From IMG/VR virus record IMGVR_UViG_3300021138_002231, positions 19,936 through 83,935 of that record: DNA of 64,000 bases; one strand, 5' to 3'. The notes under the pieces are model-generated. The model was given only the letters and a program-made list of their open reading frames with translations. It was not told where the DNA came from and searched no databases. Positions 1 through 64,000 of the stretch are shown here, piece by piece; position 1 is the stretch's first letter, and the number at the start of each line of letters is the position of its first letter. Made by a program: the position numbers and the translations under genes. The DNA is from a virus.

Positions 1-953
1 AGTTTGAAGGACAAACTAAAAGTAAATTAGGTTCTCCAGAAGGTGAAAGCGTAGTAAATAAACTTTTTGGTGAAGCTTTAACTGAATACTTTGAAAAGAA
101 TCCTTCTATCGTTAAAACTATAGTTGAGAGAGCTTTAATTGCGCAAAAGGCTAGAGAAGCGGCTAAAAAACAATCAGAACTTATTAAACGAAAGAGTTTC
201 TTAGGAAAATCCAATCGCTTGCCTGGTAAATTAAAAGATTGTAATATGGAAGATCGTGATTCTACAGAAATATTCATCGTAGAAGGCGATTCGGCGGCTG
301 GTAGTGCAAAAGATGGACGCGATCCTCAAACACAAGCTATTTTGCCAATTAGAGGTAAAATTATCAATGCTGAAAAGAATGACTTAACTTCTCTTTTAAA
401 GAATCAGGAAGTTCAATCATTAATTTCTGCTATCGGTGTTGGAGTATTAATTAATGAAGATGAGTCAGAAGAAAATACTGATTTTAATCTTGATAATAGA
501 CGTTATAGTAAAATCATCCTAATGACCGACGCTGACGTTGATGGAAGTCATATTGCAACTCTGCTGTTAACATTTTTGTATCGATTTATGCGGCCTCTTG
601 TTGCAAATGGATATGTGTACCTAGCTCAGCCTCCTTTATATCGCGTTGATATTGGTAAAAAATCAACATATTGCTGGACTGAAGAAGAAATGACAGAATT
701 AGTCAGTTCTGCAAATGGCAAGGCAAAAACTGTTCGATTTAAAGGACTTGGAGAAATGAATCCTGAAGAACTTGCTGTTACAACAATGCATAGAGAAACA
801 CGTCGATTGCTTAGAGTTAATGTTTCAAATGCAGGAGATGCAGATCAGATGCTTTCAATCCTAATGGGTAGAAATGTTGCCGCACGTAAAGAACATATTA
901 TCAAACGATCAGAAGAAAGAACTTCTAACGACCTTGCGACAATTGTCGCCTAA
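1..953 (+). CDS. gyrB: DNA gyrase subunit B, C-terminal part (5' end outside window)
   Basis: ATPase subunit of a type IIA topoisomerase, which pairs with GyrA to supercoil or decatenate DNA. The reading frame is open from base 3 and begins with FEGQTKSKLG, a conserved GyrB/ParE segment, so the gene starts upstream of the window. The TOPRIM domain is visible: EGDSAAGSAKDGRD at about 282-323 holds the catalytic Glu, and DADVDGSH at about 531-554 holds the metal-binding aspartates. RFKGLGEMNPEEL near 738 is the conserved GyrB tail motif. The protein ends soon after this region, without the long insertion of enterobacterial GyrB. The stop lies 6 bases before gyrA, so the two subunits are probably co-transcribed. 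The family call is secure. Gyrase rather than topoisomerase IV is inferred from the partner's GyrA box. Confidence 0.95.
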   Translation, partial: FEGQTKSKLGSPEGESVVNKLFGEALTEYFEKNPSIVKTIVERALIAQKAREAAKKQSELIKRKSFLGKSNRLPGKLKDCNMEDRDSTEIFIVEGDSAAGSAKDGRDPQTQAILPIRGKIINAEKNDLTSLLKNQEVQSLISAIGVGVLINEDESEENTDFNLDNRRYSKIILMTDADVDGSHIATLLLTFLYRFMRPLVANGYVYLAQPPLYRVDIGKKSTYCWTEEEMTELVSSANGKAKTVRFKGLGEMNPEELAVTTMHRETRRLLRVNVSNAGDADQMLSILMGRNVAARKEHIIKRSEERTSNDLATIVA

Positions 954-959
954 AATACC

Positions 960-3482
960 ATGAGAAAAAAGAACAACAAACTAAATCAAGACGATAATTT
1001 GACATCTATTACAGAACATATTTCTGATGAAGAAATTACTGAATTATTAGATGAAAATTATATGCGTTATACATTCGCCGTCATGGAAGATCGCGCTCTT
1101 CCAGAAGCTAAAGATGGCTTAAAACCATCGCAAAGACGTATTTTAGTCGCAATGAATGATTTGAGACTAAATTATTCGAGTTCAACTGAAAAATGTGCTA
1201 AAATCTGTGGTGAAACATCTGGTAACTATCATCCACATGGTGAAGCTATTGTTTACCCAACATTGATTCGCATGGCACAAGATTGGGTCTTGAGATATCC
1301 TTTAATTAAAGGTCAGGGTAATCTTGGTAATGTTGGAGGCGATCCTCCAGCGGCTATGCGATACACCGAAGCAAAGCTTTCTCGGGCTGGTGAAGCAATG
1401 TTGTCTGATCTTTCTGAAGATGTTGTGCCATATGTTGCTAACTATAATGAAAAGTTAAGAGAACCAACTATTTTACCTTCTATTCTACCAAATCTTATTG
1501 TGAATGGTGGTAGCGGAATTGCAGTTGGTGTAGCTTGTAAACTTGCTCCTCATAATTTAAGAGAAGTTACAGAAGTTATCAAGGCTTATATTGCTAATCC
1601 AAATTTAACAGTTGATGAAATTATATCATTAATGCCTGGTCCTGATTTTCCCACTGGCGGAATCTTACGTGGGCAAAAAGGTGTTAGAGATTATTATGAA
1701 GCTGGTAGAGGATCGCTCACTATCGATGGCATTTATGAAATAACTGAGGGCCATAAAGGAGCACAAAATATTGTAATCACTGGATTACCATATGGATCAA
1801 GTCCTGAAAAACTAGCCGAACAAATCGAAGAACTTGTTAAAGAGAAAAAGATTGATGGCATCACTGACCTTAAAGATTTATCACATCGTAAAAATGGACA
1901 AACAGTTATTCAATTGATTGTTGAAGTAGGTAAAGGCGGGAATGCGAATCTTGTATTAAATCAATTACTTAAATCAACAAGTCTGCGAGTTTCTTTTGAT
2001 GTTAATCAAACTATTCTCATTGATGGTAAAGTCGTTGAAAATGCCCCCTTAAAGAGCCTTATTAAGGCTTTTGTGGATCATAGGCAAAATATATTGACAA
2101 ACAAGTTTAATGCTGAATTAAAGAAGAATCAAGCAAGAGTTCATATTCTTGATGGTTTGTTAAAAGTATCTTTGAACATTGATAAAGCTATTAAGCTTAT
2201 TCGGGCAAGCGATAATGCTGATAGTGCTATCCAAGCTTTATTAGACAATGATCTTGTTGATACAGAAATTCAAGCAAAAGCTGTTTTGGCGATTACATTG
2301 CGTCAACTTACTAAATTAGAGGCTAATTCTTTGGAAACTGAGAGAAAGAATCTATTAGAACGCAATGAATGGCTTACTGACATTCTTGGTAATAATAAAA
2401 AGCTTTTGAAATATATTGCAAAAGAACAAGAAGATTTTGCAAAATTATATGGAGATGATCGCAGAACAATTATTGGAGATGATACATCTGGTATTACTGC
2501 TGAAGATTTGATTCCTGAAGAACAAATTATCATCAGTTTAACAAAGGATGGATATATCAAGCGCGTACCTGTAAATACTTATAGGGTTCAAAAGCGTGGT
2601 GGAAAAGGCATGATTGGCGTAGGCAAAAGAGAAGCAGATGAAGCATCTGATATTTTCACTGGAAGTACACATGAATTGTTCTTATTCTTCTCAAATAAAG
2701 GAATTATGTATCGAAAGAAAGGTTATCAAATTCCTGAAGCTTCAAGAACTGGGAAAGGTATTCACTTAGCCAATCTTCTTTCTTTGTCTGCTGGTGAAGT
2801 TATTACTAACACTATTACAGTTAAAACATTAGATCAAGACGGAACATTAGTTATTGTTACTAAAAATGGTTTAATTAAGCGTACTGATATTAGAGAATAT
2901 GATTCACAACGCATTTCTAAGAAATTTGGGGCAATTAAACTTGAAGACAATGATGAAGTACAGTGTGTTACAATCACAGATGGCAAACAAGATATTGTCC
3001 TAATTACACAGAATGGTATGGCTGTAAGATATTCAGAGAATATTGTTCGGAAAACTGCTCGTATGACTAAGGGTTGTCAAGCTATGAATCTTGCTAAAAC
3101 AGATTGTATTGTGTCTATGTTAACGCTTGATAAGAATGAAAATCCCGATGTATTAGTAGTCACCACAAAGGGATATGCTAAGAAAACATTAGCTTCGGAA
3201 TATCGATGTTTGCAAGGAAGATACGCTAAAGGTGTGCGAACTATCGACATTGATAAATCTGATCGCAATGGTGCCATTGTAAGTGCATTAATTGTTACAG
3301 ATGAAGATACACTTTTATTCCTTACGAATAAAGGAACTATCATGAGAATGGCTGTTGCTGAAATTAAAGCTAAAGGAAGAAGTACTATGGGATCAAGGGC
3401 TATCAAAATAGAAGATGATACAACTCAAGTCGTTTCTGTAATTACAGCAAGTTGTGAAGAAGATGAAGAAGAAATAGAATAA
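960..3482 (+). CDS. gyrA: DNA gyrase subunit A
   Basis: DNA-cleaving and rejoining subunit of gyrase, 840 residues, close to the usual GyrA length. The winged-helix/tower cleavage domain covers roughly residues 30-510. The catalytic tyrosine is Y135 in AAMRYTEAKL. The C-terminal beta-pinwheel covers about 520-830 and carries QKRGGKG at 544-550, close to the canonical GyrA box QRRGGKG that marks a DNA-wrapping gyrase. The protein ends in an acidic tail (EEDEEEIE). In the quinolone-contact segment HPHGEAIVYP (91-100), the positions equivalent to E. coli Ser83 and Asp87 are Ala96 and Pro100. No clear ribosome site precedes the ATG, so translation may be coupled to gyrB. A strong terminator follows directly. 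Phage-borne gyrase is known from some very large phages. Confidence 0.96.
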   Translation: MRKKNNKLNQDDNLTSITEHISDEEITELLDENYMRYTFAVMEDRALPEAKDGLKPSQRRILVAMNDLRLNYSSSTEKCAKICGETSGNYHPHGEAIVYPTLIRMAQDWVLRYPLIKGQGNLGNVGGDPPAAMRYTEAKLSRAGEAMLSDLSEDVVPYVANYNEKLREPTILPSILPNLIVNGGSGIAVGVACKLAPHNLREVTEVIKAYIANPNLTVDEIISLMPGPDFPTGGILRGQKGVRDYYEAGRGSLTIDGIYEITEGHKGAQNIVITGLPYGSSPEKLAEQIEELVKEKKIDGITDLKDLSHRKNGQTVIQLIVEVGKGGNANLVLNQLLKSTSLRVSFDVNQTILIDGKVVENAPLKSLIKAFVDHRQNILTNKFNAELKKNQARVHILDGLLKVSLNIDKAIKLIRASDNADSAIQALLDNDLVDTEIQAKAVLAITLRQLTKLEANSLETERKNLLERNEWLTDILGNNKKLLKYIAKEQEDFAKLYGDDRRTIIGDDTSGITAEDLIPEEQIIISLTKDGYIKRVPVNTYRVQKRGGKGMIGVGKREADEASDIFTGSTHELFLFFSNKGIMYRKKGYQIPEASRTGKGIHLANLLSLSAGEVITNTITVKTLDQDGTLVIVTKNGLIKRTDIREYDSQRISKKFGAIKLEDNDEVQCVTITDGKQDIVLITQNGMAVRYSENIVRKTARMTKGCQAMNLAKTDCIVSMLTLDKNENPDVLVVTTKGYAKKTLASEYRCLQGRYAKGVRTIDIDKSDRNGAIVSALIVTDEDTLLFLTNKGTIMRMAVAEIKAKGRSTMGSRAIKIEDDTTQVVSVITASCEEDEEEIE

Positions 3483-3499
3483 CATTCTATTTACATTAT

Positions 3500-3537
3500 A
3501 AAAAACACTTGGAAAGATATCTTTCCAAGTGTTTTTT
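3500..3537 (+). terminator. Perfect palindromic intrinsic terminator after gyrA
   Basis: Two perfect 19-base arms (3500-3518 and 3519-3537) centred on GATATC, with A6 at the left edge and T6 at the right. The hairpin starts 18 bases after the gyrA stop. As it is fully symmetric it could terminate transcription from both strands. Confidence 0.88.
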
Positions 3538-3579
3538 ATTTAAAGGGATGTCATATAAATGTTTTGAATATTACATTAT

Positions 3580-4518
3580 ATGGCATTTCCAGGATTTTTA
3601 TCAAGATTTGAACCCGCAACAGGATTATTGGTGCGGGGCATTTTAGTTAATGGTCATTATCTCTTAACAGATACTTGTCAAGTATTCCCACAACAAGAAA
3701 TTGATTTAAATTGGCTCATACAAGGCGGTTCTGGTGGTAGTATCGCTAATCTAGGAAGAAAACATATTGAGGGACAAATATCTTGCCCTATTAGAGTAGA
3801 TCAAAATGGAAATTTAGAACAGGCTGTACAGGAAATTTTAAATAATGCTCAATTTCCAAATACACCTTTAAGGATAGATACAAATCATGTTCTTTCAGAT
3901 TTAAGAACAACAGCAGACAATGGAGGCACAGATAATAATTTACTTTTATCTATGGATTGTTTAGTTGTCAAAGATTTAACTGTCACAGCTACTCCGAATG
4001 AAGGTGTCAAACTCACAGCAACTGTAATTGGCATGATTGATAGTAGAACTTCCACTGATCTTATTACATCTCCTGATGGACATTATTTAGGGAGAACGAT
4101 ATCTTGGGCTGAATGCGATGCTGAAAGATTTCAATCTTCAATGCGAAGTGTCGTTAAAATAGTTGCAAGCATAAATAATCAAGTAGAAATTCCCACATTT
4201 TTACTTCCATATACAGCCTCTATTAATAGCAGATCAGATCAACCTACATTTGTAGGTGTTAAACAATGCAAATGGGGTGGAAATTTTGAAGAATTTCTCA
4301 GATTAGGTAATGATAAAGAAACATACATACATGGAGGTTGGATGGTAGGTGAAAATTTAGTATTTACTTTCGGTCCAATTAAAGCAATTTATCCAGTTCC
4401 ATTGTTTAAAATAAGCCAACAACCTTTAACATATAACATTTTAAAAAGAAATACTGAATTCTTTTTTCAAAATTCACCCAACTATGCTTATCAACAAGGT
4501 GGACTTTTTACATTTTGA
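3580..4518 (+). CDS. Probable virion (tail tube-like) protein, 312 aa
   Basis: Not recognised with certainty. It is a beta-rich, soluble 312-residue protein without a signal peptide or membrane segment. The alternation of short strands, for example LVVKDLTVTATPNEGVKL near residues 128-145, resembles phage tail tube or baseplate beta-sandwich proteins. The next gene encodes a protein of exactly the same length with a similar strand pattern, so they may be distant paralogues; this is inference. The ATG at 3580 is chosen because the in-frame ATG at 3559 meets TGA after one codon. No good ribosome site is seen. A TATAAA at 3554-3559 could serve as a promoter -10 element just downstream of the gyrA terminator. 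Confidence 0.6.
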   Translation: MAFPGFLSRFEPATGLLVRGILVNGHYLLTDTCQVFPQQEIDLNWLIQGGSGGSIANLGRKHIEGQISCPIRVDQNGNLEQAVQEILNNAQFPNTPLRIDTNHVLSDLRTTADNGGTDNNLLLSMDCLVVKDLTVTATPNEGVKLTATVIGMIDSRTSTDLITSPDGHYLGRTISWAECDAERFQSSMRSVVKIVASINNQVEIPTFLLPYTASINSRSDQPTFVGVKQCKWGGNFEEFLRLGNDKETYIHGGWMVGENLVFTFGPIKAIYPVPLFKISQQPLTYNILKRNTEFFFQNSPNYAYQQGGLFTF

Positions 4519-4618
4519 GAATAATAAAAATACACGATTGAAAAATAGAAGGTATTTTATACGTTTTAGAGAATCAAATTGACAAAGAAGGAATAGAAAC
4601 TTAGGAGAATGCAACAGT

Positions 4619-5557
4619 ATGCCAGTCAATAACAATATATTTGGCGTTAATAAAACGCTTCAAATAGCAGGAAGTCTAATTTTGGCAGCATCCGCGAACC
4701 GCAGATTAACTATGCAGGTTCAAAATAAGCCATTAATTCAAGGCACTCCCAAAACAAGAATTTTAGATATTGGTGGCGTGACTGAAGAAATTACTATTGA
4801 CTCACCTATCTTAATTGGCGGGGCTGCTGCTTATGACGGAAGAACATTATTAAATAATCGATTAAATGATTATTTAGGTAATCCAGCGAATGCAACTTTG
4901 CCTTTGCTTAAAAGTGCAAATATTTCTATTAATCAACAACAGGCTAATGTTGATTTGAATTTAATTTCTGATGGTGACCCAGCTAATGCGAATGTATTTT
5001 TAGTTACTGATCTTCAAATACCTGAACTTGATCCAAGTTCTTCTGGAGGGCCAACACGTTTGGCTAGATTCTACGATTTCAGAGTATATTTAGCTGGATA
5101 TTATTATTTTGTAACTGATGCAAGAATATCTGTTGAAGTTGATTCTCAAAATCTATATTTCCTTACACCATACAATGAAACTGTTGGAAATCAATTTCCT
5201 ACAGTAGGTATTTCGGCTATCAAGATTTCTGGTTCTGGTAAAGCGGCGGCTTTGTTGCAAGACCCTAATTCTTCAGACCCATATTTCCAAAATCCAGGAG
5301 ATGATTACAATGCTGAAGCATATTTAACTACTAATAATTATCCTCTAACATTACAACATTCAGGATTAGTTGATTATGTCAATACTGGGCCTAATGATGG
5401 CAGTTTTGCGATACAAATCTATAATGGCAGTGCATGGGTGGATTTATTTAGCGGAACTTCTATTGATTTGTCATATTCTGTTTTAAGTAAAAGCGAATTT
5501 AGAGTTGAACCAGGTTTGATGACTGTTGATTTTGCGTTTAACTGCTGGGTGAAATAA
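4619..5557 (+). CDS. Probable virion (tail-like) protein, 312 aa
   Basis: A 312-residue beta-rich protein with no cysteine-rich motif, signal peptide or transmembrane helix. The N-terminal half contains a segment about residues 50-65 (EEITIDSPILIGG) followed by a strand-rich region that resembles the preceding 312-residue protein in layout. The C-terminal third reads like a tail beta-sandwich. The start is supported by an AGGAG ribosome site about 12 bases upstream of the ATG. The 100-base gap from the previous gene has no terminator that I can see, so the two genes may form one transcript. A tail tube or related structural role is inferred from composition and pairing only. Confidence 0.6.
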   Translation: MPVNNNIFGVNKTLQIAGSLILAASANRRLTMQVQNKPLIQGTPKTRILDIGGVTEEITIDSPILIGGAAAYDGRTLLNNRLNDYLGNPANATLPLLKSANISINQQQANVDLNLISDGDPANANVFLVTDLQIPELDPSSSGGPTRLARFYDFRVYLAGYYYFVTDARISVEVDSQNLYFLTPYNETVGNQFPTVGISAIKISGSGKAAALLQDPNSSDPYFQNPGDDYNAEAYLTTNNYPLTLQHSGLVDYVNTGPNDGSFAIQIYNGSAWVDLFSGTSIDLSYSVLSKSEFRVEPGLMTVDFAFNCWVK

Positions 5558-5580
5558 CAATTCCTTAAAATCTGAACAAA

Positions 5581-5674
5581 TCTGAACATTTGTGAACAAA
5601 ACACAATTTTTAACAATTAAATTTACACAATTCCTTCTAAATGAAGGTTTTACAAACAAAATTTAGAAGGAATT
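5581..5674 (+). repeat. Left flank of tnpB with hairpin and inverted-repeat half-sites
   Basis: A perfect 14-base inverted repeat, 5629-5642 and 5661-5674, forms a hairpin with an 18-base loop. Its right arm contains AGAAGGA (5665-5671), the only ribosome-site-like sequence before the tnpB ATG. In addition, 5581-5593 (TCTGAACATTTGT) recurs inverted at 6873-6885, and 5623-5633 (TTACACAATTC) recurs inverted at 6884-6894, both within the 3' end of tnpB. These are plausible remnants of the insertion element's ends, but the exact boundaries cannot be fixed. Confidence 0.5.
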
Positions 5675-5684
5675 ATAGATTCCA

Positions 5685-6902
5685 ATGAAATCTTTCAAAA
5701 CTGAATTAATTCTCAATAATAAAGAAATTACAAAATGTAAAAAACATGCTGGCGTAGCCAGACATGCTTGGAATTGGGCATTGGAACAAACACAAAAAGC
5801 ATTAGATGACAAAGAATTATTGCCTTCAGCAATCATTTTACACAAACGTCTTGTGGCAGAAGTAAAGAAAAATAATCCTTGGTATTATGAAGTGAGTAAA
5901 TACACTCCTCAACAAGCATTAAGAAATCTTGAAGTATCTTGGAAAAGATGTTTTAAAAAATTATCTAAAAAACCAAAATTTAAAAAGAAAGAACAAAATG
6001 ATTCTTTTTATCTTGAAGGTAAAATTCAGATAAAAGGAAATAAAATTAAACTACCAAATCTTGGATGGATAAAAACACATGAAGTTCTACCTGAGATTCT
6101 TAAAGGAGAATCTGGTACAGCAAATGTTACAATATCTGAAAGAGCAGGCAGATGGTTTATTAGTTATAAAGTAAATCATAAACCTGAAATAACAGATAAA
6201 ACACTAGATTGTGCAGGTATGGATTTAGGAATTAAAACATTAGCAACACTATCTGATGGAACGACTTTTGAAAATCCTAAAGCATATAGAAAGAATAAAG
6301 CAAAGTTATCTAGAACACAGAGAAGTTTTTCAAGAAAGAAAAAAGGTTCTGCGAATGGAACTAAACAAAAACAAAAACTACGAAAGATACATTATAGAAT
6401 TGCGAACATTCGCAAAAACGCAATTCATAAGATAACATCTTATCTCACTAAGAATCACAGTGAGATTGTGTTGGAAGACTTAAATGTATCTGGTATGATG
6501 AAAAACCATAAGTTGGCATCCGCAATCGCAGATTGCGGATTTCATGAATTTAGAAGACAATTAGAATATAAATCTGAATGGCATGGATGTACATTAACAT
6601 TTGTTGACAGATTCTTTCCAAGTAGTAAAATTTTCTCTAATTGTGGATGTAAAAAGGAACAACTATCGCTTTCCGAGCGTATGTTTAATTGTTCAGATTG
6701 TGGTTTTCAGATTGATAGAGATTTAAATGCTGCTATTAATTTGAAAAAACAAATAAAATCCATACCCGAAGCTCTCGGGGAATTAACGCCTGTGGAGATG
6801 AAAGCTCTGGTTGCTGGCAAAGCCAGCAACGAAACTATCGTCACAGAAGCAGGAATAAAATATCAGTTAAGAACAAATGTTCAGAATTGTGTAAGTTTTT
6901 AA
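5685..6902 (+). CDS. tnpB: IS200/IS605-family TnpB, RNA-guided nuclease
   Basis: TnpB is the transposon-encoded RuvC-like, RNA-guided DNA nuclease ancestral to Cas12. At 405 residues it has the usual length. The RuvC motifs are present: D180 in GMDLGIKTL, E264 in VLEDLNVSGMM and D346 in DRDLNAAINL. An arginine- and lysine-rich stretch (about 200-245) fits RNA binding. The zinc finger at 317-339 is unusual: the first cysteine of the normal CxxC pair is Phe317, leaving C320, C322, C336 and C339. No tnpA transposase is nearby, so the element would be non-autonomous. The next gene begins only 31 bases after the stop, leaving little room for a right end and guide-RNA tail unless these overlap the coding 3' end. 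Confidence 0.9.
   Translation: MKSFKTELILNNKEITKCKKHAGVARHAWNWALEQTQKALDDKELLPSAIILHKRLVAEVKKNNPWYYEVSKYTPQQALRNLEVSWKRCFKKLSKKPKFKKKEQNDSFYLEGKIQIKGNKIKLPNLGWIKTHEVLPEILKGESGTANVTISERAGRWFISYKVNHKPEITDKTLDCAGMDLGIKTLATLSDGTTFENPKAYRKNKAKLSRTQRSFSRKKKGSANGTKQKQKLRKIHYRIANIRKNAIHKITSYLTKNHSEIVLEDLNVSGMMKNHKLASAIADCGFHEFRRQLEYKSEWHGCTLTFVDRFFPSSKIFSNCGCKKEQLSLSERMFNCSDCGFQIDRDLNAAINLKKQIKSIPEALGELTPVEMKALVAGKASNETIVTEAGIKYQLRTNVQNCVSF
6765..6902 (+). ncRNA. Candidate omega RNA region overlapping tnpB 3' end
   Basis: TnpB guide RNAs normally derive from the 3' end of tnpB and the element's right end. Here two stem-loops lie within the last 140 coding bases. One pairs CCCGA (6765-6769) with TCGGG (6775-6779). 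The other is a perfect 9-base stem, GTTGCTGGC (6810-6818) with GCCAGCAAC (6822-6830), closed by an AAA loop. The position fits an omega RNA scaffold, but the guide portion and 3' boundary are not determinable. Confidence 0.3.
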
Positions 6903-6919
6903 GAGCGGTGAAATAATTG

Positions 6920-6925
6920 TATAAT
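6920..6925 (+). promoter_or_regulatory. TATAAT -10-like element just before the 172-aa gene
   Basis: A perfect TATAAT ends 8 bases before the ATG at 6934, and no Shine-Dalgarno sequence lies between them. If used, transcription would start at or next to the start codon, giving a leaderless mRNA. No convincing -35 hexamer is seen at 17 bases. Confidence 0.3.
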
Positions 6926-6933
6926 TCAAAACC

Positions 6934-7452
6934 ATGAACATTCCTAAATCTAAAATAACTCAGAAAGATATTTCTAAAATAAAAGAAACTGATGAATTAG
7001 AATTAGTTCCTATGGTTTTAAGCAAATTGCTTTTAAGTAATCAAGACGGAAGTGTGGCTGTATTAGAAGCCGACGATAAAGCATTTACTTATGCATTAGA
7101 TTCTTACGAAGGAACACAACTTAGCTTTGCTAATGCTGGACTTTCAGATCATAGTCATATTAAAACAATCTACCAATTGTTTTTAGGATGGCTAAGAGAT
7201 CAAGAAGTTAAATTGACTAATATTATGCTTGAAGCGAAAGTTGGTGATGTACACTATGTAAGACTAGAGTGGACAGATAAACAAAATAAAAAGATTTACA
7301 GTATGGTGTCGTTGGGAGACGCTTTAATTCTATCACTTTTAACCAAAACAAAAATGTCTATTATTAAAAATGTCATACCATTAATGAATGAATATGATGA
7401 GAATTGGCCTTACGAAGTTGAAATTATCGATTTTGAAAGCAATGATGATTAG
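6934..7452 (+). CDS. Bifunctional-nuclease (BFN/DUF151)-like protein
   Basis: A 172-residue protein whose order of segments follows the BFN/DUF151 fold, by my own mental alignment to the Thermotoga TM0160-type sequence. The N-terminal strand pair is around MVLSKLLLSNQDGSVAVL. A helix near HIKTIYQLFLGWL takes the place of the family's THDLL segment. A strand-turn-strand follows at NIMLEAKVGDVHYVRLEW. SLGDALILSLLTK sits where the family has RPSDAIALA. The conserved Arg-Pro-Ser of that motif is replaced by Ser-Leu-Gly, so nuclease activity is doubtful. The role in a phage is unknown. The stop overlaps the stop of the convergent 836-residue gene by 4 bases, with no terminator between them. Confidence 0.6.
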   Translation: MNIPKSKITQKDISKIKETDELELVPMVLSKLLLSNQDGSVAVLEADDKAFTYALDSYEGTQLSFANAGLSDHSHIKTIYQLFLGWLRDQEVKLTNIMLEAKVGDVHYVRLEWTDKQNKKIYSMVSLGDALILSLLTKTKMSIIKNVIPLMNEYDENWPYEVEIIDFESNDD

Positions 7453-9959
7453 ATATTGATATTCTGAAATCTTGTGTTATCTTGGATCATTAATTCCTCT
7501 CTTTCATATGCACCTTTCTTTATGATATTTTCGCATGCTCTTAAAATATATGCATATCTATCAGAATTTTCTATTTGCATATAATATTCAATATCATTTA
7601 GTAATTTACCAAATTCTACATATTTTTGATTTTCAAGCATTTTCAACTCTTCATATTTTTCACGAATGTCTTGAATACTTTCTTTTTTAAATAAATTAAA
7701 TTCATTTAATTTATTTAAATATGCAATGTAGTTTTCTTTACTTTTATCTTTAGAATATGTATTCCATAAATTTGTACATTCAAAAAGATATTCATTATAT
7801 TCATTATAATAATTAAACATAAGTTGTGTATTGATTAATGGCATTTCACCGACGCCAACCATTGCTAAACGATTGTAGAGAATCGCGTCATATTTAGCAA
7901 TGAAACTTCGTATTAATGCTTCTTCAGGGCTTACGGTGCGATTTGTGTATCTACCATTTGAATCAACAACTAAAAATTTATGAACATCACAGTTAGGATT
8001 ATGACAAACTTTTTTATGTTCGATTAAATTATGAGAGGCAATGCAATAATTAATGTTGTTGACATCTATTGCTGGATTTCTATAGATAATAGAAGCCTCA
8101 TCGAGCTTGTTCATAATCACAGAATCATCTTTAATATCCTTTTCTTCAAAATAAATAGCGCTGCTATCTATAATATTTGAAGCAAAATTCTCTGTCATTT
8201 TTTTCCATTCAGTTTTTACTGAGTATTTGTCGCCAATTGTTGCATTTGACCCTGCTGTTAATTCATTTCCATATTTCGAAGATTTAGCAATACTACCATC
8301 TGGTAAATATAAGTTTTTATCAAGGTTATATCGTTTAGTATTTGACAACATTCCATAATATTCACCTACAAAAACGACTTTTTCTTTGATAACAGGATGA
8401 TATAATCCAGATTCATCTTGTTCCCAATGAGAAATAACATCACATGGAATAACAAAATCAACAATATAATTCATACTTCCTGATTTATCAAAATCAGGTG
8501 CTGTTATAGATATACGTTGAGGAACAGCAGCAAGACCATACGATCTTAATTTATTAATAATAGCCCTTTCTGGTCCTGAATCAATATTAAAACAAGTATA
8601 AACTTCATCTTTGTGTATTCTTCCACCCAATGCATAAATGGGATCATCTTTATCATATCCAATGTCTAGTAACATGTCTCTAAATTTACTTAAAGTTTTC
8701 TCGCAAATTTGTTCATAACAATATTTTAGACATTGTTCTACTTCATTTCTTGGAACAGTATTTCGATCTGTTAAAACTAAATGTAATCTTTCAATTGCAT
8801 TTGAAGAATTGCTGCTTAAAAATTCGTCAATGTATTGTTTAAATACAGGCAAAATAACTTCATCATCTTTTCTGCGTTCTTCAATTGCTAAGTTATACTC
8901 TTCTTTATTAGTTGGCTTAGGCATTTTATAAAAAAATACATTTTCGCATTTCTTAATGCTAGAATCTTCAACTTTATCCCATCTTATGCCTAAAGGCAAT
9001 AAAATATCAGAATATGCGTTTATTGGCATAGGATCAGGCATGATGCTTTTATTAATTTCTAGTTCATTTTCATCTTTGCCTAAATGACTCCAAATTTGTC
9101 CTGCTCTAGTACCGTCATTATTATCTCTAACTAGATTATTTATAAAAGGGATACTTGATAAGTCTGTTTCGTTAAAACATTCCAGAATGTTTTTATCTTT
9201 TAATAATTCTATTCTATTGTCTTTAGTTGGCAACAAAAACAAAGCCATGATAATGTCATCTGTTAAATTAGGACATTGTGTTTTTTTTGACCTTAAATCA
9301 TTAATTTTTTGTTTAATGTCATTGCGTAACTGTTCAATTGTTAATGTTCTTTTTGATAAAACAGCCTTCTTTTGCATTTCTATATTGGCTTGATTAAAAA
9401 AAGCAGCCAATAAATTTTTGCCCTCTTTTTCAGAAAAGAAATTTATAGTTGGTTCGGTAGCATAAGATGCCAATTCTTCTGAATGTAGTGATAAAACCTT
9501 TTTAATTAATTCCTGTTTTAATTGATTAACAAATGAATTATAAGCACTTGTAGGCATTCCTAATGGCTTACCTTCTCTCCCAATATCTTGAGGCTTAACT
9601 TTTTCTTGATATTGAATATTAAACTCATCAAATAACTTTTTAGCCAATGCTTCATTTTCTTGAATTGCTTTTGAATATTCATTAATCTTTTTTATAACAA
9701 GATCACTACCTGGTTTATATGGTGAATTTTGAAAACCAGATAAAACAACACCAAAAACATCTGCTGATTCAATTGCCATATCACCAATATATTTAGTAAT
9801 TTCGCCTGACAATTGAACGTATTTTTCAGGATTTTCTAATATTTGTGAGATTTTTTTGTTAATTTCTTCTTGATTTTGTGTTAAAAAAGGCAGAGCGATT
9901 TTTTCTTCTTGAAATTCCGCTAATAACTGTCTGTATTTTTTAAAATTAAAACCACGCAT
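7449..9959 (-). CDS. Unknown 836-aa phage protein with possible nuclease core
   Basis: No family is recognised. The N-terminal 250 residues are helical and charged. A cysteine/histidine cluster, HKKVCHNPNCDVH, lies in the C-terminal third, and the last 150 residues are helical again. Residues 460-540 have a layout like PD-(D/E)XK nucleases of the Vsr/DUF559 type: Glu464 in GPERAIINKL, Asp501 in YIVDFVIPCD and Glu533 in VFVGEYYGML. The last would sit where those families have 'EvDG'. The usual lysine is not evident, so activity is only a hypothesis. The start has a good AGGTGAG ribosome site 6 bases before the ATG, but it lies inside the arm of a long hairpin (9961-10035). Confidence 0.7.
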   Translation of the reverse strand: MRGFNFKKYRQLLAEFQEEKIALPFLTQNQEEINKKISQILENPEKYVQLSGEITKYIGDMAIESADVFGVVLSGFQNSPYKPGSDLVIKKINEYSKAIQENEALAKKLFDEFNIQYQEKVKPQDIGREGKPLGMPTSAYNSFVNQLKQELIKKVLSLHSEELASYATEPTINFFSEKEGKNLLAAFFNQANIEMQKKAVLSKRTLTIEQLRNDIKQKINDLRSKKTQCPNLTDDIIMALFLLPTKDNRIELLKDKNILECFNETDLSSIPFINNLVRDNNDGTRAGQIWSHLGKDENELEINKSIMPDPMPINAYSDILLPLGIRWDKVEDSSIKKCENVFFYKMPKPTNKEEYNLAIEERRKDDEVILPVFKQYIDEFLSSNSSNAIERLHLVLTDRNTVPRNEVEQCLKYCYEQICEKTLSKFRDMLLDIGYDKDDPIYALGGRIHKDEVYTCFNIDSGPERAIINKLRSYGLAAVPQRISITAPDFDKSGSMNYIVDFVIPCDVISHWEQDESGLYHPVIKEKVVFVGEYYGMLSNTKRYNLDKNLYLPDGSIAKSSKYGNELTAGSNATIGDKYSVKTEWKKMTENFASNIIDSSAIYFEEKDIKDDSVIMNKLDEASIIYRNPAIDVNNINYCIASHNLIEHKKVCHNPNCDVHKFLVVDSNGRYTNRTVSPEEALIRSFIAKYDAILYNRLAMVGVGEMPLINTQLMFNYYNEYNEYLFECTNLWNTYSKDKSKENYIAYLNKLNEFNLFKKESIQDIREKYEELKMLENQKYVEFGKLLNDIEYYMQIENSDRYAYILRACENIIKKGAYEREELMIQDNTRFQNINI

Positions 9960-9960
9960 A

Positions 9961-10035
9961 AAAATCTCACCTATTTTCTTTTATACTGTTTTTAAGTTTA
10001 AAATTCCTTGAAACAGTATTGATAGGTGAGATTTT
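9961..10035 (-). promoter_or_regulatory. Nested hairpin covering the ribosome site of the 836-aa gene
   Basis: The outer arms 9961-9974 and 10022-10035 are perfect 14-base complements. The inner arms 9983-9991 and 10011-10019 are perfect 9-base complements. On the minus strand the 3' outer arm contains AGGTGAG and is followed by T5 and the ATG. The structure could therefore act as an intrinsic terminator for the upstream operon, as a lid on the ribosome site, or as both. No metabolite-binding riboswitch class is recognised. Confidence 0.6.
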
Positions 10036-10037
10036 GT

Positions 10038-10457
10038 TTAAATTTCTTCTTCACATGACGGAATAAATTCCAAGTTCAAATGTGTAGCCGCTAAATCAGC
10101 CCCAATTTCCACAGCAGAAATAAATGGCATTAATTCCTCTTCATCTTCTAAGCCATGCATAAAATATACACTAATTTGATTTTCAATTCCAGTAGAATCA
10201 ATAACAAAAATAGGTAATGCAAACATAGATACGTAATCGTCGGATATGAATATTTTACCTTTATTAATAGGATGTAAACCTATTTGTACACAAGTGGTTT
10301 CATTCTTTTCATGATAATGCATAACAGCTTCATATGCTAAATCATGCCAATCTTCAATAAATGAATCTTTTAATAAATCTACATATGCATTACGTATTTG
10401 TTCAAAAGCTGGATGTAAGGGAATAATTGCCAAATTTGTGCGCTGAGATTCCACCAT
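10038..10457 (-). CDS. Unknown 139-aa protein, last gene of the dnaK operon
   Basis: Not recognised. A soluble, acidic protein of 139 residues with no signal peptide or membrane segment; the C-terminus ends CEEEI. It contains the segment SVYFMHGLEDEEELMPFISAV... followed by a small helix, giving an alternating alpha/beta pattern. Its start codon overlaps the stop of the MerC-like gene by one base (TAATG), so translation is likely coupled. It is followed by the nested hairpin at 9961-10035. Nothing in the sequence gives a function. Confidence 0.65.
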   Translation of the reverse strand: MVESQRTNLAIIPLHPAFEQIRNAYVDLLKDSFIEDWHDLAYEAVMHYHEKNETTCVQIGLHPINKGKIFISDDYVSMFALPIFVIDSTGIENQISVYFMHGLEDEEELMPFISAVEIGADLAATHLNLEFIPSCEEEI

Positions 10458-10885
10458 TATTTATTGTCCTCCGCGTGTTCGTGATGACATACTGTGCAAG
10501 AATGGCATAGTTTATGATTAATAAAATGCGAACAGGCCACCATAAAACCACCAATAACTAACATTAACACATAAATGTCAAAAGTATGATGTATTTTAAC
10601 ATATTCATGTAAAATTCTTCCAATGGCTAAAAATGTCAGTCCGACAGATAAAATTGCCAAAGCTAATTTTGATTTATGCTTGGTATATCCAAAGCATAAA
10701 CTCGTTACACCAATGCCAGCACTAGAAGCGAATAATAGCCATTCCATTGTTTCACTGGCAAAAAAACTTAATCCTATAATTGGGAATAGAGTAATAACTA
10801 ATGGCATCAGTGCGCAATGTATTGCGCACAAGAAAGAAGCAGTTGCTCCTACTTTGTCTAATTTTGAATGTGTTTTTAATTTCAT
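10457..10885 (-). CDS. MerC-domain integral membrane protein
   Basis: MerC proteins are small inner-membrane proteins linked to mercuric-ion uptake in mer operons, and many homologues have unknown metal roles. The family signature is clear: DKVGATASFLCAIHCALMP near residues 10-28, with the paired Cys20 and Cys24 and His23. About four hydrophobic helices follow over 142 residues. The C-terminus is rich in Cys and His (CHSCTVCHHEH) and may bind metal. The start overlaps the rnhB stop by ATGA, and the stop overlaps the next gene's start. There are no merR, merA or merT genes here, so classical mercury resistance is not supported. It is a surprising passenger in a phage genome. Confidence 0.75.
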   Translation of the reverse strand: MKLKTHSKLDKVGATASFLCAIHCALMPLVITLFPIIGLSFFASETMEWLLFASSAGIGVTSLCFGYTKHKSKLALAILSVGLTFLAIGRILHEYVKIHHTFDIYVLMLVIGGFMVACSHFINHKLCHSCTVCHHEHAEDNK

Positions 10886-11556
10886 AATGCATCTATTAGA
10901 TCAGATAGATTTATCTCATCTTTATTATTGTTGTTTGTAAAGCCTTTTATGTTATAAGAATAACGATGAACTCCTTTAATCATGCCATATTTTTTAACAG
11001 CCTGCTTATGTTCTTCATTAATATATCCTTTATGATTCTCAAATTTATAGTCAGGATATTTTTCAGCCAATTCCATAATATATTCATCTCTTGCAACTTT
11101 AGCTAACACAGATGCTGCGGCTATACTTAAACTCGTAGCATCTCCTTTAACAATCATATTATATGGTTTAAGAGTAAACGACGTTGTTTGATCAACTAAA
11201 TAAATATTTACTTGTTTCTCTATTTGAGACGAACATTGTTTTGCCGCCATTTCCATTGCCTGACGATTTGCCCAAGATAATCCCTTTTTGTCAATATCTT
11301 TTGCATCTATAAAAAATACACTCCATGCAAGTGCCAAATTTTTAATTTTATCAATCAATTCGACTCTTGTATCGTGCGAGAGCTGTTTACTATCATTAAG
11401 ACCTGAAATAGTGGCATTTTCTGGTAATATACAAGCTCCTGCTACTAATGGACCAGCCCAACAACCACGAGCAACTTCATCAATACCACAAATGACAGGA
11501 CCGTGTATTGATCTTATATTATTGTCATATTGAGCAAGTTTCTCATGAGCTTTCAT
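10882..11556 (-). CDS. rnhB: Ribonuclease HII
   Basis: Cleaves the RNA strand of RNA-DNA hybrids, including RNA primers and misincorporated ribonucleotides. At 224 residues it has typical length. The catalytic carboxylates are visible: Asp26 and Glu27 in GIDEVARG, Asp122 in LVDQTT and Asp157 in VARDEY. KGDATSLSIAAASVLAKV and HKGYINEEH...HRYSYN match conserved RNase HII segments. The usual GRGP loop reads ARGCWAGP, a mild deviation. The gene begins 17 bases after the dnaK stop and overlaps the MerC-like gene by 4 bases, so it is in the same operon. It probably supports replication of the large phage genome. Confidence 0.95.
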   Translation of the reverse strand: MKAHEKLAQYDNNIRSIHGPVICGIDEVARGCWAGPLVAGACILPENATISGLNDSKQLSHDTRVELIDKIKNLALAWSVFFIDAKDIDKKGLSWANRQAMEMAAKQCSSQIEKQVNIYLVDQTTSFTLKPYNMIVKGDATSLSIAAASVLAKVARDEYIMELAEKYPDYKFENHKGYINEEHKQAVKKYGMIKGVHRYSYNIKGFTNNNNKDEINLSDLIDAL

Positions 11557-11573
11557 AGTGTATTCTACGTGTT

Positions 11574-13322
11574 TTATTCTGAATTTATAAGCGATTCCGC
11601 AATCAAACTCAATTGTTTACTAGCCATTTTAAGAATATCTTCTGTAGAAGTTACAAGTCCGCGTAATAATTCAAGATTTTCATTTGTTTGTCCTTGCTCT
11701 AAAGACGGTAACAAATCTTCTAATTCGTAAATAAGTTCTTCTGTAAAATAATCTCTATTGTCTCTTAATAATTCTTCAACTTGAATTAATTGATCTCTAA
11801 CTACACTTTGCAAGTTAGATGTAATTGTAAACAGAGCATCTTCTTCTTTGTTTTCTTCTGCTTCTTTAAGCATTCTTTGCACTTCTTCAGAGGATAATGA
11901 AGAATTTCCTGTTAAAGTAATCGATTTAGACAATCCTGTAATCTTATCAATCGCAGAGACTGAAAGTATACCATTTGCATCAACATCAAACGTGACTTCG
12001 ATTTGTGGTGCTCCTCTTGGTGCTGGATCAACTTCAAGACTAAATTTACCCAAGAATTTATTATCTTTTGTTTGTGGCCTTTCGCCCTGATATACTTTAA
12101 TTTCAACTAATTTTTGATTATCTTCTGCTGTGGAGTAAATATCTGAAAATGATGCTGGTACAGGAGTATTGCGTTCAATCATTTTCGTCATTACTCCGCC
12201 TGCTGTTTCAATTCCTAATGTTAGAGGACTTACATCAACAAGATAAATTTCTTTATCTGATTGTCCAGAAAGAACACTGGCCTGTATTGCTGCACCAATC
12301 GCAACAGCTTCGTCGGGATTAATGGATCGATTTGGCACTTTGCCTGTCCATAATTCTACAGATTCTGCAATTTTAGGAACTCTTGTACTTCCGCCAACAA
12401 ATACGACTTCATCAATTTCAGAATAAGTAATTTTAGCATCAAGTATTGCTTGGTCTACGCATTTTTTAGCCTTTTCAATGAGTTCTTCTATTTCTTTTTC
12501 GAATTCTTGTCTGGTTACTGTAACTTTAAGATGTTTTGGCAGGCCATTTTCATGATAGAAATATGGTATATATACGTTACTGCTCTTGCTGGATGTTAGT
12601 TCTTTTTTAAGCTTTTCAGCGGCTTCTCTTAATCGAACTTTCATATTCTCATCTAATACGTCTTCTTGAATTTCTGCTTTAGAAAGAATGATTTTTTCTA
12701 GTTTTTGATCAAAATCATCTCCACCCAAAAAGGTATCTCCGCTTGTAGATTGAACTAAGAAATCCATACCATCAAGTATTTTAAGGATTGTTACGTCAAA
12801 TGTCCCGCCTCCCAAATCAAAGACAAGAACAGTTTCATCTTTATTTTTATCTAATCCATACGCTAAAGATGCGGCAGTAGGTTCGTTTATAATTCTAAGA
12901 ACTTTTAATCCTGCTAATTCTCCAGCTATAGTTGTAGATTTACGTTGATCATTATTAAAGTATGCTGGAACCGTAATAACAACAGCTTCTACTGTATCAT
13001 TAAGAAATGATTCTGCATCTTCTTTAAGTTTTTTAAGTATTTCAGATGATATTTCTTCTGGAGAAAATTCTTTATCATTAAGCATTAGTCGATCATTAGT
13101 TCCCATACGTCTTTTAATAGAACGTATTGTGGATGAGGGGTTCATTAATTCTTGATCAACTGCTGGTGCTCCAACAAGTTTTTCTTTATCTTGTGTGTAT
13201 GCAAATACAGACGGAGTTGTTCTTCCTCCTTCACTACTAGGAATAACTTCAGGGATTCCTTTATCATTTACATATGCAATACAAGAATTTGTAGTTCCAA
13301 GATCAATTCCAATTACTTTCAT
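11574..13322 (-). CDS. dnaK: Hsp70 chaperone DnaK
   Basis: ATP-dependent chaperone of 582 residues. The ATPase domain begins with the phosphate-binding loop IGIDLGTTNSC and contains FDLGGGTFDVTIL and VFVGGSTRVPKI; it ends near residue 360. The substrate-binding beta domain follows, with VDVSPLTLGIETAGG and EIKVYQGER, then a helical lid. The protein is about 50 residues shorter than E. coli DnaK and lacks an acidic EEV-type tail. Its partner DnaJ is encoded 3.8 kb away on the same strand, and no grpE is seen in the window. An AAAGAG-type ribosome site lies upstream. A palindromic terminator sits between this gene and the upstream zinc-ribbon gene, so dnaK may have its own promoter or depend on read-through. 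Confidence 0.97.
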   Translation of the reverse strand: MKVIGIDLGTTNSCIAYVNDKGIPEVIPSSEGGRTTPSVFAYTQDKEKLVGAPAVDQELMNPSSTIRSIKRRMGTNDRLMLNDKEFSPEEISSEILKKLKEDAESFLNDTVEAVVITVPAYFNNDQRKSTTIAGELAGLKVLRIINEPTAASLAYGLDKNKDETVLVFDLGGGTFDVTILKILDGMDFLVQSTSGDTFLGGDDFDQKLEKIILSKAEIQEDVLDENMKVRLREAAEKLKKELTSSKSSNVYIPYFYHENGLPKHLKVTVTRQEFEKEIEELIEKAKKCVDQAILDAKITYSEIDEVVFVGGSTRVPKIAESVELWTGKVPNRSINPDEAVAIGAAIQASVLSGQSDKEIYLVDVSPLTLGIETAGGVMTKMIERNTPVPASFSDIYSTAEDNQKLVEIKVYQGERPQTKDNKFLGKFSLEVDPAPRGAPQIEVTFDVDANGILSVSAIDKITGLSKSITLTGNSSLSSEEVQRMLKEAEENKEEDALFTITSNLQSVVRDQLIQVEELLRDNRDYFTEELIYELEDLLPSLEQGQTNENLELLRGLVTSTEDILKMASKQLSLIAESLINSE

Positions 13323-13356
13323 ATTTTCAACTCTTTTTATTTATTTTGAGTTCAAT

Positions 13357-13398
13357 TATACAAAAAGAATTGGAAATATTTCCAATTCTTTTTGTATA
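13357..13398 (-). terminator. Perfect 42-base palindrome upstream of dnaK
   Basis: Perfect 21-base arms (13357-13377 and 13378-13398), with A5 and T5 runs near the ends. It lies 4 bases after the stop of the zinc-ribbon gene and 34 bases before the dnaK start. It has the same form as the terminators at 3500 and 15902. Confidence 0.82.
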
Positions 13399-13402
13399 CA
13401 AT

Positions 13403-13756
13403 CTATTTATCTTCAGGCAATTGATTAGAAGCTCCAGGCTTATAACCTGGATAAAGTGTTTTAAGCGGATTGCCTGTTTCTAACTTTTTGCGCATCTTTT
13501 CAATTTCTTTAGTAGTAATAGGGGATTCAAGTTTGACAATACGAGGATCGCGTGGTAAATTTTCTTTATATCCATGAACCATCGAAAGCATTTGAGTGAC
13601 TTTAAACGTGTCTTTACATTTGGGGCATCGCATAATTGCGAATGCTTCAACTTCATTTTTAGGAAGCCATCCTAAATGTGATTCTTGATAAAAAGGATGC
13701 CTACAATTTCTGTTTGCACATCGTTTGGGCATACCGAAGATGACTTGGTTAAACAT
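13403..13756 (-). CDS. Small zinc-ribbon protein, 117 aa
   Basis: Four cysteines, C13, C18, C44 and C47 (CANRNC and CPKC), with His20 nearby, form a likely zinc ribbon in the first 50 residues. The rest is charged and proline-containing, ending in a flexible basic tail. The fold suggests nucleic-acid or protein binding, but no family can be named. AAGGAG followed by GAGG precedes the ATG. The gene is the first of its leftward unit and is separated from dnaK by a strong palindromic terminator. Confidence 0.7.
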   Translation of the reverse strand: MFNQVIFGMPKRCANRNCRHPFYQESHLGWLPKNEVEAFAIMRCPKCKDTFKVTQMLSMVHGYKENLPRDPRIVKLESPITTKEIEKMRKKLETGNPLKTLYPGYKPGASNQLPEDK

Positions 13757-13980
13757 GCTTCCTCACACTCCTTACTAGGAATATTGTTATATTCTCTATA
13801 ATGATAATTATTGCCTTTATATATTAAAATTATTATTTTAATATAATTTTAACACAAAATAGGAATTTTTTGTTAAAATTATTCTATAATATATATGGCG
13901 TCAAAGATGAATACAAATAGTTCGTTGAGGAACTAGCTCTCGTTGTTGAGACAATATCACATACAAGGAGATTTACTATT
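13757..13980. promoter_or_regulatory. Divergent intergenic region, very AT-rich
   Basis: This gap separates the leftward zinc-ribbon/dnaK genes from a small rightward ORF. It is extremely AT-rich from 13770 to 13900. A TATAAT at 13885-13890 could be a rightward -10 element, although no good -35 is seen. Downstream, 13907-13936 is a 9-codon ORF overlapping a small stem (TAGTTC 13918-13923 with GAACTA 13930-13935). AAGGAG at 13965-13970 then serves the 34-codon ORF. It looks like a structured leader, but no known RNA class is recognised. Confidence 0.4.
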
Positions 13981-14085
13981 ATGAAAAAATTCCTCAAAGA
14001 ATTTATCACAAATTGGGAAATCATGCTAACACACGCAATGTGCGTCCAGTATGGAATTCCGAAAATCGAAGATAAAATTCGCTAA
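13981..14085 (+). CDS. Putative 34-aa small protein
   Basis: A short ORF with a strong AAGGAG ribosome site 10 bases before the ATG. The peptide starts MKKFLKEFITNWEIML and ends KIEDKIR. It is mildly amphipathic and basic, with no confident membrane segment. It is the only plus-strand gene between 7452 and the right edge. It converges on the helicase gene, whose stop overlaps its last codons. The good ribosome site and the leader region before it are the only support for translation; function is unknown. Confidence 0.45.
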   Translation: MKKFLKEFITNWEIMLTHAMCVQYGIPKIEDKIR

Positions 14086-15890
14086 ACTATCTCTAAAGTC
14101 CATGCTCTTTCGTTATTATATACTTGTTTACGAACTGAAGCATGTTCTTTAAACTCTCTCTGCTGGCTAAGGAAATCAATGACGATAGCCTCAGATTTAC
14201 CATTTTCAATGGATTCTTCAATGTTTTTTCCTACACAACGAAGAACACGTCCGATGGCCTGATAAGTGGTGATTGTTGATTTATTTGATCCAGCAAGAAT
14301 CAACACCGTCACTTTCGGGGCATCAATACCTGTATTTGCCCATTTCGTAGCAATTACAATCGTTTCGTTCCTTTCTAACTTATCAAGCATTCTTCGTCTA
14401 TAATCTTTCTCTTCTTCGTTCGGATCATCATCTTCATCTTCTTTAGCTCCAGTTCCAGGAATAAAGACTGAATTTTTAATCATACTTTCAAGAAGATAAC
14501 CATGATCTTTTTGATCCACAAGAATAAGAACAGGTTTCCCCTCTTCCATAAAGGCTTCGGCAAATTGTTTAATGCGATAATTTCTTTCCCAATTATTGAT
14601 TATATTGATATTATATGTATCTTGATACGTTTTACCACTTTTATGATATCCTATTTTAACAAGAAATATTCTAGGTGGAACTAAATAGCCCATTTCAATT
14701 AAATCAGAGCTAGAAACAGAAATTACTTTTCTGCCAAGCGATCCTTCCATTCTAATTTCTTGATTGTCTTCGCGCCAAGGAGTTGCGGAAAGTCCTATTT
14801 TATAATATGCATTTTTGGCATAATTACTTAACTCTTCAACAATAACTGCCGCGAGATGTGCTTCATCAACAATAAAAGCTTTGCATTCTTGAATAAGTTT
14901 TCTTACAGATTGTTTCTGCTCAATCAATTTGATTTTATCATTTAATGCCTTTTCTTCATCTAAATACACTTTTTTAACATCTTTAATTAAAGCTTTAAAA
15001 TCTTTGTCGTATTTAGCCTGGTGTGTTTTGATTTCTTTTTCAATTTTAATTTGTTTTTTGGGATCAGTTTCTAATTTTAAAGATTTATTTAAATTGTTAA
15101 TTATTAATAATTGTTCATTTAAAGATTCTTTTGCGGTCTTTTCTACTTTTTCATATTGTGTTTTAGCTTTATCATAAGCAGATTTGATTTGTTCTAAAGT
15201 TCGTGTTTTGGAATTTTCTTCTGAAACAAGTTTTTTTGCACTTTCTGAATATTTCACATCAAAAGCAGTAAGCGCAGTTTGATAAGTGACAATGTTAATT
15301 CCCTCAAGATTTAAATCACATTTTCCGCCACCCGCAATGCCAATTTTTACAGGTTTTCCGTCTTTACGAATATATTTATGAAATTCTTCTTGAGTTTGAT
15401 TTAGCAAAGAAATAGAAGGAACTATAAAGATAACAGGAGATACTGAAAATTCAGCCAGCATTTCACATGAAAGCATGGTTTTGCCTGCTCCAGTTCCTAG
15501 TTCTAGCATAGCTCTTGTGTACTTTTTAGCTAATTTAGGAGCTTCGATTTGATATGGCCTTAATTTTTTGTTGCCGAAATCACATGTAATTTGATAATTC
15601 TGTTCAGGCTTTGGTCTTGTATCCTCTATTTTGTAATCAATTTCATTTTTCTTGAAAAACTTCACAACACGAGGGACTAATCCAGTGGGAAGCGATTGAG
15701 AAGCTTTACGATAAAGTGATATTCGTCCATCCCACAAGCCTTCTTTAACTTTGGGTGCCCATTCTATATTAGGAGGCATATAACTAAGTTCTTGGCGTAT
15801 AGATTCATGAAAATCTTTATTGATGGTATAACTTTCATGAATTTGACCAATTAATTTAGCTTGGACATTATCAATTAAAATTCTTATCAT
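14082..15890 (-). CDS. UvsW-like superfamily 2 DNA helicase
   Basis: A 602-residue helicase like T4 UvsW, which remodels branched DNA and R-loops in recombination-dependent replication. The N-terminal domain (1-105) contains a segment like the UvsW substrate-binding region (GLWDGRISLY). The motor motifs are Q-like RPYQIEA, Walker A GTGAGKT at 132-138, DEAH at 342-345, GLSATP near 367-371, TGIDAPKV and QAIGRVLR. A lysine- and glutamate-rich coiled coil (about 215-332) is inserted between the VTYQT strand and the DEAH motif, which is unusual for UvsW. No Shine-Dalgarno sequence precedes the ATG. Instead a TATAAT lies 8 bases upstream, right behind a terminator hairpin. Confidence 0.88.
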   Translation of the reverse strand: MIRILIDNVQAKLIGQIHESYTINKDFHESIRQELSYMPPNIEWAPKVKEGLWDGRISLYRKASQSLPTGLVPRVVKFFKKNEIDYKIEDTRPKPEQNYQITCDFGNKKLRPYQIEAPKLAKKYTRAMLELGTGAGKTMLSCEMLAEFSVSPVIFIVPSISLLNQTQEEFHKYIRKDGKPVKIGIAGGGKCDLNLEGINIVTYQTALTAFDVKYSESAKKLVSEENSKTRTLEQIKSAYDKAKTQYEKVEKTAKESLNEQLLIINNLNKSLKLETDPKKQIKIEKEIKTHQAKYDKDFKALIKDVKKVYLDEEKALNDKIKLIEQKQSVRKLIQECKAFIVDEAHLAAVIVEELSNYAKNAYYKIGLSATPWREDNQEIRMEGSLGRKVISVSSSDLIEMGYLVPPRIFLVKIGYHKSGKTYQDTYNINIINNWERNYRIKQFAEAFMEEGKPVLILVDQKDHGYLLESMIKNSVFIPGTGAKEDEDDDPNEEEKDYRRRMLDKLERNETIVIATKWANTGIDAPKVTVLILAGSNKSTITTYQAIGRVLRCVGKNIEESIENGKSEAIVIDFLSQQREFKEHASVRKQVYNNERAWTLEIV

Positions 15891-15893
15891 AAC

Positions 15894-15904
15894 ATTATAT
15901 TATA
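15894..15904 (-). promoter_or_regulatory. Overlapping TATAAT elements before the helicase gene
   Basis: On the minus strand TATAATATAAT precedes the helicase ATG. The upstream copy (15899-15904) ends 8 bases before the start codon, the same spacing as at 6920-6925. The terminator just upstream implies a new promoter here. No ribosome site fits between the element and the ATG, so a leaderless transcript is possible. Confidence 0.35.
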
Positions 15905-15953
15905 GTACAAAAACACACTGGAATGTTATAATTCCAGTGTGTTTTTGTACTAT
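15902..15953 (-). terminator. Long intrinsic terminator, 23-base perfect arms
   Basis: Arms 15902-15924 and 15931-15953 are perfectly complementary around a 6-base loop (GTTATA). The stem includes A5/T5 runs, as in the other terminators here. It lies 11 bases after the stop of the proline-rich gene and ends the leftward unit that includes dnaJ. Confidence 0.87.
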
Positions 15954-15964
15954 TTATGATTAAA

Positions 15965-16378
15965 TTAATTCCCGCCAAGTAAGAATCGAGTTCTTTGTTC
16001 TTCTCGTTCTTTTGAATCAGCATAAGGATGATTAGCCACCCAATTGTTGAACAATGCATCAAGCTCGGCTTGATCAACTTCTGGTCTTGTGCCAGGAGCA
16101 TAAACAGGAACAACAATTGGAGAAGGTTCTGGAGCAGGAACAGGAACAACGGCTGGCGTTGGTTCAGGTGTTGGTTCAGGTGTTACAGGCACTACAATTT
16201 CTTGTGTACTTCCGTCAGGTTCTTTGACGATAATTACTTCTTCAGGATTTGTAGTACCAGGCGCTGGTTGTTCAATTACAACGGTAGGTTGCCCTTCGCT
16301 TTCTGAACTAACGTCTGAAGTATTAGTTGTTTTAACAACTTCGGTCTGTGATTCTGTGGGTTTATCTCTTTTTGCCAT
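15965..16378 (-). CDS. Proline/valine-rich 137-aa protein
   Basis: Low-complexity protein with a Ser/Thr/Glu-rich N-terminus and a central stretch (about 70-105) built of Pro-Glu, Pro-Thr and Pro-Ala-Pro units. This would make an extended, rigid linker like those in TonB or spacer proteins. The C-terminal 35 residues look folded (about VDQAELDALFNNWV) and may be a small helical anchor. There is no signal peptide or membrane helix. The start is well supported by AAGGAG 6 bases upstream. It follows the holin-like gene by 9 bases, so the two are probably co-translated. Function is unknown; an envelope or virion spacer role is conjecture. Confidence 0.65.
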   Translation of the reverse strand: MAKRDKPTESQTEVVKTTNTSDVSSESEGQPTVVIEQPAPGTTNPEEVIIVKEPDGSTQEIVVPVTPEPTPEPTPAVVPVPAPEPSPIVVPVYAPGTRPEVDQAELDALFNNWVANHPYADSKEREEQRTRFLLGGN

Positions 16379-16387
16379 TTTGACTCC

Positions 16388-16816
16388 TTATTTTAATACC
16401 ATCATCATTTTGACGGCTTTAGTGGTTGGTTGATTCTTCAGATGAAGCATATTTACAATTGTCAATGTAACTTGCTTAATATCTTCGATTTCTGTATCAG
16501 TTAAAGTTACATTATGATCTGCGGCTGCTTTCTGAACAAATTTCACAAATACATCGACGGCCTCATTGTCTGTAAATTTGCCTGATGCAATTTCATTTAA
16601 ACCTTCGAGCCAAATGCTATAAATAAAGTCAGCCTTGTCGCCTAGCTTTGTTCCTAAAATTTGTTTAGCTAATGAAAGAGCGATTTGAGCATATGCAACA
16701 TCATCCTTGTTGGCAGAAAGATATTTCAAACCCAAGACCGACAAAAGACCAAGCAATATGGGAATAGCCCACGATGCTACAGTTACTCCAAATGCTGTTA
16801 AAAGTGTTTCGTGCAT
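16388..16816 (-). CDS. Small membrane protein, holin-like
   Basis: 142 residues. One strongly hydrophobic N-terminal helix (about 10-32) is followed by a soluble helical domain containing two acidic helices. This layout is compatible with LL-H-type phage holins, which have one N-terminal transmembrane helix and a cytoplasmic tail, but the match is by topology only. An AGGTAGG-like ribosome site precedes the ATG. Its neighbours are a zinc-ribbon protein and a proline-rich protein, and no endolysin is identified nearby. It could equally be an unrelated membrane anchor. Confidence 0.55.
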   Translation of the reverse strand: MHETLLTAFGVTVASWAIPILLGLLSVLGLKYLSANKDDVAYAQIALSLAKQILGTKLGDKADFIYSIWLEGLNEIASGKFTDNEAVDVFVKFVQKAAADHNVTLTDTEIEDIKQVTLTIVNMLHLKNQPTTKAVKMMMVLK

Positions 16817-16847
16817 ATTTTTAATACCTACCTTTTATTTTGTTTGT

Positions 16848-17072
16848 TTAACAACTTTTAGCAATCACATCGCCTTCTCCGTCGTCATCTAACGGACCTG
16901 TGTTAATTCTAGAATTAACATGTCTGTGGCAATATGGGCAAACTCCACCATCTTCAAGGTTTTCTTTAGAAACAATGATTTTATTGCATGACATGCATAA
17001 AATAGCACCGTCATTTTGTTCGCCAGTAAATTTATCAATAGAGCCTGAAGCTCCGCGTTTAATCATACTCAT
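16848..17072 (-). CDS. Small zinc-ribbon protein, 74 aa
   Basis: Two CxxC knuckles, C26/C29 in CMSC and C45/C48 in CPYC, with a central loop of 15 residues, make a rubredoxin-like zinc ribbon. The C-terminal 25 residues are acidic (DDDGEGD). AAGGAG lies 8 bases before the first ATG. A second in-frame ATG at codon 3 is possible but has poorer spacing. It lies 16 bases downstream of dnaJ and is presumably in the same transcript. Binding partner and role are not known. Confidence 0.7.
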   Translation of the reverse strand: MSMIKRGASGSIDKFTGEQNDGAILCMSCNKIIVSKENLEDGGVCPYCHRHVNSRINTGPLDDDGEGDVIAKSC

Positions 17073-17088
17073 TAAAATACTCCTTACT

Positions 17089-18147
17089 TTAATCCTTTTT
17101 ATTTTTTCTTGAATCCAAGTATTTAATCAAAAGTTCTTCTTCTTCTTCTGTTATGTTCTTTGGAGATTCAAATTCAAATTGAATATATAAATCTCCGCGT
17201 TCAGTAGGACTTTTTGGAAGACCTTGATTATTTATCTTTTCTAGTTTTTTATAATCAAAACCTTTTTCTAACATAAATGTTATATTTTTTCCATCTATTC
17301 CTTTAATAGTGAACTCGCCACCCATTATTGCTTGGACTGGATCAATGGTTTGTTTGTACAGTAAATTGTATTGGATATCATGTTCAAAATTGGGTTGTTT
17401 TTCTAAATCAACATGAATATATAAGTTGCCAGCAGGTAAATCTGGATATTCATGATTTCCACCATTTGCAACCATAAATTGCTTAAATAAACTACCAACT
17501 TTAATGATTTCTTCTTTTTCGACAGATTTGTTTTTTAAACCAAACCCTTGACATTTATCGCATGTTTTGGAAAATGTTTTACCTTTTCCAAAACATTTTC
17601 TGCATTGAAATCTGGTCTCAGTAATTTGATTACCATATTGTTGTCTTTGAGAAACTACACCTGTTCCTTTACAGACATCACAAGGTGTTGGATTTATTTG
17701 GCCTTCATTAGAACAATCTGGGCATCCTATTTTAATATTATATCGTAGATTAATTTTCGAATCATGAAAAATTTGATTAGCTTTCAAATGAATGGATATT
17801 CTTATATCGGTATTTTGCCTGATTTGAGCATATGTTCCGTTTCCTCTGACTTGATTAAACATCCACTCTATATCATTATTAAAATAATTAAAATTAGTAT
17901 TCCCGAAATTGACTCCTCCCGTCTGAGGCCCAACGCCAGAACTGCCAAAATTATCATAATCACGCCTTTTATCAGAATTACTTAAAGTTTCATAAGCTTC
18001 TGTGCATTGTTTAAATTTTTCTTCTGCCTCAGGATTATCAGGATTGACATCAGGGTGATATTTTTTGGCAAGCTTACGATATGCTGATTTGATTTCATCA
18101 GCCGTTGCAGTTTTTGAAACACCTAAAATTTCATAATAATTTGCCAT
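17089..18147 (-). CDS. dnaJ: Co-chaperone DnaJ (Hsp40 type I)
   Basis: Stimulates DnaK ATPase activity and delivers substrates. The J domain occupies residues 1-68 with HPD at 31-33. A short Gly/Phe/Asn-rich linker follows. The zinc domain has four CxxC pairs: CPDC, CDVC, CRKC and CDKC. The last three carry the usual GxG, but the first (CPDCSNEG) does not. The two C-terminal beta domains run from about 205 to 335. At 352 residues it is slightly short for a type I protein. An AAGG-type ribosome site precedes the ATG. It is encoded apart from dnaK, next to three protease genes. Confidence 0.95.
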
Positions 18148-18175
18148 AATTTAACCTTGAATAATATTCAAGATA

Positions 18176-18874
18176 TTATCGGCTTTTTGTGATAGAATTC
18201 ACGAAAGAAATTATTTTGTTTGAAGGACAAACTGAATTCTCACCTATTCCAATTTCTGCATGTTGACCAGTGACACCAATTACTAATCCATATACTAATC
18301 CATCTGTTCCAATCACCATACCGCCACTGACCCCTTGAAGAATTTTTGCGTCAATAAAAATAATGTCATTCCATGCTTGACTTGGCGCATGTTCGCCCAA
18401 TTGTTGATGAACATTACTGATTCTTCCAACAGTAGACGTATCATGCCATCCTTCGGGGCTTCCAATAACAGCAATAATATCACCAATTTCAGCTTTATTC
18501 GAATCTCCTAATGTAACATAAGGTATATTTTTTGATATTTGTGGGCATGAAAGCAATGCACAGTCTATATTAGGGTCAGATGCCACAATATCTGCTTTAT
18601 ATCGCGTTTTACCATCAAATGTAATATTAATCTCATGGGGTTTTGAATTTAATTCAGGAGGACAAACATGTGAAGCTGTACATACAACTCCTTCTCCTAA
18701 ATGGAAACCACTACCAGACCAATGTTCATTCTCGGCATATACGAGAATAGTACAAGATGATTGTATACAATCTTTGATCATATAAGCAATTTCATCTTCT
18801 ACTTTTTCGTGCTTTTCTTGCGCGACTCGCATATGCCAAGCAATTAAATCTGGATTTAAACTAAAAATATTCAT
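18176..18874 (-). CDS. Trypsin-fold serine protease (S1/HtrA-like)
   Basis: A 232-residue protease domain with a full catalytic triad: His69 in VCTASHV, Asp104 in NIDCALL and Ser183 in GVSGGMV. The spacing and the strand GDIIAVIGSPEGW match HtrA/DegP-type proteases, but there is no PDZ domain after it. There is also no signal peptide, so the protein would start in the cytoplasm. The first 35 residues form a charged helix that could be a prosegment or docking element. No Shine-Dalgarno sequence is evident. A small palindrome (18156-18172) lies between this gene and dnaJ. Processing of virion proteins or degradation of host proteins are both possible roles. Confidence 0.85.
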   Translation of the reverse strand: MNIFSLNPDLIAWHMRVAQEKHEKVEDEIAYMIKDCIQSSCTILVYAENEHWSGSGFHLGEGVVCTASHVCPPELNSKPHEINITFDGKTRYKADIVASDPNIDCALLSCPQISKNIPYVTLGDSNKAEIGDIIAVIGSPEGWHDTSTVGRISNVHQQLGEHAPSQAWNDIIFIDAKILQGVSGGMVIGTDGLVYGLVIGVTGQHAEIGIGENSVCPSNKIISFVNSITKSR

Positions 18875-18913
18875 ATTGTTATATTCAAAAATATATCTTG
18901 ATTTCCCTTATTA

Positions 18914-19399
18914 CTAAAATTTACTTGTATATGTTATCATTTTACGAGGAAAGATAGCTTTTCCGATAATATCTTTTATTGGCACTGGACCAATAACTCT
19001 GGAATCTTCAGAATTAGCACTATTATCACCTAAAACATATACATATCCCTGAGGAATTATGGTTTTCTTAACTTGAATTAATCTTTTTGGCACATGTGTT
19101 GCTTCATAAAAATTAAGATGTTCAGGCATGTCATCATGCACATATCCAGTATAACAAGCATCACCAGGGATAAGCTCTATGCGCTTAATCTCTGTTATAT
19201 TTTTATATTTAAAAACAATTACATCTCCTCTGTGCAAATTATTATACATTTTGCTAATAAATAACAAATCTAAATTATTATATGTTGGACACATAGATGT
19301 TCCTTGAACAACAACCAGTTTAAAAGGATGTAATAAAATTGACAAAAATGCAATTATTATAATAATAAATTGCCACACACGCTTGATTTTATAAGGCAT
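18914..19399 (-). CDS. Signal peptidase I-like serine/lysine protease
   Basis: 161 residues with an N-terminal transmembrane helix (about 10-30) and the S26 catalytic dyad: Ser35 in GTSMCPT and Lys72 in TEIKRIEL. The conserved box GDNSANSEDSR follows, then a final strand with GPVPIKDIIGKA. The layout is that of a small Gram-positive-type signal peptidase, which cleaves signal peptides at the outer face of the inner membrane. AAGGAG lies 10 bases before the ATG. Signal peptidases are very rare in phages. It sits between two serine proteases. None of the tail proteins here shows an obvious signal peptide, so its substrate is unclear. Confidence 0.9.
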   Translation of the reverse strand: MPYKIKRVWQFIIIIIAFLSILLHPFKLVVVQGTSMCPTYNNLDLLFISKMYNNLHRGDVIVFKYKNITEIKRIELIPGDACYTGYVHDDMPEHLNFYEATHVPKRLIQVKKTIIPQGYVYVLGDNSANSEDSRVIGPVPIKDIIGKAIFPRKMITYTSKF

Positions 19400-19505
19400 A
19401 AAGCTTCACTCCTTGCTTTACCAAATCAGCGTTTTCAAATGCTGCTTTTATGTAGTTTTTATTTGTTGTAGATTGCTGCATAAAGAACGACGCTATAATT
19501 AGTCA

Positions 19506-19541
19506 AAATAATCATCATTTCTACCATTATGATGATTATTT
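19506..19541 (-). terminator. Hairpin after the subtilase gene
   Basis: Perfect 13-base arms, 19506-19518 and 19529-19541, with a 10-base loop. The right arm overlaps the subtilase stop codon. On the minus strand the stem is followed by TTTT, giving a short U-tract. TTGACT follows immediately and might be a -35 for the signal peptidase gene, but its -10 is weak. Confidence 0.6.
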
Positions 19542-20460
19542 AAGATGACGATTTCCAAGGCATAAAGTTAGCAAAATTAGGAATACCATAAGTAATTTTG
19601 CCTATATGATCAACTGTTGCAATTCCGCCATTATTATCGCTTAATTCATCTAAAAATTTAAGCATATCTTGAGAATTTTTAATTTGTGGATTATTTGGAT
19701 CGCTTCTCGACCAAGATAAAATCAAAGCACATACACCAGCAACAAATGGTGATGCTTGACTTGTTCCATTAAGTAAAGCATATTGATTATTTAAAAATGT
19801 TGAATAAATATTAACTCCAGGTGCTCCCAAAGCAATTCTAGCTCCGCGAGAGCTAAAATTGGCAATTTGTCCCGATTGATCCATAGCTGCAACGGCAATA
19901 ACTTCATCGTATCTTGCAGGCCAATTTACATTGCCACCGTCATTTCCAGCAGCAGCAATAATAATAATGCCAGCATCGTATGCATCTTTAATTGCATCAT
20001 GAACAGAACTAGGTGGTTCTATTGGAGCGCCTAAACTCATATTAATAATATCAACTTTATTTTCAATGGCTAATCTAATTCCTTTTTCGATGGTATCAAA
20101 ACCGCTATGTCCTGAATCATCTAGAACTTTAATAGGAAGAATTTTAGCTTGTGGAGCTACTCCAATAACGCCTATGCCATTTTCTAAAGCAGCAATAATG
20201 CCTGCTACGTGCGTATGATGCCCAACTTTGTCGTCAACAGTTCCTACTACAGAAATAGCAGGCAACAAATTATCATTTAGATCAATATGATTAGGTCCCC
20301 CAGTATCTAAAACTGCAACAACAACACCTGCTCCTTTAGAATGTTTATGCGCTTCAGGGATATCAGCAGCGATTAATCCCCAATCCATTGTTTCTGATAA
20401 AGCGCCAATCACATATTCAGGAGTCAATTCTTCAATTGGTAAAAATGGTATATCAAACAT
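19540..20460 (-). CDS. Subtilisin-like serine protease (S8)
   Basis: A 306-residue subtilase with the whole triad: Asp52 in AVLDTGG, His81 in HHTHVAG and Ser234 in NGTSQASPFVAG. The oxyanion Asn173 is in AAAGNDGG. The HGTH motif reads HHTH, a rare substitution of the glycine next to the catalytic histidine. There is no signal peptide; about 40 residues precede the catalytic domain, too short for a standard I9 propeptide. The gene lies directly downstream of the giant tail genes on the same strand. Maturation of tail proteins is a reasonable guess, while an extracellular role would need a non-classical export route. Confidence 0.92.
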   Translation of the reverse strand: MFDIPFLPIEELTPEYVIGALSETMDWGLIAADIPEAHKHSKGAGVVVAVLDTGGPNHIDLNDNLLPAISVVGTVDDKVGHHTHVAGIIAALENGIGVIGVAPQAKILPIKVLDDSGHSGFDTIEKGIRLAIENKVDIINMSLGAPIEPPSSVHDAIKDAYDAGIIIIAAAGNDGGNVNWPARYDEVIAVAAMDQSGQIANFSSRGARIALGAPGVNIYSTFLNNQYALLNGTSQASPFVAGVCALILSWSRSDPNNPQIKNSQDMLKFLDELSDNNGGIATVDHIGKITYGIPNFANFMPWKSSS

Positions 20461-20486
20461 ATTAAATCACCATTTTATGTTACTAT

Positions 20487-20521
20487 AATTCTTATTAATT
20501 TTCCTTTGAAAATTAGGAATT
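20487..20521 (-). terminator. Imperfect hairpin at the end of the 2785-aa gene
   Basis: An 8-base stem, TAATTTTC (20496-20503) with GAAAATTA (20508-20515), is closed by CTTT. The outer pairs AATTC and GAATT extend it across an asymmetric internal loop. It overlaps the stop codon of the giant gene. Termination strength is uncertain because the U-tract is poor. Confidence 0.4.
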
Positions 20522-23500
20522 ATTGAACAGTAACATAACCACTTGAAATAGGGTTTCCATAAAGAGTCCCATTATATGGTGTGATTATATAATTAATTAC
20601 CATACCGCTCTTTACCATATTTGCTGGCAATATTGCAGTATATACTCCATCAACTGGATCGTTGCTATTAAGAGGCAAATTGCTATCTTTTGAATACCAA
20701 TAAATAATATTATTATTAGCTATACCTGATATATTTTGATCACCGCCACCATTTCCATCATTATAAATATAGGAAGCGGTTAGCTCAGTATTGGCTGGAA
20801 CATATACTACATTATTTACAGTCGTTTGATTTGGTGAAGTAATTGCGACATTAGTTACATAAGGTTTATACTTTGCGCCTAAAGTTATTGTGTTACTCAC
20901 AACAGGATCACCTAAATTGTAGCCATCACAAGGCGTAACTATAACATATAATTGATCATGTAATTGGAATAAACTTCCTATATCATCTAATCGCTCTACT
21001 GTTCTGTTATTATACTCGGGTAAACCATTACCCGCTGTTATTTGAACAAATCCATTACCATCATTAATTGCACCAGATAATCCTGTGCGTTTTAACCACC
21101 ATGTTGTTTGCGTATTTCTTTCTTCATTCCCAGTATGAGATGCATAAATATAATTTATGTAGATTTGATCATATATACTTGCTGGCGATGGTTGTAAAGT
21201 AACAAATCCACTAATATATGGAGGGTCAGATTGTGATAATAATTGCTGTAAATTAGTGGAATTTTGAGTAGTATACATTAATCCAAAATTTTTAATATCT
21301 ACTGGAACATCAGAATAATTTACAATTTCAACGCCTATTCTAAATTTTGAAGAAGGTTGAATATAAACCGTAACCACATCTGTTCTTTCTAATTCTTTTT
21401 TAAATGTTATTGTTCCATTCTCGTTATTTGCAAAATAATTTCCTCTAACAATAGAATTATTTAATAACACAACAATTTCAGAATCAACAGGCCATTTACC
21501 GTTGATTAAATAATATGTTCTGTTATCATAAGTCACAGTATTTTCACCAGCATTTTCGTAAAGTTTTGCTGGAGTAATAATGTTTACAGTAAATACAGCG
21601 GAAAATGATTGAGCTTGTCTAAAAATAATATATCCATGTGCTCCATCAAGTGCATAAACACCATTGGTATTATCAATTGGTTTAGAATATCCTTGAATAT
21701 ATACGCTAACTTCATCTGTTGTACTCCATGTTACGGGATTACCACTAGAATCAATAACTTGATATATTAAAACACCATCTGTTGTGGTTCCTCCAGGTGC
21801 TGCAATTGTCGCAAGATTTAAACGATCAATTTCTTTTGTAAACAATAAACTAACTTGTCTATTGGGAAGCACTCCATTGCGCCCATTAATTATATGTTCA
21901 TAATAATTAAAGTCTGTAATGTCACCTCTGCATATCCCCCAGTTTAATTTTGCTGTTTTAGGAATTACAGCTTCAATCGTGAGTATTTCTTCAAATAGTA
22001 AACCGTTAATATCATATGGATAAGTAATCAAGTATTCGTAGCTTGGTAAAATTTGTGTATGATACAATTCTGTTATAATTGGTTTAACGGCACTATAAAT
22101 TCCAGATATTAATGTCCAACCATCAGTCATATTTATAACGTATTGTATGCCCAAAACTAAAGCTTGAACAGTTAATGGTGTTCCACTAGTTAATGTTTGC
22201 CATCCTGACCAATTTAATCTATCTTGAGTCCATCTTACTTTAATAATACATGAGCTATTTGATATTGTTCCTGTTGGGGCGGAAAAAGTAGCATTTACAT
22301 TTTCTAACCAAATTCCTTCCTCAAAATCATAATTTTTATTCCATGTCGCAGTGAATACATCATTCACTCCTCCATGCAAAAGACTATTAATAGCATTTGA
22401 CCAATCAGTTGACGCATTTGCACTATTAATATCAAATAAATTGCCATTGGTTTCATCTGTTATAGTTCTCAACCCAGTTAAGTTAGATGATCGATCTAAA
22501 GCAAATATAGATGTATTGGCCCCTAAACCATTCCAAGAAGTAAAAGCTGTCAAACCTACTTGGCTTGCTGTTTGAGCATTCATGCCATTATCGTCACCAT
22601 CCGCAAATACAAAGAACAATGGAGTAAATGTATTAGCCCATCTTTGTATTAAATAATTTCTGACAGTTGGCGATGCGGCAATTCCTCCAGATGTTCCATC
22701 CCAATCTGATATAAATTGCGTCTCATACCAGTCTTGAATATCATTTAACCTTAACATATTCCTATCAATATGATATTGAACAATTTCATTAACAATAAAT
22801 TGTATCTGTGATTCATTATAATTCTTGTTAATAATAGCATTTACAATAGCTTCTGGACTTATCCCACTAGCTGACAAATTAGCAGTATCGTATAAATAAG
22901 AATATACACCATTCTCTCTTAAAGCTAAAGCATAGGTGTCAAAACTACTTAATACATTTGAAAATCCATCTGTTCTTTCTAAAGAACTCGTACCATATTG
23001 CCACCAATCCGCAAAAGTAGGATAAAAATCTGAACCATTAACTTGAGTTTTAGTTCGATTAAATAGCATATCTATTAAATTTTGAATATTTTCAACATGA
23101 TACAAATTTGATGTAATTCCATCAATTGAATCTGACCATTTAATAGAGTTAGAATCGTCAATTGTTAATGCTATAGCAAATTTAGAATCTGTGGTTAAGC
23201 TTCCGTCGTCTGTAACCACTACGCTTCCATAAGATTCTCCTGTTAAAAATCCAACTGGCAGTGTATTATCCTTATATCCTACTGGTTCATATACAGTGGT
23301 TGTTGTTACGGGTTGAACCATAAAAACTTTAAAGAAAAAGTTTTTGTCTCCAGGAGTTAATGTTGCCCAATTAGGAGTAATACCCCCAGTTAATGCTAAC
23401 CCATCGGAATATGGATGTGATAAAGCTGAAACTTGCCAATTAAAACATGGTTCTGCACCTGATGCTACATTTTCTTTAATTACCAATGCATAAGTAGATG

Positions 23501-26500
23501 TATCATCAGGCAAATTAGCAGCTACATTTAAAGAATAAAAACCTTCGTATTGCACATCAGATGCCAGTAATTGATCTTGACTTGTGGTTGTCCATCCAGC
23601 AGGCAAATAACCTTCAGTAATTAAAGTATCGATATCTAATTGAGTCATTCCAATGGTAGTATTTGTAGGATAGCCATTGGAGTCCGTCGAATAAATTGCG
23701 GCAGTAAGATAATTATTTTGTGAATTTGCTTGACTGGTAGAATTCAAGTAATGATCTTTTAAAGAAACATAAATTGAAATTTTGTAAATTTTCTTTAACC
23801 CTGTAGATGTTTTAAATGTTTCTGCTAAATATCCATCATCGAAGGGTATAACACTTGTTATTTTAGATGCATAATTAATAGGCACATATCCTTCTAGCGT
23901 AGGCTCATCACTTCTATACCATGTATCGCCATAATCAATAGAATAATACAATCCTAATTCTGTACCTGCTAAAATTAAATCTTTAGTTACAATTTGATTA
24001 TATGTTGGGCTAGAAACGTATGTATCTAAAAAGGTTACAGAAAAATGCTGTAAATCATATACGGCAGTATCGCCACCTGCAATTTTTTCACATATTTCGA
24101 AAGAAGTTGATTCGTCGAAAGAACGATATATAACTTTATTAGTTCCTATAAATGTTAAAGATTTACCAGGTGTGCCTGAAACAGTAAATTGAACATAACA
24201 ATTACATGACAAACCTTGCAATTGATGGGATTCTACATAGAAATTTAATAAATCAGATTGTGTAGGGTCAGGGTCACACCATCTCCAATTTCTAACAGTG
24301 TAGATGCCATTAGATGTCAGAATTTTGAATGGTATAGGTGTTTTGGTTGCAGGCGGTGTAGCTAATGGTCTAAATATTTTATAATATTTGACACCATTTG
24401 ATATGGTATTGCCAAACATCTCTCTGCCAGTTAATAAAGAAGAATATGTGCCTCCTCTTGACCCAAATGTAGTGCCATACAATCCTTTTTCAGTGCATAA
24501 ATATAATGCATCTGTTGGTATTTGTTGTGTATTTCCTTGCGAATCAGTTGATAATCGAATAAACGTGTCATGGTATACTCCATAAACCCTATATCCGTCT
24601 ACTGTATCAAAATGATCTGAAATAAATGTGGAACTTCCAGTTTTGGTATAAATAAAAGCTAAACCATCATCTTTGCCAAAAGCCTCAAATGTACCGCTAA
24701 TTGTAGAATTACCATTAGCATCACTTGTATTCCAATTCCCGCTTAAATAATCAAAAATAACTTGTGAATATGTTGGGTCGGAAGACCATTCGTTGCCCGT
24801 TTGTAACCATGCGCCATTGTCTGTACCCACCATTAATGGATTGCCCAACCCATTAGTATAATGTTTAAAGAAATAAGTTCTTGCTGCACCACCTAAAATA
24901 GATTGTTTATTCCAAGTATTATTTTGATAAATCCAAACACCCTGATCAGTACCCACAATCATCCCGTCGCCAGATTGAGAGGGATTATAAATATTGTAAA
25001 TAGTTTGAGGGCTTACAGGAGTATCTGCTGCGCTTGGAATCCATCCAACATAAAAACTTGAATTTGTGGCCTTAGGGTCTAACGGAGATGGAGCTTGATC
25101 AAGATTTAAAAGAACCGTATTAACCAACCCAAGACTTGATTTGGTTCCAGAAACAGATATAGGGTTGTAAAAATTACTATACAAATTAGAATATTGATTT
25201 GTCATCGACATTGCGAATCGCAATAGATTTTGATTTGCAATAGAATTAAAATGATATGTTTCATTTGTTTGCACTTGAGTAATTTTATCTTCAATACCTA
25301 AAATAGTTTTTGGGGTGACAATAAAAACCTGACTTCCAATTGGTAAAGTTGAAACAACTGGACTTGGACCAACAATTGTGATTGCATATGTTAATGGATC
25401 AATATAAATCGGAACACGAACACTTGTAGCTGAACTCACAATTTGAATATATTGTGTTTCTGAAGGTAATGCCCTGGGATTTACTACACTAATAGTTGTT
25501 GATGTCGCTGTTAAAGCCGTTGATAATTTGGTTGCTGCTATAGTTTCTGCCACTAAACTATTTGGCAATTCTTCATGAGGCGTTAATCCAACATTGTTAA
25601 TATATGCACCAAGTCTAATAACTGTAATAGATACATTTTGAGCATCAGAAGGAGAAAGACTTTGATTAAAAATTATCAATCCCAAATCTGGGTTTAATGT
25701 ATAGTTAATTGTAGATATTATATTATTTACATAAACTATAACTTGTGCATCTGCACTATTCCAAGGCAAGGTATAAAAATGTGTGTAATCTTTCTCGTAA
25801 ACATATGTAGAACCATATCGTGGTGAAGAATTAAAAATAAAAGCTTGTGTATTATAGTCAATAGACGAAAAATTATAATCAGACCAAGAAACCATAGATA
25901 GATCATGATTGTTATATATTGTTGGTTTTTGATTATTTGAGCTAAATTGATATGAAGTTCTAGTCCACGCAATAATTGTAATTGAGTTATTATCTGTTGT
26001 ATTACTGAGACTTAAATTTGCTATCCATAGCCCTCTTGGAGTTCCAGCAATTAATTGTCCTTTTGATGATTGAGAATTATTACGAAAAATTAAAGAATTA
26101 ATTTTGCCTTGATTCGTATTATTCCATGACAATTGAGACACATATGGTTGAGCACCAACACTAAATTGTTCTGAAATATAATAAATATTTTGTGTCGTAC
26201 CAGCAAAATATTCAGTTCCGTGATCAGCCATAGAAGTGAATATTTCATCATTTTGTGAACTTTGCAGTTTGAAAATTTTAATTTTCCAAATGATATCGCT
26301 TCTTTGTTCAACATACCAAACACTTCCAGCATTTACTGTGCCATTTAACACGGTAACTTGTGGTTGAGTATTATTATTTAATACATCTGATGTCTTAGTC
26401 CATGTCCCATCATTATTAACTAAATATATACCATTTTGTGTTGTATCAATGTATTGATTTTTAACAAGCACATGATTACCAGCAGAAAGATTGACTCCAT

Positions 26501-28877
26501 CAATTATAGTTGGCAATGTACTTGTAAAATCAATTGATGAAACAGTTGCTACTGTGATTGTTGTCGTTAAAGTATTAAATGATCCAGTAAAGGGATTAGT
26601 CCAAGTGGTATTCCCTTCCCCATCATTATAGTAATAAGATGAATTACTTATAGCAACATAAGAGTCTGTCCACCATAAAAGGCTATTATTTTCTTTATTC
26701 CATCGAAATCCTTTGGGTATATCAGTAGTAATACGTTTCATATAGCTAGAATCCCCATAAAAGAATCCAGCATCACAACCAATATATAATGTTTTGTTAA
26801 ATGATTTTGTGACTTCACCAGTGTCGGAATTGGTTGATTGATTTACTGTTACTATTTCTTGTATAGCATAAATTGTTCCAATAATTTCTGGTGAAAGTTC
26901 ATTGTCACTTTCATTGTACCAGTTACTAAAAGCCGCGCCCCAACTCCAATCATTTTGAGTTTGTCCACTTTGTTGATTAATAGAAAATAATCCTTGATTT
27001 GTACCTAGATAAAGATTAGAAGACCAGTTAGACTTTGCAGTTGATGTCTCTTGAACATCATCTCGTTGACTTGAAGCATAAAATGATGTCGCATAAAATG
27101 GATTAGAATTGTTTAAAATCGGCATTTTAAGCATATGCCAAGATAATCCCGCGTCCACGGTATACCATACTTTACCCACAACATTTGAATTGCTTATATT
27201 AGATAATGCCCATGTTGTATGAAAATGATTTTCATAAGTATCTGCTGGTAATATTTCATCAATAAAATATATAGGCTGACCATTATCAATATTCCAAGAT
27301 AAAGAGTAATTTGTATTAATATAATCTGATGTTTGTATTAATCCGCGCTTGGTTCCCAGTAAAACAGAAGGATTTATATTTTGACTTGAATAAACATTAA
27401 AAACTTCTGTTCCATATTGCAATGCTTGATTTGGAATTTCAGGATAAAATGTTACATGATCTCCTTCTGGCAATAATCTCAAAGAAGGCTTTAAATATGC
27501 AGGCGCTTTATATCTAAATTGTCCAACGTGATCCAAACCAATAATTCTTTTTTGATCTAATGTTCCTCTAGTAAATGTAGATGCATCAATATCTGCAACT
27601 CTTTTACCCGATAATTTTCCTGTAATTTGTATCCCAATATGCGTAATAATAATAGATAAATCTGAATTTTGATAAGTACTTAAGGCTGGATTAAATTCAC
27701 TAGGATTATTGAACATCAGCCTGCCATTTGACGAATCTATGGTATATAAATTTGAGTTTAATAAATTGCCTTTTAAATAAACCTCTGCTGGTAAATATAA
27801 AGCATCACTCCATTTATATGTGACTTGTACTGTGTTTCCGTTAGAGTCTGTAGAGGTTGTGCCATCTGTTAAATAAATCCAATTAGGCACATTGGAAGAG
27901 GATAGACTAGAACCATCTTGGATAAAAAGTTTAACTTGAGGAGATAAAGGTAAAATAACCTGAATAGTTGAATTTTTTGGCACACTATTTTTTAAATACA
28001 AAATACCAGTTGATGGCACCAGACTATAATCTGATTTAAGTAATTCTACATTATTTAATCTAACTTGAGGAATGCCGTAATTTGATGTTTTCCAAGTAAA
28101 TAAATTACCAGAACTGTCTTCTATGGTAAAAATATCACTTCCTTCTGGTGCAACAGCATTTAAAATAAGTTGACTTGATAAATTAATTTTACTTGGATGA
28201 TTTGCCCCGCCAAGATGAACATGGTGATAAAATGTTTGTTTTAAGGCTGCTTGTAAAGCACCTGCTAGATTTTTTAAATCATTATAATAATTAGAATCTT
28301 GTGTGATAGATAAAATGGCAGGCAAATGTGTGACTGAATCTGTTGTTACTTCAACTGTCGCAAGATATGTAGCATTAGTTAAAGAAAGATAATCTGGTAC
28401 ATCTAAAGTAGATACACTTATACTTGCTACACCTTCTGTTTGTAAACAAAATGCATCTTGCGCCCAAACATAATAAACATTATCGGATGTAAGTCTAAAA
28501 TAATAGTTGTAGTTTGTTTGAGCTGCATATACTCCAACAATTCCTTTGCCAATAGACACTTGAATAACTTGTTTCCATTGATTTTCATCAGAATTATTAG
28601 TAATATTCAATGATAAATATTGTTGATTCATAAAAGAATCAATTGGTGCATTTATTAATACATTTCTTGCATCAATAATGGCATTATCTGTGGTAGAGTT
28701 TCCTGTTAAAGCCATAGAAGTGACTTGCCAACCACTTAAGACACCAGGACCAACAAATTTATATAAACCAGATAATTCATTTTCAATAGTATCCATATTT
28801 TCTTGGTCAAAACCAGGATACCATATATTACCCGTTTCTAGTTCATAAAAATTATAAAATTTACTTATCTGTGCCAT
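20520..28877 (-). CDS. Giant tail/adhesin protein with Asp-box propeller and vWA-like domain, 2785 aa
   Basis: A very large beta-rich virion-type protein. The N-terminal part (1-450) shares two motifs with the 1199-residue protein: H-x-H-x-GG-x-x-PS-x-INL and GKLSG...RGTL. Residues about 480-1750 contain many blades of the form GT-x-x-G-x-W/Y and two clear Asp-boxes (TVDAGLSW near 571, SIDYGDTW near 1646), indicating a BNR-like beta-propeller. Around 770-830 lies the tail-fibre module VLVKNQ...NGIYLV. Residues about 1900-2165 look like a von Willebrand A domain with the MIDAS motif DDSNS (1907-1911), the strand FFVFADGDDNG and the end segment LRTITDETNG. The C-terminus is Ig-like. The likely role is host binding or a tail appendage. 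The ribosome site is weak. Confidence 0.85.
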   Translation of the reverse strand: MAQISKFYNFYELETGNIWYPGFDQENMDTIENELSGLYKFVGPGVLSGWQVTSMALTGNSTTDNAIIDARNVLINAPIDSFMNQQYLSLNITNNSDENQWKQVIQVSIGKGIVGVYAAQTNYNYYFRLTSDNVYYVWAQDAFCLQTEGVASISVSTLDVPDYLSLTNATYLATVEVTTDSVTHLPAILSITQDSNYYNDLKNLAGALQAALKQTFYHHVHLGGANHPSKINLSSQLILNAVAPEGSDIFTIEDSSGNLFTWKTSNYGIPQVRLNNVELLKSDYSLVPSTGILYLKNSVPKNSTIQVILPLSPQVKLFIQDGSSLSSSNVPNWIYLTDGTTSTDSNGNTVQVTYKWSDALYLPAEVYLKGNLLNSNLYTIDSSNGRLMFNNPSEFNPALSTYQNSDLSIIITHIGIQITGKLSGKRVADIDASTFTRGTLDQKRIIGLDHVGQFRYKAPAYLKPSLRLLPEGDHVTFYPEIPNQALQYGTEVFNVYSSQNINPSVLLGTKRGLIQTSDYINTNYSLSWNIDNGQPIYFIDEILPADTYENHFHTTWALSNISNSNVVGKVWYTVDAGLSWHMLKMPILNNSNPFYATSFYASSQRDDVQETSTAKSNWSSNLYLGTNQGLFSINQQSGQTQNDWSWGAAFSNWYNESDNELSPEIIGTIYAIQEIVTVNQSTNSDTGEVTKSFNKTLYIGCDAGFFYGDSSYMKRITTDIPKGFRWNKENNSLLWWTDSYVAISNSSYYYNDGEGNTTWTNPFTGSFNTLTTTITVATVSSIDFTSTLPTIIDGVNLSAGNHVLVKNQYIDTTQNGIYLVNNDGTWTKTSDVLNNNTQPQVTVLNGTVNAGSVWYVEQRSDIIWKIKIFKLQSSQNDEIFTSMADHGTEYFAGTTQNIYYISEQFSVGAQPYVSQLSWNNTNQGKINSLIFRNNSQSSKGQLIAGTPRGLWIANLSLSNTTDNNSITIIAWTRTSYQFSSNNQKPTIYNNHDLSMVSWSDYNFSSIDYNTQAFIFNSSPRYGSTYVYEKDYTHFYTLPWNSADAQVIVYVNNIISTINYTLNPDLGLIIFNQSLSPSDAQNVSITVIRLGAYINNVGLTPHEELPNSLVAETIAATKLSTALTATSTTISVVNPRALPSETQYIQIVSSATSVRVPIYIDPLTYAITIVGPSPVVSTLPIGSQVFIVTPKTILGIEDKITQVQTNETYHFNSIANQNLLRFAMSMTNQYSNLYSNFYNPISVSGTKSSLGLVNTVLLNLDQAPSPLDPKATNSSFYVGWIPSAADTPVSPQTIYNIYNPSQSGDGMIVGTDQGVWIYQNNTWNKQSILGGAARTYFFKHYTNGLGNPLMVGTDNGAWLQTGNEWSSDPTYSQVIFDYLSGNWNTSDANGNSTISGTFEAFGKDDGLAFIYTKTGSSTFISDHFDTVDGYRVYGVYHDTFIRLSTDSQGNTQQIPTDALYLCTEKGLYGTTFGSRGGTYSSLLTGREMFGNTISNGVKYYKIFRPLATPPATKTPIPFKILTSNGIYTVRNWRWCDPDPTQSDLLNFYVESHQLQGLSCNCYVQFTVSGTPGKSLTFIGTNKVIYRSFDESTSFEICEKIAGGDTAVYDLQHFSVTFLDTYVSSPTYNQIVTKDLILAGTELGLYYSIDYGDTWYRSDEPTLEGYVPINYASKITSVIPFDDGYLAETFKTSTGLKKIYKISIYVSLKDHYLNSTSQANSQNNYLTAAIYSTDSNGYPTNTTIGMTQLDIDTLITEGYLPAGWTTTSQDQLLASDVQYEGFYSLNVAANLPDDTSTYALVIKENVASGAEPCFNWQVSALSHPYSDGLALTGGITPNWATLTPGDKNFFFKVFMVQPVTTTTVYEPVGYKDNTLPVGFLTGESYGSVVVTDDGSLTTDSKFAIALTIDDSNSIKWSDSIDGITSNLYHVENIQNLIDMLFNRTKTQVNGSDFYPTFADWWQYGTSSLERTDGFSNVLSSFDTYALALRENGVYSYLYDTANLSASGISPEAIVNAIINKNYNESQIQFIVNEIVQYHIDRNMLRLNDIQDWYETQFISDWDGTSGGIAASPTVRNYLIQRWANTFTPLFFVFADGDDNGMNAQTASQVGLTAFTSWNGLGANTSIFALDRSSNLTGLRTITDETNGNLFDINSANASTDWSNAINSLLHGGVNDVFTATWNKNYDFEEGIWLENVNATFSAPTGTISNSSCIIKVRWTQDRLNWSGWQTLTSGTPLTVQALVLGIQYVINMTDGWTLISGIYSAVKPIITELYHTQILPSYEYLITYPYDINGLLFEEILTIEAVIPKTAKLNWGICRGDITDFNYYEHIINGRNGVLPNRQVSLLFTKEIDRLNLATIAAPGGTTTDGVLIYQVIDSSGNPVTWSTTDEVSVYIQGYSKPIDNTNGVYALDGAHGYIIFRQAQSFSAVFTVNIITPAKLYENAGENTVTYDNRTYYLINGKWPVDSEIVVLLNNSIVRGNYFANNENGTITFKKELERTDVVTVYIQPSSKFRIGVEIVNYSDVPVDIKNFGLMYTTQNSTNLQQLLSQSDPPYISGFVTLQPSPASIYDQIYINYIYASHTGNEERNTQTTWWLKRTGLSGAINDGNGFVQITAGNGLPEYNNRTVERLDDIGSLFQLHDQLYVIVTPCDGYNLGDPVVSNTITLGAKYKPYVTNVAITSPNQTTVNNVVYVPANTELTASYIYNDGNGGGDQNISGIANNNIIYWYSKDSNLPLNSNDPVDGVYTAILPANMVKSGMVINYIITPYNGTLYGNPISSGYVTVQ

Positions 28878-28900
28878 CTGTGACTCACAATATTAGACTT

Positions 28901-31900
28901 TTAATGATTATACAAATAATCCATGATATTCATGTCTACTGGACCATCATCAAGCATAACTGCCCAATCATAAACAATCGCTGGATTAGTTCCTACAGAA
29001 ACAAGAAGTATAGCAAATCTAATATATTGCGATGCCTCGGGTAATTCAAATACTGTATTAGGTGTTATAATGTTATATTGTGTAAAGTCAAAAGTATTTC
29101 CTGCCGTTGGGTCAGTTATATATCCAAAAACAACTTGTCCACCATTGGTAATATAATCGGCAGCTAATAGTCCTCTTCTAATCTGAGGTGCGCTAATATC
29201 ACTAGAATAAATAGATGTATCAAATAATGCAGAGAAGAAGTAACTTGCATTAGCAGATGAATATGTTAAAGTAACATTTTTAATTATTGGTGCAAAATTT
29301 TGAGAAGCACTTGACATGACTAATTTATATTGTAACCATTTTCCAGATAGTGTTGCAATATTAAATGTATTGGTAATATATCCAGTTCCGCCGCTAATTG
29401 TGTCAGTTATATTATTTATATCAAATGGACTACCCCAATCTGCGCTAAGACATTGTGCTCTTGTATTACCAGTTCTAACATAAATTTTAATACCAGTTCC
29501 TTGCATTAATCCATTTCCTACTGTAGCACCGACTGGGTATTGTGCTAATGTAGAAATATTACTCCATGTAGTAAGTGTTGGCGCATAGAATGGTTGAGAT
29601 TCATAAATTGCTTGTTGTTCTATTAATCTATCGGGTGCATATAATGCGCTTGAAACAGATGAAGAGAATATAGCGGCTGTTGATTTATCAGCATGTACTT
29701 GATAAATTGTTCCATTAGATATTTTAACACCGTTAATAGTTGGTGAATCTTGAACAATATCGTCGCTATATCCTGGCAATGGTGTAACATTGCCAGCGGC
29801 ATCTTTAAACAACGCATAAGCGTATCGTTCAGTTTGTCCTATTTGTGATGGATCAAGAATATATAAATTCCCATCAGCTATTCCAGCAAATAATCTTGCT
29901 CCAATATATGCCAAATCACGAACATTATTTGGCAATCCTAAAGATGTAGACGGTACCAATTCTTTAGAAATAGTATTGGAAGACCAGTATAGTTTAATGC
30001 CAGGATGTGATTCTGAACCCAAATAATATTCAATTCTAATAGAAGTCCATTGTCCTGATACCATTGTAGCTATGCCAGTATATTCAGTTATTGATGAGTT
30101 ATTTTTCCATGCGTCAATGATTAATTCCCCTCCTATATATAATCTTGCACCATCGCTAATATCAAGATAGAATGTATAATTTTCACTAGTTGACGTTTGA
30201 ATATATCCTTCCCAAACCGTATTGATATATGAACTGTTAACTCCACTTGGGAAAGTATTATCCCAATTAATAGGTCCGTCTTCTACAATAATTTGATTTG
30301 CGCCAATGCCAACATATTGATAATTAGAAGCATCGGAATTTGTCCATGTGGACATTAATCCTCCAGAAACAATAGAAGGTGAATCAATTGGATAATATGT
30401 ATTGGAATTTGCTACATATCCAATCAATCCTGTATCTGTAGCAGACCAGAAATAATTACCTGACGGATCATCTTCCATAGCATAAAATACATTCGCATCA
30501 CTAACATAACTTTTAGACCAAGATTGAGGTTTGCCATTTGAGAACGATAATTGCATAATGTAGCCATTACTTAATCCAGCATATAATTTACCGTTAGCGG
30601 TCGCATGTAGCAATGTATATACAGCATCTGTATTAGAAGTTAAAGTTAATGTCCATTGTATGTTATCGAATTGATAAATAGCACCAGCATTTAATCCCGT
30701 TACTCCACCAAGCGCGACATATAAATAATTTCCAACCGAAGCAAGTGCGTAAATGTATGGTTGATTAAATGTTCTATTCAATGATAAAATATTATTAGTG
30801 TAATAATAAAGACTAGATTTACCCGACGAATTTGGTCCAGTTCCTATAAATAATGCACTATTATAAGAAGTCAAAGATATAATAGATAATGCGTTTGGTA
30901 TAGTGAATAATGTAGTGTAATTTGCACCAGAATTAGAAGATAACACGACACCATTACTTAAGCCAACATAAAGATTATTTTGATGTATTGTTAAAGCATT
31001 AATAACTATATTTGCGCTTGGAACAGTATAAGTATTTGTTATATTTCCATTTGTTTTGTATAAATAAAGTTTATTACTTGTGGCGATGACAATTCCTGCT
31101 CCAAATTGAATCATTTTCTTAATCTGTCCCGAAACAGAAGCACCTTGTAACTTCCAAGTTTGATTGGAATTAATTAAATTCCAATCAAACTCAGAGAGTC
31201 CATCCTCAATCTGGACCCATCCACTAGAATCAGCACCAGGAAAATCAGTAGCATCTCTAAAGTCACTATATCGTGAAAATTTAGCCGCTACAACTCCAGA
31301 TAATTTATCAGTCGCTGCAATGGAAAGTTTTGCACTTGTATTAGAAGCATAATAGTCACCCTTGTATCGCATTCTAACAGCATAGAGCGACAATGCGGCA
31401 CTAAATGTATATGTATAGTAATCAGTTGTTGCAGAATTTGCTATAATTGTGAATAATGAACTCCAATCATCTGAAGCATTAATTTTAGCTTCAATAATAT
31501 AATTTTTCGGTTTATTAGCTGTAACTCCCACTTCAATAAAAGAAATTTTATCTGCTGGATTATTAAAATAATAAGTTAATGATCTATAGTCATTAATTCC
31601 AAGTAATTCATATTCTCCTGGATTAGTAGCATCTCCAAAATATTGAGCTTTTCTAATTGCAACACCGAATGGGTCTTCAAGTTCAATAGTTCCTTCTGCT
31701 ATTGTTTTAGTAGAAGTCGTGATTAAATAAACAGGAATATCTCCTGTATTATATACCCAGTTAATAATATCTTCACTTTGTGCAGTGACACCTGTTTCTA
31801 AAGCATGTCCCCCTAAAATAATTACTGGATTATTATTACCAATTGGCATATTACTTAATGCCATAACTACCCAATAATTGGTGTTCGATTTTAATGTGTC

Positions 31901-34900
31901 TGTAAATGTAAATGCATATTCAGTGGAACTCGGGGTCAAAGTACTAAATAATAATTGATTAGATGAAGTGCTGATTCTACTTCCAACGGTATTGAAATCA
32001 TCAGAATATAAATACATTTCTATATATTCACTACCGTTAGACGCCAAAGAAGATATTGATAATTTAACTGAAATAGAAGCTAATGTTTCAACACCTGGAG
32101 AGGCAAATTGAAAAGCATAATATTGTGTGTTAAACAATAATTGTTCTGTAACTGATGGTATTGTTGGTGTAGTGTCGGTATAAACAGCAAAATGATGTAC
32201 TTGCATACCACCGCTTCCAGGATTCTCATTGATTATAATATCTCCCAATGGAGGTGTGGTGTCCAGAGATACTTGAGCAACAGGATAACCTATTCTATTT
32301 TCATATAAATCCCCCAATGCAGGATTAATGTTTAATCCTGCCCACACAACAGGGTCAAAAAATATGTCATTGTAATATGAAACAAGATTTAAAACTGGTT
32401 GTGTAAATGAAGCAACCGAATTAGCAGGAATAAAAGAATCAGTTAGATTTCCTGGATTATATGTGACAACAATTTCATCGCCATGTACTACCGAAGAATT
32501 TAAAGTTAATAATATTTGTGTAGGCGCATTAATTGTTTGAGATGTTATAGTAGCCGATGAGCCATTAACTGTAACACCAAAGCCATTTAAAGACGAAGAA
32601 CTAGTCAAAGGAGGAGCGTAAACTTCTGCAAAATTAATAAAAATCTGACTACCATCTATCGAAGTGTATGCATCAAAAAAAATTGGAGCCGTATTAACTG
32701 GACCATTGTTCTCTACAAAAACTGTTGTAGGCTGTAAATAATAATAAGGTGGAGCTGGAGAACTTCCTTTATATATATAACTTGTTGTAGATGCCGATGT
32801 ATAGATTAATTCTACAATTTGATTTCTAGTAATTGGCTGTAATACATTTAAAGATAAAGTATAGGTATCATTTAATGTACTATAACTAATCGAGTTAATG
32901 ACAACATTATTTCCATCAACAACAACACTGAATCCTAAAGGCGAACTAGGTAATACATATTCAGACATTGTAACAATAATGGTTTCGCCATCTGATTGAA
33001 GTGATGCAGTTTTAATGTATGGAGGATTAGAGGACGATGTATTATTTGTAATTGAAACATTGAAATCATAATTTGGCAAGTAATTAACAGGAACATTATT
33101 GTTATAAATATTGTCGCCGTGAGAATTACCAATGTAAGAATCATAACCTAATGTATATACTTTGTTATAACTTGTAGGATTGACACAAGTTAATTTAATT
33201 GTCATAGCCTGTGTATATAAGCCTATAGAATGAAATGAATCTACCTTAGCAGAACTAATATCAAATGGCAAGCCATTTTCCAAAACAAAGAAACCCTCAA
33301 CATTGGCACCAATTGTATGTGGATAAAGATTATAGTAATTATTATAAACACTGACATAAATATATAGTCCATCGTCAGTAGTAGATGCGCTATTAATAAA
33401 AGGTATTGGGTTCAAGCTATTATTTAGTGTTTGAATTTTGCAGCTTGGATATGTAAATGGAGGGAAATCTACATTTAATTCTCTTCCAGTATAAATATTT
33501 GATCCATGCTGATCACCTTTGAAATAATTTGTACCAGAAGATGGGCGGTCATATTGAATATATAATAATTTTGTATTATCAACCTGGTAGGATGTTAATG
33601 ATATAGTATAAACATTAGAAGCTTTACTAAGTGTATATTGTGTACTATCAAGAGATGTAACGCCAGAATCAGTAATTACATTAACATATAAACCATCTGG
33701 GTCAAGTCCACTGACAGTGTTAATATCAGGCATATATGTTAATGTGATTGTTTTGCCATCAATTGCGCAAGATGACGTTGCGATATTATTAAAGACCTGT
33801 ATATCGGTAAATGTTCCGCCATGTAATGCGGTACTGTTAGAATTAGTGATTGGAGTAAATCCAGTTGGATCATAAGAAACATAATAATCTGATTGAGAAA
33901 GAACTCCAGATGTTACAGACAATTCAATAGAACTAAAATTGCCATTAGATGTTTTATATGTAGCAGTAGTAGCAATAACATTACTTTGATTGTCTTTTAA
34001 TGTAAAACCATTAATGGGGCCAGAAGATGGAATAATACCAGGATATTCTGTAAAAAATTGGATATCTACACTAGATTCTGATACATAATTATTATTATCA
34101 AATCCAGTATGTGCAAAAGCCACATAAAATCTATCTAATTCGCTATTATTCTCTGCAACATAACCTGTGAATCCTTGTAATTGTCTAGAAGAGTCTATAT
34201 CTTCAATGGGATATGTTCCAATTGCATAATCTAATGTAACAATATCAGAAGGATATATTGTTGGAGTTCCTAAATCAATCACATAAACGTCTGGGCTTGG
34301 ATGACTTACACTAGTGGTTAAAATTGTAACACTTGTGGTTGATCTTCCAAATGTGCCAGACATTACGTATGAATTAATATTTACTGTAAATCCATCTGGA
34401 TTATTTGGTGTTACGTTATTAAAATCTGACAACGTAACATGAATATATCTTCCATCATTTTGAACAACAACATTAGATAATGTTGGATAAGTATTATTGA
34501 CAACTGATTGGTTTGTAAAGGCGAATAGTTTATTAGCTGGAGTTTGTGAATTAGTAATAGAATTCGAGTTAGTTCCCTGAGGATTAGTTGGATTACTAAC
34601 ATAATAAGAATCTAAATAACTTACAGTTACAGTTCCACCAGCAACTAAATTACTTACAAGATTTAATTGAATAGTTTTTCCAGAAGAATCGCCTGAATAT
34701 TGAATAACACTAGAAACATTAAAAACATTTGTTCCTTGTTTGACTTGCCAAGCAGTATTTAAATCAGTTCCAGTAACGGTTGTTCCAACTGGAGAATTTA
34801 AAATAACTAAAACTTGGCTACCATCATTTGAAGTATATGCATTATCAAAAATTAAATGGCTTTGTAAACTGCTATTTATAGCAGACAAAGGTGTAACCAA

Positions 34901-37900
34901 TGTCGCCATTTGTGTGCCAGACTCTGCTGAAACGACTTGAGATGTTCCTGGAATAGTATATCCAATTGTAACTGAATCTTTATAATAAATAATTGGATTA
35001 GTTATATCTGTTATATTAATATAATATTGATTTAATGCCACTCCTGTTTGATCAATAGTGTAGTTAAGAGTGGTTGGGGAACCCCCTTGAGGAGTATAAT
35101 TAACTGTAAACCCATTTGGACTTGTAGGACTAACGTCAGCATCAAATGTCAAGATAATTTGTGTGCCAGAAGATTGAACAATTGCTGTATTTAAAATTGG
35201 CGCAGCAGCATTATTAACGGCGAATGTTTGAGTGGTTAAAAATCCATATCCTGGACTTGTAGGGGAACCACTAAACGGCCCTGGATCAGTTTGCGCATCA
35301 TGAATTCTTCCACCAGAATTCAAATCTGTATATGTTGCTTGAATTGTGGACCCAGGTGTTAAACTTGAAGCTAAAGTCAATTTGACAACACTATTATTAG
35401 TGCCTTGTAATGTCGCAGATGAAACCCCAATAGAGGATGGGCTTCCACCAACTGTTTCCTGTACACTCCAACAACTGGCTAAAGTGCCTATCGCGGTCAA
35501 ATTAGGTGCTGATGAATTTGAATTAAGATGAACATAAATATAATTGCCGTCTGCACTTGATGTTGTTGATGATGTATTAACTGTTATACTATTAACACGA
35601 CTTCTATTAATAACAGGGAAGCTTGCTGTATATGGAGGAAAACCATTGGTTGTACCAACATAAGCATCTGTTGTGGAATCAAGCGTGTATTGAATTGCCA
35701 CAACATCACTATCATTTAATAAAATTGGCAATTGAATAGTTAAAGTATGGGAGTTTGGTGATAATGTGACAGATGTTGGAGTAACTGGAGAAGAATTGAC
35801 AGTTACTCCGATTCCAGAAGTGGAACTTATATTATTCACAAGAGTAAAAACAATTGTTGAATAAGTTAAACTTGTAGGATTGTCTGATGCAACAAAATCA
35901 GAAGCACAATAATTTAGTAAATTATAAACTTTTTGATTATTAACAGAACTTGGGTTTAATAGATTTCCTAATGAATCTTGAATGTTAGATGTATTTGGAG
36001 GACCATATGAAGAATTATAAGTTACTTTATAATTATCAGTCAAGTTAATACTTTGAGTTGGAATAGTCAATCGGACTGTCTTTGCATCTAATCCTGTGGT
36101 CCCTTTAATTATCTGGGCTGTTGGGGTAACGGTAGTAGAAAATCCAGAACCATGTTTAATAACCCAATTGATAATAGATGGATTAATGATGCTCAAAGGA
36201 GTATTAGATGTATTCAACACAACATCAATATAATTTCCGTCTGGAGTAATTGATGCATAATTAAAAGTTAAATTGTTAGATGTAGAACTATTTGTTACAG
36301 ATATAGTAGAACTAGATAAATACACACTATTATGTATGTCTTTTGTCTTATTTGAATTTGTCGCATTATACGTCAATTGAATCAAATGAGATTGCGCATA
36401 TATAGGACTAGATAAATTAAATTGATATTTTGTTGTATCTACAAGCTTTGTTATTGATGAAATAGTTGAGGTTTTATCGACTCCGTCTACTGTTAGAGTA
36501 AAGCCTTGAACTGATCCAGCAGGGTTGTCTAGAGTGACGTTATCACTAAACGTTAAAACAATATAAGTTCCATCGACGCTTGAAGCAGCACTTGCCATTA
36601 AGGGAGCTATGACATTTGCTATTGGTGCGGCTGTGAAAGATTGCAATTGTTGCACTGGGCTAGATGAGTCTTGAATATATGGAGACGCATGATTGTATGA
36701 TAAAGTTAGTGTATCAGAAGGTGATAGAGCAGCTACGCTGGCTGTTATTTTTGCAGGCGAATTAGATATCACATAAGAAAGCACGGATATTGGTGATCCA
36801 TTTTTATATATTGTAAATTGCGGATTACCTGTTCCAGATTTAGAAATTGGAGGATTTGGAGTTGACAAATATATTGAAATAGACGTTCCTGCACTATCTG
36901 TCGTAGCAGAACTAAAATTTAATAAAGATACAGTACTTAAATTACTCATATTAAATGAGCCATTTTGAATAGACATTCCAGAACGTTCATCTATTAATCC
37001 TAAATAATAATTGGGAGCTGAATAACTTACAGTAATTGTATCAGATGCTTTAATCGGACTTCCTACAATATTTAAAGTAATTTGATTTGCCCATTCAATC
37101 GTTGTAGGCACAGTATATGTGGCAGGGCTTCCGCTAATATAAACCGCAAAAGGTGATCCAGTAATAATAGAACTGTGTGAAATTTCATTAGAATACAGTG
37201 TAACTTGAGTTCCGTCCGCACTAACAATACCATTAAGATGGTCGTTAAAACACACGCAAATAGGATTGTTATTATAATCTTTATTAAAGTTATGTAAAGG
37301 ATTTCCAAGATAACCAGTATATAGATTATTTGATCCACCAGGTTGAGTATATGTTACATATAAAATTTGACCTGTATTTAAAGAACTTAATGTTAAAGTT
37401 ACTATGTCATTATTTGGATATGAATTTAATGATGTTGACGATATTGATATTGGTGAATCAGTTCCATATTCATATACAGCAAATCCTTGTATCGCTCCAG
37501 AACCAGAATATGATAATAAATCAGAAAATATTACTTCAATAGTTTGTTTATCATTTTGCAAATAAGCATATTGAGGTATAGTGTAGCTTGTGCCATAAGT
37601 TGTTGTGGATATACTAATTGGCGATTCAAGTGTTTGTAATCTCACACTTGAATCCGCATAAGCACTCACAGAATCAGAAAGTGATTTATTATAAAATAAT
37701 GTTAAAGTACTTCCAGCTCTGATTAATCTATTTTGATTTAAAACTAATTGAATTTGATTGATACTATATGACGGAGTAAACGCCCAATATGGCATTTTAA
37801 TTCCATCAATATAAATTTCAAAACCAGTATAAGGTAAAGTAGAAGAATAGTTAATATTTTCTGATAATGTTAAATTAACATTGTAAGTAGAAGACGCATA

Positions 37901-38737
37901 TGTTAAGGAAGCACCAGTAATAACTAATTCTTTAGCAGACAACGGTTTATTAGAAAAAGCTGTAGTAAAAGTTCCGCTTGACGCATCTGTAAAATCAGTA
38001 TATAGCAATCCGCCGTCATAGCTAATCGTAAACGTATTATCTATTGTTGGACTTGAAAATGTTAAAATTAGTTGATTTTCCACATATGGACTAATAGTTA
38101 TAGTAGAAGGAATGGCTGTATTTGGCATTCCTCCACCTATAGTCCAGTGCAAATGTAAAGCATTTTTTAAATTAGTTAGATTTCCTATTACTAATCCAGG
38201 ATGTGGCGTCGTGAAATTTAAAAATACTTTTGTTCCATCAGCGCTATAGTGAGCATTAACACATTGAATTTCATCAATAATACTATTATTAATTATTTGT
38301 ATTGGAGAACTTGTATTACTCGTATTTATATCAAAGTTACTTAAAAGTCCCGAAGACGTATTAACTGGATTGCTACCTGGAACACTATAGCTTAATTCGA
38401 CAGAATCTGTGTAATAAACAGAAATCCCAGATGTATTTGTAAAAATAATCTGACTGCCAGTTACTGATGATATATTCCAAGTTACAGATTTTGTGACATT
38501 GGCTATATCTTTTACCGTAATGGTAAATCCGTTAGGCCAAGATAAAGAATTAATTATGGTATCAGATAAGTTTAGTGTTAAACTATTACTGTTTACAACG
38601 GCGCTAATGGGATAGGCACCACTCATAGCCTTAAAATCCAAAGAAGACTTAGCATTCTTTTTACTTAAATTCTTAGTATTTTTTTGGACAATTGAATTGT
38701 CTTCAAAATTTTCTGGAGTTGGTATGTTATCGCCCAT
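28901..38737 (-). CDS. Giant repeat adhesin with about 18 Ig-like repeats and a PA14 domain, 3278 aa
   Basis: The longest gene in the window. Residues about 40-2115 are made of about 18 diverged repeats of roughly 110 residues. Each starts with a '(S/D)DGxxIxVxL' strand and continues with '(N/D)GFxVxV(D/N)G' and '(I/V)xxxDxVxVxY', resembling SWM/SwmB-type or similar surface Ig-like repeats. After this come a linker with LDTTPPLGD, a jelly-roll-like stretch, a beta-propeller (about 2540-2780) and a PA14 domain (about 2805-2930; YTFYLDISDGARLYIGG, then IIDAWKN), which commonly binds carbohydrate. The C-terminal 350 residues are beta-rich. The start has AGGAA 7 bases upstream. It is probably a long fibre or whisker for host attachment. 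Confidence 0.85.
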   Translation of the reverse strand: MGDNIPTPENFEDNSIVQKNTKNLSKKNAKSSLDFKAMSGAYPISAVVNSNSLTLNLSDTIINSLSWPNGFTITVKDIANVTKSVTWNISSVTGSQIIFTNTSGISVYYTDSVELSYSVPGSNPVNTSSGLLSNFDINTSNTSSPIQIINNSIIDEIQCVNAHYSADGTKVFLNFTTPHPGLVIGNLTNLKNALHLHWTIGGGMPNTAIPSTITISPYVENQLILTFSSPTIDNTFTISYDGGLLYTDFTDASSGTFTTAFSNKPLSAKELVITGASLTYASSTYNVNLTLSENINYSSTLPYTGFEIYIDGIKMPYWAFTPSYSINQIQLVLNQNRLIRAGSTLTLFYNKSLSDSVSAYADSSVRLQTLESPISISTTTYGTSYTIPQYAYLQNDKQTIEVIFSDLLSYSGSGAIQGFAVYEYGTDSPISISSTSLNSYPNNDIVTLTLSSLNTGQILYVTYTQPGGSNNLYTGYLGNPLHNFNKDYNNNPICVCFNDHLNGIVSADGTQVTLYSNEISHSSIITGSPFAVYISGSPATYTVPTTIEWANQITLNIVGSPIKASDTITVSYSAPNYYLGLIDERSGMSIQNGSFNMSNLSTVSLLNFSSATTDSAGTSISIYLSTPNPPISKSGTGNPQFTIYKNGSPISVLSYVISNSPAKITASVAALSPSDTLTLSYNHASPYIQDSSSPVQQLQSFTAAPIANVIAPLMASAASSVDGTYIVLTFSDNVTLDNPAGSVQGFTLTVDGVDKTSTISSITKLVDTTKYQFNLSSPIYAQSHLIQLTYNATNSNKTKDIHNSVYLSSSTISVTNSSTSNNLTFNYASITPDGNYIDVVLNTSNTPLSIINPSIINWVIKHGSGFSTTVTPTAQIIKGTTGLDAKTVRLTIPTQSINLTDNYKVTYNSSYGPPNTSNIQDSLGNLLNPSSVNNQKVYNLLNYCASDFVASDNPTSLTYSTIVFTLVNNISSTSGIGVTVNSSPVTPTSVTLSPNSHTLTIQLPILLNDSDVVAIQYTLDSTTDAYVGTTNGFPPYTASFPVINRSRVNSITVNTSSTTSSADGNYIYVHLNSNSSAPNLTAIGTLASCWSVQETVGGSPSSIGVSSATLQGTNNSVVKLTLASSLTPGSTIQATYTDLNSGGRIHDAQTDPGPFSGSPTSPGYGFLTTQTFAVNNAAAPILNTAIVQSSGTQIILTFDADVSPTSPNGFTVNYTPQGGSPTTLNYTIDQTGVALNQYYINITDITNPIIYYKDSVTIGYTIPGTSQVVSAESGTQMATLVTPLSAINSSLQSHLIFDNAYTSNDGSQVLVILNSPVGTTVTGTDLNTAWQVKQGTNVFNVSSVIQYSGDSSGKTIQLNLVSNLVAGGTVTVSYLDSYYVSNPTNPQGTNSNSITNSQTPANKLFAFTNQSVVNNTYPTLSNVVVQNDGRYIHVTLSDFNNVTPNNPDGFTVNINSYVMSGTFGRSTTSVTILTTSVSHPSPDVYVIDLGTPTIYPSDIVTLDYAIGTYPIEDIDSSRQLQGFTGYVAENNSELDRFYVAFAHTGFDNNNYVSESSVDIQFFTEYPGIIPSSGPINGFTLKDNQSNVIATTATYKTSNGNFSSIELSVTSGVLSQSDYYVSYDPTGFTPITNSNSTALHGGTFTDIQVFNNIATSSCAIDGKTITLTYMPDINTVSGLDPDGLYVNVITDSGVTSLDSTQYTLSKASNVYTISLTSYQVDNTKLLYIQYDRPSSGTNYFKGDQHGSNIYTGRELNVDFPPFTYPSCKIQTLNNSLNPIPFINSASTTDDGLYIYVSVYNNYYNLYPHTIGANVEGFFVLENGLPFDISSAKVDSFHSIGLYTQAMTIKLTCVNPTSYNKVYTLGYDSYIGNSHGDNIYNNNVPVNYLPNYDFNVSITNNTSSSNPPYIKTASLQSDGETIIVTMSEYVLPSSPLGFSVVVDGNNVVINSISYSTLNDTYTLSLNVLQPITRNQIVELIYTSASTTSYIYKGSSPAPPYYYLQPTTVFVENNGPVNTAPIFFDAYTSIDGSQIFINFAEVYAPPLTSSSSLNGFGVTVNGSSATITSQTINAPTQILLTLNSSVVHGDEIVVTYNPGNLTDSFIPANSVASFTQPVLNLVSYYNDIFFDPVVWAGLNINPALGDLYENRIGYPVAQVSLDTTPPLGDIIINENPGSGGMQVHHFAVYTDTTPTIPSVTEQLLFNTQYYAFQFASPGVETLASISVKLSISSLASNGSEYIEMYLYSDDFNTVGSRISTSSNQLLFSTLTPSSTEYAFTFTDTLKSNTNYWVVMALSNMPIGNNNPVIILGGHALETGVTAQSEDIINWVYNTGDIPVYLITTSTKTIAEGTIELEDPFGVAIRKAQYFGDATNPGEYELLGINDYRSLTYYFNNPADKISFIEVGVTANKPKNYIIEAKINASDDWSSLFTIIANSATTDYYTYTFSAALSLYAVRMRYKGDYYASNTSAKLSIAATDKLSGVVAAKFSRYSDFRDATDFPGADSSGWVQIEDGLSEFDWNLINSNQTWKLQGASVSGQIKKMIQFGAGIVIATSNKLYLYKTNGNITNTYTVPSANIVINALTIHQNNLYVGLSNGVVLSSNSGANYTTLFTIPNALSIISLTSYNSALFIGTGPNSSGKSSLYYYTNNILSLNRTFNQPYIYALASVGNYLYVALGGVTGLNAGAIYQFDNIQWTLTLTSNTDAVYTLLHATANGKLYAGLSNGYIMQLSFSNGKPQSWSKSYVSDANVFYAMEDDPSGNYFWSATDTGLIGYVANSNTYYPIDSPSIVSGGLMSTWTNSDASNYQYVGIGANQIIVEDGPINWDNTFPSGVNSSYINTVWEGYIQTSTSENYTFYLDISDGARLYIGGELIIDAWKNNSSITEYTGIATMVSGQWTSIRIEYYLGSESHPGIKLYWSSNTISKELVPSTSLGLPNNVRDLAYIGARLFAGIADGNLYILDPSQIGQTERYAYALFKDAAGNVTPLPGYSDDIVQDSPTINGVKISNGTIYQVHADKSTAAIFSSSVSSALYAPDRLIEQQAIYESQPFYAPTLTTWSNISTLAQYPVGATVGNGLMQGTGIKIYVRTGNTRAQCLSADWGSPFDINNITDTISGGTGYITNTFNIATLSGKWLQYKLVMSSASQNFAPIIKNVTLTYSSANASYFFSALFDTSIYSSDISAPQIRRGLLAADYITNGGQVVFGYITDPTAGNTFDFTQYNIITPNTVFELPEASQYIRFAILLVSVGTNPAIVYDWAVMLDDGPVDMNIMDYLYNH

Positions 38738-38755
38738 TTAATAATTCCTGCATAA

Positions 38756-38789
38756 TAAATTGTATTTGAAAATACAACAATACAATTTA
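38756..38789 (-). repeat. Inverted repeat between two giant tail genes
   Basis: TAAATTGTATT (38756-38766) and AATACAATTTA (38779-38789) are perfect 11-base complements, with an alternative small hairpin GTATTT/AAATAC at 38762-38775. It lies in an 82-base gap. No U-tract is present, so it may be a processing or stability element rather than a terminator. Confidence 0.45.
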
Positions 38790-38819
38790 AATTATACAAA
38801 AGTTAATTTAATTCCTGGT

Positions 38820-41800
38820 TTAATACGGACTTCTAATTGTGCCTTTTTGACCAGAAACTATTAACGTTCCTTTGTATGAAGATGCGCTTAATGGTCTAAT
38901 TACACCAGTTCCATCGGTTTTTCTCGGATATGGTGGATTTTCATAAACCCAAGTTTGATTATTTGAATCATATATAAACATTTTTGAAGCTCTATCATCA
39001 GGATTATCTGATTTCAATATTTTACTGATGCCATCAGTTAAAGCATAAACAGTACCAAGGTGATTAACCAATTTTCTGACCCCACCAGTAGATGGAAGGC
39101 GTGATTGAAGAGCAAAATTATATATTTTACGAGTAACAGGAGGTATTACACTACCAGTCACGAATTTCATATCGCCATATAACCATACAGAATTGTTTTC
39201 TAAAGGATTGGTTTTGCCAAATCTTATTTGAGCATTTGATGTTGGTAATGTTAAGAAATTAGCAACATCAATAATAGGCGTATCTGTTTTTCCTATCCAT
39301 ACTTTAATATCTCTACCATCGACACCAACTCGTATGGGTGTAATATTATATCTTAAATTTGGTAAAGCATCAGGTTCAACAGTATCAGTTACTACTGCAA
39401 TATAATCTATATACCAGTCTGTGGGCCGATTTTGATCTGTTGGTAAATAAGTTAATGAAAATGATATATCTTTTACCATACCATGCCATTGAGGTGAAAA
39501 TTCATATGTAACAAAACCTAATTCATTAACCAGTGGAGTATCTGTCCAATAATAAAAGTCATTAGCTGAATCAGCAAATTCATTAATTGAAACTTTTAGT
39601 CTAATATTTTCTAAAATATTCTCAAATGGCTCAGAATACAAAGTAGATGTAGAAACTGAATTATTTTCTCTAGGTGTGACTTTCATTCTTATTTTAATTT
39701 TACTTTGTGTATCAATTTTAAACTGATCATGTAAGTTATAAATTACTGGATCATAATCATTATTTATATTAGCATGTAGTGAGCCAGATACATAGTCTAA
39801 ATTATTAATGTATGCGTTAGAAGGTCCTGTATTTTCCCCAGCCCAATTTGTGCTAGAAGCAGTAGATGTTGTATCATTAGGGTAAAATGGCCCATAATTT
39901 GATAGTGAATTAGAGCCATTAAAATTCCACATAATATAATTGCCAGAAGTTGGCATTTGTTCATCACTCACTGAAAATGATGTTATAGGTGAAACTGGGG
40001 TTATGTTAGACACTCCAAATTGATAAGAATATTGATTGTCACCGCTCGTAATGATTATATCAGAAGGTGATAACTGAACATCATAATACCAATATCCATC
40101 GCTAATTTGAAAACCTTGTCTATTTGGCGTTGAGGATATAGTATTTGATGTATTGTAATACATCATGCCTAATTCAAATGTATATTGTGGCTTGCTAAAT
40201 AGAATTGGGCTTACTCCTACGGTCCCAGAAGTGGTTGTTAGCCAAGTTGTTGAATATTGAGTATCTCCTTTTTCTACATATACACCAGTATTTACACCGA
40301 ATGAATTTGAAGAAGGTAGTTCACTTGCTCTAGTCCAGGAACCACTTGCAGCCAAATATACACCATTTTGTATTGGATTAGTTTGATTTTTAACTAAAAT
40401 TCTTGTTCCAACAACACTTACATAAAAACCGTCTATTGTTTGATTAAGTCCTGATAGACTAATGTTTTCTGTTGTTGCACAGATTACGTTAATAACAGCA
40501 TTAGATGGTAAATTTTTAGATATGGTTTGTTCCCAGTCAGAACCAGTATTGGCAGTCAACGTGACAATAGAATTAGTATTTGTGCCACTATTAATTTTTA
40601 ATGCATTAATATTACTTGGTGTAATATCATTATTATTTGTTTGAACAGTCGTAATTGCATTATTAAGGGGATCATTAGTAAAGCTAATATATGGTTGCCA
40701 AGGATTTTTATATGAATTTTGTACTACCCATTTTTCTTTAGCTTGTGGTTCAATCATCTTTTCATAATATGTCCATATTTCAGGTCTATCTCCAATACCT
40801 GCGAATATTTGTTTGCCGCTTGTAATTAAAGTAGAAACAGGAATACTATCACTGTTAATTGATCCTATTCTTGTATTAATTAAATCGATTTCATTTAAAG
40901 TTTCAATCACTTCGTTTTGATCTAATATTCGTCTATATGTTAAAATCTTGCTTTGATTCGTTCCAATAAATAATTTATCATATGCACTTGTTGCACATGT
41001 GATATCGCCACTACTTGTAGCTAAAAATCCCGTATATGAAACTAATTCCCAAGAACTACTATTAATAGCCAGATGAGTTGGCGCTCTAAATAATCTAGGT
41101 ACATTAGATGTACCAGCATAAATATAAGAAATGTTATTAGAAGCATAAATGTCTTCAAAATTAATATCTGTCAATGATGTGTTATTTGAATAGTATTTCT
41201 CAATTTGGAACTGATGTTCAGTTAGCATTGTTACTGGTAAGGACGTATTATTGCTTGAACATGTAAAAACAGGTCCATTAATAACTTTACCATCACAGGC
41301 ATAAATATTACCTTTATTTGTACCAATATATAAATAATTATCTGTTGGAAGCATTGATAATATAGCTTTTTCGCCTTTATATCCAAGATCAGCCACACTA
41401 AATACATTCATTCCATCCCAAGCCCATAATTGCGCGGAGTCTCTAATTACAGTAACTGTTGGATAAGGCGATTGAGGTGCATCAAACACTATTAATCCTC
41501 TAACTGAATCAATGGTAAATGTAGCTGAGTTAGATACAGTAACTCTATCTGTGCTTCTAAATAAAATTTTACTTCCATACGGTGATATAGCGTAAAATGC
41601 TGTATTACCAGCATATGTACTATCATTAGAATTTATCAAAGAATAGTTATTGTATTCATAGTGTTTAATGGCAGAAAAGTAAAGTACATTATTCCATTCA
41701 GTAGAATCAATAAATAATACATTGCGATCAGAAGCATTATAGAGCATTTCTGTTAAAGAATCCGCTTCCATAACATTATTACCGTAATCTCTAAATTGCA

Positions 41801-44800
41801 CTTCTATTCTTTTAATTCCATCTTCACTATTTGCAAATGAATAAGGCAGATATTCTGAGTTAGGTATCCAATAATTAGACCATGTATTTGATGATCCAGG
41901 AGCATATTCTCTGTATCTAAAATCTTTGACATCAGTAACATCATCTACGCCATTAATTTTAAGCCAAGATTTTTGTTGATTAATTAATTCGATTGGTGAT
42001 CCATCCATTCCACTTACAAATTGGATACTTCCTCGTGGTGGAACGGTATCAATTAAAGCAATTTTTTGCTCCAGTAATGTAATAGGGTTTGTTTCCGTGA
42101 TATTGCCAGCTTGGTCAGCTATTTGTACCCATACTTTTCTTGACCCGCTGTAACCATCTAAATCTGTATTAAGATAGCATGTGTATGTGCCCAATTCAGA
42201 AATAGTTAAAGAATTCCAATTAAGCCAAGGAGTAAACATTAATGTATTGTGAGATTCTCTCACAATACGAAAAGCCAATAGTCCAGAATCTTGATCTATA
42301 GCTGTTATGGTTAATTGAGCTTGATTAACAGATGGAGCTAAATTATAGATGTAACTTAAGGTTGGTGTTGCATTACTATTGTCTTTTATAGGTGGCAAAA
42401 TATCTACAAGAGTTTGATTTGACAAATTACTAAATTGGCTACTTATTCGAGCATGAGTATCTGCCGCGATTCGTGATTGCAAAACAGATAAATGACTAGT
42501 ATTACTGTGTCTTTCTGAATATTCAGAAAACAATTTATACCACACGCCATCAACCAAATTCATGTGATTATTTAAAACTGTGATTGTATTAGGTTTTAAA
42601 ATATTTGCGGCATATAATTCATATCCAAATGGAATTTGTATTGCGACCCAAACAGAACTGCCAATTTCAACACTTGATAAATTAATATCATTAATTTGAA
42701 CAAGATTATTATTTGGAGATGTTTGCCCATAAATCCAACCAGTTAATGGAGATAAAGTACCATTAATATCTCCACTATAAAATCTGACAGCGGGTGATAA
42801 TCCAGGATATAATTCTTGAATCTTTTTAATCTTAAATTCTAATAAATTGGCGGTTAATGTTAATATATTATTTACATCTATATCTAAAATCATATTTGTA
42901 AAATAAACATTGCTAATAACTTTGTTTTCCAAATATGTATTGATATACCATGACGTTGAACCATATATATCGCCATATTGAACTTTTATTAATCCGTCAG
43001 TAAAAGATTGAATTTTATTAAAAGCATAATGATAAAGTCCAGATGTTTCTGTTAAAATATATTGATATATTCCATCCCCATAAACATAGAAATAATCGGC
43101 AGGATTTAGAGTATATCCATCAATAATAAAAGGCTGTATTATGCTGCCATCTTGATCTATTATTTCTGGAACTATATCCGACATACATGTGACATTCCAA
43201 ATAAAGTCTTCATATGAATAGTGTGGATTGCCAGAAATATAAGCCGCATAATAATTGGAGCTTCCATCATAAAAATAGTATCCATAATAATTGTCAGAAA
43301 TTATATCTCCCATAGACTGGACTATAGTAGATTGTTCTGTGTTCACAATTAATCCCGCATATGCTTTATATAATATGCGATTAGTATTTTCATATAATAA
43401 ATAATCACCTTCTTGTAAAGGTCTAAATTTTGTATTTGCTGGCAAAGTATTAGCTATATAATTATTAATATCACTGATGGTTGTTACGCCTGGTTCTATA
43501 GCATAATTGGTAGTTAATGCTAAAGGCACACCAACAGATTTAATATTTCCATAATAAACATCATTTTCTTCAGTTAATGAAGAAATTAATGTTTGCCCTA
43601 AATATCTTTTTTGATATGTTAACCCGCTATTTGATTTAGTAAAATGTTTGATATTAACCTGTTCTTCTTTATTAAAAGAAGTCACAGGCAATATTCCGCT
43701 TGATCTAAATTGATAAACATTATAGTTGATGGAACCATTATTTGTTGACCCGCCAAACCCAACATACCATCCCAGGCCAGAAGTTGCATTTGCCGAAAAA
43801 GCAGGAATAAATTCCGTAGATGTAATTACATTTCCTGTAGTAGAATCATCAATTTCCAAATAAATGAAACTGCCATCAATATTGTTATCCAATTTATGTT
43901 TCAATAGTTGAACATTAACAGTAAAGTTTGTCAATTTAAAATTATTAATCTGCTTGGTGTAAATTGTATGATTATTATTTCTTTGTGTAATAAAAATTCC
44001 ATTTTTTGATGAAGAAAATACAATTTCTAATATGTCCGATAGAGGTTCGGACATATTTTCATTAATGTCGATAACATTATAAAATTTATTATTTGTAAAG
44101 AATATATAAAAATCACCAGATGTAATATTAACATTCAAAGTTACATTAGCATTTTCTGAATAAGTAGGTTGATTACATAGTAAATTAATTGAAAGCAATG
44201 AATCAATACTGCTAGTTGTGCTATTAACATTTATATATTTTCTATATGGTGTAATTGTGCTTCCAGATAAAAATTCCGAATATGTAGGTTTGTCATTTTT
44301 ATTAACTGTCCAATCGCCATTGTTATAGCTTGTAATCCAGTCATAATCATACCCTGTTATATTCACAACAGATTGATTTCTTTGCAAAACCCCATCTTGA
44401 TTACAATCACCTAAATCAACTCCCAATAAAAATTTTCCTTGTGCTTGAACCAATTCATTAACAACAAATTCTGCATCATTATTAATTGAAGAAACAGCGA
44501 TTGATCCAGATAAAGTATTAAATGTTTCAATATTATATGCATTTATTAATTTAATACTTTCTGTTTTTCTAGAATCAGGTGTGAAATAAGCAGATATATA
44601 TTTACCGTTTTGTATATATATTTCAAAAATTCCACCAGACAATATGTCCTGATAAATTGTTTCAGGTAATATTAAATTCTGTATATTTGATATAACAAAG
44701 GAATATTTCTTATATAACGTTGTTGTATATAATTTTGTTTCTGGATTTAAATCAATATCTATATAATAATATGAACTAGGTATTGTGCTTCCAGATGGCA

Positions 44801-45848
44801 ATGTCTGTCCAAATTGCAATCTAATGTTTAAATGTGTTGTATTAGCAGTATTTCCAAAATTCATACTGACTTGAAAAGCAAAATCTGGAGCATTTTGATT
44901 TGTTAAATCACATTGTTCGGTTGCATAAATTGCTGCGCCTCGGCTGTAAGAGGATGTTAATGGAATTATTAAATTGCTTCCCACTACTACAGAGGAGCCT
45001 GTATCAGTTGAAATTGTTTTGCTGGAATAATCATATTTATATCCAGTATATGTTAATGCGGTATTTTGTGCTAAAACTGAAGGAGCCAAGGACCTATACA
45101 CATTAGAAGAATTCCCCAAAGTTGATTGTAGGAAATATTGTGAATTAGTAAAATCATATCTTACTTCTAAAATATCTCCCAAATATCTCGAAATACCTGT
45201 TCTATATATGCTATCTGATAAATCTTCAGATGATCTAAAAAACCATGTGGAGTCTTTACCAGTGTAATTACTATTTATATTAGATTCCAATTCTGGTATC
45301 CCAGGAGTTGATGGAGGATATGCTTGCCATAATATTTCACCATATCCTCCATAATTATCAGGATATGTACCATAATTATCACTTGTGTCTTTTACTATTA
45401 TTTGATAATAAACTTTAGACAATCCACCTTCGGCAGACAAAGGCCAATTATTTACAATAAATTTACCAGTTCCAGCCTGTTCTGTAAATAACCCCATTTC
45501 TAAAGAATTATTTAAATTGCCTTGACGTGTATATTCAGGATTGAAAGTAAAAATATAATCAAAATTACTATTATAGGAAGTTCCATTAGGCCAGTTGGTT
45601 ATTTCAAATACTGATGGAACATCAAAACTTGGATCATTACTAATTTTCAAAGAAACAATTTGTTTTAGTGTTACCTGTTCTCTGGTTTCTGTATTTAATA
45701 AAGAAATATCAAATACTAAAGAATGCAAATTTGTATTTATATTTAAATCATCATTTACATTACTAGTAGCATAAATATTGCCATAATCCAATAAATTATT
45801 TTGGAAAAATGATGAAGCAGAAGTATTTAATAGAACTTTAATAGCCAT
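38820..45848 (-). CDS. Giant tail fibre-type protein, 2342 aa
   Basis: A beta-rich virion-type protein. The N-terminal 450 residues look like lectin-type jelly rolls. A calcium-loop-like motif, GDCNQDGVL, lies near 477-485. An Ig-like domain near 1180-1290 carries the 'DQAGNITETNP' and 'DTVPPRGSI' hallmarks of bacterial surface repeats. Propeller-like segments (YIGTNKGNIYACDG) are around 1500-1620. The common phage fibre module (TENISLSGL...ILVKNQ...NGVYLAASGSW) is at about 1790-1885. No signal peptide or anchor is present. It follows the 342-residue gene by 3 bases and precedes the 3278-residue gene, so it is part of the same tail cassette. Receptor binding or fibre scaffolding is likely. 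Confidence 0.82.
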   Translation of the reverse strand: MAIKVLLNTSASSFFQNNLLDYGNIYATSNVNDDLNINTNLHSLVFDISLLNTETREQVTLKQIVSLKISNDPSFDVPSVFEITNWPNGTSYNSNFDYIFTFNPEYTRQGNLNNSLEMGLFTEQAGTGKFIVNNWPLSAEGGLSKVYYQIIVKDTSDNYGTYPDNYGGYGEILWQAYPPSTPGIPELESNINSNYTGKDSTWFFRSSEDLSDSIYRTGISRYLGDILEVRYDFTNSQYFLQSTLGNSSNVYRSLAPSVLAQNTALTYTGYKYDYSSKTISTDTGSSVVVGSNLIIPLTSSYSRGAAIYATEQCDLTNQNAPDFAFQVSMNFGNTANTTHLNIRLQFGQTLPSGSTIPSSYYYIDIDLNPETKLYTTTLYKKYSFVISNIQNLILPETIYQDILSGGIFEIYIQNGKYISAYFTPDSRKTESIKLINAYNIETFNTLSGSIAVSSINNDAEFVVNELVQAQGKFLLGVDLGDCNQDGVLQRNQSVVNITGYDYDWITSYNNGDWTVNKNDKPTYSEFLSGSTITPYRKYINVNSTTSSIDSLLSINLLCNQPTYSENANVTLNVNITSGDFYIFFTNNKFYNVIDINENMSEPLSDILEIVFSSSKNGIFITQRNNNHTIYTKQINNFKLTNFTVNVQLLKHKLDNNIDGSFIYLEIDDSTTGNVITSTEFIPAFSANATSGLGWYVGFGGSTNNGSINYNVYQFRSSGILPVTSFNKEEQVNIKHFTKSNSGLTYQKRYLGQTLISSLTEENDVYYGNIKSVGVPLALTTNYAIEPGVTTISDINNYIANTLPANTKFRPLQEGDYLLYENTNRILYKAYAGLIVNTEQSTIVQSMGDIISDNYYGYYFYDGSSNYYAAYISGNPHYSYEDFIWNVTCMSDIVPEIIDQDGSIIQPFIIDGYTLNPADYFYVYGDGIYQYILTETSGLYHYAFNKIQSFTDGLIKVQYGDIYGSTSWYINTYLENKVISNVYFTNMILDIDVNNILTLTANLLEFKIKKIQELYPGLSPAVRFYSGDINGTLSPLTGWIYGQTSPNNNLVQINDINLSSVEIGSSVWVAIQIPFGYELYAANILKPNTITVLNNHMNLVDGVWYKLFSEYSERHSNTSHLSVLQSRIAADTHARISSQFSNLSNQTLVDILPPIKDNSNATPTLSYIYNLAPSVNQAQLTITAIDQDSGLLAFRIVRESHNTLMFTPWLNWNSLTISELGTYTCYLNTDLDGYSGSRKVWVQIADQAGNITETNPITLLEQKIALIDTVPPRGSIQFVSGMDGSPIELINQQKSWLKINGVDDVTDVKDFRYREYAPGSSNTWSNYWIPNSEYLPYSFANSEDGIKRIEVQFRDYGNNVMEADSLTEMLYNASDRNVLFIDSTEWNNVLYFSAIKHYEYNNYSLINSNDSTYAGNTAFYAISPYGSKILFRSTDRVTVSNSATFTIDSVRGLIVFDAPQSPYPTVTVIRDSAQLWAWDGMNVFSVADLGYKGEKAILSMLPTDNYLYIGTNKGNIYACDGKVINGPVFTCSSNNTSLPVTMLTEHQFQIEKYYSNNTSLTDINFEDIYASNNISYIYAGTSNVPRLFRAPTHLAINSSSWELVSYTGFLATSSGDITCATSAYDKLFIGTNQSKILTYRRILDQNEVIETLNEIDLINTRIGSINSDSIPVSTLITSGKQIFAGIGDRPEIWTYYEKMIEPQAKEKWVVQNSYKNPWQPYISFTNDPLNNAITTVQTNNNDITPSNINALKINSGTNTNSIVTLTANTGSDWEQTISKNLPSNAVINVICATTENISLSGLNQTIDGFYVSVVGTRILVKNQTNPIQNGVYLAASGSWTRASELPSSNSFGVNTGVYVEKGDTQYSTTWLTTTSGTVGVSPILFSKPQYTFELGMMYYNTSNTISSTPNRQGFQISDGYWYYDVQLSPSDIIITSGDNQYSYQFGVSNITPVSPITSFSVSDEQMPTSGNYIMWNFNGSNSLSNYGPFYPNDTTSTASSTNWAGENTGPSNAYINNLDYVSGSLHANINNDYDPVIYNLHDQFKIDTQSKIKIRMKVTPRENNSVSTSTLYSEPFENILENIRLKVSINEFADSANDFYYWTDTPLVNELGFVTYEFSPQWHGMVKDISFSLTYLPTDQNRPTDWYIDYIAVVTDTVEPDALPNLRYNITPIRVGVDGRDIKVWIGKTDTPIIDVANFLTLPTSNAQIRFGKTNPLENNSVWLYGDMKFVTGSVIPPVTRKIYNFALQSRLPSTGGVRKLVNHLGTVYALTDGISKILKSDNPDDRASKMFIYDSNNQTWVYENPPYPRKTDGTGVIRPLSASSYKGTLIVSGQKGTIRSPY

Positions 45849-45851
45849 AGT

Positions 45852-46880
45852 TTATTCATCAAGATTTGTATCTTTTACCTCTTCGGTTAGTTGTTCAGAA
45901 AAAGCATGCATTTCAGAATCTGAAGACACAATAACATTTTCATATATAAAATCATCTGTTGTCAAAGCGTTACCAGAAGCGCTTACAGTAAATCCCATAT
46001 TAAGCATACGTTGTACAGTGAATGGTGCTGAAACATACATATAACAAAATCCATCTACATAATTAATTGTATCTTGTCTATGAAATTCATACTCAGCAAA
46101 ACTTTGATTATCATTAAATGCTTGCATGGTAATGATTTTTGGAGGTTGAAGTAAATCAAACCCATCAGGTAATGCTATATAAAGATTACAATTATTACTT
46201 ATATCATATCCTGACCCAGTTAATGGCACAGAACCATCATAATTAATCTTAAAATATATTTTTCTTGATTCTTTTGGTTTAGATGGATTAGATTCAAATG
46301 CAGCAGGCATGGTAGAAACAACTTGTGTGCCCAATCTGTAAGGTCTTAAAGTAGTATATTCGGAATCATCATATAATTGTATAGAAAACTCAGGTATTTT
46401 TTGATTGTATGTAATATATAGTCTATTTGAAATAGTTAGTAAAGAAAACAATCTTTTAGGATTATAATTTTCAATATATAATGTTGAATGCATATTTTTT
46501 AAAGTAACTAAAATATTATTGTTTGCATCCAATGCTAATGTGCAGTCTTCCGTATTAATCTCATATTTTTTATTATTTATTTCAAAAACAATCGAATTAT
46601 TATCTAAATTTAAATTACTTACATTGCTCAATGAAATTGCCGTTACGAATGGAAAAGTTGTATCTTTACTAAATACAATTCTGACTTTATCTCCGTCATT
46701 TAATATGTAAGCTTTAATTTCATTTGATTTAATCCAAAAAGCCAATTTGTCATTTTTAGCCCCGATAAAAGCATTATCTGGAGCTGATTCAAATAAAACA
46801 TTTGTATTAGTTTCATTATCTGTAACTAATACAAATCCAGAAGAATATTTTTTATCATATTTAATAGATAGTTTTGACAT
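45852..46880 (-). CDS. Tail-associated beta-rich protein, 342 aa
   Basis: Not recognised as a named family. It is a 342-residue, mostly beta protein with short repeated strands in the first half and a mixed C-terminal half (MYVSAPFTVQRML). The C-terminus is acidic. It sits between the 1199- and 2342-residue tail genes, with 38 bases before it and 3 bases after it, so it is almost certainly translated with them. A baseplate wedge, fibre connector or fibre chaperone are all possible. The sequence itself does not choose between them. No clear Shine-Dalgarno sequence precedes the ATG. Confidence 0.6.
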   Translation of the reverse strand: MSKLSIKYDKKYSSGFVLVTDNETNTNVLFESAPDNAFIGAKNDKLAFWIKSNEIKAYILNDGDKVRIVFSKDTTFPFVTAISLSNVSNLNLDNNSIVFEINNKKYEINTEDCTLALDANNNILVTLKNMHSTLYIENYNPKRLFSLLTISNRLYITYNQKIPEFSIQLYDDSEYTTLRPYRLGTQVVSTMPAAFESNPSKPKESRKIYFKINYDGSVPLTGSGYDISNNCNLYIALPDGFDLLQPPKIITMQAFNDNQSFAEYEFHRQDTINYVDGFCYMYVSAPFTVQRMLNMGFTVSASGNALTTDDFIYENVIVSSDSEMHAFSEQLTEEVKDTNLDE

Positions 46881-46918
46881 AATTTTACCATTTGTTATTA
46901 ATAGATATTATACACGCT

Positions 46919-49900
46919 TTACTCTGAAATTAACACATCTCCATTAATAAGTAATTTTAATCCTGTTGGTGATGTTAATTCGCCTTGGCCCCATGTCCAG
47001 TGTATTCTGCCAGTACTATCTATTCTAATTAATTTTGATGACTTTCCATTGTTTAATCTGTCATTAATTAAAGCCCAATATTGTACATTGTCTCCATATG
47101 GAATGGCTCGAATAACATCACCTGGAACACTTAAATTCATAATAGGGGTATCAGCAGTAGAAGAGTGATTAATTAAAAGAATTTGACCATTTCCACTGCT
47201 GTTAGCTGGTAAAGCAAATAGAACTTGTACTGCTGTATTTGTAGAAATATCATAGGCTTGACCTAATAATCCTGGAGTAAATGAAGCTACAGAAGATGAT
47301 ATAGCCCATATGATATTATTATTAGAATCATATTTTATAGCACACCATTCTCCACAAGTTCCCACTATCCAAGAACCATCGTCTTTAACCTGAATGCTAA
47401 TTGGATTATAAATATTATCATACAAAATATTACCAGTATAAACATTCAAAGTAACAGGAGTTCCGTATTGTCCGCCTGGTCCTTGTAAAACGGTATCTAT
47501 TTTACCGTCTCCATTATAATCTCCATTATTCGATGTAGAAGATGTATAGGATGGTATACCTTGCTCTGCTGCCATTGTGCCAGCAAAACTATTAATACCT
47601 AGATTTTGATACTGTCCTGTAGGGAGATTATATGTAGGTGTCCCTCCTGGCGTCAATGTTCCGCCAGTAGATGTTGTTTTTATTGCCCCGTTTGTGATAA
47701 TCACTTGTAATGTGCCAGTCCAAGCTTGGATTTGAGTATTTATCGCAGCGCTAAAGGTGCTTTGTATTGTAGCAGAATTACCGCCAATAGGATTAAAAGG
47801 AATTGTATTAACGCCTGAGTCTCCCAAAGTGATGGATTGTTTGCCAGAAACTAAAAATATTTTTGTTGGGTCGATAATAGTAATATTTTGAGAAAAGGCA
47901 ATCCATAATATGCCCAATGACGGATTATATGAAGCACACAAAGCAACAAAATCACCAACGGTTTGATTAAGCCTTATGTTTCCTTGAATTGTTCTTAATA
48001 CATTGAAATTAGAATCTATTTCAACGATTCTATCATTTCCAGTATCTGCAACTACAATATTAGAGTTATTTAATGTCACCATATCAGTAGGAGAATTAAA
48101 ACCTAAAGATGTACCTCCGTTCCAAACCGAGACTGGAGAAAAAGGAATATTATTTATTTGTGCTATATCTGCGTATGTAACCTCATCACTGTCGTCTAAT
48201 GAATATGCACTATATCCATTATTGTTTCGCAAGAAAATAAATTCGCCAACACGAGAAGTGTCTGCTATAGATAATGTATTTTTAGTTTCTCCGCCTTCAG
48301 AATAAGGTGAACCAACTAAAGTATTTATCATAGTTGTAGCTGTATACCAGCCCTGTTGCCCTGTTGCAATATCAGTATAGTCTTTATTCCAAATTAATTC
48401 TGAAGAACTTCCAGGCGCAGAAAAACTTAAAGTTATTGAATTAACTTGTGGTGCCAATGTTAAGTCTAAAGATGCGTTTGTTTCCACAACAATATCAAAC
48501 CAAGACCCATATTTTGAACTCGTATCCACCATGCCGTTATTTGGCAAAGGCACCAAAGTAGTTAAATCAGATTCAATATCCGCTGATCTAGTATAGATAT
48601 TTACAGTCGTACCAGAAGGTGCCACTATATCTGCTGAAACGTTAGTATATTCTGTAGTACTTGCACTACTATTAAATCGAAATACTAAACGACCTTGTTT
48701 GGAATAAAGATTTTGATTCCAAACAAATATAGCAGATGTAGTGTCTAAAATGGCATTTCTGGCTTCTATGACATTTGGGAAAGGTGCAATAGAAGTGCTT
48801 ATTTCAGAGTCATTAGGATGAATCAAATAAAAGTCAACTTCATTACCATCCCATCCATTAGAGCTTGAGGTGTCCCAATAGAAACCAATGCCTTGAATAT
48901 TTTTTATTTGCTGAGTGGATAAACCAAACGCATTGAGAGATAAATATTTATATATTCTTGAAGAGTTAGATATATCTGATTTGTCTCGAATCGAAACCAT
49001 GTTTGATATACTAATTGTTTTTTCAATTCCAGATTCTGTTGTTGTAACAGTTGTGCCATTATCAACTAATAAATAACAGTATATTGTTCCTGGCTTATTG
49101 TTACTAGAAAAACCAAAACCTATACCTAGATCAGTCTCCGAACTCCAATCTTGCGAATTTGCAAAAGAAAAATAAAAATAACGCGAAACTTCATATGTGT
49201 CGATTAATTCATTATTATATGTTGGTGCAGGTAAGACTGGTGGCGCGGGAGGTATTATAATTGCCTTAGTAGCTTTATCTTTAAAAATATTTGCTATATG
49301 CCAACCACTAACATCTAAATTTGTATTGCAAACAGGCAGATAATTAACAGGCTGTGTATTTGTAATATATGCATTAATGCCAGAGCCAACGACTTGAATA
49401 TTTTGATAAGGAGTTGGCACAGTTGCAATTACTAATGCTTCGTCTGCTAGGATAACATTATTAAAATCAGTATCTGTTGTCCATGTAATTGTTTGACTGG
49501 ATAAACCAGTGACGTTTGTACCTACAATTTCATGATGAGTTCTATCAATTGTAGCCAAATCAATAGAAGAAGGCACACCTGTAGCTTCTAAATTTTCACT
49601 CGTGCTTGAAGGTATATAAAAAATAGAGTTAATCAAAGTATCATCAATTTCTGACAATCCAGATTGTTTTTTAAGCGCTAAAACTGTCAAAAGTAAATTG
49701 GCAACGGCTAAATCTGACAATCTATAATTACTCCCTAAAACTAATAAACTTGAGAGCAATGTATCAATTTGATTGTGTGTTAATGTGCCAATATGAGTTA
49801 ATGTATTATGATCTATTGTTGGCAGTCTTTCAGGCGAAAGCGTACCTCTGTCCACTGTAGATAAATCTAAATCAGTAATATAATCACCAGATAATTTACC

Positions 49901-50518
49901 CTGCACATGCAACCCAAGATTTATTTGACTTGGATTAAGAGTTCCTCCGATATGTAAGTGTTTATTAACTACACTTGCTATTGATGCAAATAGGCTAATA
50001 TTTACACGATCATGAGCGGCATCATTATAAAAACTAATGGAAATCGGATTGGTAGTATAATCTATATATATTTGTCCCAAACATACATAATGCACAGGAT
50101 CATTAATCCCAGGAGTATTGACCGAAGAAACGATAAAATCTATTGTTTTTTGAGTGGGTGTGGTAGCATTATTAGTAGCATAAACCCAATATGTGATATT
50201 ATTAACGCCAGCCACCTGTACAGGAAGATTAATAATAGTTGGAGTTGTGGTTTCAGCAGACATCCAACCAACAAACCCTTGTCCGCTAGTAATTTCGAAA
50301 CTAGTTGTGCTCCCAGAAATGGCTTGCATATACCAAGCTGGGTTGGTAGGGTCATTATCTATAATACCATTGCCAAATATGCTATACAATGCTTGTAATT
50401 CATTATCTATGGTATTGAATCTATCAATATCCATTGTGACAATTTCACCAACATTGGCGCTAGGAATAAAATACCCTAATCCATAAATAGGTGTTGAATA
50501 AAGTTGAGATAATGACAT
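46919..50518 (-). CDS. Tail protein with NHL-like propeller and calcium-loop motif, 1199 aa
   Basis: The N-terminus (1-250) is related to that of the 2785-residue protein. Both have an opening 'D-x-x-x-x-N-T-I-x-N-E-L-x-x-L' segment, then HLHIGGTLNPSQINL and GKLSGDYITDLDLS followed by RGTL. Here the last two motifs are adjacent; in the larger protein about 180 residues separate them. Near 830-900 lies an NHL-like blade (SPTDMVTLNNSNIVVADTGN). A dockerin- or EF-hand-like loop, DYNGDGKID, is near 998-1006, and further propeller strands follow. AAGGAAAA lies 7 bases before the ATG. It is probably a baseplate or fibre-attachment protein; the propeller may bind sugars or proteins. Confidence 0.8.
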   Translation of the reverse strand: MSLSQLYSTPIYGLGYFIPSANVGEIVTMDIDRFNTIDNELQALYSIFGNGIIDNDPTNPAWYMQAISGSTTSFEITSGQGFVGWMSAETTTPTIINLPVQVAGVNNITYWVYATNNATTPTQKTIDFIVSSVNTPGINDPVHYVCLGQIYIDYTTNPISISFYNDAAHDRVNISLFASIASVVNKHLHIGGTLNPSQINLGLHVQGKLSGDYITDLDLSTVDRGTLSPERLPTIDHNTLTHIGTLTHNQIDTLLSSLLVLGSNYRLSDLAVANLLLTVLALKKQSGLSEIDDTLINSIFYIPSSTSENLEATGVPSSIDLATIDRTHHEIVGTNVTGLSSQTITWTTDTDFNNVILADEALVIATVPTPYQNIQVVGSGINAYITNTQPVNYLPVCNTNLDVSGWHIANIFKDKATKAIIIPPAPPVLPAPTYNNELIDTYEVSRYFYFSFANSQDWSSETDLGIGFGFSSNNKPGTIYCYLLVDNGTTVTTTESGIEKTISISNMVSIRDKSDISNSSRIYKYLSLNAFGLSTQQIKNIQGIGFYWDTSSSNGWDGNEVDFYLIHPNDSEISTSIAPFPNVIEARNAILDTTSAIFVWNQNLYSKQGRLVFRFNSSASTTEYTNVSADIVAPSGTTVNIYTRSADIESDLTTLVPLPNNGMVDTSSKYGSWFDIVVETNASLDLTLAPQVNSITLSFSAPGSSSELIWNKDYTDIATGQQGWYTATTMINTLVGSPYSEGGETKNTLSIADTSRVGEFIFLRNNNGYSAYSLDDSDEVTYADIAQINNIPFSPVSVWNGGTSLGFNSPTDMVTLNNSNIVVADTGNDRIVEIDSNFNVLRTIQGNIRLNQTVGDFVALCASYNPSLGILWIAFSQNITIIDPTKIFLVSGKQSITLGDSGVNTIPFNPIGGNSATIQSTFSAAINTQIQAWTGTLQVIITNGAIKTTSTGGTLTPGGTPTYNLPTGQYQNLGINSFAGTMAAEQGIPSYTSSTSNNGDYNGDGKIDTVLQGPGGQYGTPVTLNVYTGNILYDNIYNPISIQVKDDGSWIVGTCGEWCAIKYDSNNNIIWAISSSVASFTPGLLGQAYDISTNTAVQVLFALPANSSGNGQILLINHSSTADTPIMNLSVPGDVIRAIPYGDNVQYWALINDRLNNGKSSKLIRIDSTGRIHWTWGQGELTSPTGLKLLINGDVLISE

Positions 50519-50529
50519 TTAATTTTTCC

Positions 50530-50757
50530 TTATTTAATTACATTTGGTTTATAATATTTGGTAACTGGATTAACTCCCCAAACAGAAAATCCCCATCTTA
50601 AAACTCCAGTTTCAGTATTGTCTATGGGTTCATTTACGGTTGTAAAAGAGTTAAAAGAAGTTGCCAATGGTGAACCAGGAGAAGGCGCAGGTAAATTATT
50701 TAAAGCTTCTGCAATATTATTTTGAATAGCATCAGTTAAACCAATAAATTTAGGCAT
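50530..50757 (-). CDS. Small 75-aa protein in the tail cluster
   Basis: A 75-residue protein between the hub-like and 1199-residue genes. It starts with a short helix (TDAIQNNIAEALNNL), then has a Pro/Ser-rich turn and a strand-rich C-terminus ending YYKPNVIK. An AGAGGAAA ribosome site precedes the ATG, and the gaps to its neighbours are about 12 bases, so it looks genuine. No family is recognised; a small structural adaptor is possible. Confidence 0.6.
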   Translation of the reverse strand: MPKFIGLTDAIQNNIAEALNNLPAPSPGSPLATSFNSFTTVNEPIDNTETGVLRWGFSVWGVNPVTKYYKPNVIK

Positions 50758-50769
50758 ATTATTTCCTCT

Positions 50770-53700
50770 TTATCTCCCTTTATTTCCGATAAAATCAGAA
50801 ATTCCTTCAGTGTTTAAATCATCATTTGTTAATTGGCCTGATTTTAAAAAGACAGAAGGGAATTTTTCTCCTTGAATATGAGATACAATAGTATTATTTT
50901 CTTTATCGAATGTATACTTTACCTGCTTATAAAAATAAGCATCTGTGGCATTTTGTGTTCCATTTAAAAAAGTTTGGATAATAAATTGACCAAAATGGTT
51001 CAACGGACGAGTTACATAGCAATCAAAAGAAATATTTTGATAAGTGTGCTGCAATAGATTATCTAGAGCTTGACCATATTTATTTAAACTTTCTTGATCA
51101 CATAATGTATTTTTAACATCACTGACTGCTACTTTATTATATCCTATATAGCCTTCAAATGTGTTTGAAGGTTTATTAAAAGCATTATTTAAACTCGACA
51201 ACGATTCATAATTATATGCATTGTAATAATCATTTATATAGGTAATAATATTACTGTCTAAAGATTTTCCATACAATCTTAAGCCAGCCTGTAACTGATC
51301 TAAAATTGTATTTACTATATAGGAAGATTTTAAAACACCATGTAAATTTTCTGTTGGGTTTGATGCATCTGTGGAATTAGGCAATAAAATATTGCCATCT
51401 GCATCATAATTTCCTAAAAACTTTAAAGTGTCGATATATTTAGGGTTTTGTCTTTGAACTGTATATATATATTGTTGAATTGGATCATAAAACATAACAG
51501 GCAAACCATTTAAATTAATAATTAATTCTAAAGCATTTTTAGTCACAGATTCAATAGAATTCAATGGCGTACCGAATAGTATTTCTGATGCTATTGGATT
51601 TTCTTGTGGCAAATAAGACAATCTATAATTCATAGCAGTTTCAAATGCCTGTGTCCCTGTTTGACGCGAATACCAGGGTGATAGCCCAGCACATTCTATG
51701 CAAAAATCTAAAATTCTACCATATCTCATTCCTTTAAAATTAAAAGTAGTTCTAAAAGGTATGTCATGAAGCATTTTACTCATTAAATCTTTGGCTTGAA
51801 TCGTTGTTATTGAGCCATTATGAGAATATGTAGTGCTAATAGAGGTAATAATGCCCTGAAAATAAGGTATAGTTTCTCCATACCCAGCGCCTAATGTAAT
51901 GGCAAAAACATTGTTTTCCAATAAATCTAAGATTTTTTGTCCAATAGGATTTGTTGCTATATTATGCAATACAACAGTGGCTGAAGCAGTTAAATAGGAG
52001 CTATTTCTACCTGCCGCTTCGTAAGTAACATCCCAATTATAGAGCCATTCACTAATATCTCCCCATTCTAATGATTTCACTATTTGAGGTGTTGGGATGG
52101 CTGGATTTGAACTTGTTGATGTAATTGTTGTCGTTTTAATCGGTGTTCTTACATGTGAAAATATAGGTCCTTCTATTGTGGTATTAAAATTAATTCTTCC
52201 ATTAACATTTAATATGCCATTTTGTTTATTATATGTATATGTGGCCCCATTTGAATCTGATCTAAACGTGCAATTTAATTCCGATGATGATGATCTATAA
52301 TCACCATGATATGAAGGCATAGTATCCATTTTATCATAGCTATTTCCATTAATTGTATACCTATGTGAATCAAAAGCAGTTTGTATTTCTGTTAAATAAG
52401 ATTGAGTTATTTGATTTAAATCAGCATTTGTATCTTGAGGATATGGATAAGAAAAAGTGAAATTAACATTACCTAAATCGCTTGTATTATTTGTGGAGTC
52501 ATAATTTTCTGGATGATAATTGTTAAAAGCCATAGGTCCATATTCAAATGAACATTGAATATTTGTGAATATAATGTCAATAATACTATCTTCTGGCACT
52601 TTGTGATAGGTATAATTATTATCGTTTGTCCAATCTGCGGGTATTGGATTAAAATTATGCCACGTAACAGTATCAGAACTTGTTGTTCCAAATCCAATCA
52701 ACATTGACGGTCCCACATAATGTACGCAAACATAATATTTATCAAATTTCCCGAATGCATAAATTTCATTAGTAAATTTAATTTTATCCCATTGTTGTTT
52801 TTGAGGATTATAAAATGCCAATTCTGGAGATTTGTCTGGTGTCAATATTAAATTATATTGCGAAATATAATTTGGATCAGGGGTTCCATTTTTACCCCAG
52901 CGAATTACAATACTTGCATTGGAATCTGATATTGCAGGATTTTCATTTTGAGAAAGATCACAATATTGGAATTTTAATTGGAAACCACAATTTATAGAAC
53001 CCTTTGCGTTAATTTTACGTGGTGCTGGCGCGACATTAGCTGTACTTGTAGCGGGATAATATAAATATGCGTTTTCATATGCCAAATCTTTTGAGATTGG
53101 ATATAATCTTTGAACTATAGCTCTATTATTAATAGCATTTACATGTATAGAAGCAGAAGATTGATCAATATTCTGATGAATTGTTGAAATATTATTTGCC
53201 TGAGGTATTGGATTATAAAAAGCTTGATAAATAAAATTATTTTCTGGATAATTTGTCAATTGCCATATATTATATGTTTTATTTATTTGAGCATTAGTAT
53301 AAATATTATTTCTAGATGGTATGTAAGGATATTGTATATTTCCTGTATCTAATTTATCCGCTAAACCAGGATTGGGTTTAGCAGAATTATCGGGTATAGT
53401 CCCATTGTAAGTATTTGGTATATTGGTTCCAGTAAATGGTGGATTATATCCTTTAATTTGAGAATTGCTTAAATATTGATCCGATGCTCCTGGGGCCATT
53501 ATCAGGTTATGTACATTACAAGTTTGGCTTGGTTGTAAGTACCCATAAACATATGTTAAATTAGGGGCCACTAAATGAGGATTTACTTCTGGAATTAAAC
53601 CTCCATTGAATTGAGGCACAGGTTTCAATCTTTCGCTTATTTCTTTGTTGTTATTTATGTAATAATACGTTTCAGGTAAAAGATTATTTCCATCTGGTTG

Positions 53701-53799
53701 AGTTTTATTTCTAGCATAGTATCCATTAACGCTTGGTTTATTTGGGGCATAAATTGCGCCAATAATACATGTACCTATTAATTCTCTTTGATCTGCCAT
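50770..53799 (-). CDS. Baseplate hub-like protein (gp27/late-control D type), 1009 aa
   Basis: The C-terminal half (about 580-1000) resembles tail hub proteins of the gpD/gp27 group. Signs are WGDISEWLYNWDVTYEA opening a hub beta-domain, then VFAITLGAGYGETIPYFQG and a 'GSITTIQAKDLMSKML' segment, the typical 'TI-x-A-x-D-x-x-x-x-L' phrase. The hub would form the ring at the tip of the tail tube. The N-terminal 560 residues are Pro/Asn/Tyr-rich, include a lectin-like beta region around 250-420, and have no counterpart in T4 gp27, so the protein is much enlarged. There is no membrane segment. The ribosome site is weak. The neighbouring terminator at 53838-53872 suggests a new transcript starts here. 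Confidence 0.65.
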   Translation of the reverse strand: MADQRELIGTCIIGAIYAPNKPSVNGYYARNKTQPDGNNLLPETYYYINNNKEISERLKPVPQFNGGLIPEVNPHLVAPNLTYVYGYLQPSQTCNVHNLIMAPGASDQYLSNSQIKGYNPPFTGTNIPNTYNGTIPDNSAKPNPGLADKLDTGNIQYPYIPSRNNIYTNAQINKTYNIWQLTNYPENNFIYQAFYNPIPQANNISTIHQNIDQSSASIHVNAINNRAIVQRLYPISKDLAYENAYLYYPATSTANVAPAPRKINAKGSINCGFQLKFQYCDLSQNENPAISDSNASIVIRWGKNGTPDPNYISQYNLILTPDKSPELAFYNPQKQQWDKIKFTNEIYAFGKFDKYYVCVHYVGPSMLIGFGTTSSDTVTWHNFNPIPADWTNDNNYTYHKVPEDSIIDIIFTNIQCSFEYGPMAFNNYHPENYDSTNNTSDLGNVNFTFSYPYPQDTNADLNQITQSYLTEIQTAFDSHRYTINGNSYDKMDTMPSYHGDYRSSSSELNCTFRSDSNGATYTYNKQNGILNVNGRINFNTTIEGPIFSHVRTPIKTTTITSTSSNPAIPTPQIVKSLEWGDISEWLYNWDVTYEAAGRNSSYLTASATVVLHNIATNPIGQKILDLLENNVFAITLGAGYGETIPYFQGIITSISTTYSHNGSITTIQAKDLMSKMLHDIPFRTTFNFKGMRYGRILDFCIECAGLSPWYSRQTGTQAFETAMNYRLSYLPQENPIASEILFGTPLNSIESVTKNALELIINLNGLPVMFYDPIQQYIYTVQRQNPKYIDTLKFLGNYDADGNILLPNSTDASNPTENLHGVLKSSYIVNTILDQLQAGLRLYGKSLDSNIITYINDYYNAYNYESLSSLNNAFNKPSNTFEGYIGYNKVAVSDVKNTLCDQESLNKYGQALDNLLQHTYQNISFDCYVTRPLNHFGQFIIQTFLNGTQNATDAYFYKQVKYTFDKENNTIVSHIQGEKFPSVFLKSGQLTNDDLNTEGISDFIGNKGR

Positions 53800-53837
53800 T
53801 TAAATTTATCGCCCTAATAATATTAACATGTTTATAC

Positions 53838-53872
53838 AAATTAATGGGGAGTAGATTACTCCCCATTAATTT
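53838..53872 (-). terminator. Intrinsic terminator downstream of the CCA-type gene
   Basis: Perfect 16-base arms, 53838-53853 and 53857-53872, with a 3-base loop. The core is GGGGAGTA/TACTCCCC with AT-rich ends. The stop codon of the 40-codon ORF sits at the loop. It probably ends the transcript of the CCA-adding-type gene. Confidence 0.78.
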
Positions 53873-53978
53873 CGTGTTCTAAATCTCTTTCAATGCGATC
53901 CGTTAATACTGTTAAATCATTATGATCGTATATTTTAAATGATAACAAAGATTTAATCCAATTTATTAGGAATTTCAT
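53856..53978 (-). CDS. Putative 40-aa small protein overlapping the CCA-type gene end
   Basis: A short ORF whose ATG lies inside the last nine codons of the CCA-type gene, in another frame. A GAAGG sequence about 6 bases upstream could be its ribosome site. The peptide starts MKFLINWIKSLLSF and ends in an acidic tail (HEINGE), so it may be a small membrane-associated helix followed by a soluble segment. Its stop codon is in the loop of the terminator. The translation signal is moderate and function is unknown. Confidence 0.4.
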   Translation of the reverse strand: MKFLINWIKSLLSFKIYDHNDLTVLTDRIERDLEHEINGE

Positions 53979-56298
53979 CTGGAGCCTTCTTGGGTGTTTG
54001 CCCATTAATATATTCTGCAAGCCATTGTTGTGCGCCTGGTAAATCATTGAATTTTTGTTCCAATTGAGCTTGCCAAGCAGCATTTAATGCATCGCCAACA
54101 TGTTTTCCTGGTTTATTTTCATAATATGGCAAAATATGCTCGGATTTAATCAATCCTGCTATATTTTTTATGTAATTTCTTAACCAAATAATGCTCTCTT
54201 CTTTGTTATTGATGCGGCCTTCTAATTGAGCTTTATAAGCAGCTTTTTCAATTTCTCCAATATAAGGTCCACCTTTGTAATTAAAATAAGGCATGATATC
54301 AGAACCTTTAATTAATGGTTCAGGTCTTCCTAAATTAGATTTATCTCTTCTAGCCATATCTAACATAATATCAGCAGTTGGGGCATTACCTTTTGGCAAA
54401 GGATGCCTTCCAGAATGATCAGCTTCCATTAAACGATATAAATCTTCAATAGTAGCAGGATATATTTCATCAGCTAATTTTCGTATCTGAGACATATTTG
54501 TAGTTCCTGGTTTATATTGAATGTGCGCTAAATGTCTTTCAACTAAAGGACGCACTCTTCGAATAATATCGTTTTTAACACCAATATTCTTAAGGAATTT
54601 TTCAACTAATGGGCCAGATGCTTCTTCGTGTCCATGAGATGTCCAGCGATAATGTCCTTGTTTTTCTCTAAGAACGGTTGTACCTTCATTTTCTGGATAA
54701 GCTTTTGCCAAATCATGGCCTAAAGCAGAAAATACCAATACTGCTCGATCATCTCCTGATAAACCATCTCTATCAGCAATCCTAGCCGCCTCATTCATTA
54801 CTAAAGATGTATGAAGCCCTACGTCTCCAAACTTAACATGATATGATTCTTGTAAATTTTCAATGTTTTCATTGAAAATTAAACCAAAACTAAATACAAC
54901 ATCATCGCCATTAATATTGAATTTTGGATTGATAATTTGTACTTTATTTTCTAGATGTTCATGTCCCAAAGGATTAGAAGGATCATATGCCAATGAATTC
55001 ATTAAATGTACTGCCGCAGCTTCAATTAAACCCATAACAGCTTGTCGTTCCGCTTTAGCATCGGTCATAATAGAAATAACACGACGAATCGGCATTTCAA
55101 AAAACACTTCTATACTTTTTGAAGCAAATTTTATATATCTATTTTGTTTTGTAGCATGTCGTTTATTGAGAACATTAATCAATAATTCTTTAGTTAATGT
55201 TTCAATTGGCATAGACTGACCTAAAATTGATTTGTATTCATGTAAATCAACAGGAGTTGTAATCCAACCCTCGGGATGCCAAACTGGGTCCTGAGGAACA
55301 TCCATGATATTCTCAATTTCTGGATAAAATTGTATCCAGCCAGTGTCTTTGAGATATTGTAAAGCACTTCCTGGATAACGAGATTTCACTGCTAATTTCA
55401 TCCATTCTTCCATTATTCTTTCTAATGCAAGAGATTTATGTATATCAGTTGCAAAAAATAATTCTGGATTTTCGGGGAATTTCTTATCAGCCTGATTGGG
55501 GAATCTTTTAGTAATCTCTTTTTCGGTGGCTCCAGGATTTTCCTCTAAATAATCTTGAATACGATTGGCTCTTTCATCGAGATAATCTTGAATCATTAAA
55601 TCTCTTCCGCCATTGACGTAATCCTGCATCATTTTAGGGCGCATTTTAGTGTAATCGTCTATCATACGTCTACTTATAGCCGCAGTTTCAGGAGCAATAG
55701 TTAAATTCATACGTCCAGTAAATTGTAATCCGCGTATAACACGCAACGGGTCTTCAGCAAATGCTTCACTCGTATGACGAAGAATTTTATTTTCCAAATC
55801 TTCTCGGCCATTGTAATAATCATGAATCAATTGTCTTTGAGGATCATATGCTAATGCATTAAAAGTAAAATCTCTTCGAGAGGCTGCTTCTTGTGGAGTG
55901 ATGGATTTGTCAAATTCAGTCTTAAATCCTTTGTGTCCAATACCAACTTTACTATCTCTTCGCGGAATAGAAAAATCATAATCATTGCCATCAATATCAA
56001 CAACTTTTATAATGCCAAATTTCTTACCAACCAAATTCATTTTAGAAACAGTTGGACAATTCGCTAGAATAGTAGATAACTCGTCAAATGTTGTATTGTA
56101 AACTTCAATATCTATATCTTTAGGCTGTTTACCCAATAATGCATCTCTCACCGCACCACCTACAATAAGAGGAGGCTTGTTCTCGGCGTTCAAACGCGAG
56201 ATGATGTCTTCAAGTGCAGGAGTCATCGCAATATCCAGACTTTCCCTATACACCTGTTTAGAATTTAAACCTTCTGATAATACTTTTCTATACCACAT
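53953..56298 (-). CDS. CCA-adding/poly(A) polymerase-type nucleotidyltransferase with HD domain, 781 aa
   Basis: The nucleotidyltransferase head lies at residues 30-190. It has GGAVRD (47-52), the metal motif DIDIE (61-65) and RRDFTFNALAYD (about 140-151). The enzyme family adds CCA to tRNA 3' ends. An HD phosphohydrolase domain lies near 500-600, with LGHDLAKAYP near 525 and RHLAHIQ. The protein is almost twice the usual length. Three QDY-containing short repeats lie near 222-250. The C-terminal motif 'G-x-x-I-x-P-Y...G...A-x-x-AQLE', usually single in such enzymes, is present twice (about 663-764). The N-terminus is MWYRKVLSEG. Located among tail genes, it may repair tRNAs or modify a phage RNA. 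Confidence 0.88.
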   Translation of the reverse strand: MWYRKVLSEGLNSKQVYRESLDIAMTPALEDIISRLNAENKPPLIVGGAVRDALLGKQPKDIDIEVYNTTFDELSTILANCPTVSKMNLVGKKFGIIKVVDIDGNDYDFSIPRRDSKVGIGHKGFKTEFDKSITPQEAASRRDFTFNALAYDPQRQLIHDYYNGREDLENKILRHTSEAFAEDPLRVIRGLQFTGRMNLTIAPETAAISRRMIDDYTKMRPKMMQDYVNGGRDLMIQDYLDERANRIQDYLEENPGATEKEITKRFPNQADKKFPENPELFFATDIHKSLALERIMEEWMKLAVKSRYPGSALQYLKDTGWIQFYPEIENIMDVPQDPVWHPEGWITTPVDLHEYKSILGQSMPIETLTKELLINVLNKRHATKQNRYIKFASKSIEVFFEMPIRRVISIMTDAKAERQAVMGLIEAAAVHLMNSLAYDPSNPLGHEHLENKVQIINPKFNINGDDVVFSFGLIFNENIENLQESYHVKFGDVGLHTSLVMNEAARIADRDGLSGDDRAVLVFSALGHDLAKAYPENEGTTVLREKQGHYRWTSHGHEEASGPLVEKFLKNIGVKNDIIRRVRPLVERHLAHIQYKPGTTNMSQIRKLADEIYPATIEDLYRLMEADHSGRHPLPKGNAPTADIMLDMARRDKSNLGRPEPLIKGSDIMPYFNYKGGPYIGEIEKAAYKAQLEGRINNKEESIIWLRNYIKNIAGLIKSEHILPYYENKPGKHVGDALNAAWQAQLEQKFNDLPGAQQWLAEYINGQTPKKAPDEIPNKLD

Positions 56299-56335
56299 AG
56301 TTATAATATACTACGCTTAAATATAGTAAATCCTT

Positions 56336-59300
56336 TTACAATAATGGAATTGGATTACATGTTTGACTTCCATAGATAACTCTTCTTACTTGTAAGTTTG
56401 ATTTGCTGTCCTTGTAATAGACGAATAAATTTCCCTGATACCCAGATTGATTGCTGATAAACAATCCAACTCTTTGTTTCGGAATGTCTAATTCTTGACT
56501 TTGATCTGGAACAATTAAATAACCAGAAGTTTTCATTGCCGCGAAATATGGGTTAGATGGATTTGAACTATCTCCAAAATTATTATTTCCTGCAACAAAT
56601 TGAACATAATCATTCATGGCACCCAAGCCTTGAATATAATCTGTTACTGTAGTAACAAAAACTTTTCCACCACACCAAAATGCACAAAATGTTTTATTTA
56701 AATAGTGATCATATTGTAAATTAATTCCACTTATGGCTATATTTGTAGATGCTATAGTGCCTTTTCTAAAATTAACTATAACATAAGCATCACCAAATGT
56801 ACTTCCGTTAAATTGCCTTGCATACAATAATCCATCTTGTCCTTGTATTGTGTATCCCACTGTTACAATACCATTTTTATTCACGCATAATCCAGGGAAA
56901 GTATTTACGGCATTGCCACTTAATGATCCGAATGGCACTATGGGATTATTATCTGGAATATTTTCTACATTTTTATTTCCATCAACGATATACAAATTTC
57001 CAGGCGCTATATTTCCATTGGAAGGAACAATATTTAAATTTGTTAACTTCAAAATAATAGTTCCTGGTTGAGCATATCCAACAATATATAATATATTTCC
57101 ATTATTAGAAATACATGTTGATATATTTGATAATCCTTGTGTTAATCTGTTTAAATTAACTCCGAACTCAGTATCTAAAAATGTACTATTTGCATTTGAC
57201 CATCTATTTGTCTCTCCATTATATGCATTAACAGCAGTATTAATGGACGGACTAGTATTTTCATCAACTTGTGCTGTTATAGAAAGTAAACTATTAGCTT
57301 TCTGATTTGATTTTGAAAAAGATGTAAAGATCAAATTGGGATTTTTACCCTGCATATATGATGTATTATTACCATTGATTCCACTAATTAATTCATTTTG
57401 AATCACAGGAGAATAATGCATGGGTTGTTTGTAATATCTGATATTAGATATGTTAGAGTTTGTAGATGATATTTCATGGGCTACAACATGAATGTTTTTA
57501 GAAATTTTGTGTTGTGCAGCAGAAATTGAAAACTCTTTTGATGTCACACCAGTTGCTGGAACTGTTCGAAACCATATACTTGATCCAGAATATCCTTGTG
57601 CCCCAAATTTAACTTCCATATTGGAAGGTAAATCAACAAACCATGAAGGCGAATACAAACACCCAGAAATATATAAACCTGGATTTTGAGATACAATTTG
57701 AGTGTTTGTCAAATCACTTGCTGCATGGAACCAAAACATTTGACTATCTAAGGCATTTGCGGGAACTAATGGTAAATCTTCATAAAATGCTGGAGAACCC
57801 AAGACTGAATCATTTTGAGAAATATTAAAACTATACAGTGTGTGCAATTGTAAAGTCAAACTATCAATACGAACACCAAATGGTTTATTTTCTTTTTTAA
57901 GATTATCTTGAATAGTGTTAATATCAAGAATTTTACCGTTTGCAGAATATGGATATGCATATACTCGAATAATGAGTTGCTGACTCGTACTGGACATAAG
58001 AAATGGTATTTGAATATTTAAATTATAAGACACATCACCTCCATTACTTTCTAATAAAGACGATCTAAAAATTCTTTCCATGACTAAGCCGTCAATTGAC
58101 ACTAACATTGCATCGAATCTATATTTACAGGCAATTAAACTTGTATCGCTACCAGTATTAATCGTCATGTCAATTGACCATGTTCCCGTTTGAACTTTAC
58201 CATAATTAAAGGATGAAACATTAGTGCAAAAATCAGCAATTAAAGGATTTCCCAAATCGATAGTTTGTGGAATAGACACATCGTAAGGTATGTAAAACTT
58301 GCCAGATGTGGCTGGAGCTGATTGTAAAGTTGCTAAACCTTCAAAAGAATTTGTAACAATGTTTTGGCCTGTATTAGATTGAAAAATACTATTATATTTT
58401 ACGTAACCCGTTGTATCAGGCGTTAGCACATTGCCCCCGTTTTCGTAATAAGTTGCAGTTAATGGCTGTGCTATTTGGGTGTAGTGGCTTGAATTAAAGT
58501 TATTCGCTTTAACTGGGTATATGCCGCCTGCATTATTATAGGATATTACCTGCGTTAACATAGTAGATGTATTCATATAATTACTATCTATGTTTAATTT
58601 AAATTGAGGCCAGTTAACACTTAAATTATTAATATTTGGCAGTGTTCCATTGTCAGTAAGATTTAATACACTATTCTGATAAATGCCTACTACTAAACGA
58701 CCTCTTTTACCATTAAAAGGCAATGTTAAATTTAATGTATTATTGACATATCTGACTAGATTTAAATAAGATTGAGTATTTGGTAGCGGCGGAGACACCA
58801 AACATTCCGACAAATCGTTTGGTGTTCCCTGAATCAAACTTGTAGTATTATCTGCATTTAACTTGAAATATATTTCTGTTAGATTTCGATAATAATGAGG
58901 ATTATTCATATCTATCGTATAATCTTCAGGAACAAACCAAAATCTGGCATATAAATGTGATGTTGCATAATTACTAGGGTCAATTGAAGCAGCATTAAAA
59001 GATACAGACCAAGGTCCAGGTTCTAATACAACAGGAGATGCATATGGATTAGTGTCGTCTGTACTATAAAATAAAGCTATTGGATTGCTATTTAAAGGAT
59101 TAATATTAACTTGAATTCTTCGTGTAATTGTGCTAATATTTGGTAACATAGATGCTGTAGACACATCCAATAATTTTAAACTATTATTTTCAGTATAAAT
59201 TTGTCCTCTATAAGCAGTACTATTATATTGAGTTCCATCTTTAAGAATTTGAATAATTCTATACCAATCATTAACAGTTCCAGATGTATCCCAGTATAAG

Positions 59301-60610
59301 AAAGGGCTTACCCAAGGTCCATTATTTGTAAAACCAGGCGGATTTGTCACAATATAAGTATTGTTTGTTAAATCTGTCCATGTCGCACTATTAGAAGGAG
59401 GGTTTGCTCCTGGAGTATTAGATTTTTGTATTTTAATAGATGTAACATCACTTCTTAAACTATAATAATCTAAAGGAATTGCCATTCCTTTAAGCAAATT
59501 TGTGGGAGATGATGTCATAGAATATGTAACTGTTCTCTGTGAAGGAGATGGCCCAGTAAAAATAACGAAATAGGTATTACCATCTAAAATATTCCCAATT
59601 ATATCTGTTGCTACAGGAGCGGCAATAACTAAAAATCTTAATGATAAAGAATGAGCAAACCCTGGCGATCCAGTTAGACTATCAGGGTTAAATACTTTAA
59701 CATGAATATTTGGTTTTGTCCCAGACGTTGGTGTAACAGGATTGCCTGATGGATCGTAATAATATGCCACTGGCATAGCATAACCCAACAATGAACAAGG
59801 CAATTGATTACTTCTAATATTAACGCCAGAGGCATTAAAAATCATCATTTTATATAAAGAAAAAGTTAAAGAACTTAATTGATATCTATTAACAAATTTA
59901 ATAGTCTTAAGTATTGGGAATGATGATGCAGAAGATGATGAAGTTATATCTGCAAATTTAACAGTCACAGTAACTTTTGCATACACATTGGTATTTTGTA
60001 AATAATCAGTAACAGACAATCTTAAAAATACATTATCTGACCCTGGTGTTGGATATTCTACTGTCTTACCAGAATTATCCGTGCCTAATATCTGCATAAA
60101 CATATATTTGGACCAATCTATATTCAAATTGCCAGTAGGTTTTTTTTGATATGCTAATAAAGCATTGTAATCATCGCTGCCCTGTTCCATGTGTTGCAGT
60201 ATATTCTCGTCTGTTGCATCAATTATCAAATTGTAAGTAAAAGTTATTGCAGAAATATGAACAGGTGTTTTAATGTCTACTTGCCAGAAAAAATCACTAC
60301 CAGTAACAATACAAGGATCAGTCGGTGTTGAAGCTAAAACATTGGCTGGATCAGCTAATGGTCGAAATGCTGCTAAAATAGGCCAATTTTCTGAGCCTGT
60401 AATACTTTGTAAAGAACCGCCATATGAAATTTGTACGGTTCCATTTGTGTGACCGTTAATAACAGGAATATCATTTCTAAATTTTCCACGTTCAATATCT
60501 GTTGTCAAGTATCCAACGGGCGTTTCGCCGCCAGTAGGTGGTGTTGAGGGCACCCATTGATAATTACCAATAGGTGGTTTATTAGGTGGATTCTGATAAG
60601 GATTAGGCAT
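56336..60610 (-). CDS. Large beta-rich virion protein, 1424 aa
   Basis: No family is recognised. It is a 1424-residue protein rich in Asn, Ser, Thr and Pro with no signal peptide, coiled coil or membrane segment. The N-terminal 40 residues are Pro/Asn-rich and unfolded-looking. The middle contains repeated strands like tail fibre beta-sandwiches. The last 250 residues (SNISTCISNNGNILYIVGYA, and the later TVGYTIQGQDG) read like propeller blades. It starts one base after the stop of the 302-residue gene. The composition matches the other giant tail genes, so a structural or host-binding role is likely. Confidence 0.7.
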   Translation of the reverse strand: MPNPYQNPPNKPPIGNYQWVPSTPPTGGETPVGYLTTDIERGKFRNDIPVINGHTNGTVQISYGGSLQSITGSENWPILAAFRPLADPANVLASTPTDPCIVTGSDFFWQVDIKTPVHISAITFTYNLIIDATDENILQHMEQGSDDYNALLAYQKKPTGNLNIDWSKYMFMQILGTDNSGKTVEYPTPGSDNVFLRLSVTDYLQNTNVYAKVTVTVKFADITSSSSASSFPILKTIKFVNRYQLSSLTFSLYKMMIFNASGVNIRSNQLPCSLLGYAMPVAYYYDPSGNPVTPTSGTKPNIHVKVFNPDSLTGSPGFAHSLSLRFLVIAAPVATDIIGNILDGNTYFVIFTGPSPSQRTVTYSMTSSPTNLLKGMAIPLDYYSLRSDVTSIKIQKSNTPGANPPSNSATWTDLTNNTYIVTNPPGFTNNGPWVSPFLYWDTSGTVNDWYRIIQILKDGTQYNSTAYRGQIYTENNSLKLLDVSTASMLPNISTITRRIQVNINPLNSNPIALFYSTDDTNPYASPVVLEPGPWSVSFNAASIDPSNYATSHLYARFWFVPEDYTIDMNNPHYYRNLTEIYFKLNADNTTSLIQGTPNDLSECLVSPPLPNTQSYLNLVRYVNNTLNLTLPFNGKRGRLVVGIYQNSVLNLTDNGTLPNINNLSVNWPQFKLNIDSNYMNTSTMLTQVISYNNAGGIYPVKANNFNSSHYTQIAQPLTATYYENGGNVLTPDTTGYVKYNSIFQSNTGQNIVTNSFEGLATLQSAPATSGKFYIPYDVSIPQTIDLGNPLIADFCTNVSSFNYGKVQTGTWSIDMTINTGSDTSLIACKYRFDAMLVSIDGLVMERIFRSSLLESNGGDVSYNLNIQIPFLMSSTSQQLIIRVYAYPYSANGKILDINTIQDNLKKENKPFGVRIDSLTLQLHTLYSFNISQNDSVLGSPAFYEDLPLVPANALDSQMFWFHAASDLTNTQIVSQNPGLYISGCLYSPSWFVDLPSNMEVKFGAQGYSGSSIWFRTVPATGVTSKEFSISAAQHKISKNIHVVAHEISSTNSNISNIRYYKQPMHYSPVIQNELISGINGNNTSYMQGKNPNLIFTSFSKSNQKANSLLSITAQVDENTSPSINTAVNAYNGETNRWSNANSTFLDTEFGVNLNRLTQGLSNISTCISNNGNILYIVGYAQPGTIILKLTNLNIVPSNGNIAPGNLYIVDGNKNVENIPDNNPIVPFGSLSGNAVNTFPGLCVNKNGIVTVGYTIQGQDGLLYARQFNGSTFGDAYVIVNFRKGTIASTNIAISGINLQYDHYLNKTFCAFWCGGKVFVTTVTDYIQGLGAMNDYVQFVAGNNNFGDSSNPSNPYFAAMKTSGYLIVPDQSQELDIPKQRVGLFISNQSGYQGNLFVYYKDSKSNLQVRRVIYGSQTCNPIPLL

Positions 60611-60611
60611 G

Positions 60612-61520
60612 TTATGAATTTAAAAACTTTTCAAAAGACTTTTTAATTACTTTTGAAGTAACTTGAGTTATTTCTTGTGTTGATTTTTCAATTTTTGAGT
60701 CAATTTTTTGATCGGTTTTCCTCTCATTTTCTTGATTCATTAATACAATATCAACTTCATCATTCTTGTTATATTTGATATTTCCAAATGATTCTAATAA
60801 TTTTTCTGTATCGTTTATATCGGGAATTTGATTTAAATTATTTTGAACAAGATATTCACGAATTCTTTTTTCTGCGCGTTGAATTCTAATTTTCTTAGTT
60901 TCATTGTTATTGTCATTAATTTTATTAAATGAAGCGCTGGTGAGAACTTCCTCATTATCTGATTCGTTATCGTCTGATGATTTTAAATTATTATCTACAT
61001 TAACTTGAGTAGATATTTTTTTAGATTGATTAGTATTATTAAATTTTACTCCTAAATGTTGAGCAAACATACGAGATTCTTTATCTAACAAAGATACATC
61101 TTCGTATTTATATTCATTGTCCCCAATTAATATATCTTCTTGGTTAAGTTCTTCTAAATTTTTATATCTTTTTTGATTTTGTGGATATAAACGATTACTA
61201 TTTGAATTGGCAAAGTTATCAAATAGAGGATCAGAGGCTCTTTGAATATTATAATCATCAAAATTCATTGGTGAATATCTTTTACTAATTTTTGTAGGTA
61301 GTTGTGATTGTGCAGCTTCTTTAATGGGTTTAATACCAAAATTTTTGGTATCACCAGCCGTATAATAAGAAACAGATAATGCTTGACCTCTTACTTGACT
61401 CATGTTGGATATATTTTGCAAAGGCTCCTCTAAATTAATTTTTTTAGGAGAAACAAATGTGCCTGAATCGTTTAAAAATATTTCAGAAGCATTTAAAAAA
61501 TTTTCATTCAATTTATCCAT
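60612..61520 (-). CDS. Charged, low-complexity 302-aa protein
   Basis: Hydrophilic, with many Asn, Lys, Glu and Asp residues. The first half looks disordered; residues about 215-300 are likely helical (RIQRAEKRIREYLVQNNL, then KSTQEITQVTSKVIKKSFEKF). There is no enzyme motif. The gene lies between the 701-residue helical protein and the 1424-residue protein, one base from the latter. A TATAAC lies 11 bases upstream of the ATG, and no Shine-Dalgarno sequence is apparent. It may be a scaffold, tail assembly chaperone or virion linker; nothing in the sequence is decisive. Confidence 0.6.
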   Translation of the reverse strand: MDKLNENFLNASEIFLNDSGTFVSPKKINLEEPLQNISNMSQVRGQALSVSYYTAGDTKNFGIKPIKEAAQSQLPTKISKRYSPMNFDDYNIQRASDPLFDNFANSNSNRLYPQNQKRYKNLEELNQEDILIGDNEYKYEDVSLLDKESRMFAQHLGVKFNNTNQSKKISTQVNVDNNLKSSDDNESDNEEVLTSASFNKINDNNNETKKIRIQRAEKRIREYLVQNNLNQIPDINDTEKLLESFGNIKYNKNDEVDIVLMNQENERKTDQKIDSKIEKSTQEITQVTSKVIKKSFEKFLNS

Positions 61521-61539
61521 TATGTTTAACCGTTATACA

Positions 61540-63645
61540 TTAGTTAAAATTTGATGGATTAACTTTTTTCTTAAGACGCTTCTTAATTCTTTTATGAGTT
61601 GTTGAAGGCTTACCGCGATATTGATCTGGATTTTCTGAAATATTGCCCCAGTCTGGACTTCCAGGGGTTTTCTGATAAAGATCATTCCAATAATCTCTAT
61701 ATTTTTTATCAGCTTCACGATCTGTTTCTTCGTCAACTTCTTCCTCAATGATTCTTTCGGATTTATCAAGAGTTTGTGCAAGTCTTAACATGCTTAATTC
61801 ATATTCACTTGAAGCATTGATGGCATTAATGCCCGAACTCATAGATGCATTACCGCCACTAAGCGCTCCAACCGTAGCCAGTTTATCCGTTTTAGTAACA
61901 TATAATTTTTTAGCTTCATTAGCCTGAAGCATTGCATTACTGTGAAGATTTTGAGCAAGCCCTTCATCATTTTTAATTTTTTGTGATATATCATTTAATT
62001 TTCTTGCCGCCTGTATATGTAAAGCAATCATAGAATCCATAACAGGAAAATATGAATTTATCACATTCATTACACCAATGTTACCAAATTTGCTACTTAA
62101 ATTAAAACTTTCTTCTAAATTAGCTTTGTAAGGCTCTAACAATGCTAATTTCATTAATATTGGACTAATTGTTTCTAATAAAAATGCATTATTTTTCATT
62201 TGTGCAATTTCTACGTTCCAAGACTTAATGCTTTCCATCAAAGTGCTAAGTTGAGCGGAAAATGGTATGTTGCGATTGGTTGCACGAGTTAAAAGCTCTT
62301 CTGAATATTGGCTGGCATCTTTTTCTAAATTTATAGACGCATTCAATAAATTAATGCTTTCTTTTTGTGCTTTAGTCAAAATATCAGATACTTCTTTAAG
62401 TTGTTCATGTAAAACATCGGGCGTAAGTAAAGATTTTCCAGCATTTATATTAGAAATATCTTGTGTTCCAAGCATTGTTTGAATTTCTTTATATTTAGTT
62501 TCTGCTTGTTCCTTAGTAAATTTATATGCATCCGCAATCGTATTTAAACCCTGCAAAATACGATTGACACCTTCAAAATCTGAAGTATTAGCGATGCTTT
62601 GTCCTTGTGTAATTGCTTGTTGATTGGTATTAATTGTGTTAACATCAGTAGGATTAACAGGCCAATTAGCATTTGTATTAGTATTAGCATCAGGTGCATT
62701 AAAATCAGGAGAAGCCATAACAATATTCTTTTTATAAGCTGACGATGTTCTACCGCTTAATGGTGAAACAACATCAGGGGTTTTGGTAGCTTGTGGCGCT
62801 TGCGCTAAACCAAAATTTCTTCTTATTAAATTCATTTTTTCAATAGCATTTGAAGCAGCTTGAATATTTGAATATAATTTACCCATTAATCCCTGCCATG
62901 CTTCAGGTAAATTACTTATTTCACTTTGATACATTCTAGCAAGGTCTTTTTTGGCATTTGCCGCGATAAGGCTTTGATATTCAGCACTTTTAAGGATTAA
63001 TTCAATTTGCTTTTGTTGCGCTTTAAGTTTTTGATCTAAATATGGCTCAAAGTTTTGCAGTTCAGCTATATCACCTGTTACTATAGCGTTAATTACAGCG
63101 TCTAACTTTAATGATTTGGCAAAATTTTCTTGTTTTAATCCTGTTAACACAAATTTTGCCAATGCATAATCATTAGCAAATGGTTGACCTAATGCTGCTC
63201 TTCTCGCTATGACAAAGATAGTGCCCCCTGGCAACGAACGTGATAGTTCTGTTAAATATCCAAGACATGTTGATGTCTGTTTAAGATCATGAGTTTTTTT
63301 GAATAAAATTAATGATGTATCAAATACATCTTGCAAATTAGAGTTTGTACTTAATGCGATAAAGCCTAAATTTCCAAGAAAATTATAAAAATCTTTATTT
63401 AATGGCGCATTCGCATTTTCAAATGCTGTAGTCATTTGATCAAATTCTTCAGGAGTAACACCTGCGGCTTCTAAAGCTTGTAATGCATTCTGTTTATCCT
63501 GCGCAGTAGGCACAGCCACATCGTCAATCATTGTATTAGGCTGAAAGTTTTCAACTTTTTTAATGACTCCCTGTGCTGCTGCAAGACCAGATGCTGCGAG
63601 GTCTGCCGTGTCTTCTGATACAACCTGTTTATAAATTCTATTCAC
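61540..63645 (-). CDS. Alpha-helical 701-aa protein, probable virion component
   Basis: Almost entirely helical and Ala/Leu/Lys/Gln-rich, with an Asn/Thr-rich linker near 310-350. The C-terminus is basic (HKRIKKRLKKKV). It starts with GTG at 63643-63645, supported by GGAG about 9 bases upstream. The helical character and the position at the head of the tail genes would fit a tape-measure-like or internal virion protein, although 701 residues is short for a tape measure and no transmembrane segments are seen. The N-terminus MNRIYKQVVSE loosely resembles MWYRKVLSEG of the CCA-type protein. Function is not assigned. Confidence 0.65.
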   Translation of the reverse strand: MNRIYKQVVSEDTADLAASGLAAAQGVIKKVENFQPNTMIDDVAVPTAQDKQNALQALEAAGVTPEEFDQMTTAFENANAPLNKDFYNFLGNLGFIALSTNSNLQDVFDTSLILFKKTHDLKQTSTCLGYLTELSRSLPGGTIFVIARRAALGQPFANDYALAKFVLTGLKQENFAKSLKLDAVINAIVTGDIAELQNFEPYLDQKLKAQQKQIELILKSAEYQSLIAANAKKDLARMYQSEISNLPEAWQGLMGKLYSNIQAASNAIEKMNLIRRNFGLAQAPQATKTPDVVSPLSGRTSSAYKKNIVMASPDFNAPDANTNTNANWPVNPTDVNTINTNQQAITQGQSIANTSDFEGVNRILQGLNTIADAYKFTKEQAETKYKEIQTMLGTQDISNINAGKSLLTPDVLHEQLKEVSDILTKAQKESINLLNASINLEKDASQYSEELLTRATNRNIPFSAQLSTLMESIKSWNVEIAQMKNNAFLLETISPILMKLALLEPYKANLEESFNLSSKFGNIGVMNVINSYFPVMDSMIALHIQAARKLNDISQKIKNDEGLAQNLHSNAMLQANEAKKLYVTKTDKLATVGALSGGNASMSSGINAINASSEYELSMLRLAQTLDKSERIIEEEVDEETDREADKKYRDYWNDLYQKTPGSPDWGNISENPDQYRGKPSTTHKRIKKRLKKKVNPSNFN

Positions 63646-63699
63646 GATTATACTCCGTATAAGATATAATTCTATTTGATTATCTTATATTCCTTTTAA

Positions 63700-63820
63700 A
63701 ATCATTCTAATAACTGTGAACTGTCCTAACCATAAAGGTTGGAGTTTACTTTTCATAGTCATTAATAAACTAACAACTCCAAAGGTGTTGATTCGGGCTG
63801 TTACAACCGTTCTCTAAAAC
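63700..63820 (-). ncRNA. 3' flank of second tnpB; candidate omega RNA/right end
   Basis: This region follows the stop of the second tnpB and can fold: GGAGTT (63741-63746) with AACTCC (63775-63780), and AACC (63728-63731) with GGTT (63737-63740). Within the coding end, GAACTA/TAGTTC (63880-63885 with 63890-63895) forms another perfect stem. Such structures are expected of an omega RNA, which spans the 3' end of tnpB and the element's right end. The boundary and guide are not identifiable. Confidence 0.35.
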
Positions 63821-64000
63821 TTACTGAAATCTACATTCGCAAATTTCATGTTTAGTTGACACTTCACCGACACTCACCTGAACTACAAGTAGTTCATGAA
63901 CCTTAGCATCTCCATATCCGTTAATTCCTGCGGAACTCGCAGTATAATTCTTCAAATTTACAGAGGCATTATAGTCTCTGTTTTTCTGTGACCCACAAGA
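63821..64000 (-). CDS. tnpB: TnpB, C-terminal fragment (5' end outside window)
   Basis: Translated from the window edge, the last 59 residues begin SCGSQKNRDYNASVNLKNY. This is the end of the TnpB zinc finger (CG) followed by the third RuvC motif (RDYNAS-x-NLKN). The tail (GYGDAKVHELLVV, then EICECRFQ) is of the IS1341-like kind. It differs from the end of the tnpB at 5685-6902, so this is a second, unrelated insertion element. The stop TAA is at 63821-63823. The rest of the gene lies beyond 64000, so completeness cannot be judged. Confidence 0.8.
   Translation of the reverse strand, partial: SCGSQKNRDYNASVNLKNYTASSAGINGYGDAKVHELLVVQVSVGEVSTKHEICECRFQ

Follow-up and report, generated by a model that had tools for sequence, protein, structure and literature searches.

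The 64,000-nucleotide stretch of DNA analysed here (the window; G000:C1:19936-83935, within an IMG/VR virus record of 83,935 bases) encodes on its minus strand, at 53953..56298, a class II tRNA nucleotidyltransferase of 781 amino acids with an HD domain, in which the C-terminal tail is present in two copies. The tail duplication is real and old, and a few related large phages were the only ones in which we saw the double-tailed build; the bacterial relatives that we checked lacked it. The catalytic parts are ordinary and the duplication marks a small phage clade, while a long insert in the HD domain and an N-terminal MWY start were less to be expected.

An HD-containing class II enzyme with two tails

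The sequence-only reading had described a 781-residue enzyme of the CCA-adding type; the length is correct, and Pfam, PHROGs (match: tRNA nucleotidyltransferase), the motifs and the class II fold of solved structures agree on the type. The nucleotidyltransferase head (PF01743, residues 45-174, 55777..56166, minus strand; Pfam E 2.8e-23) carries GG..RD, DxD and RRD, with motif residues at 47-63 and 141-143, and is followed by the EDxxR motif (EDPLR, residues 182-186, 55741..55755, minus strand), to which an excerpt of PMC7014341 assigns a nucleotide-template role. All these motifs are intact, and so are ERxxxE and the residues of the HD domain. The HD phosphohydrolase domain (54418..54813, minus strand; Pfam HD at 496-612, E 5.6e-7) contains H496, H528-D529, H557, H589 and D627, all conserved in 84/84 rows having a letter there, among the matches listed. 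In the comparison with class II nucleotidyltransferases that the reading had proposed, fold and motifs were shared, and the best solved matches were class II CCA-, CC- and A-adding enzymes (Z about 20-26, maximum 26.4, over 370-400 residues). With the head motifs, EDxxR and the head-neck-body-tail fold all present, the window protein is thus a class II tRNA nucleotidyltransferase with an HD domain. The head loop, as judged from sequence, has the same length, 33 residues, in 81 of the 84 aligned proteins among the matches listed, including the window protein, and bacterial CC-adding enzymes lack the flexible head loop according to the same excerpt of PMC7014341. Together, EDxxR and the full-length loop favour CCA addition or repair as the predicted activity, and the window enzyme probably adds CCA.

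The two tail copies lie where the reading had placed them, with GSDIMPYF at residue 665 (window 54306) and SEHILPYY at residue 719 (window 54144), and the Trp-Leu helix noted after each copy is found as WL(R/A)(N/E)YI behind both. Copy 1 spans residues 662-711 (54166..54315, minus strand) and includes, at 662-704, the C-terminal part of PF13735 (tRNA_NucTran2_2 tail part, 1.9e-6); copy 2, delimited by self-alignment and AlphaFold2, spans residues 716-765 (54004..54153, minus strand). The local alignment of the two tails gave a BLOSUM62 score of 101 over 49 gap-free columns, and none of 5000 shuffled tail pairs reached this value (mean 23.6, SD 4.7, maximum 51). Furthermore, in the AlphaFold2 model of the window protein (77 sequences, mean pLDDT 85.6, tails mostly 78-97), the predicted helices of copy 1 (665-672/678-692/699-714) are matched by a corresponding trio in copy 2 (719-726/732-746/753-766).

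The solved class II enzymes aligned with this model up to about residue 714, i.e. tail 1, and left tail 2 without a counterpart. The tail 1 sequence found one match each in 3wfo (residues 453-509 of 525; we take 3wfo-3wfs to be the Aquifex aeolicus CC-adding enzyme) and, weakly, in 1miv (348-394 of 404, E 0.52). These single stretches, and the 79 of 84 aligned proteins in which the tail is single, cut or absent, bear out the earlier statement that the segment occurs once in known enzymes. The one-tail module is usual, though not formally defining, for bacterial HD-containing CCA enzymes, and the window protein departs from it with two copies.

Distribution and age of the double tail

A single-sequence query with the full protein found no relative in the viral and genome contigs, and an alignment query was needed for relatives. 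We used 80 of 124 viral and 80 of 570 bacterial matches, as listed, and added two GenBank phage proteins; the alignment holds 84 proteins and has 85 rows, since one split gene takes up two of them. Two tails were found in 5/84 aligned proteins among the matches listed, namely the window protein, L009, L010 (divergent), L011 and L012, and a later search with the tail pair revealed L174, close to L012, as the sixth. Beyond the window protein, double tails are present in at least five further phage records. Since at least six phage proteins carry the duplication, it is a variant of a phage lineage and not a singleton. A rough tail HMM gave two matches in 3 of 168 proteins; it missed the divergent L010, and the second part of L011 lay outside that set. 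The tail pair used as a query against GenBank phages gave no match.

Bacterial homologues with the same duplication, which the reading had named as the observation that would count against it, were sought in 491 genomes of two phyla, and no gene with two tails was found with the tail-pair profile at E <= 0.001, a threshold at which divergent tails are missed. A tail match was obtained in 251 of these genomes (129/297 in the phylum of the Acidobacteriota assembly L089 and 122/194 in that of L094, Verrucomicrobiota), with one match in each, the sole exception having two matches on separate contigs. Each bacterial match covered at most 234 bases, and two tails would need about 320.

In a tree of 99 rows, built by a quick method and without the E. 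coli-type phage rows (L002, L003 and L004), a branch with an SH-aLRT of 98 sets the six proteins with double tails apart from all others. The nearest cellular group, among the matches listed, is made up of the Acidobacteriota proteins L089, L090 and L091, each with a single tail of the same MPYF/LPYF type. The mean identities in five phages were 0.42 between first copies, 0.36 between second copies, 0.33 between the two copies within a phage and 0.31 between copies 1 and 2 across phages, values that would fit a single duplication preceding the divergence of these phages. The identity between second copies is weak evidence, being barely over the within-phage value on about 50 columns, and copy 1 of the window protein (P0001) has an identity of 0.46 to each of the two copies of L009; the age of the duplication therefore rests mainly on the clade.

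Inserts in the neck and the HD domain

As for the unusual build claimed by the reading, the tail duplication stood, the QDY repeats taken as a second duplication did not, and the largest extra piece, an insert at residues 345-490, was missing from its list. QDY occurs at residues 225, 237 and 248 and DDY at 214 (window 55557-55659), all within one long helix predicted by AlphaFold2 at residues 203-253 (55540..55692, minus strand), so that the triplets reflect spacing along a helix and not duplicated sequence; this one-helix prediction and the 11/12/11 spacing ruled out a tandem duplication. The triplets are held by a lineage-specific neck insert (residues 213-289), which places 77 residues between the flanking columns; among the matches listed, most other proteins have 4-9 there, L010 has 91 and L026 has 50.

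The insert in the HD domain is a stronger oddity than the QDY helix, and is common only to the window protein and one collinear 379-kb phage. HPEG, located by alignment at residues 341-344 (55267..55278, minus strand), opens the signature HPEGDVxxHT, and is separated from GDVGLHT by about 146 in-frame residues (345-490, 54829..55266, minus strand) in the window protein and by about 170 in L009, while the relatives have an unbroken HPEGDVxxHT among the matches listed. The two inserts are homologous, as their protein alignment scored 134 and shuffles at most 60, and codon position two is the most conserved in the inserts of both genes. A search with both inserts recovered L009's record alone, and no other gene in six phage records matched them. 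The insert modelled alone, from two sequences, gave a mean pLDDT of 51.9 and no structure match at E <= 0.001, and was thus uninformative. Other elements break up the insert site (window 54829-55266) in L011 and L007.

A mobile-element remnant, with this codon stretch as a homing site, might be considered as the origin of the insert, since in L011 the same HPEG codons are broken by a segment with a NUMOD3-like, endonuclease-like ORF (weak NUMOD3), and in Vibrio phage 11895-B1 the CDS is annotated in two parts, broken at HHPE by an intervening segment. However, the insert reads through in phase with the gene and is conserved at the protein level, as seen from its alignment score and second codon positions; Rfam revealed no intron in the window gene, L011 or L007; and the end residues of an intein are absent. 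We thus regard such a remnant as very unlikely. Inteins have a nucleophile as the first residue and His-Asn at the end; the insert starts with W and ends with KF (P0001) or TI (L009), and an intein was rejected. A group I intron was likewise rejected for the window gene, L011 and L007, where Rfam gave no match of that kind.

Proposed role and known systems

We consider it fairly probable that the window protein is a phage class II CCA-adding or repair enzyme, used mainly for tRNA repair, whose elbow-anchoring tail was duplicated once in a large-phage lineage and so gave the enzyme two tandem anchor modules. The head and neck would add nucleotides to tRNA 3' ends, the HD domain would trim damaged ends, and the C-terminal tail would anchor the tRNA elbow (T-psi-C/D loops) as in studied enzymes; elbow binding by the tail of known class I and II enzymes is described in the excerpted part of PMC3925840, which presents the structure of the Aquifex aeolicus CC-adding enzyme. 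The second tail may provide a longer or steadier grip on the tRNA, or hold cut or unusual tRNAs, and the main job of the enzyme would be the repair of tRNAs during infection. If tail 2 is a working anchor, nature has supplied in this enzyme a test of the way tRNA is gripped by class II enzymes while nucleotides are added. In that case it would also hint at tRNA repair being remodelled by phages so as to resist attacks on tRNA.

Repair fits better than maturation because the tRNA genes of related phages mostly encode CCA already, 30 of 34 in the 379-kb relative G001 and 19 of 23 in G004. Together with the RNA ligase (PF09414) and RtcB of G001 and the RtcB of G003, this suggests repair rather than maturation. 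The 83,935-base record of the window, a fragment, yielded no tRNA gene and no RNA ligase or RtcB match. In G001, two CTA-anticodon tRNAs lie by a tmRNA (L214 14691-14858, ARAGORN), and TAG is still the stop codon of 23/259 ORFs of at least 150 residues. In G002 and G003, a second nucleotidyltransferase-like gene (about 350 residues, VVGGFPRD) is conserved just upstream of the CCA gene.

Equally, tail 2 could form a contact within a dimer, or it could be neutral. A module that serves dimerisation or protein contacts without a tRNA-binding role would be in line with the drift of copy 1 in L011 and L012, where copy 2 retains AWxAQ and the copies are thus not equivalent; however, both copies appear in the model to keep the helical pattern of a tRNA-binding tail, and we consider this alternative unlikely.

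The N-terminal MWYRKVL of the enzyme (56278..56298, minus strand) is a case of a shared MWY[KRV] start. WY[KR] at residues 2-4 was found in 20 of 1140 genes predicted by greedy ORF calls in six records, against 0.12 expected, and in no gene of G002 or G003. When MWYV was also accepted, along with starts lying as many as 40 codons into an ORF, MWY[KRV] starts amounted to 25 proteins of 16 families in four records, with no detectable similarity past the first 12 or so residues; examples are window 56278-56298, L169:11972-12256 and L169:13413-13832, and others lie in G001, G004 and G005. At the DNA level, the MWY[KR] pattern occurred 8 times in G001, 11 times in G004 and 4 times in G005 (reversed control 1, 1 and 0); eight records were searched, and the remaining five showed no excess. 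Hits in ORFs of 7-27 residues (L176, L179, L182, L185 and L198) and perhaps internal ones (L178 and L195) were excluded as gene starts. L011 has NWYRKAQ inside its ORF. The tagged G001 proteins include one with an InPase domain and a PcfJ-like one, and ten further tagged proteins or neighbours gave nothing above the Pfam cut-off. A literature search by title found none on a phage leader of the MWYK/MWYR type.

The record is collinear with G001, in which 46 of its 52 predicted genes have a BLAST match (1e-5), mostly in order. In both, the CCA gene lies between the same two large genes, of 1424 aa (56336..60610, minus strand; 40% over 1454 columns) and 1009 aa (50770..53799, minus strand; 37% over 1076 columns). 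In G004 these two are side by side and the CCA gene is elsewhere, so its location is not old. The 1009-residue protein and a nearby one of 1199 residues gave no match in GenBank phages, and a 2342-residue gene of the block has virion structural and tail-fibre family matches. Elsewhere in the window are DnaK-like and DnaJ-like genes (11577-13322 and 17092-18147; by eye, from the sequence start), near them a signal peptidase (18914-19399) and a subtilase (19540-20460), and a 3278-residue protein (28904-38737) whose G001 counterpart of 1654 residues aligns to the C-terminal half only. Several proteins share a recurring N-terminal segment of about KIAxxxDxxGxxxEAD (L169:2662-3222, L169:7233-8009, and genes close to the CCA gene in G004 and G005).

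The MWYR start may, speculatively, be a delivery tag, by which the enzyme would be packaged in the virion and enter the cell together with the DNA, to act early in tRNA repair. Such a leader is conceivable since the first 10 residues of T4 IPIII suffice for packaging (PMC9026906, in excerpt) and zincin, pyrophosphatase and ART domains are among those described for polyvalent proteins that are injected (PMC5512222, in excerpt). The excess of the start over expectation and its spread over 16 unrelated families fit this possibility, as do the tagged InPase-domain protein, the location of the CCA gene, which lies in one shared block of very large genes in both G000 and G001, and the fusion of the double-tail enzymes L010, L011 and L012 to a metallopeptidase-like HExxH segment (HEITH/HEAEH). 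However, this segment was spotted by eye and has no Pfam match. Polyvalent injected proteins combine several disparate domains, and a fusion was seen only in these three relatives. The displaced CCA gene of G004 also argues against delivery; both immediate neighbours lack a Pfam match, the 1009-aa one also lacks a PHROG match, and the virion and tail-fibre match is found only in the more distant 2342-aa gene. The shared start might instead reflect translation initiation. Delivery of the enzyme thus seems quite unlikely to us, and we are similarly doubtful that the large phages of this group mark unrelated proteins, the double-anchored enzyme included, with an MWY[KR] virion leader so that repair starts at DNA entry. 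The recurring start nevertheless provides a simple, testable handle on how these phages might sort proteins.

Compared with known systems, the enzyme read as a repair enzyme with two anchors shares the head-neck-body-tail order, motifs and fold of bacterial class II CCA-adding enzymes (1miv from Bacillus stearothermophilus; 3h37/5hc9 from Thermotoga maritima), which in contrast have one tail and neither the 146-residue insert nor the QDY helix. The presumed Aquifex aeolicus CC-adding enzyme (3wfo) gave the top Z, tied with several others, and the segment matching window tail 1 is its only tail; the head loop of the window protein is absent in CC-adding enzymes. The Acidobacteriota HD-containing enzymes L089, L090 and L091 have the same MPYF/LPYF tail type, but a single tail and an uninterrupted HPEGDVGxHT. 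Finally, the CCA-adding enzymes of jumbo phages, for which the excerpts of PMC7824862 and PMC3622015 mention neither tail duplication nor inserts, have likewise been proposed to act in tRNA repair or maturation in large phages: the former groups them with RNA repair, and the latter proposes that the RaK2 enzyme, with RNA-repair proteins alongside, matures the tRNAs of RaK2.
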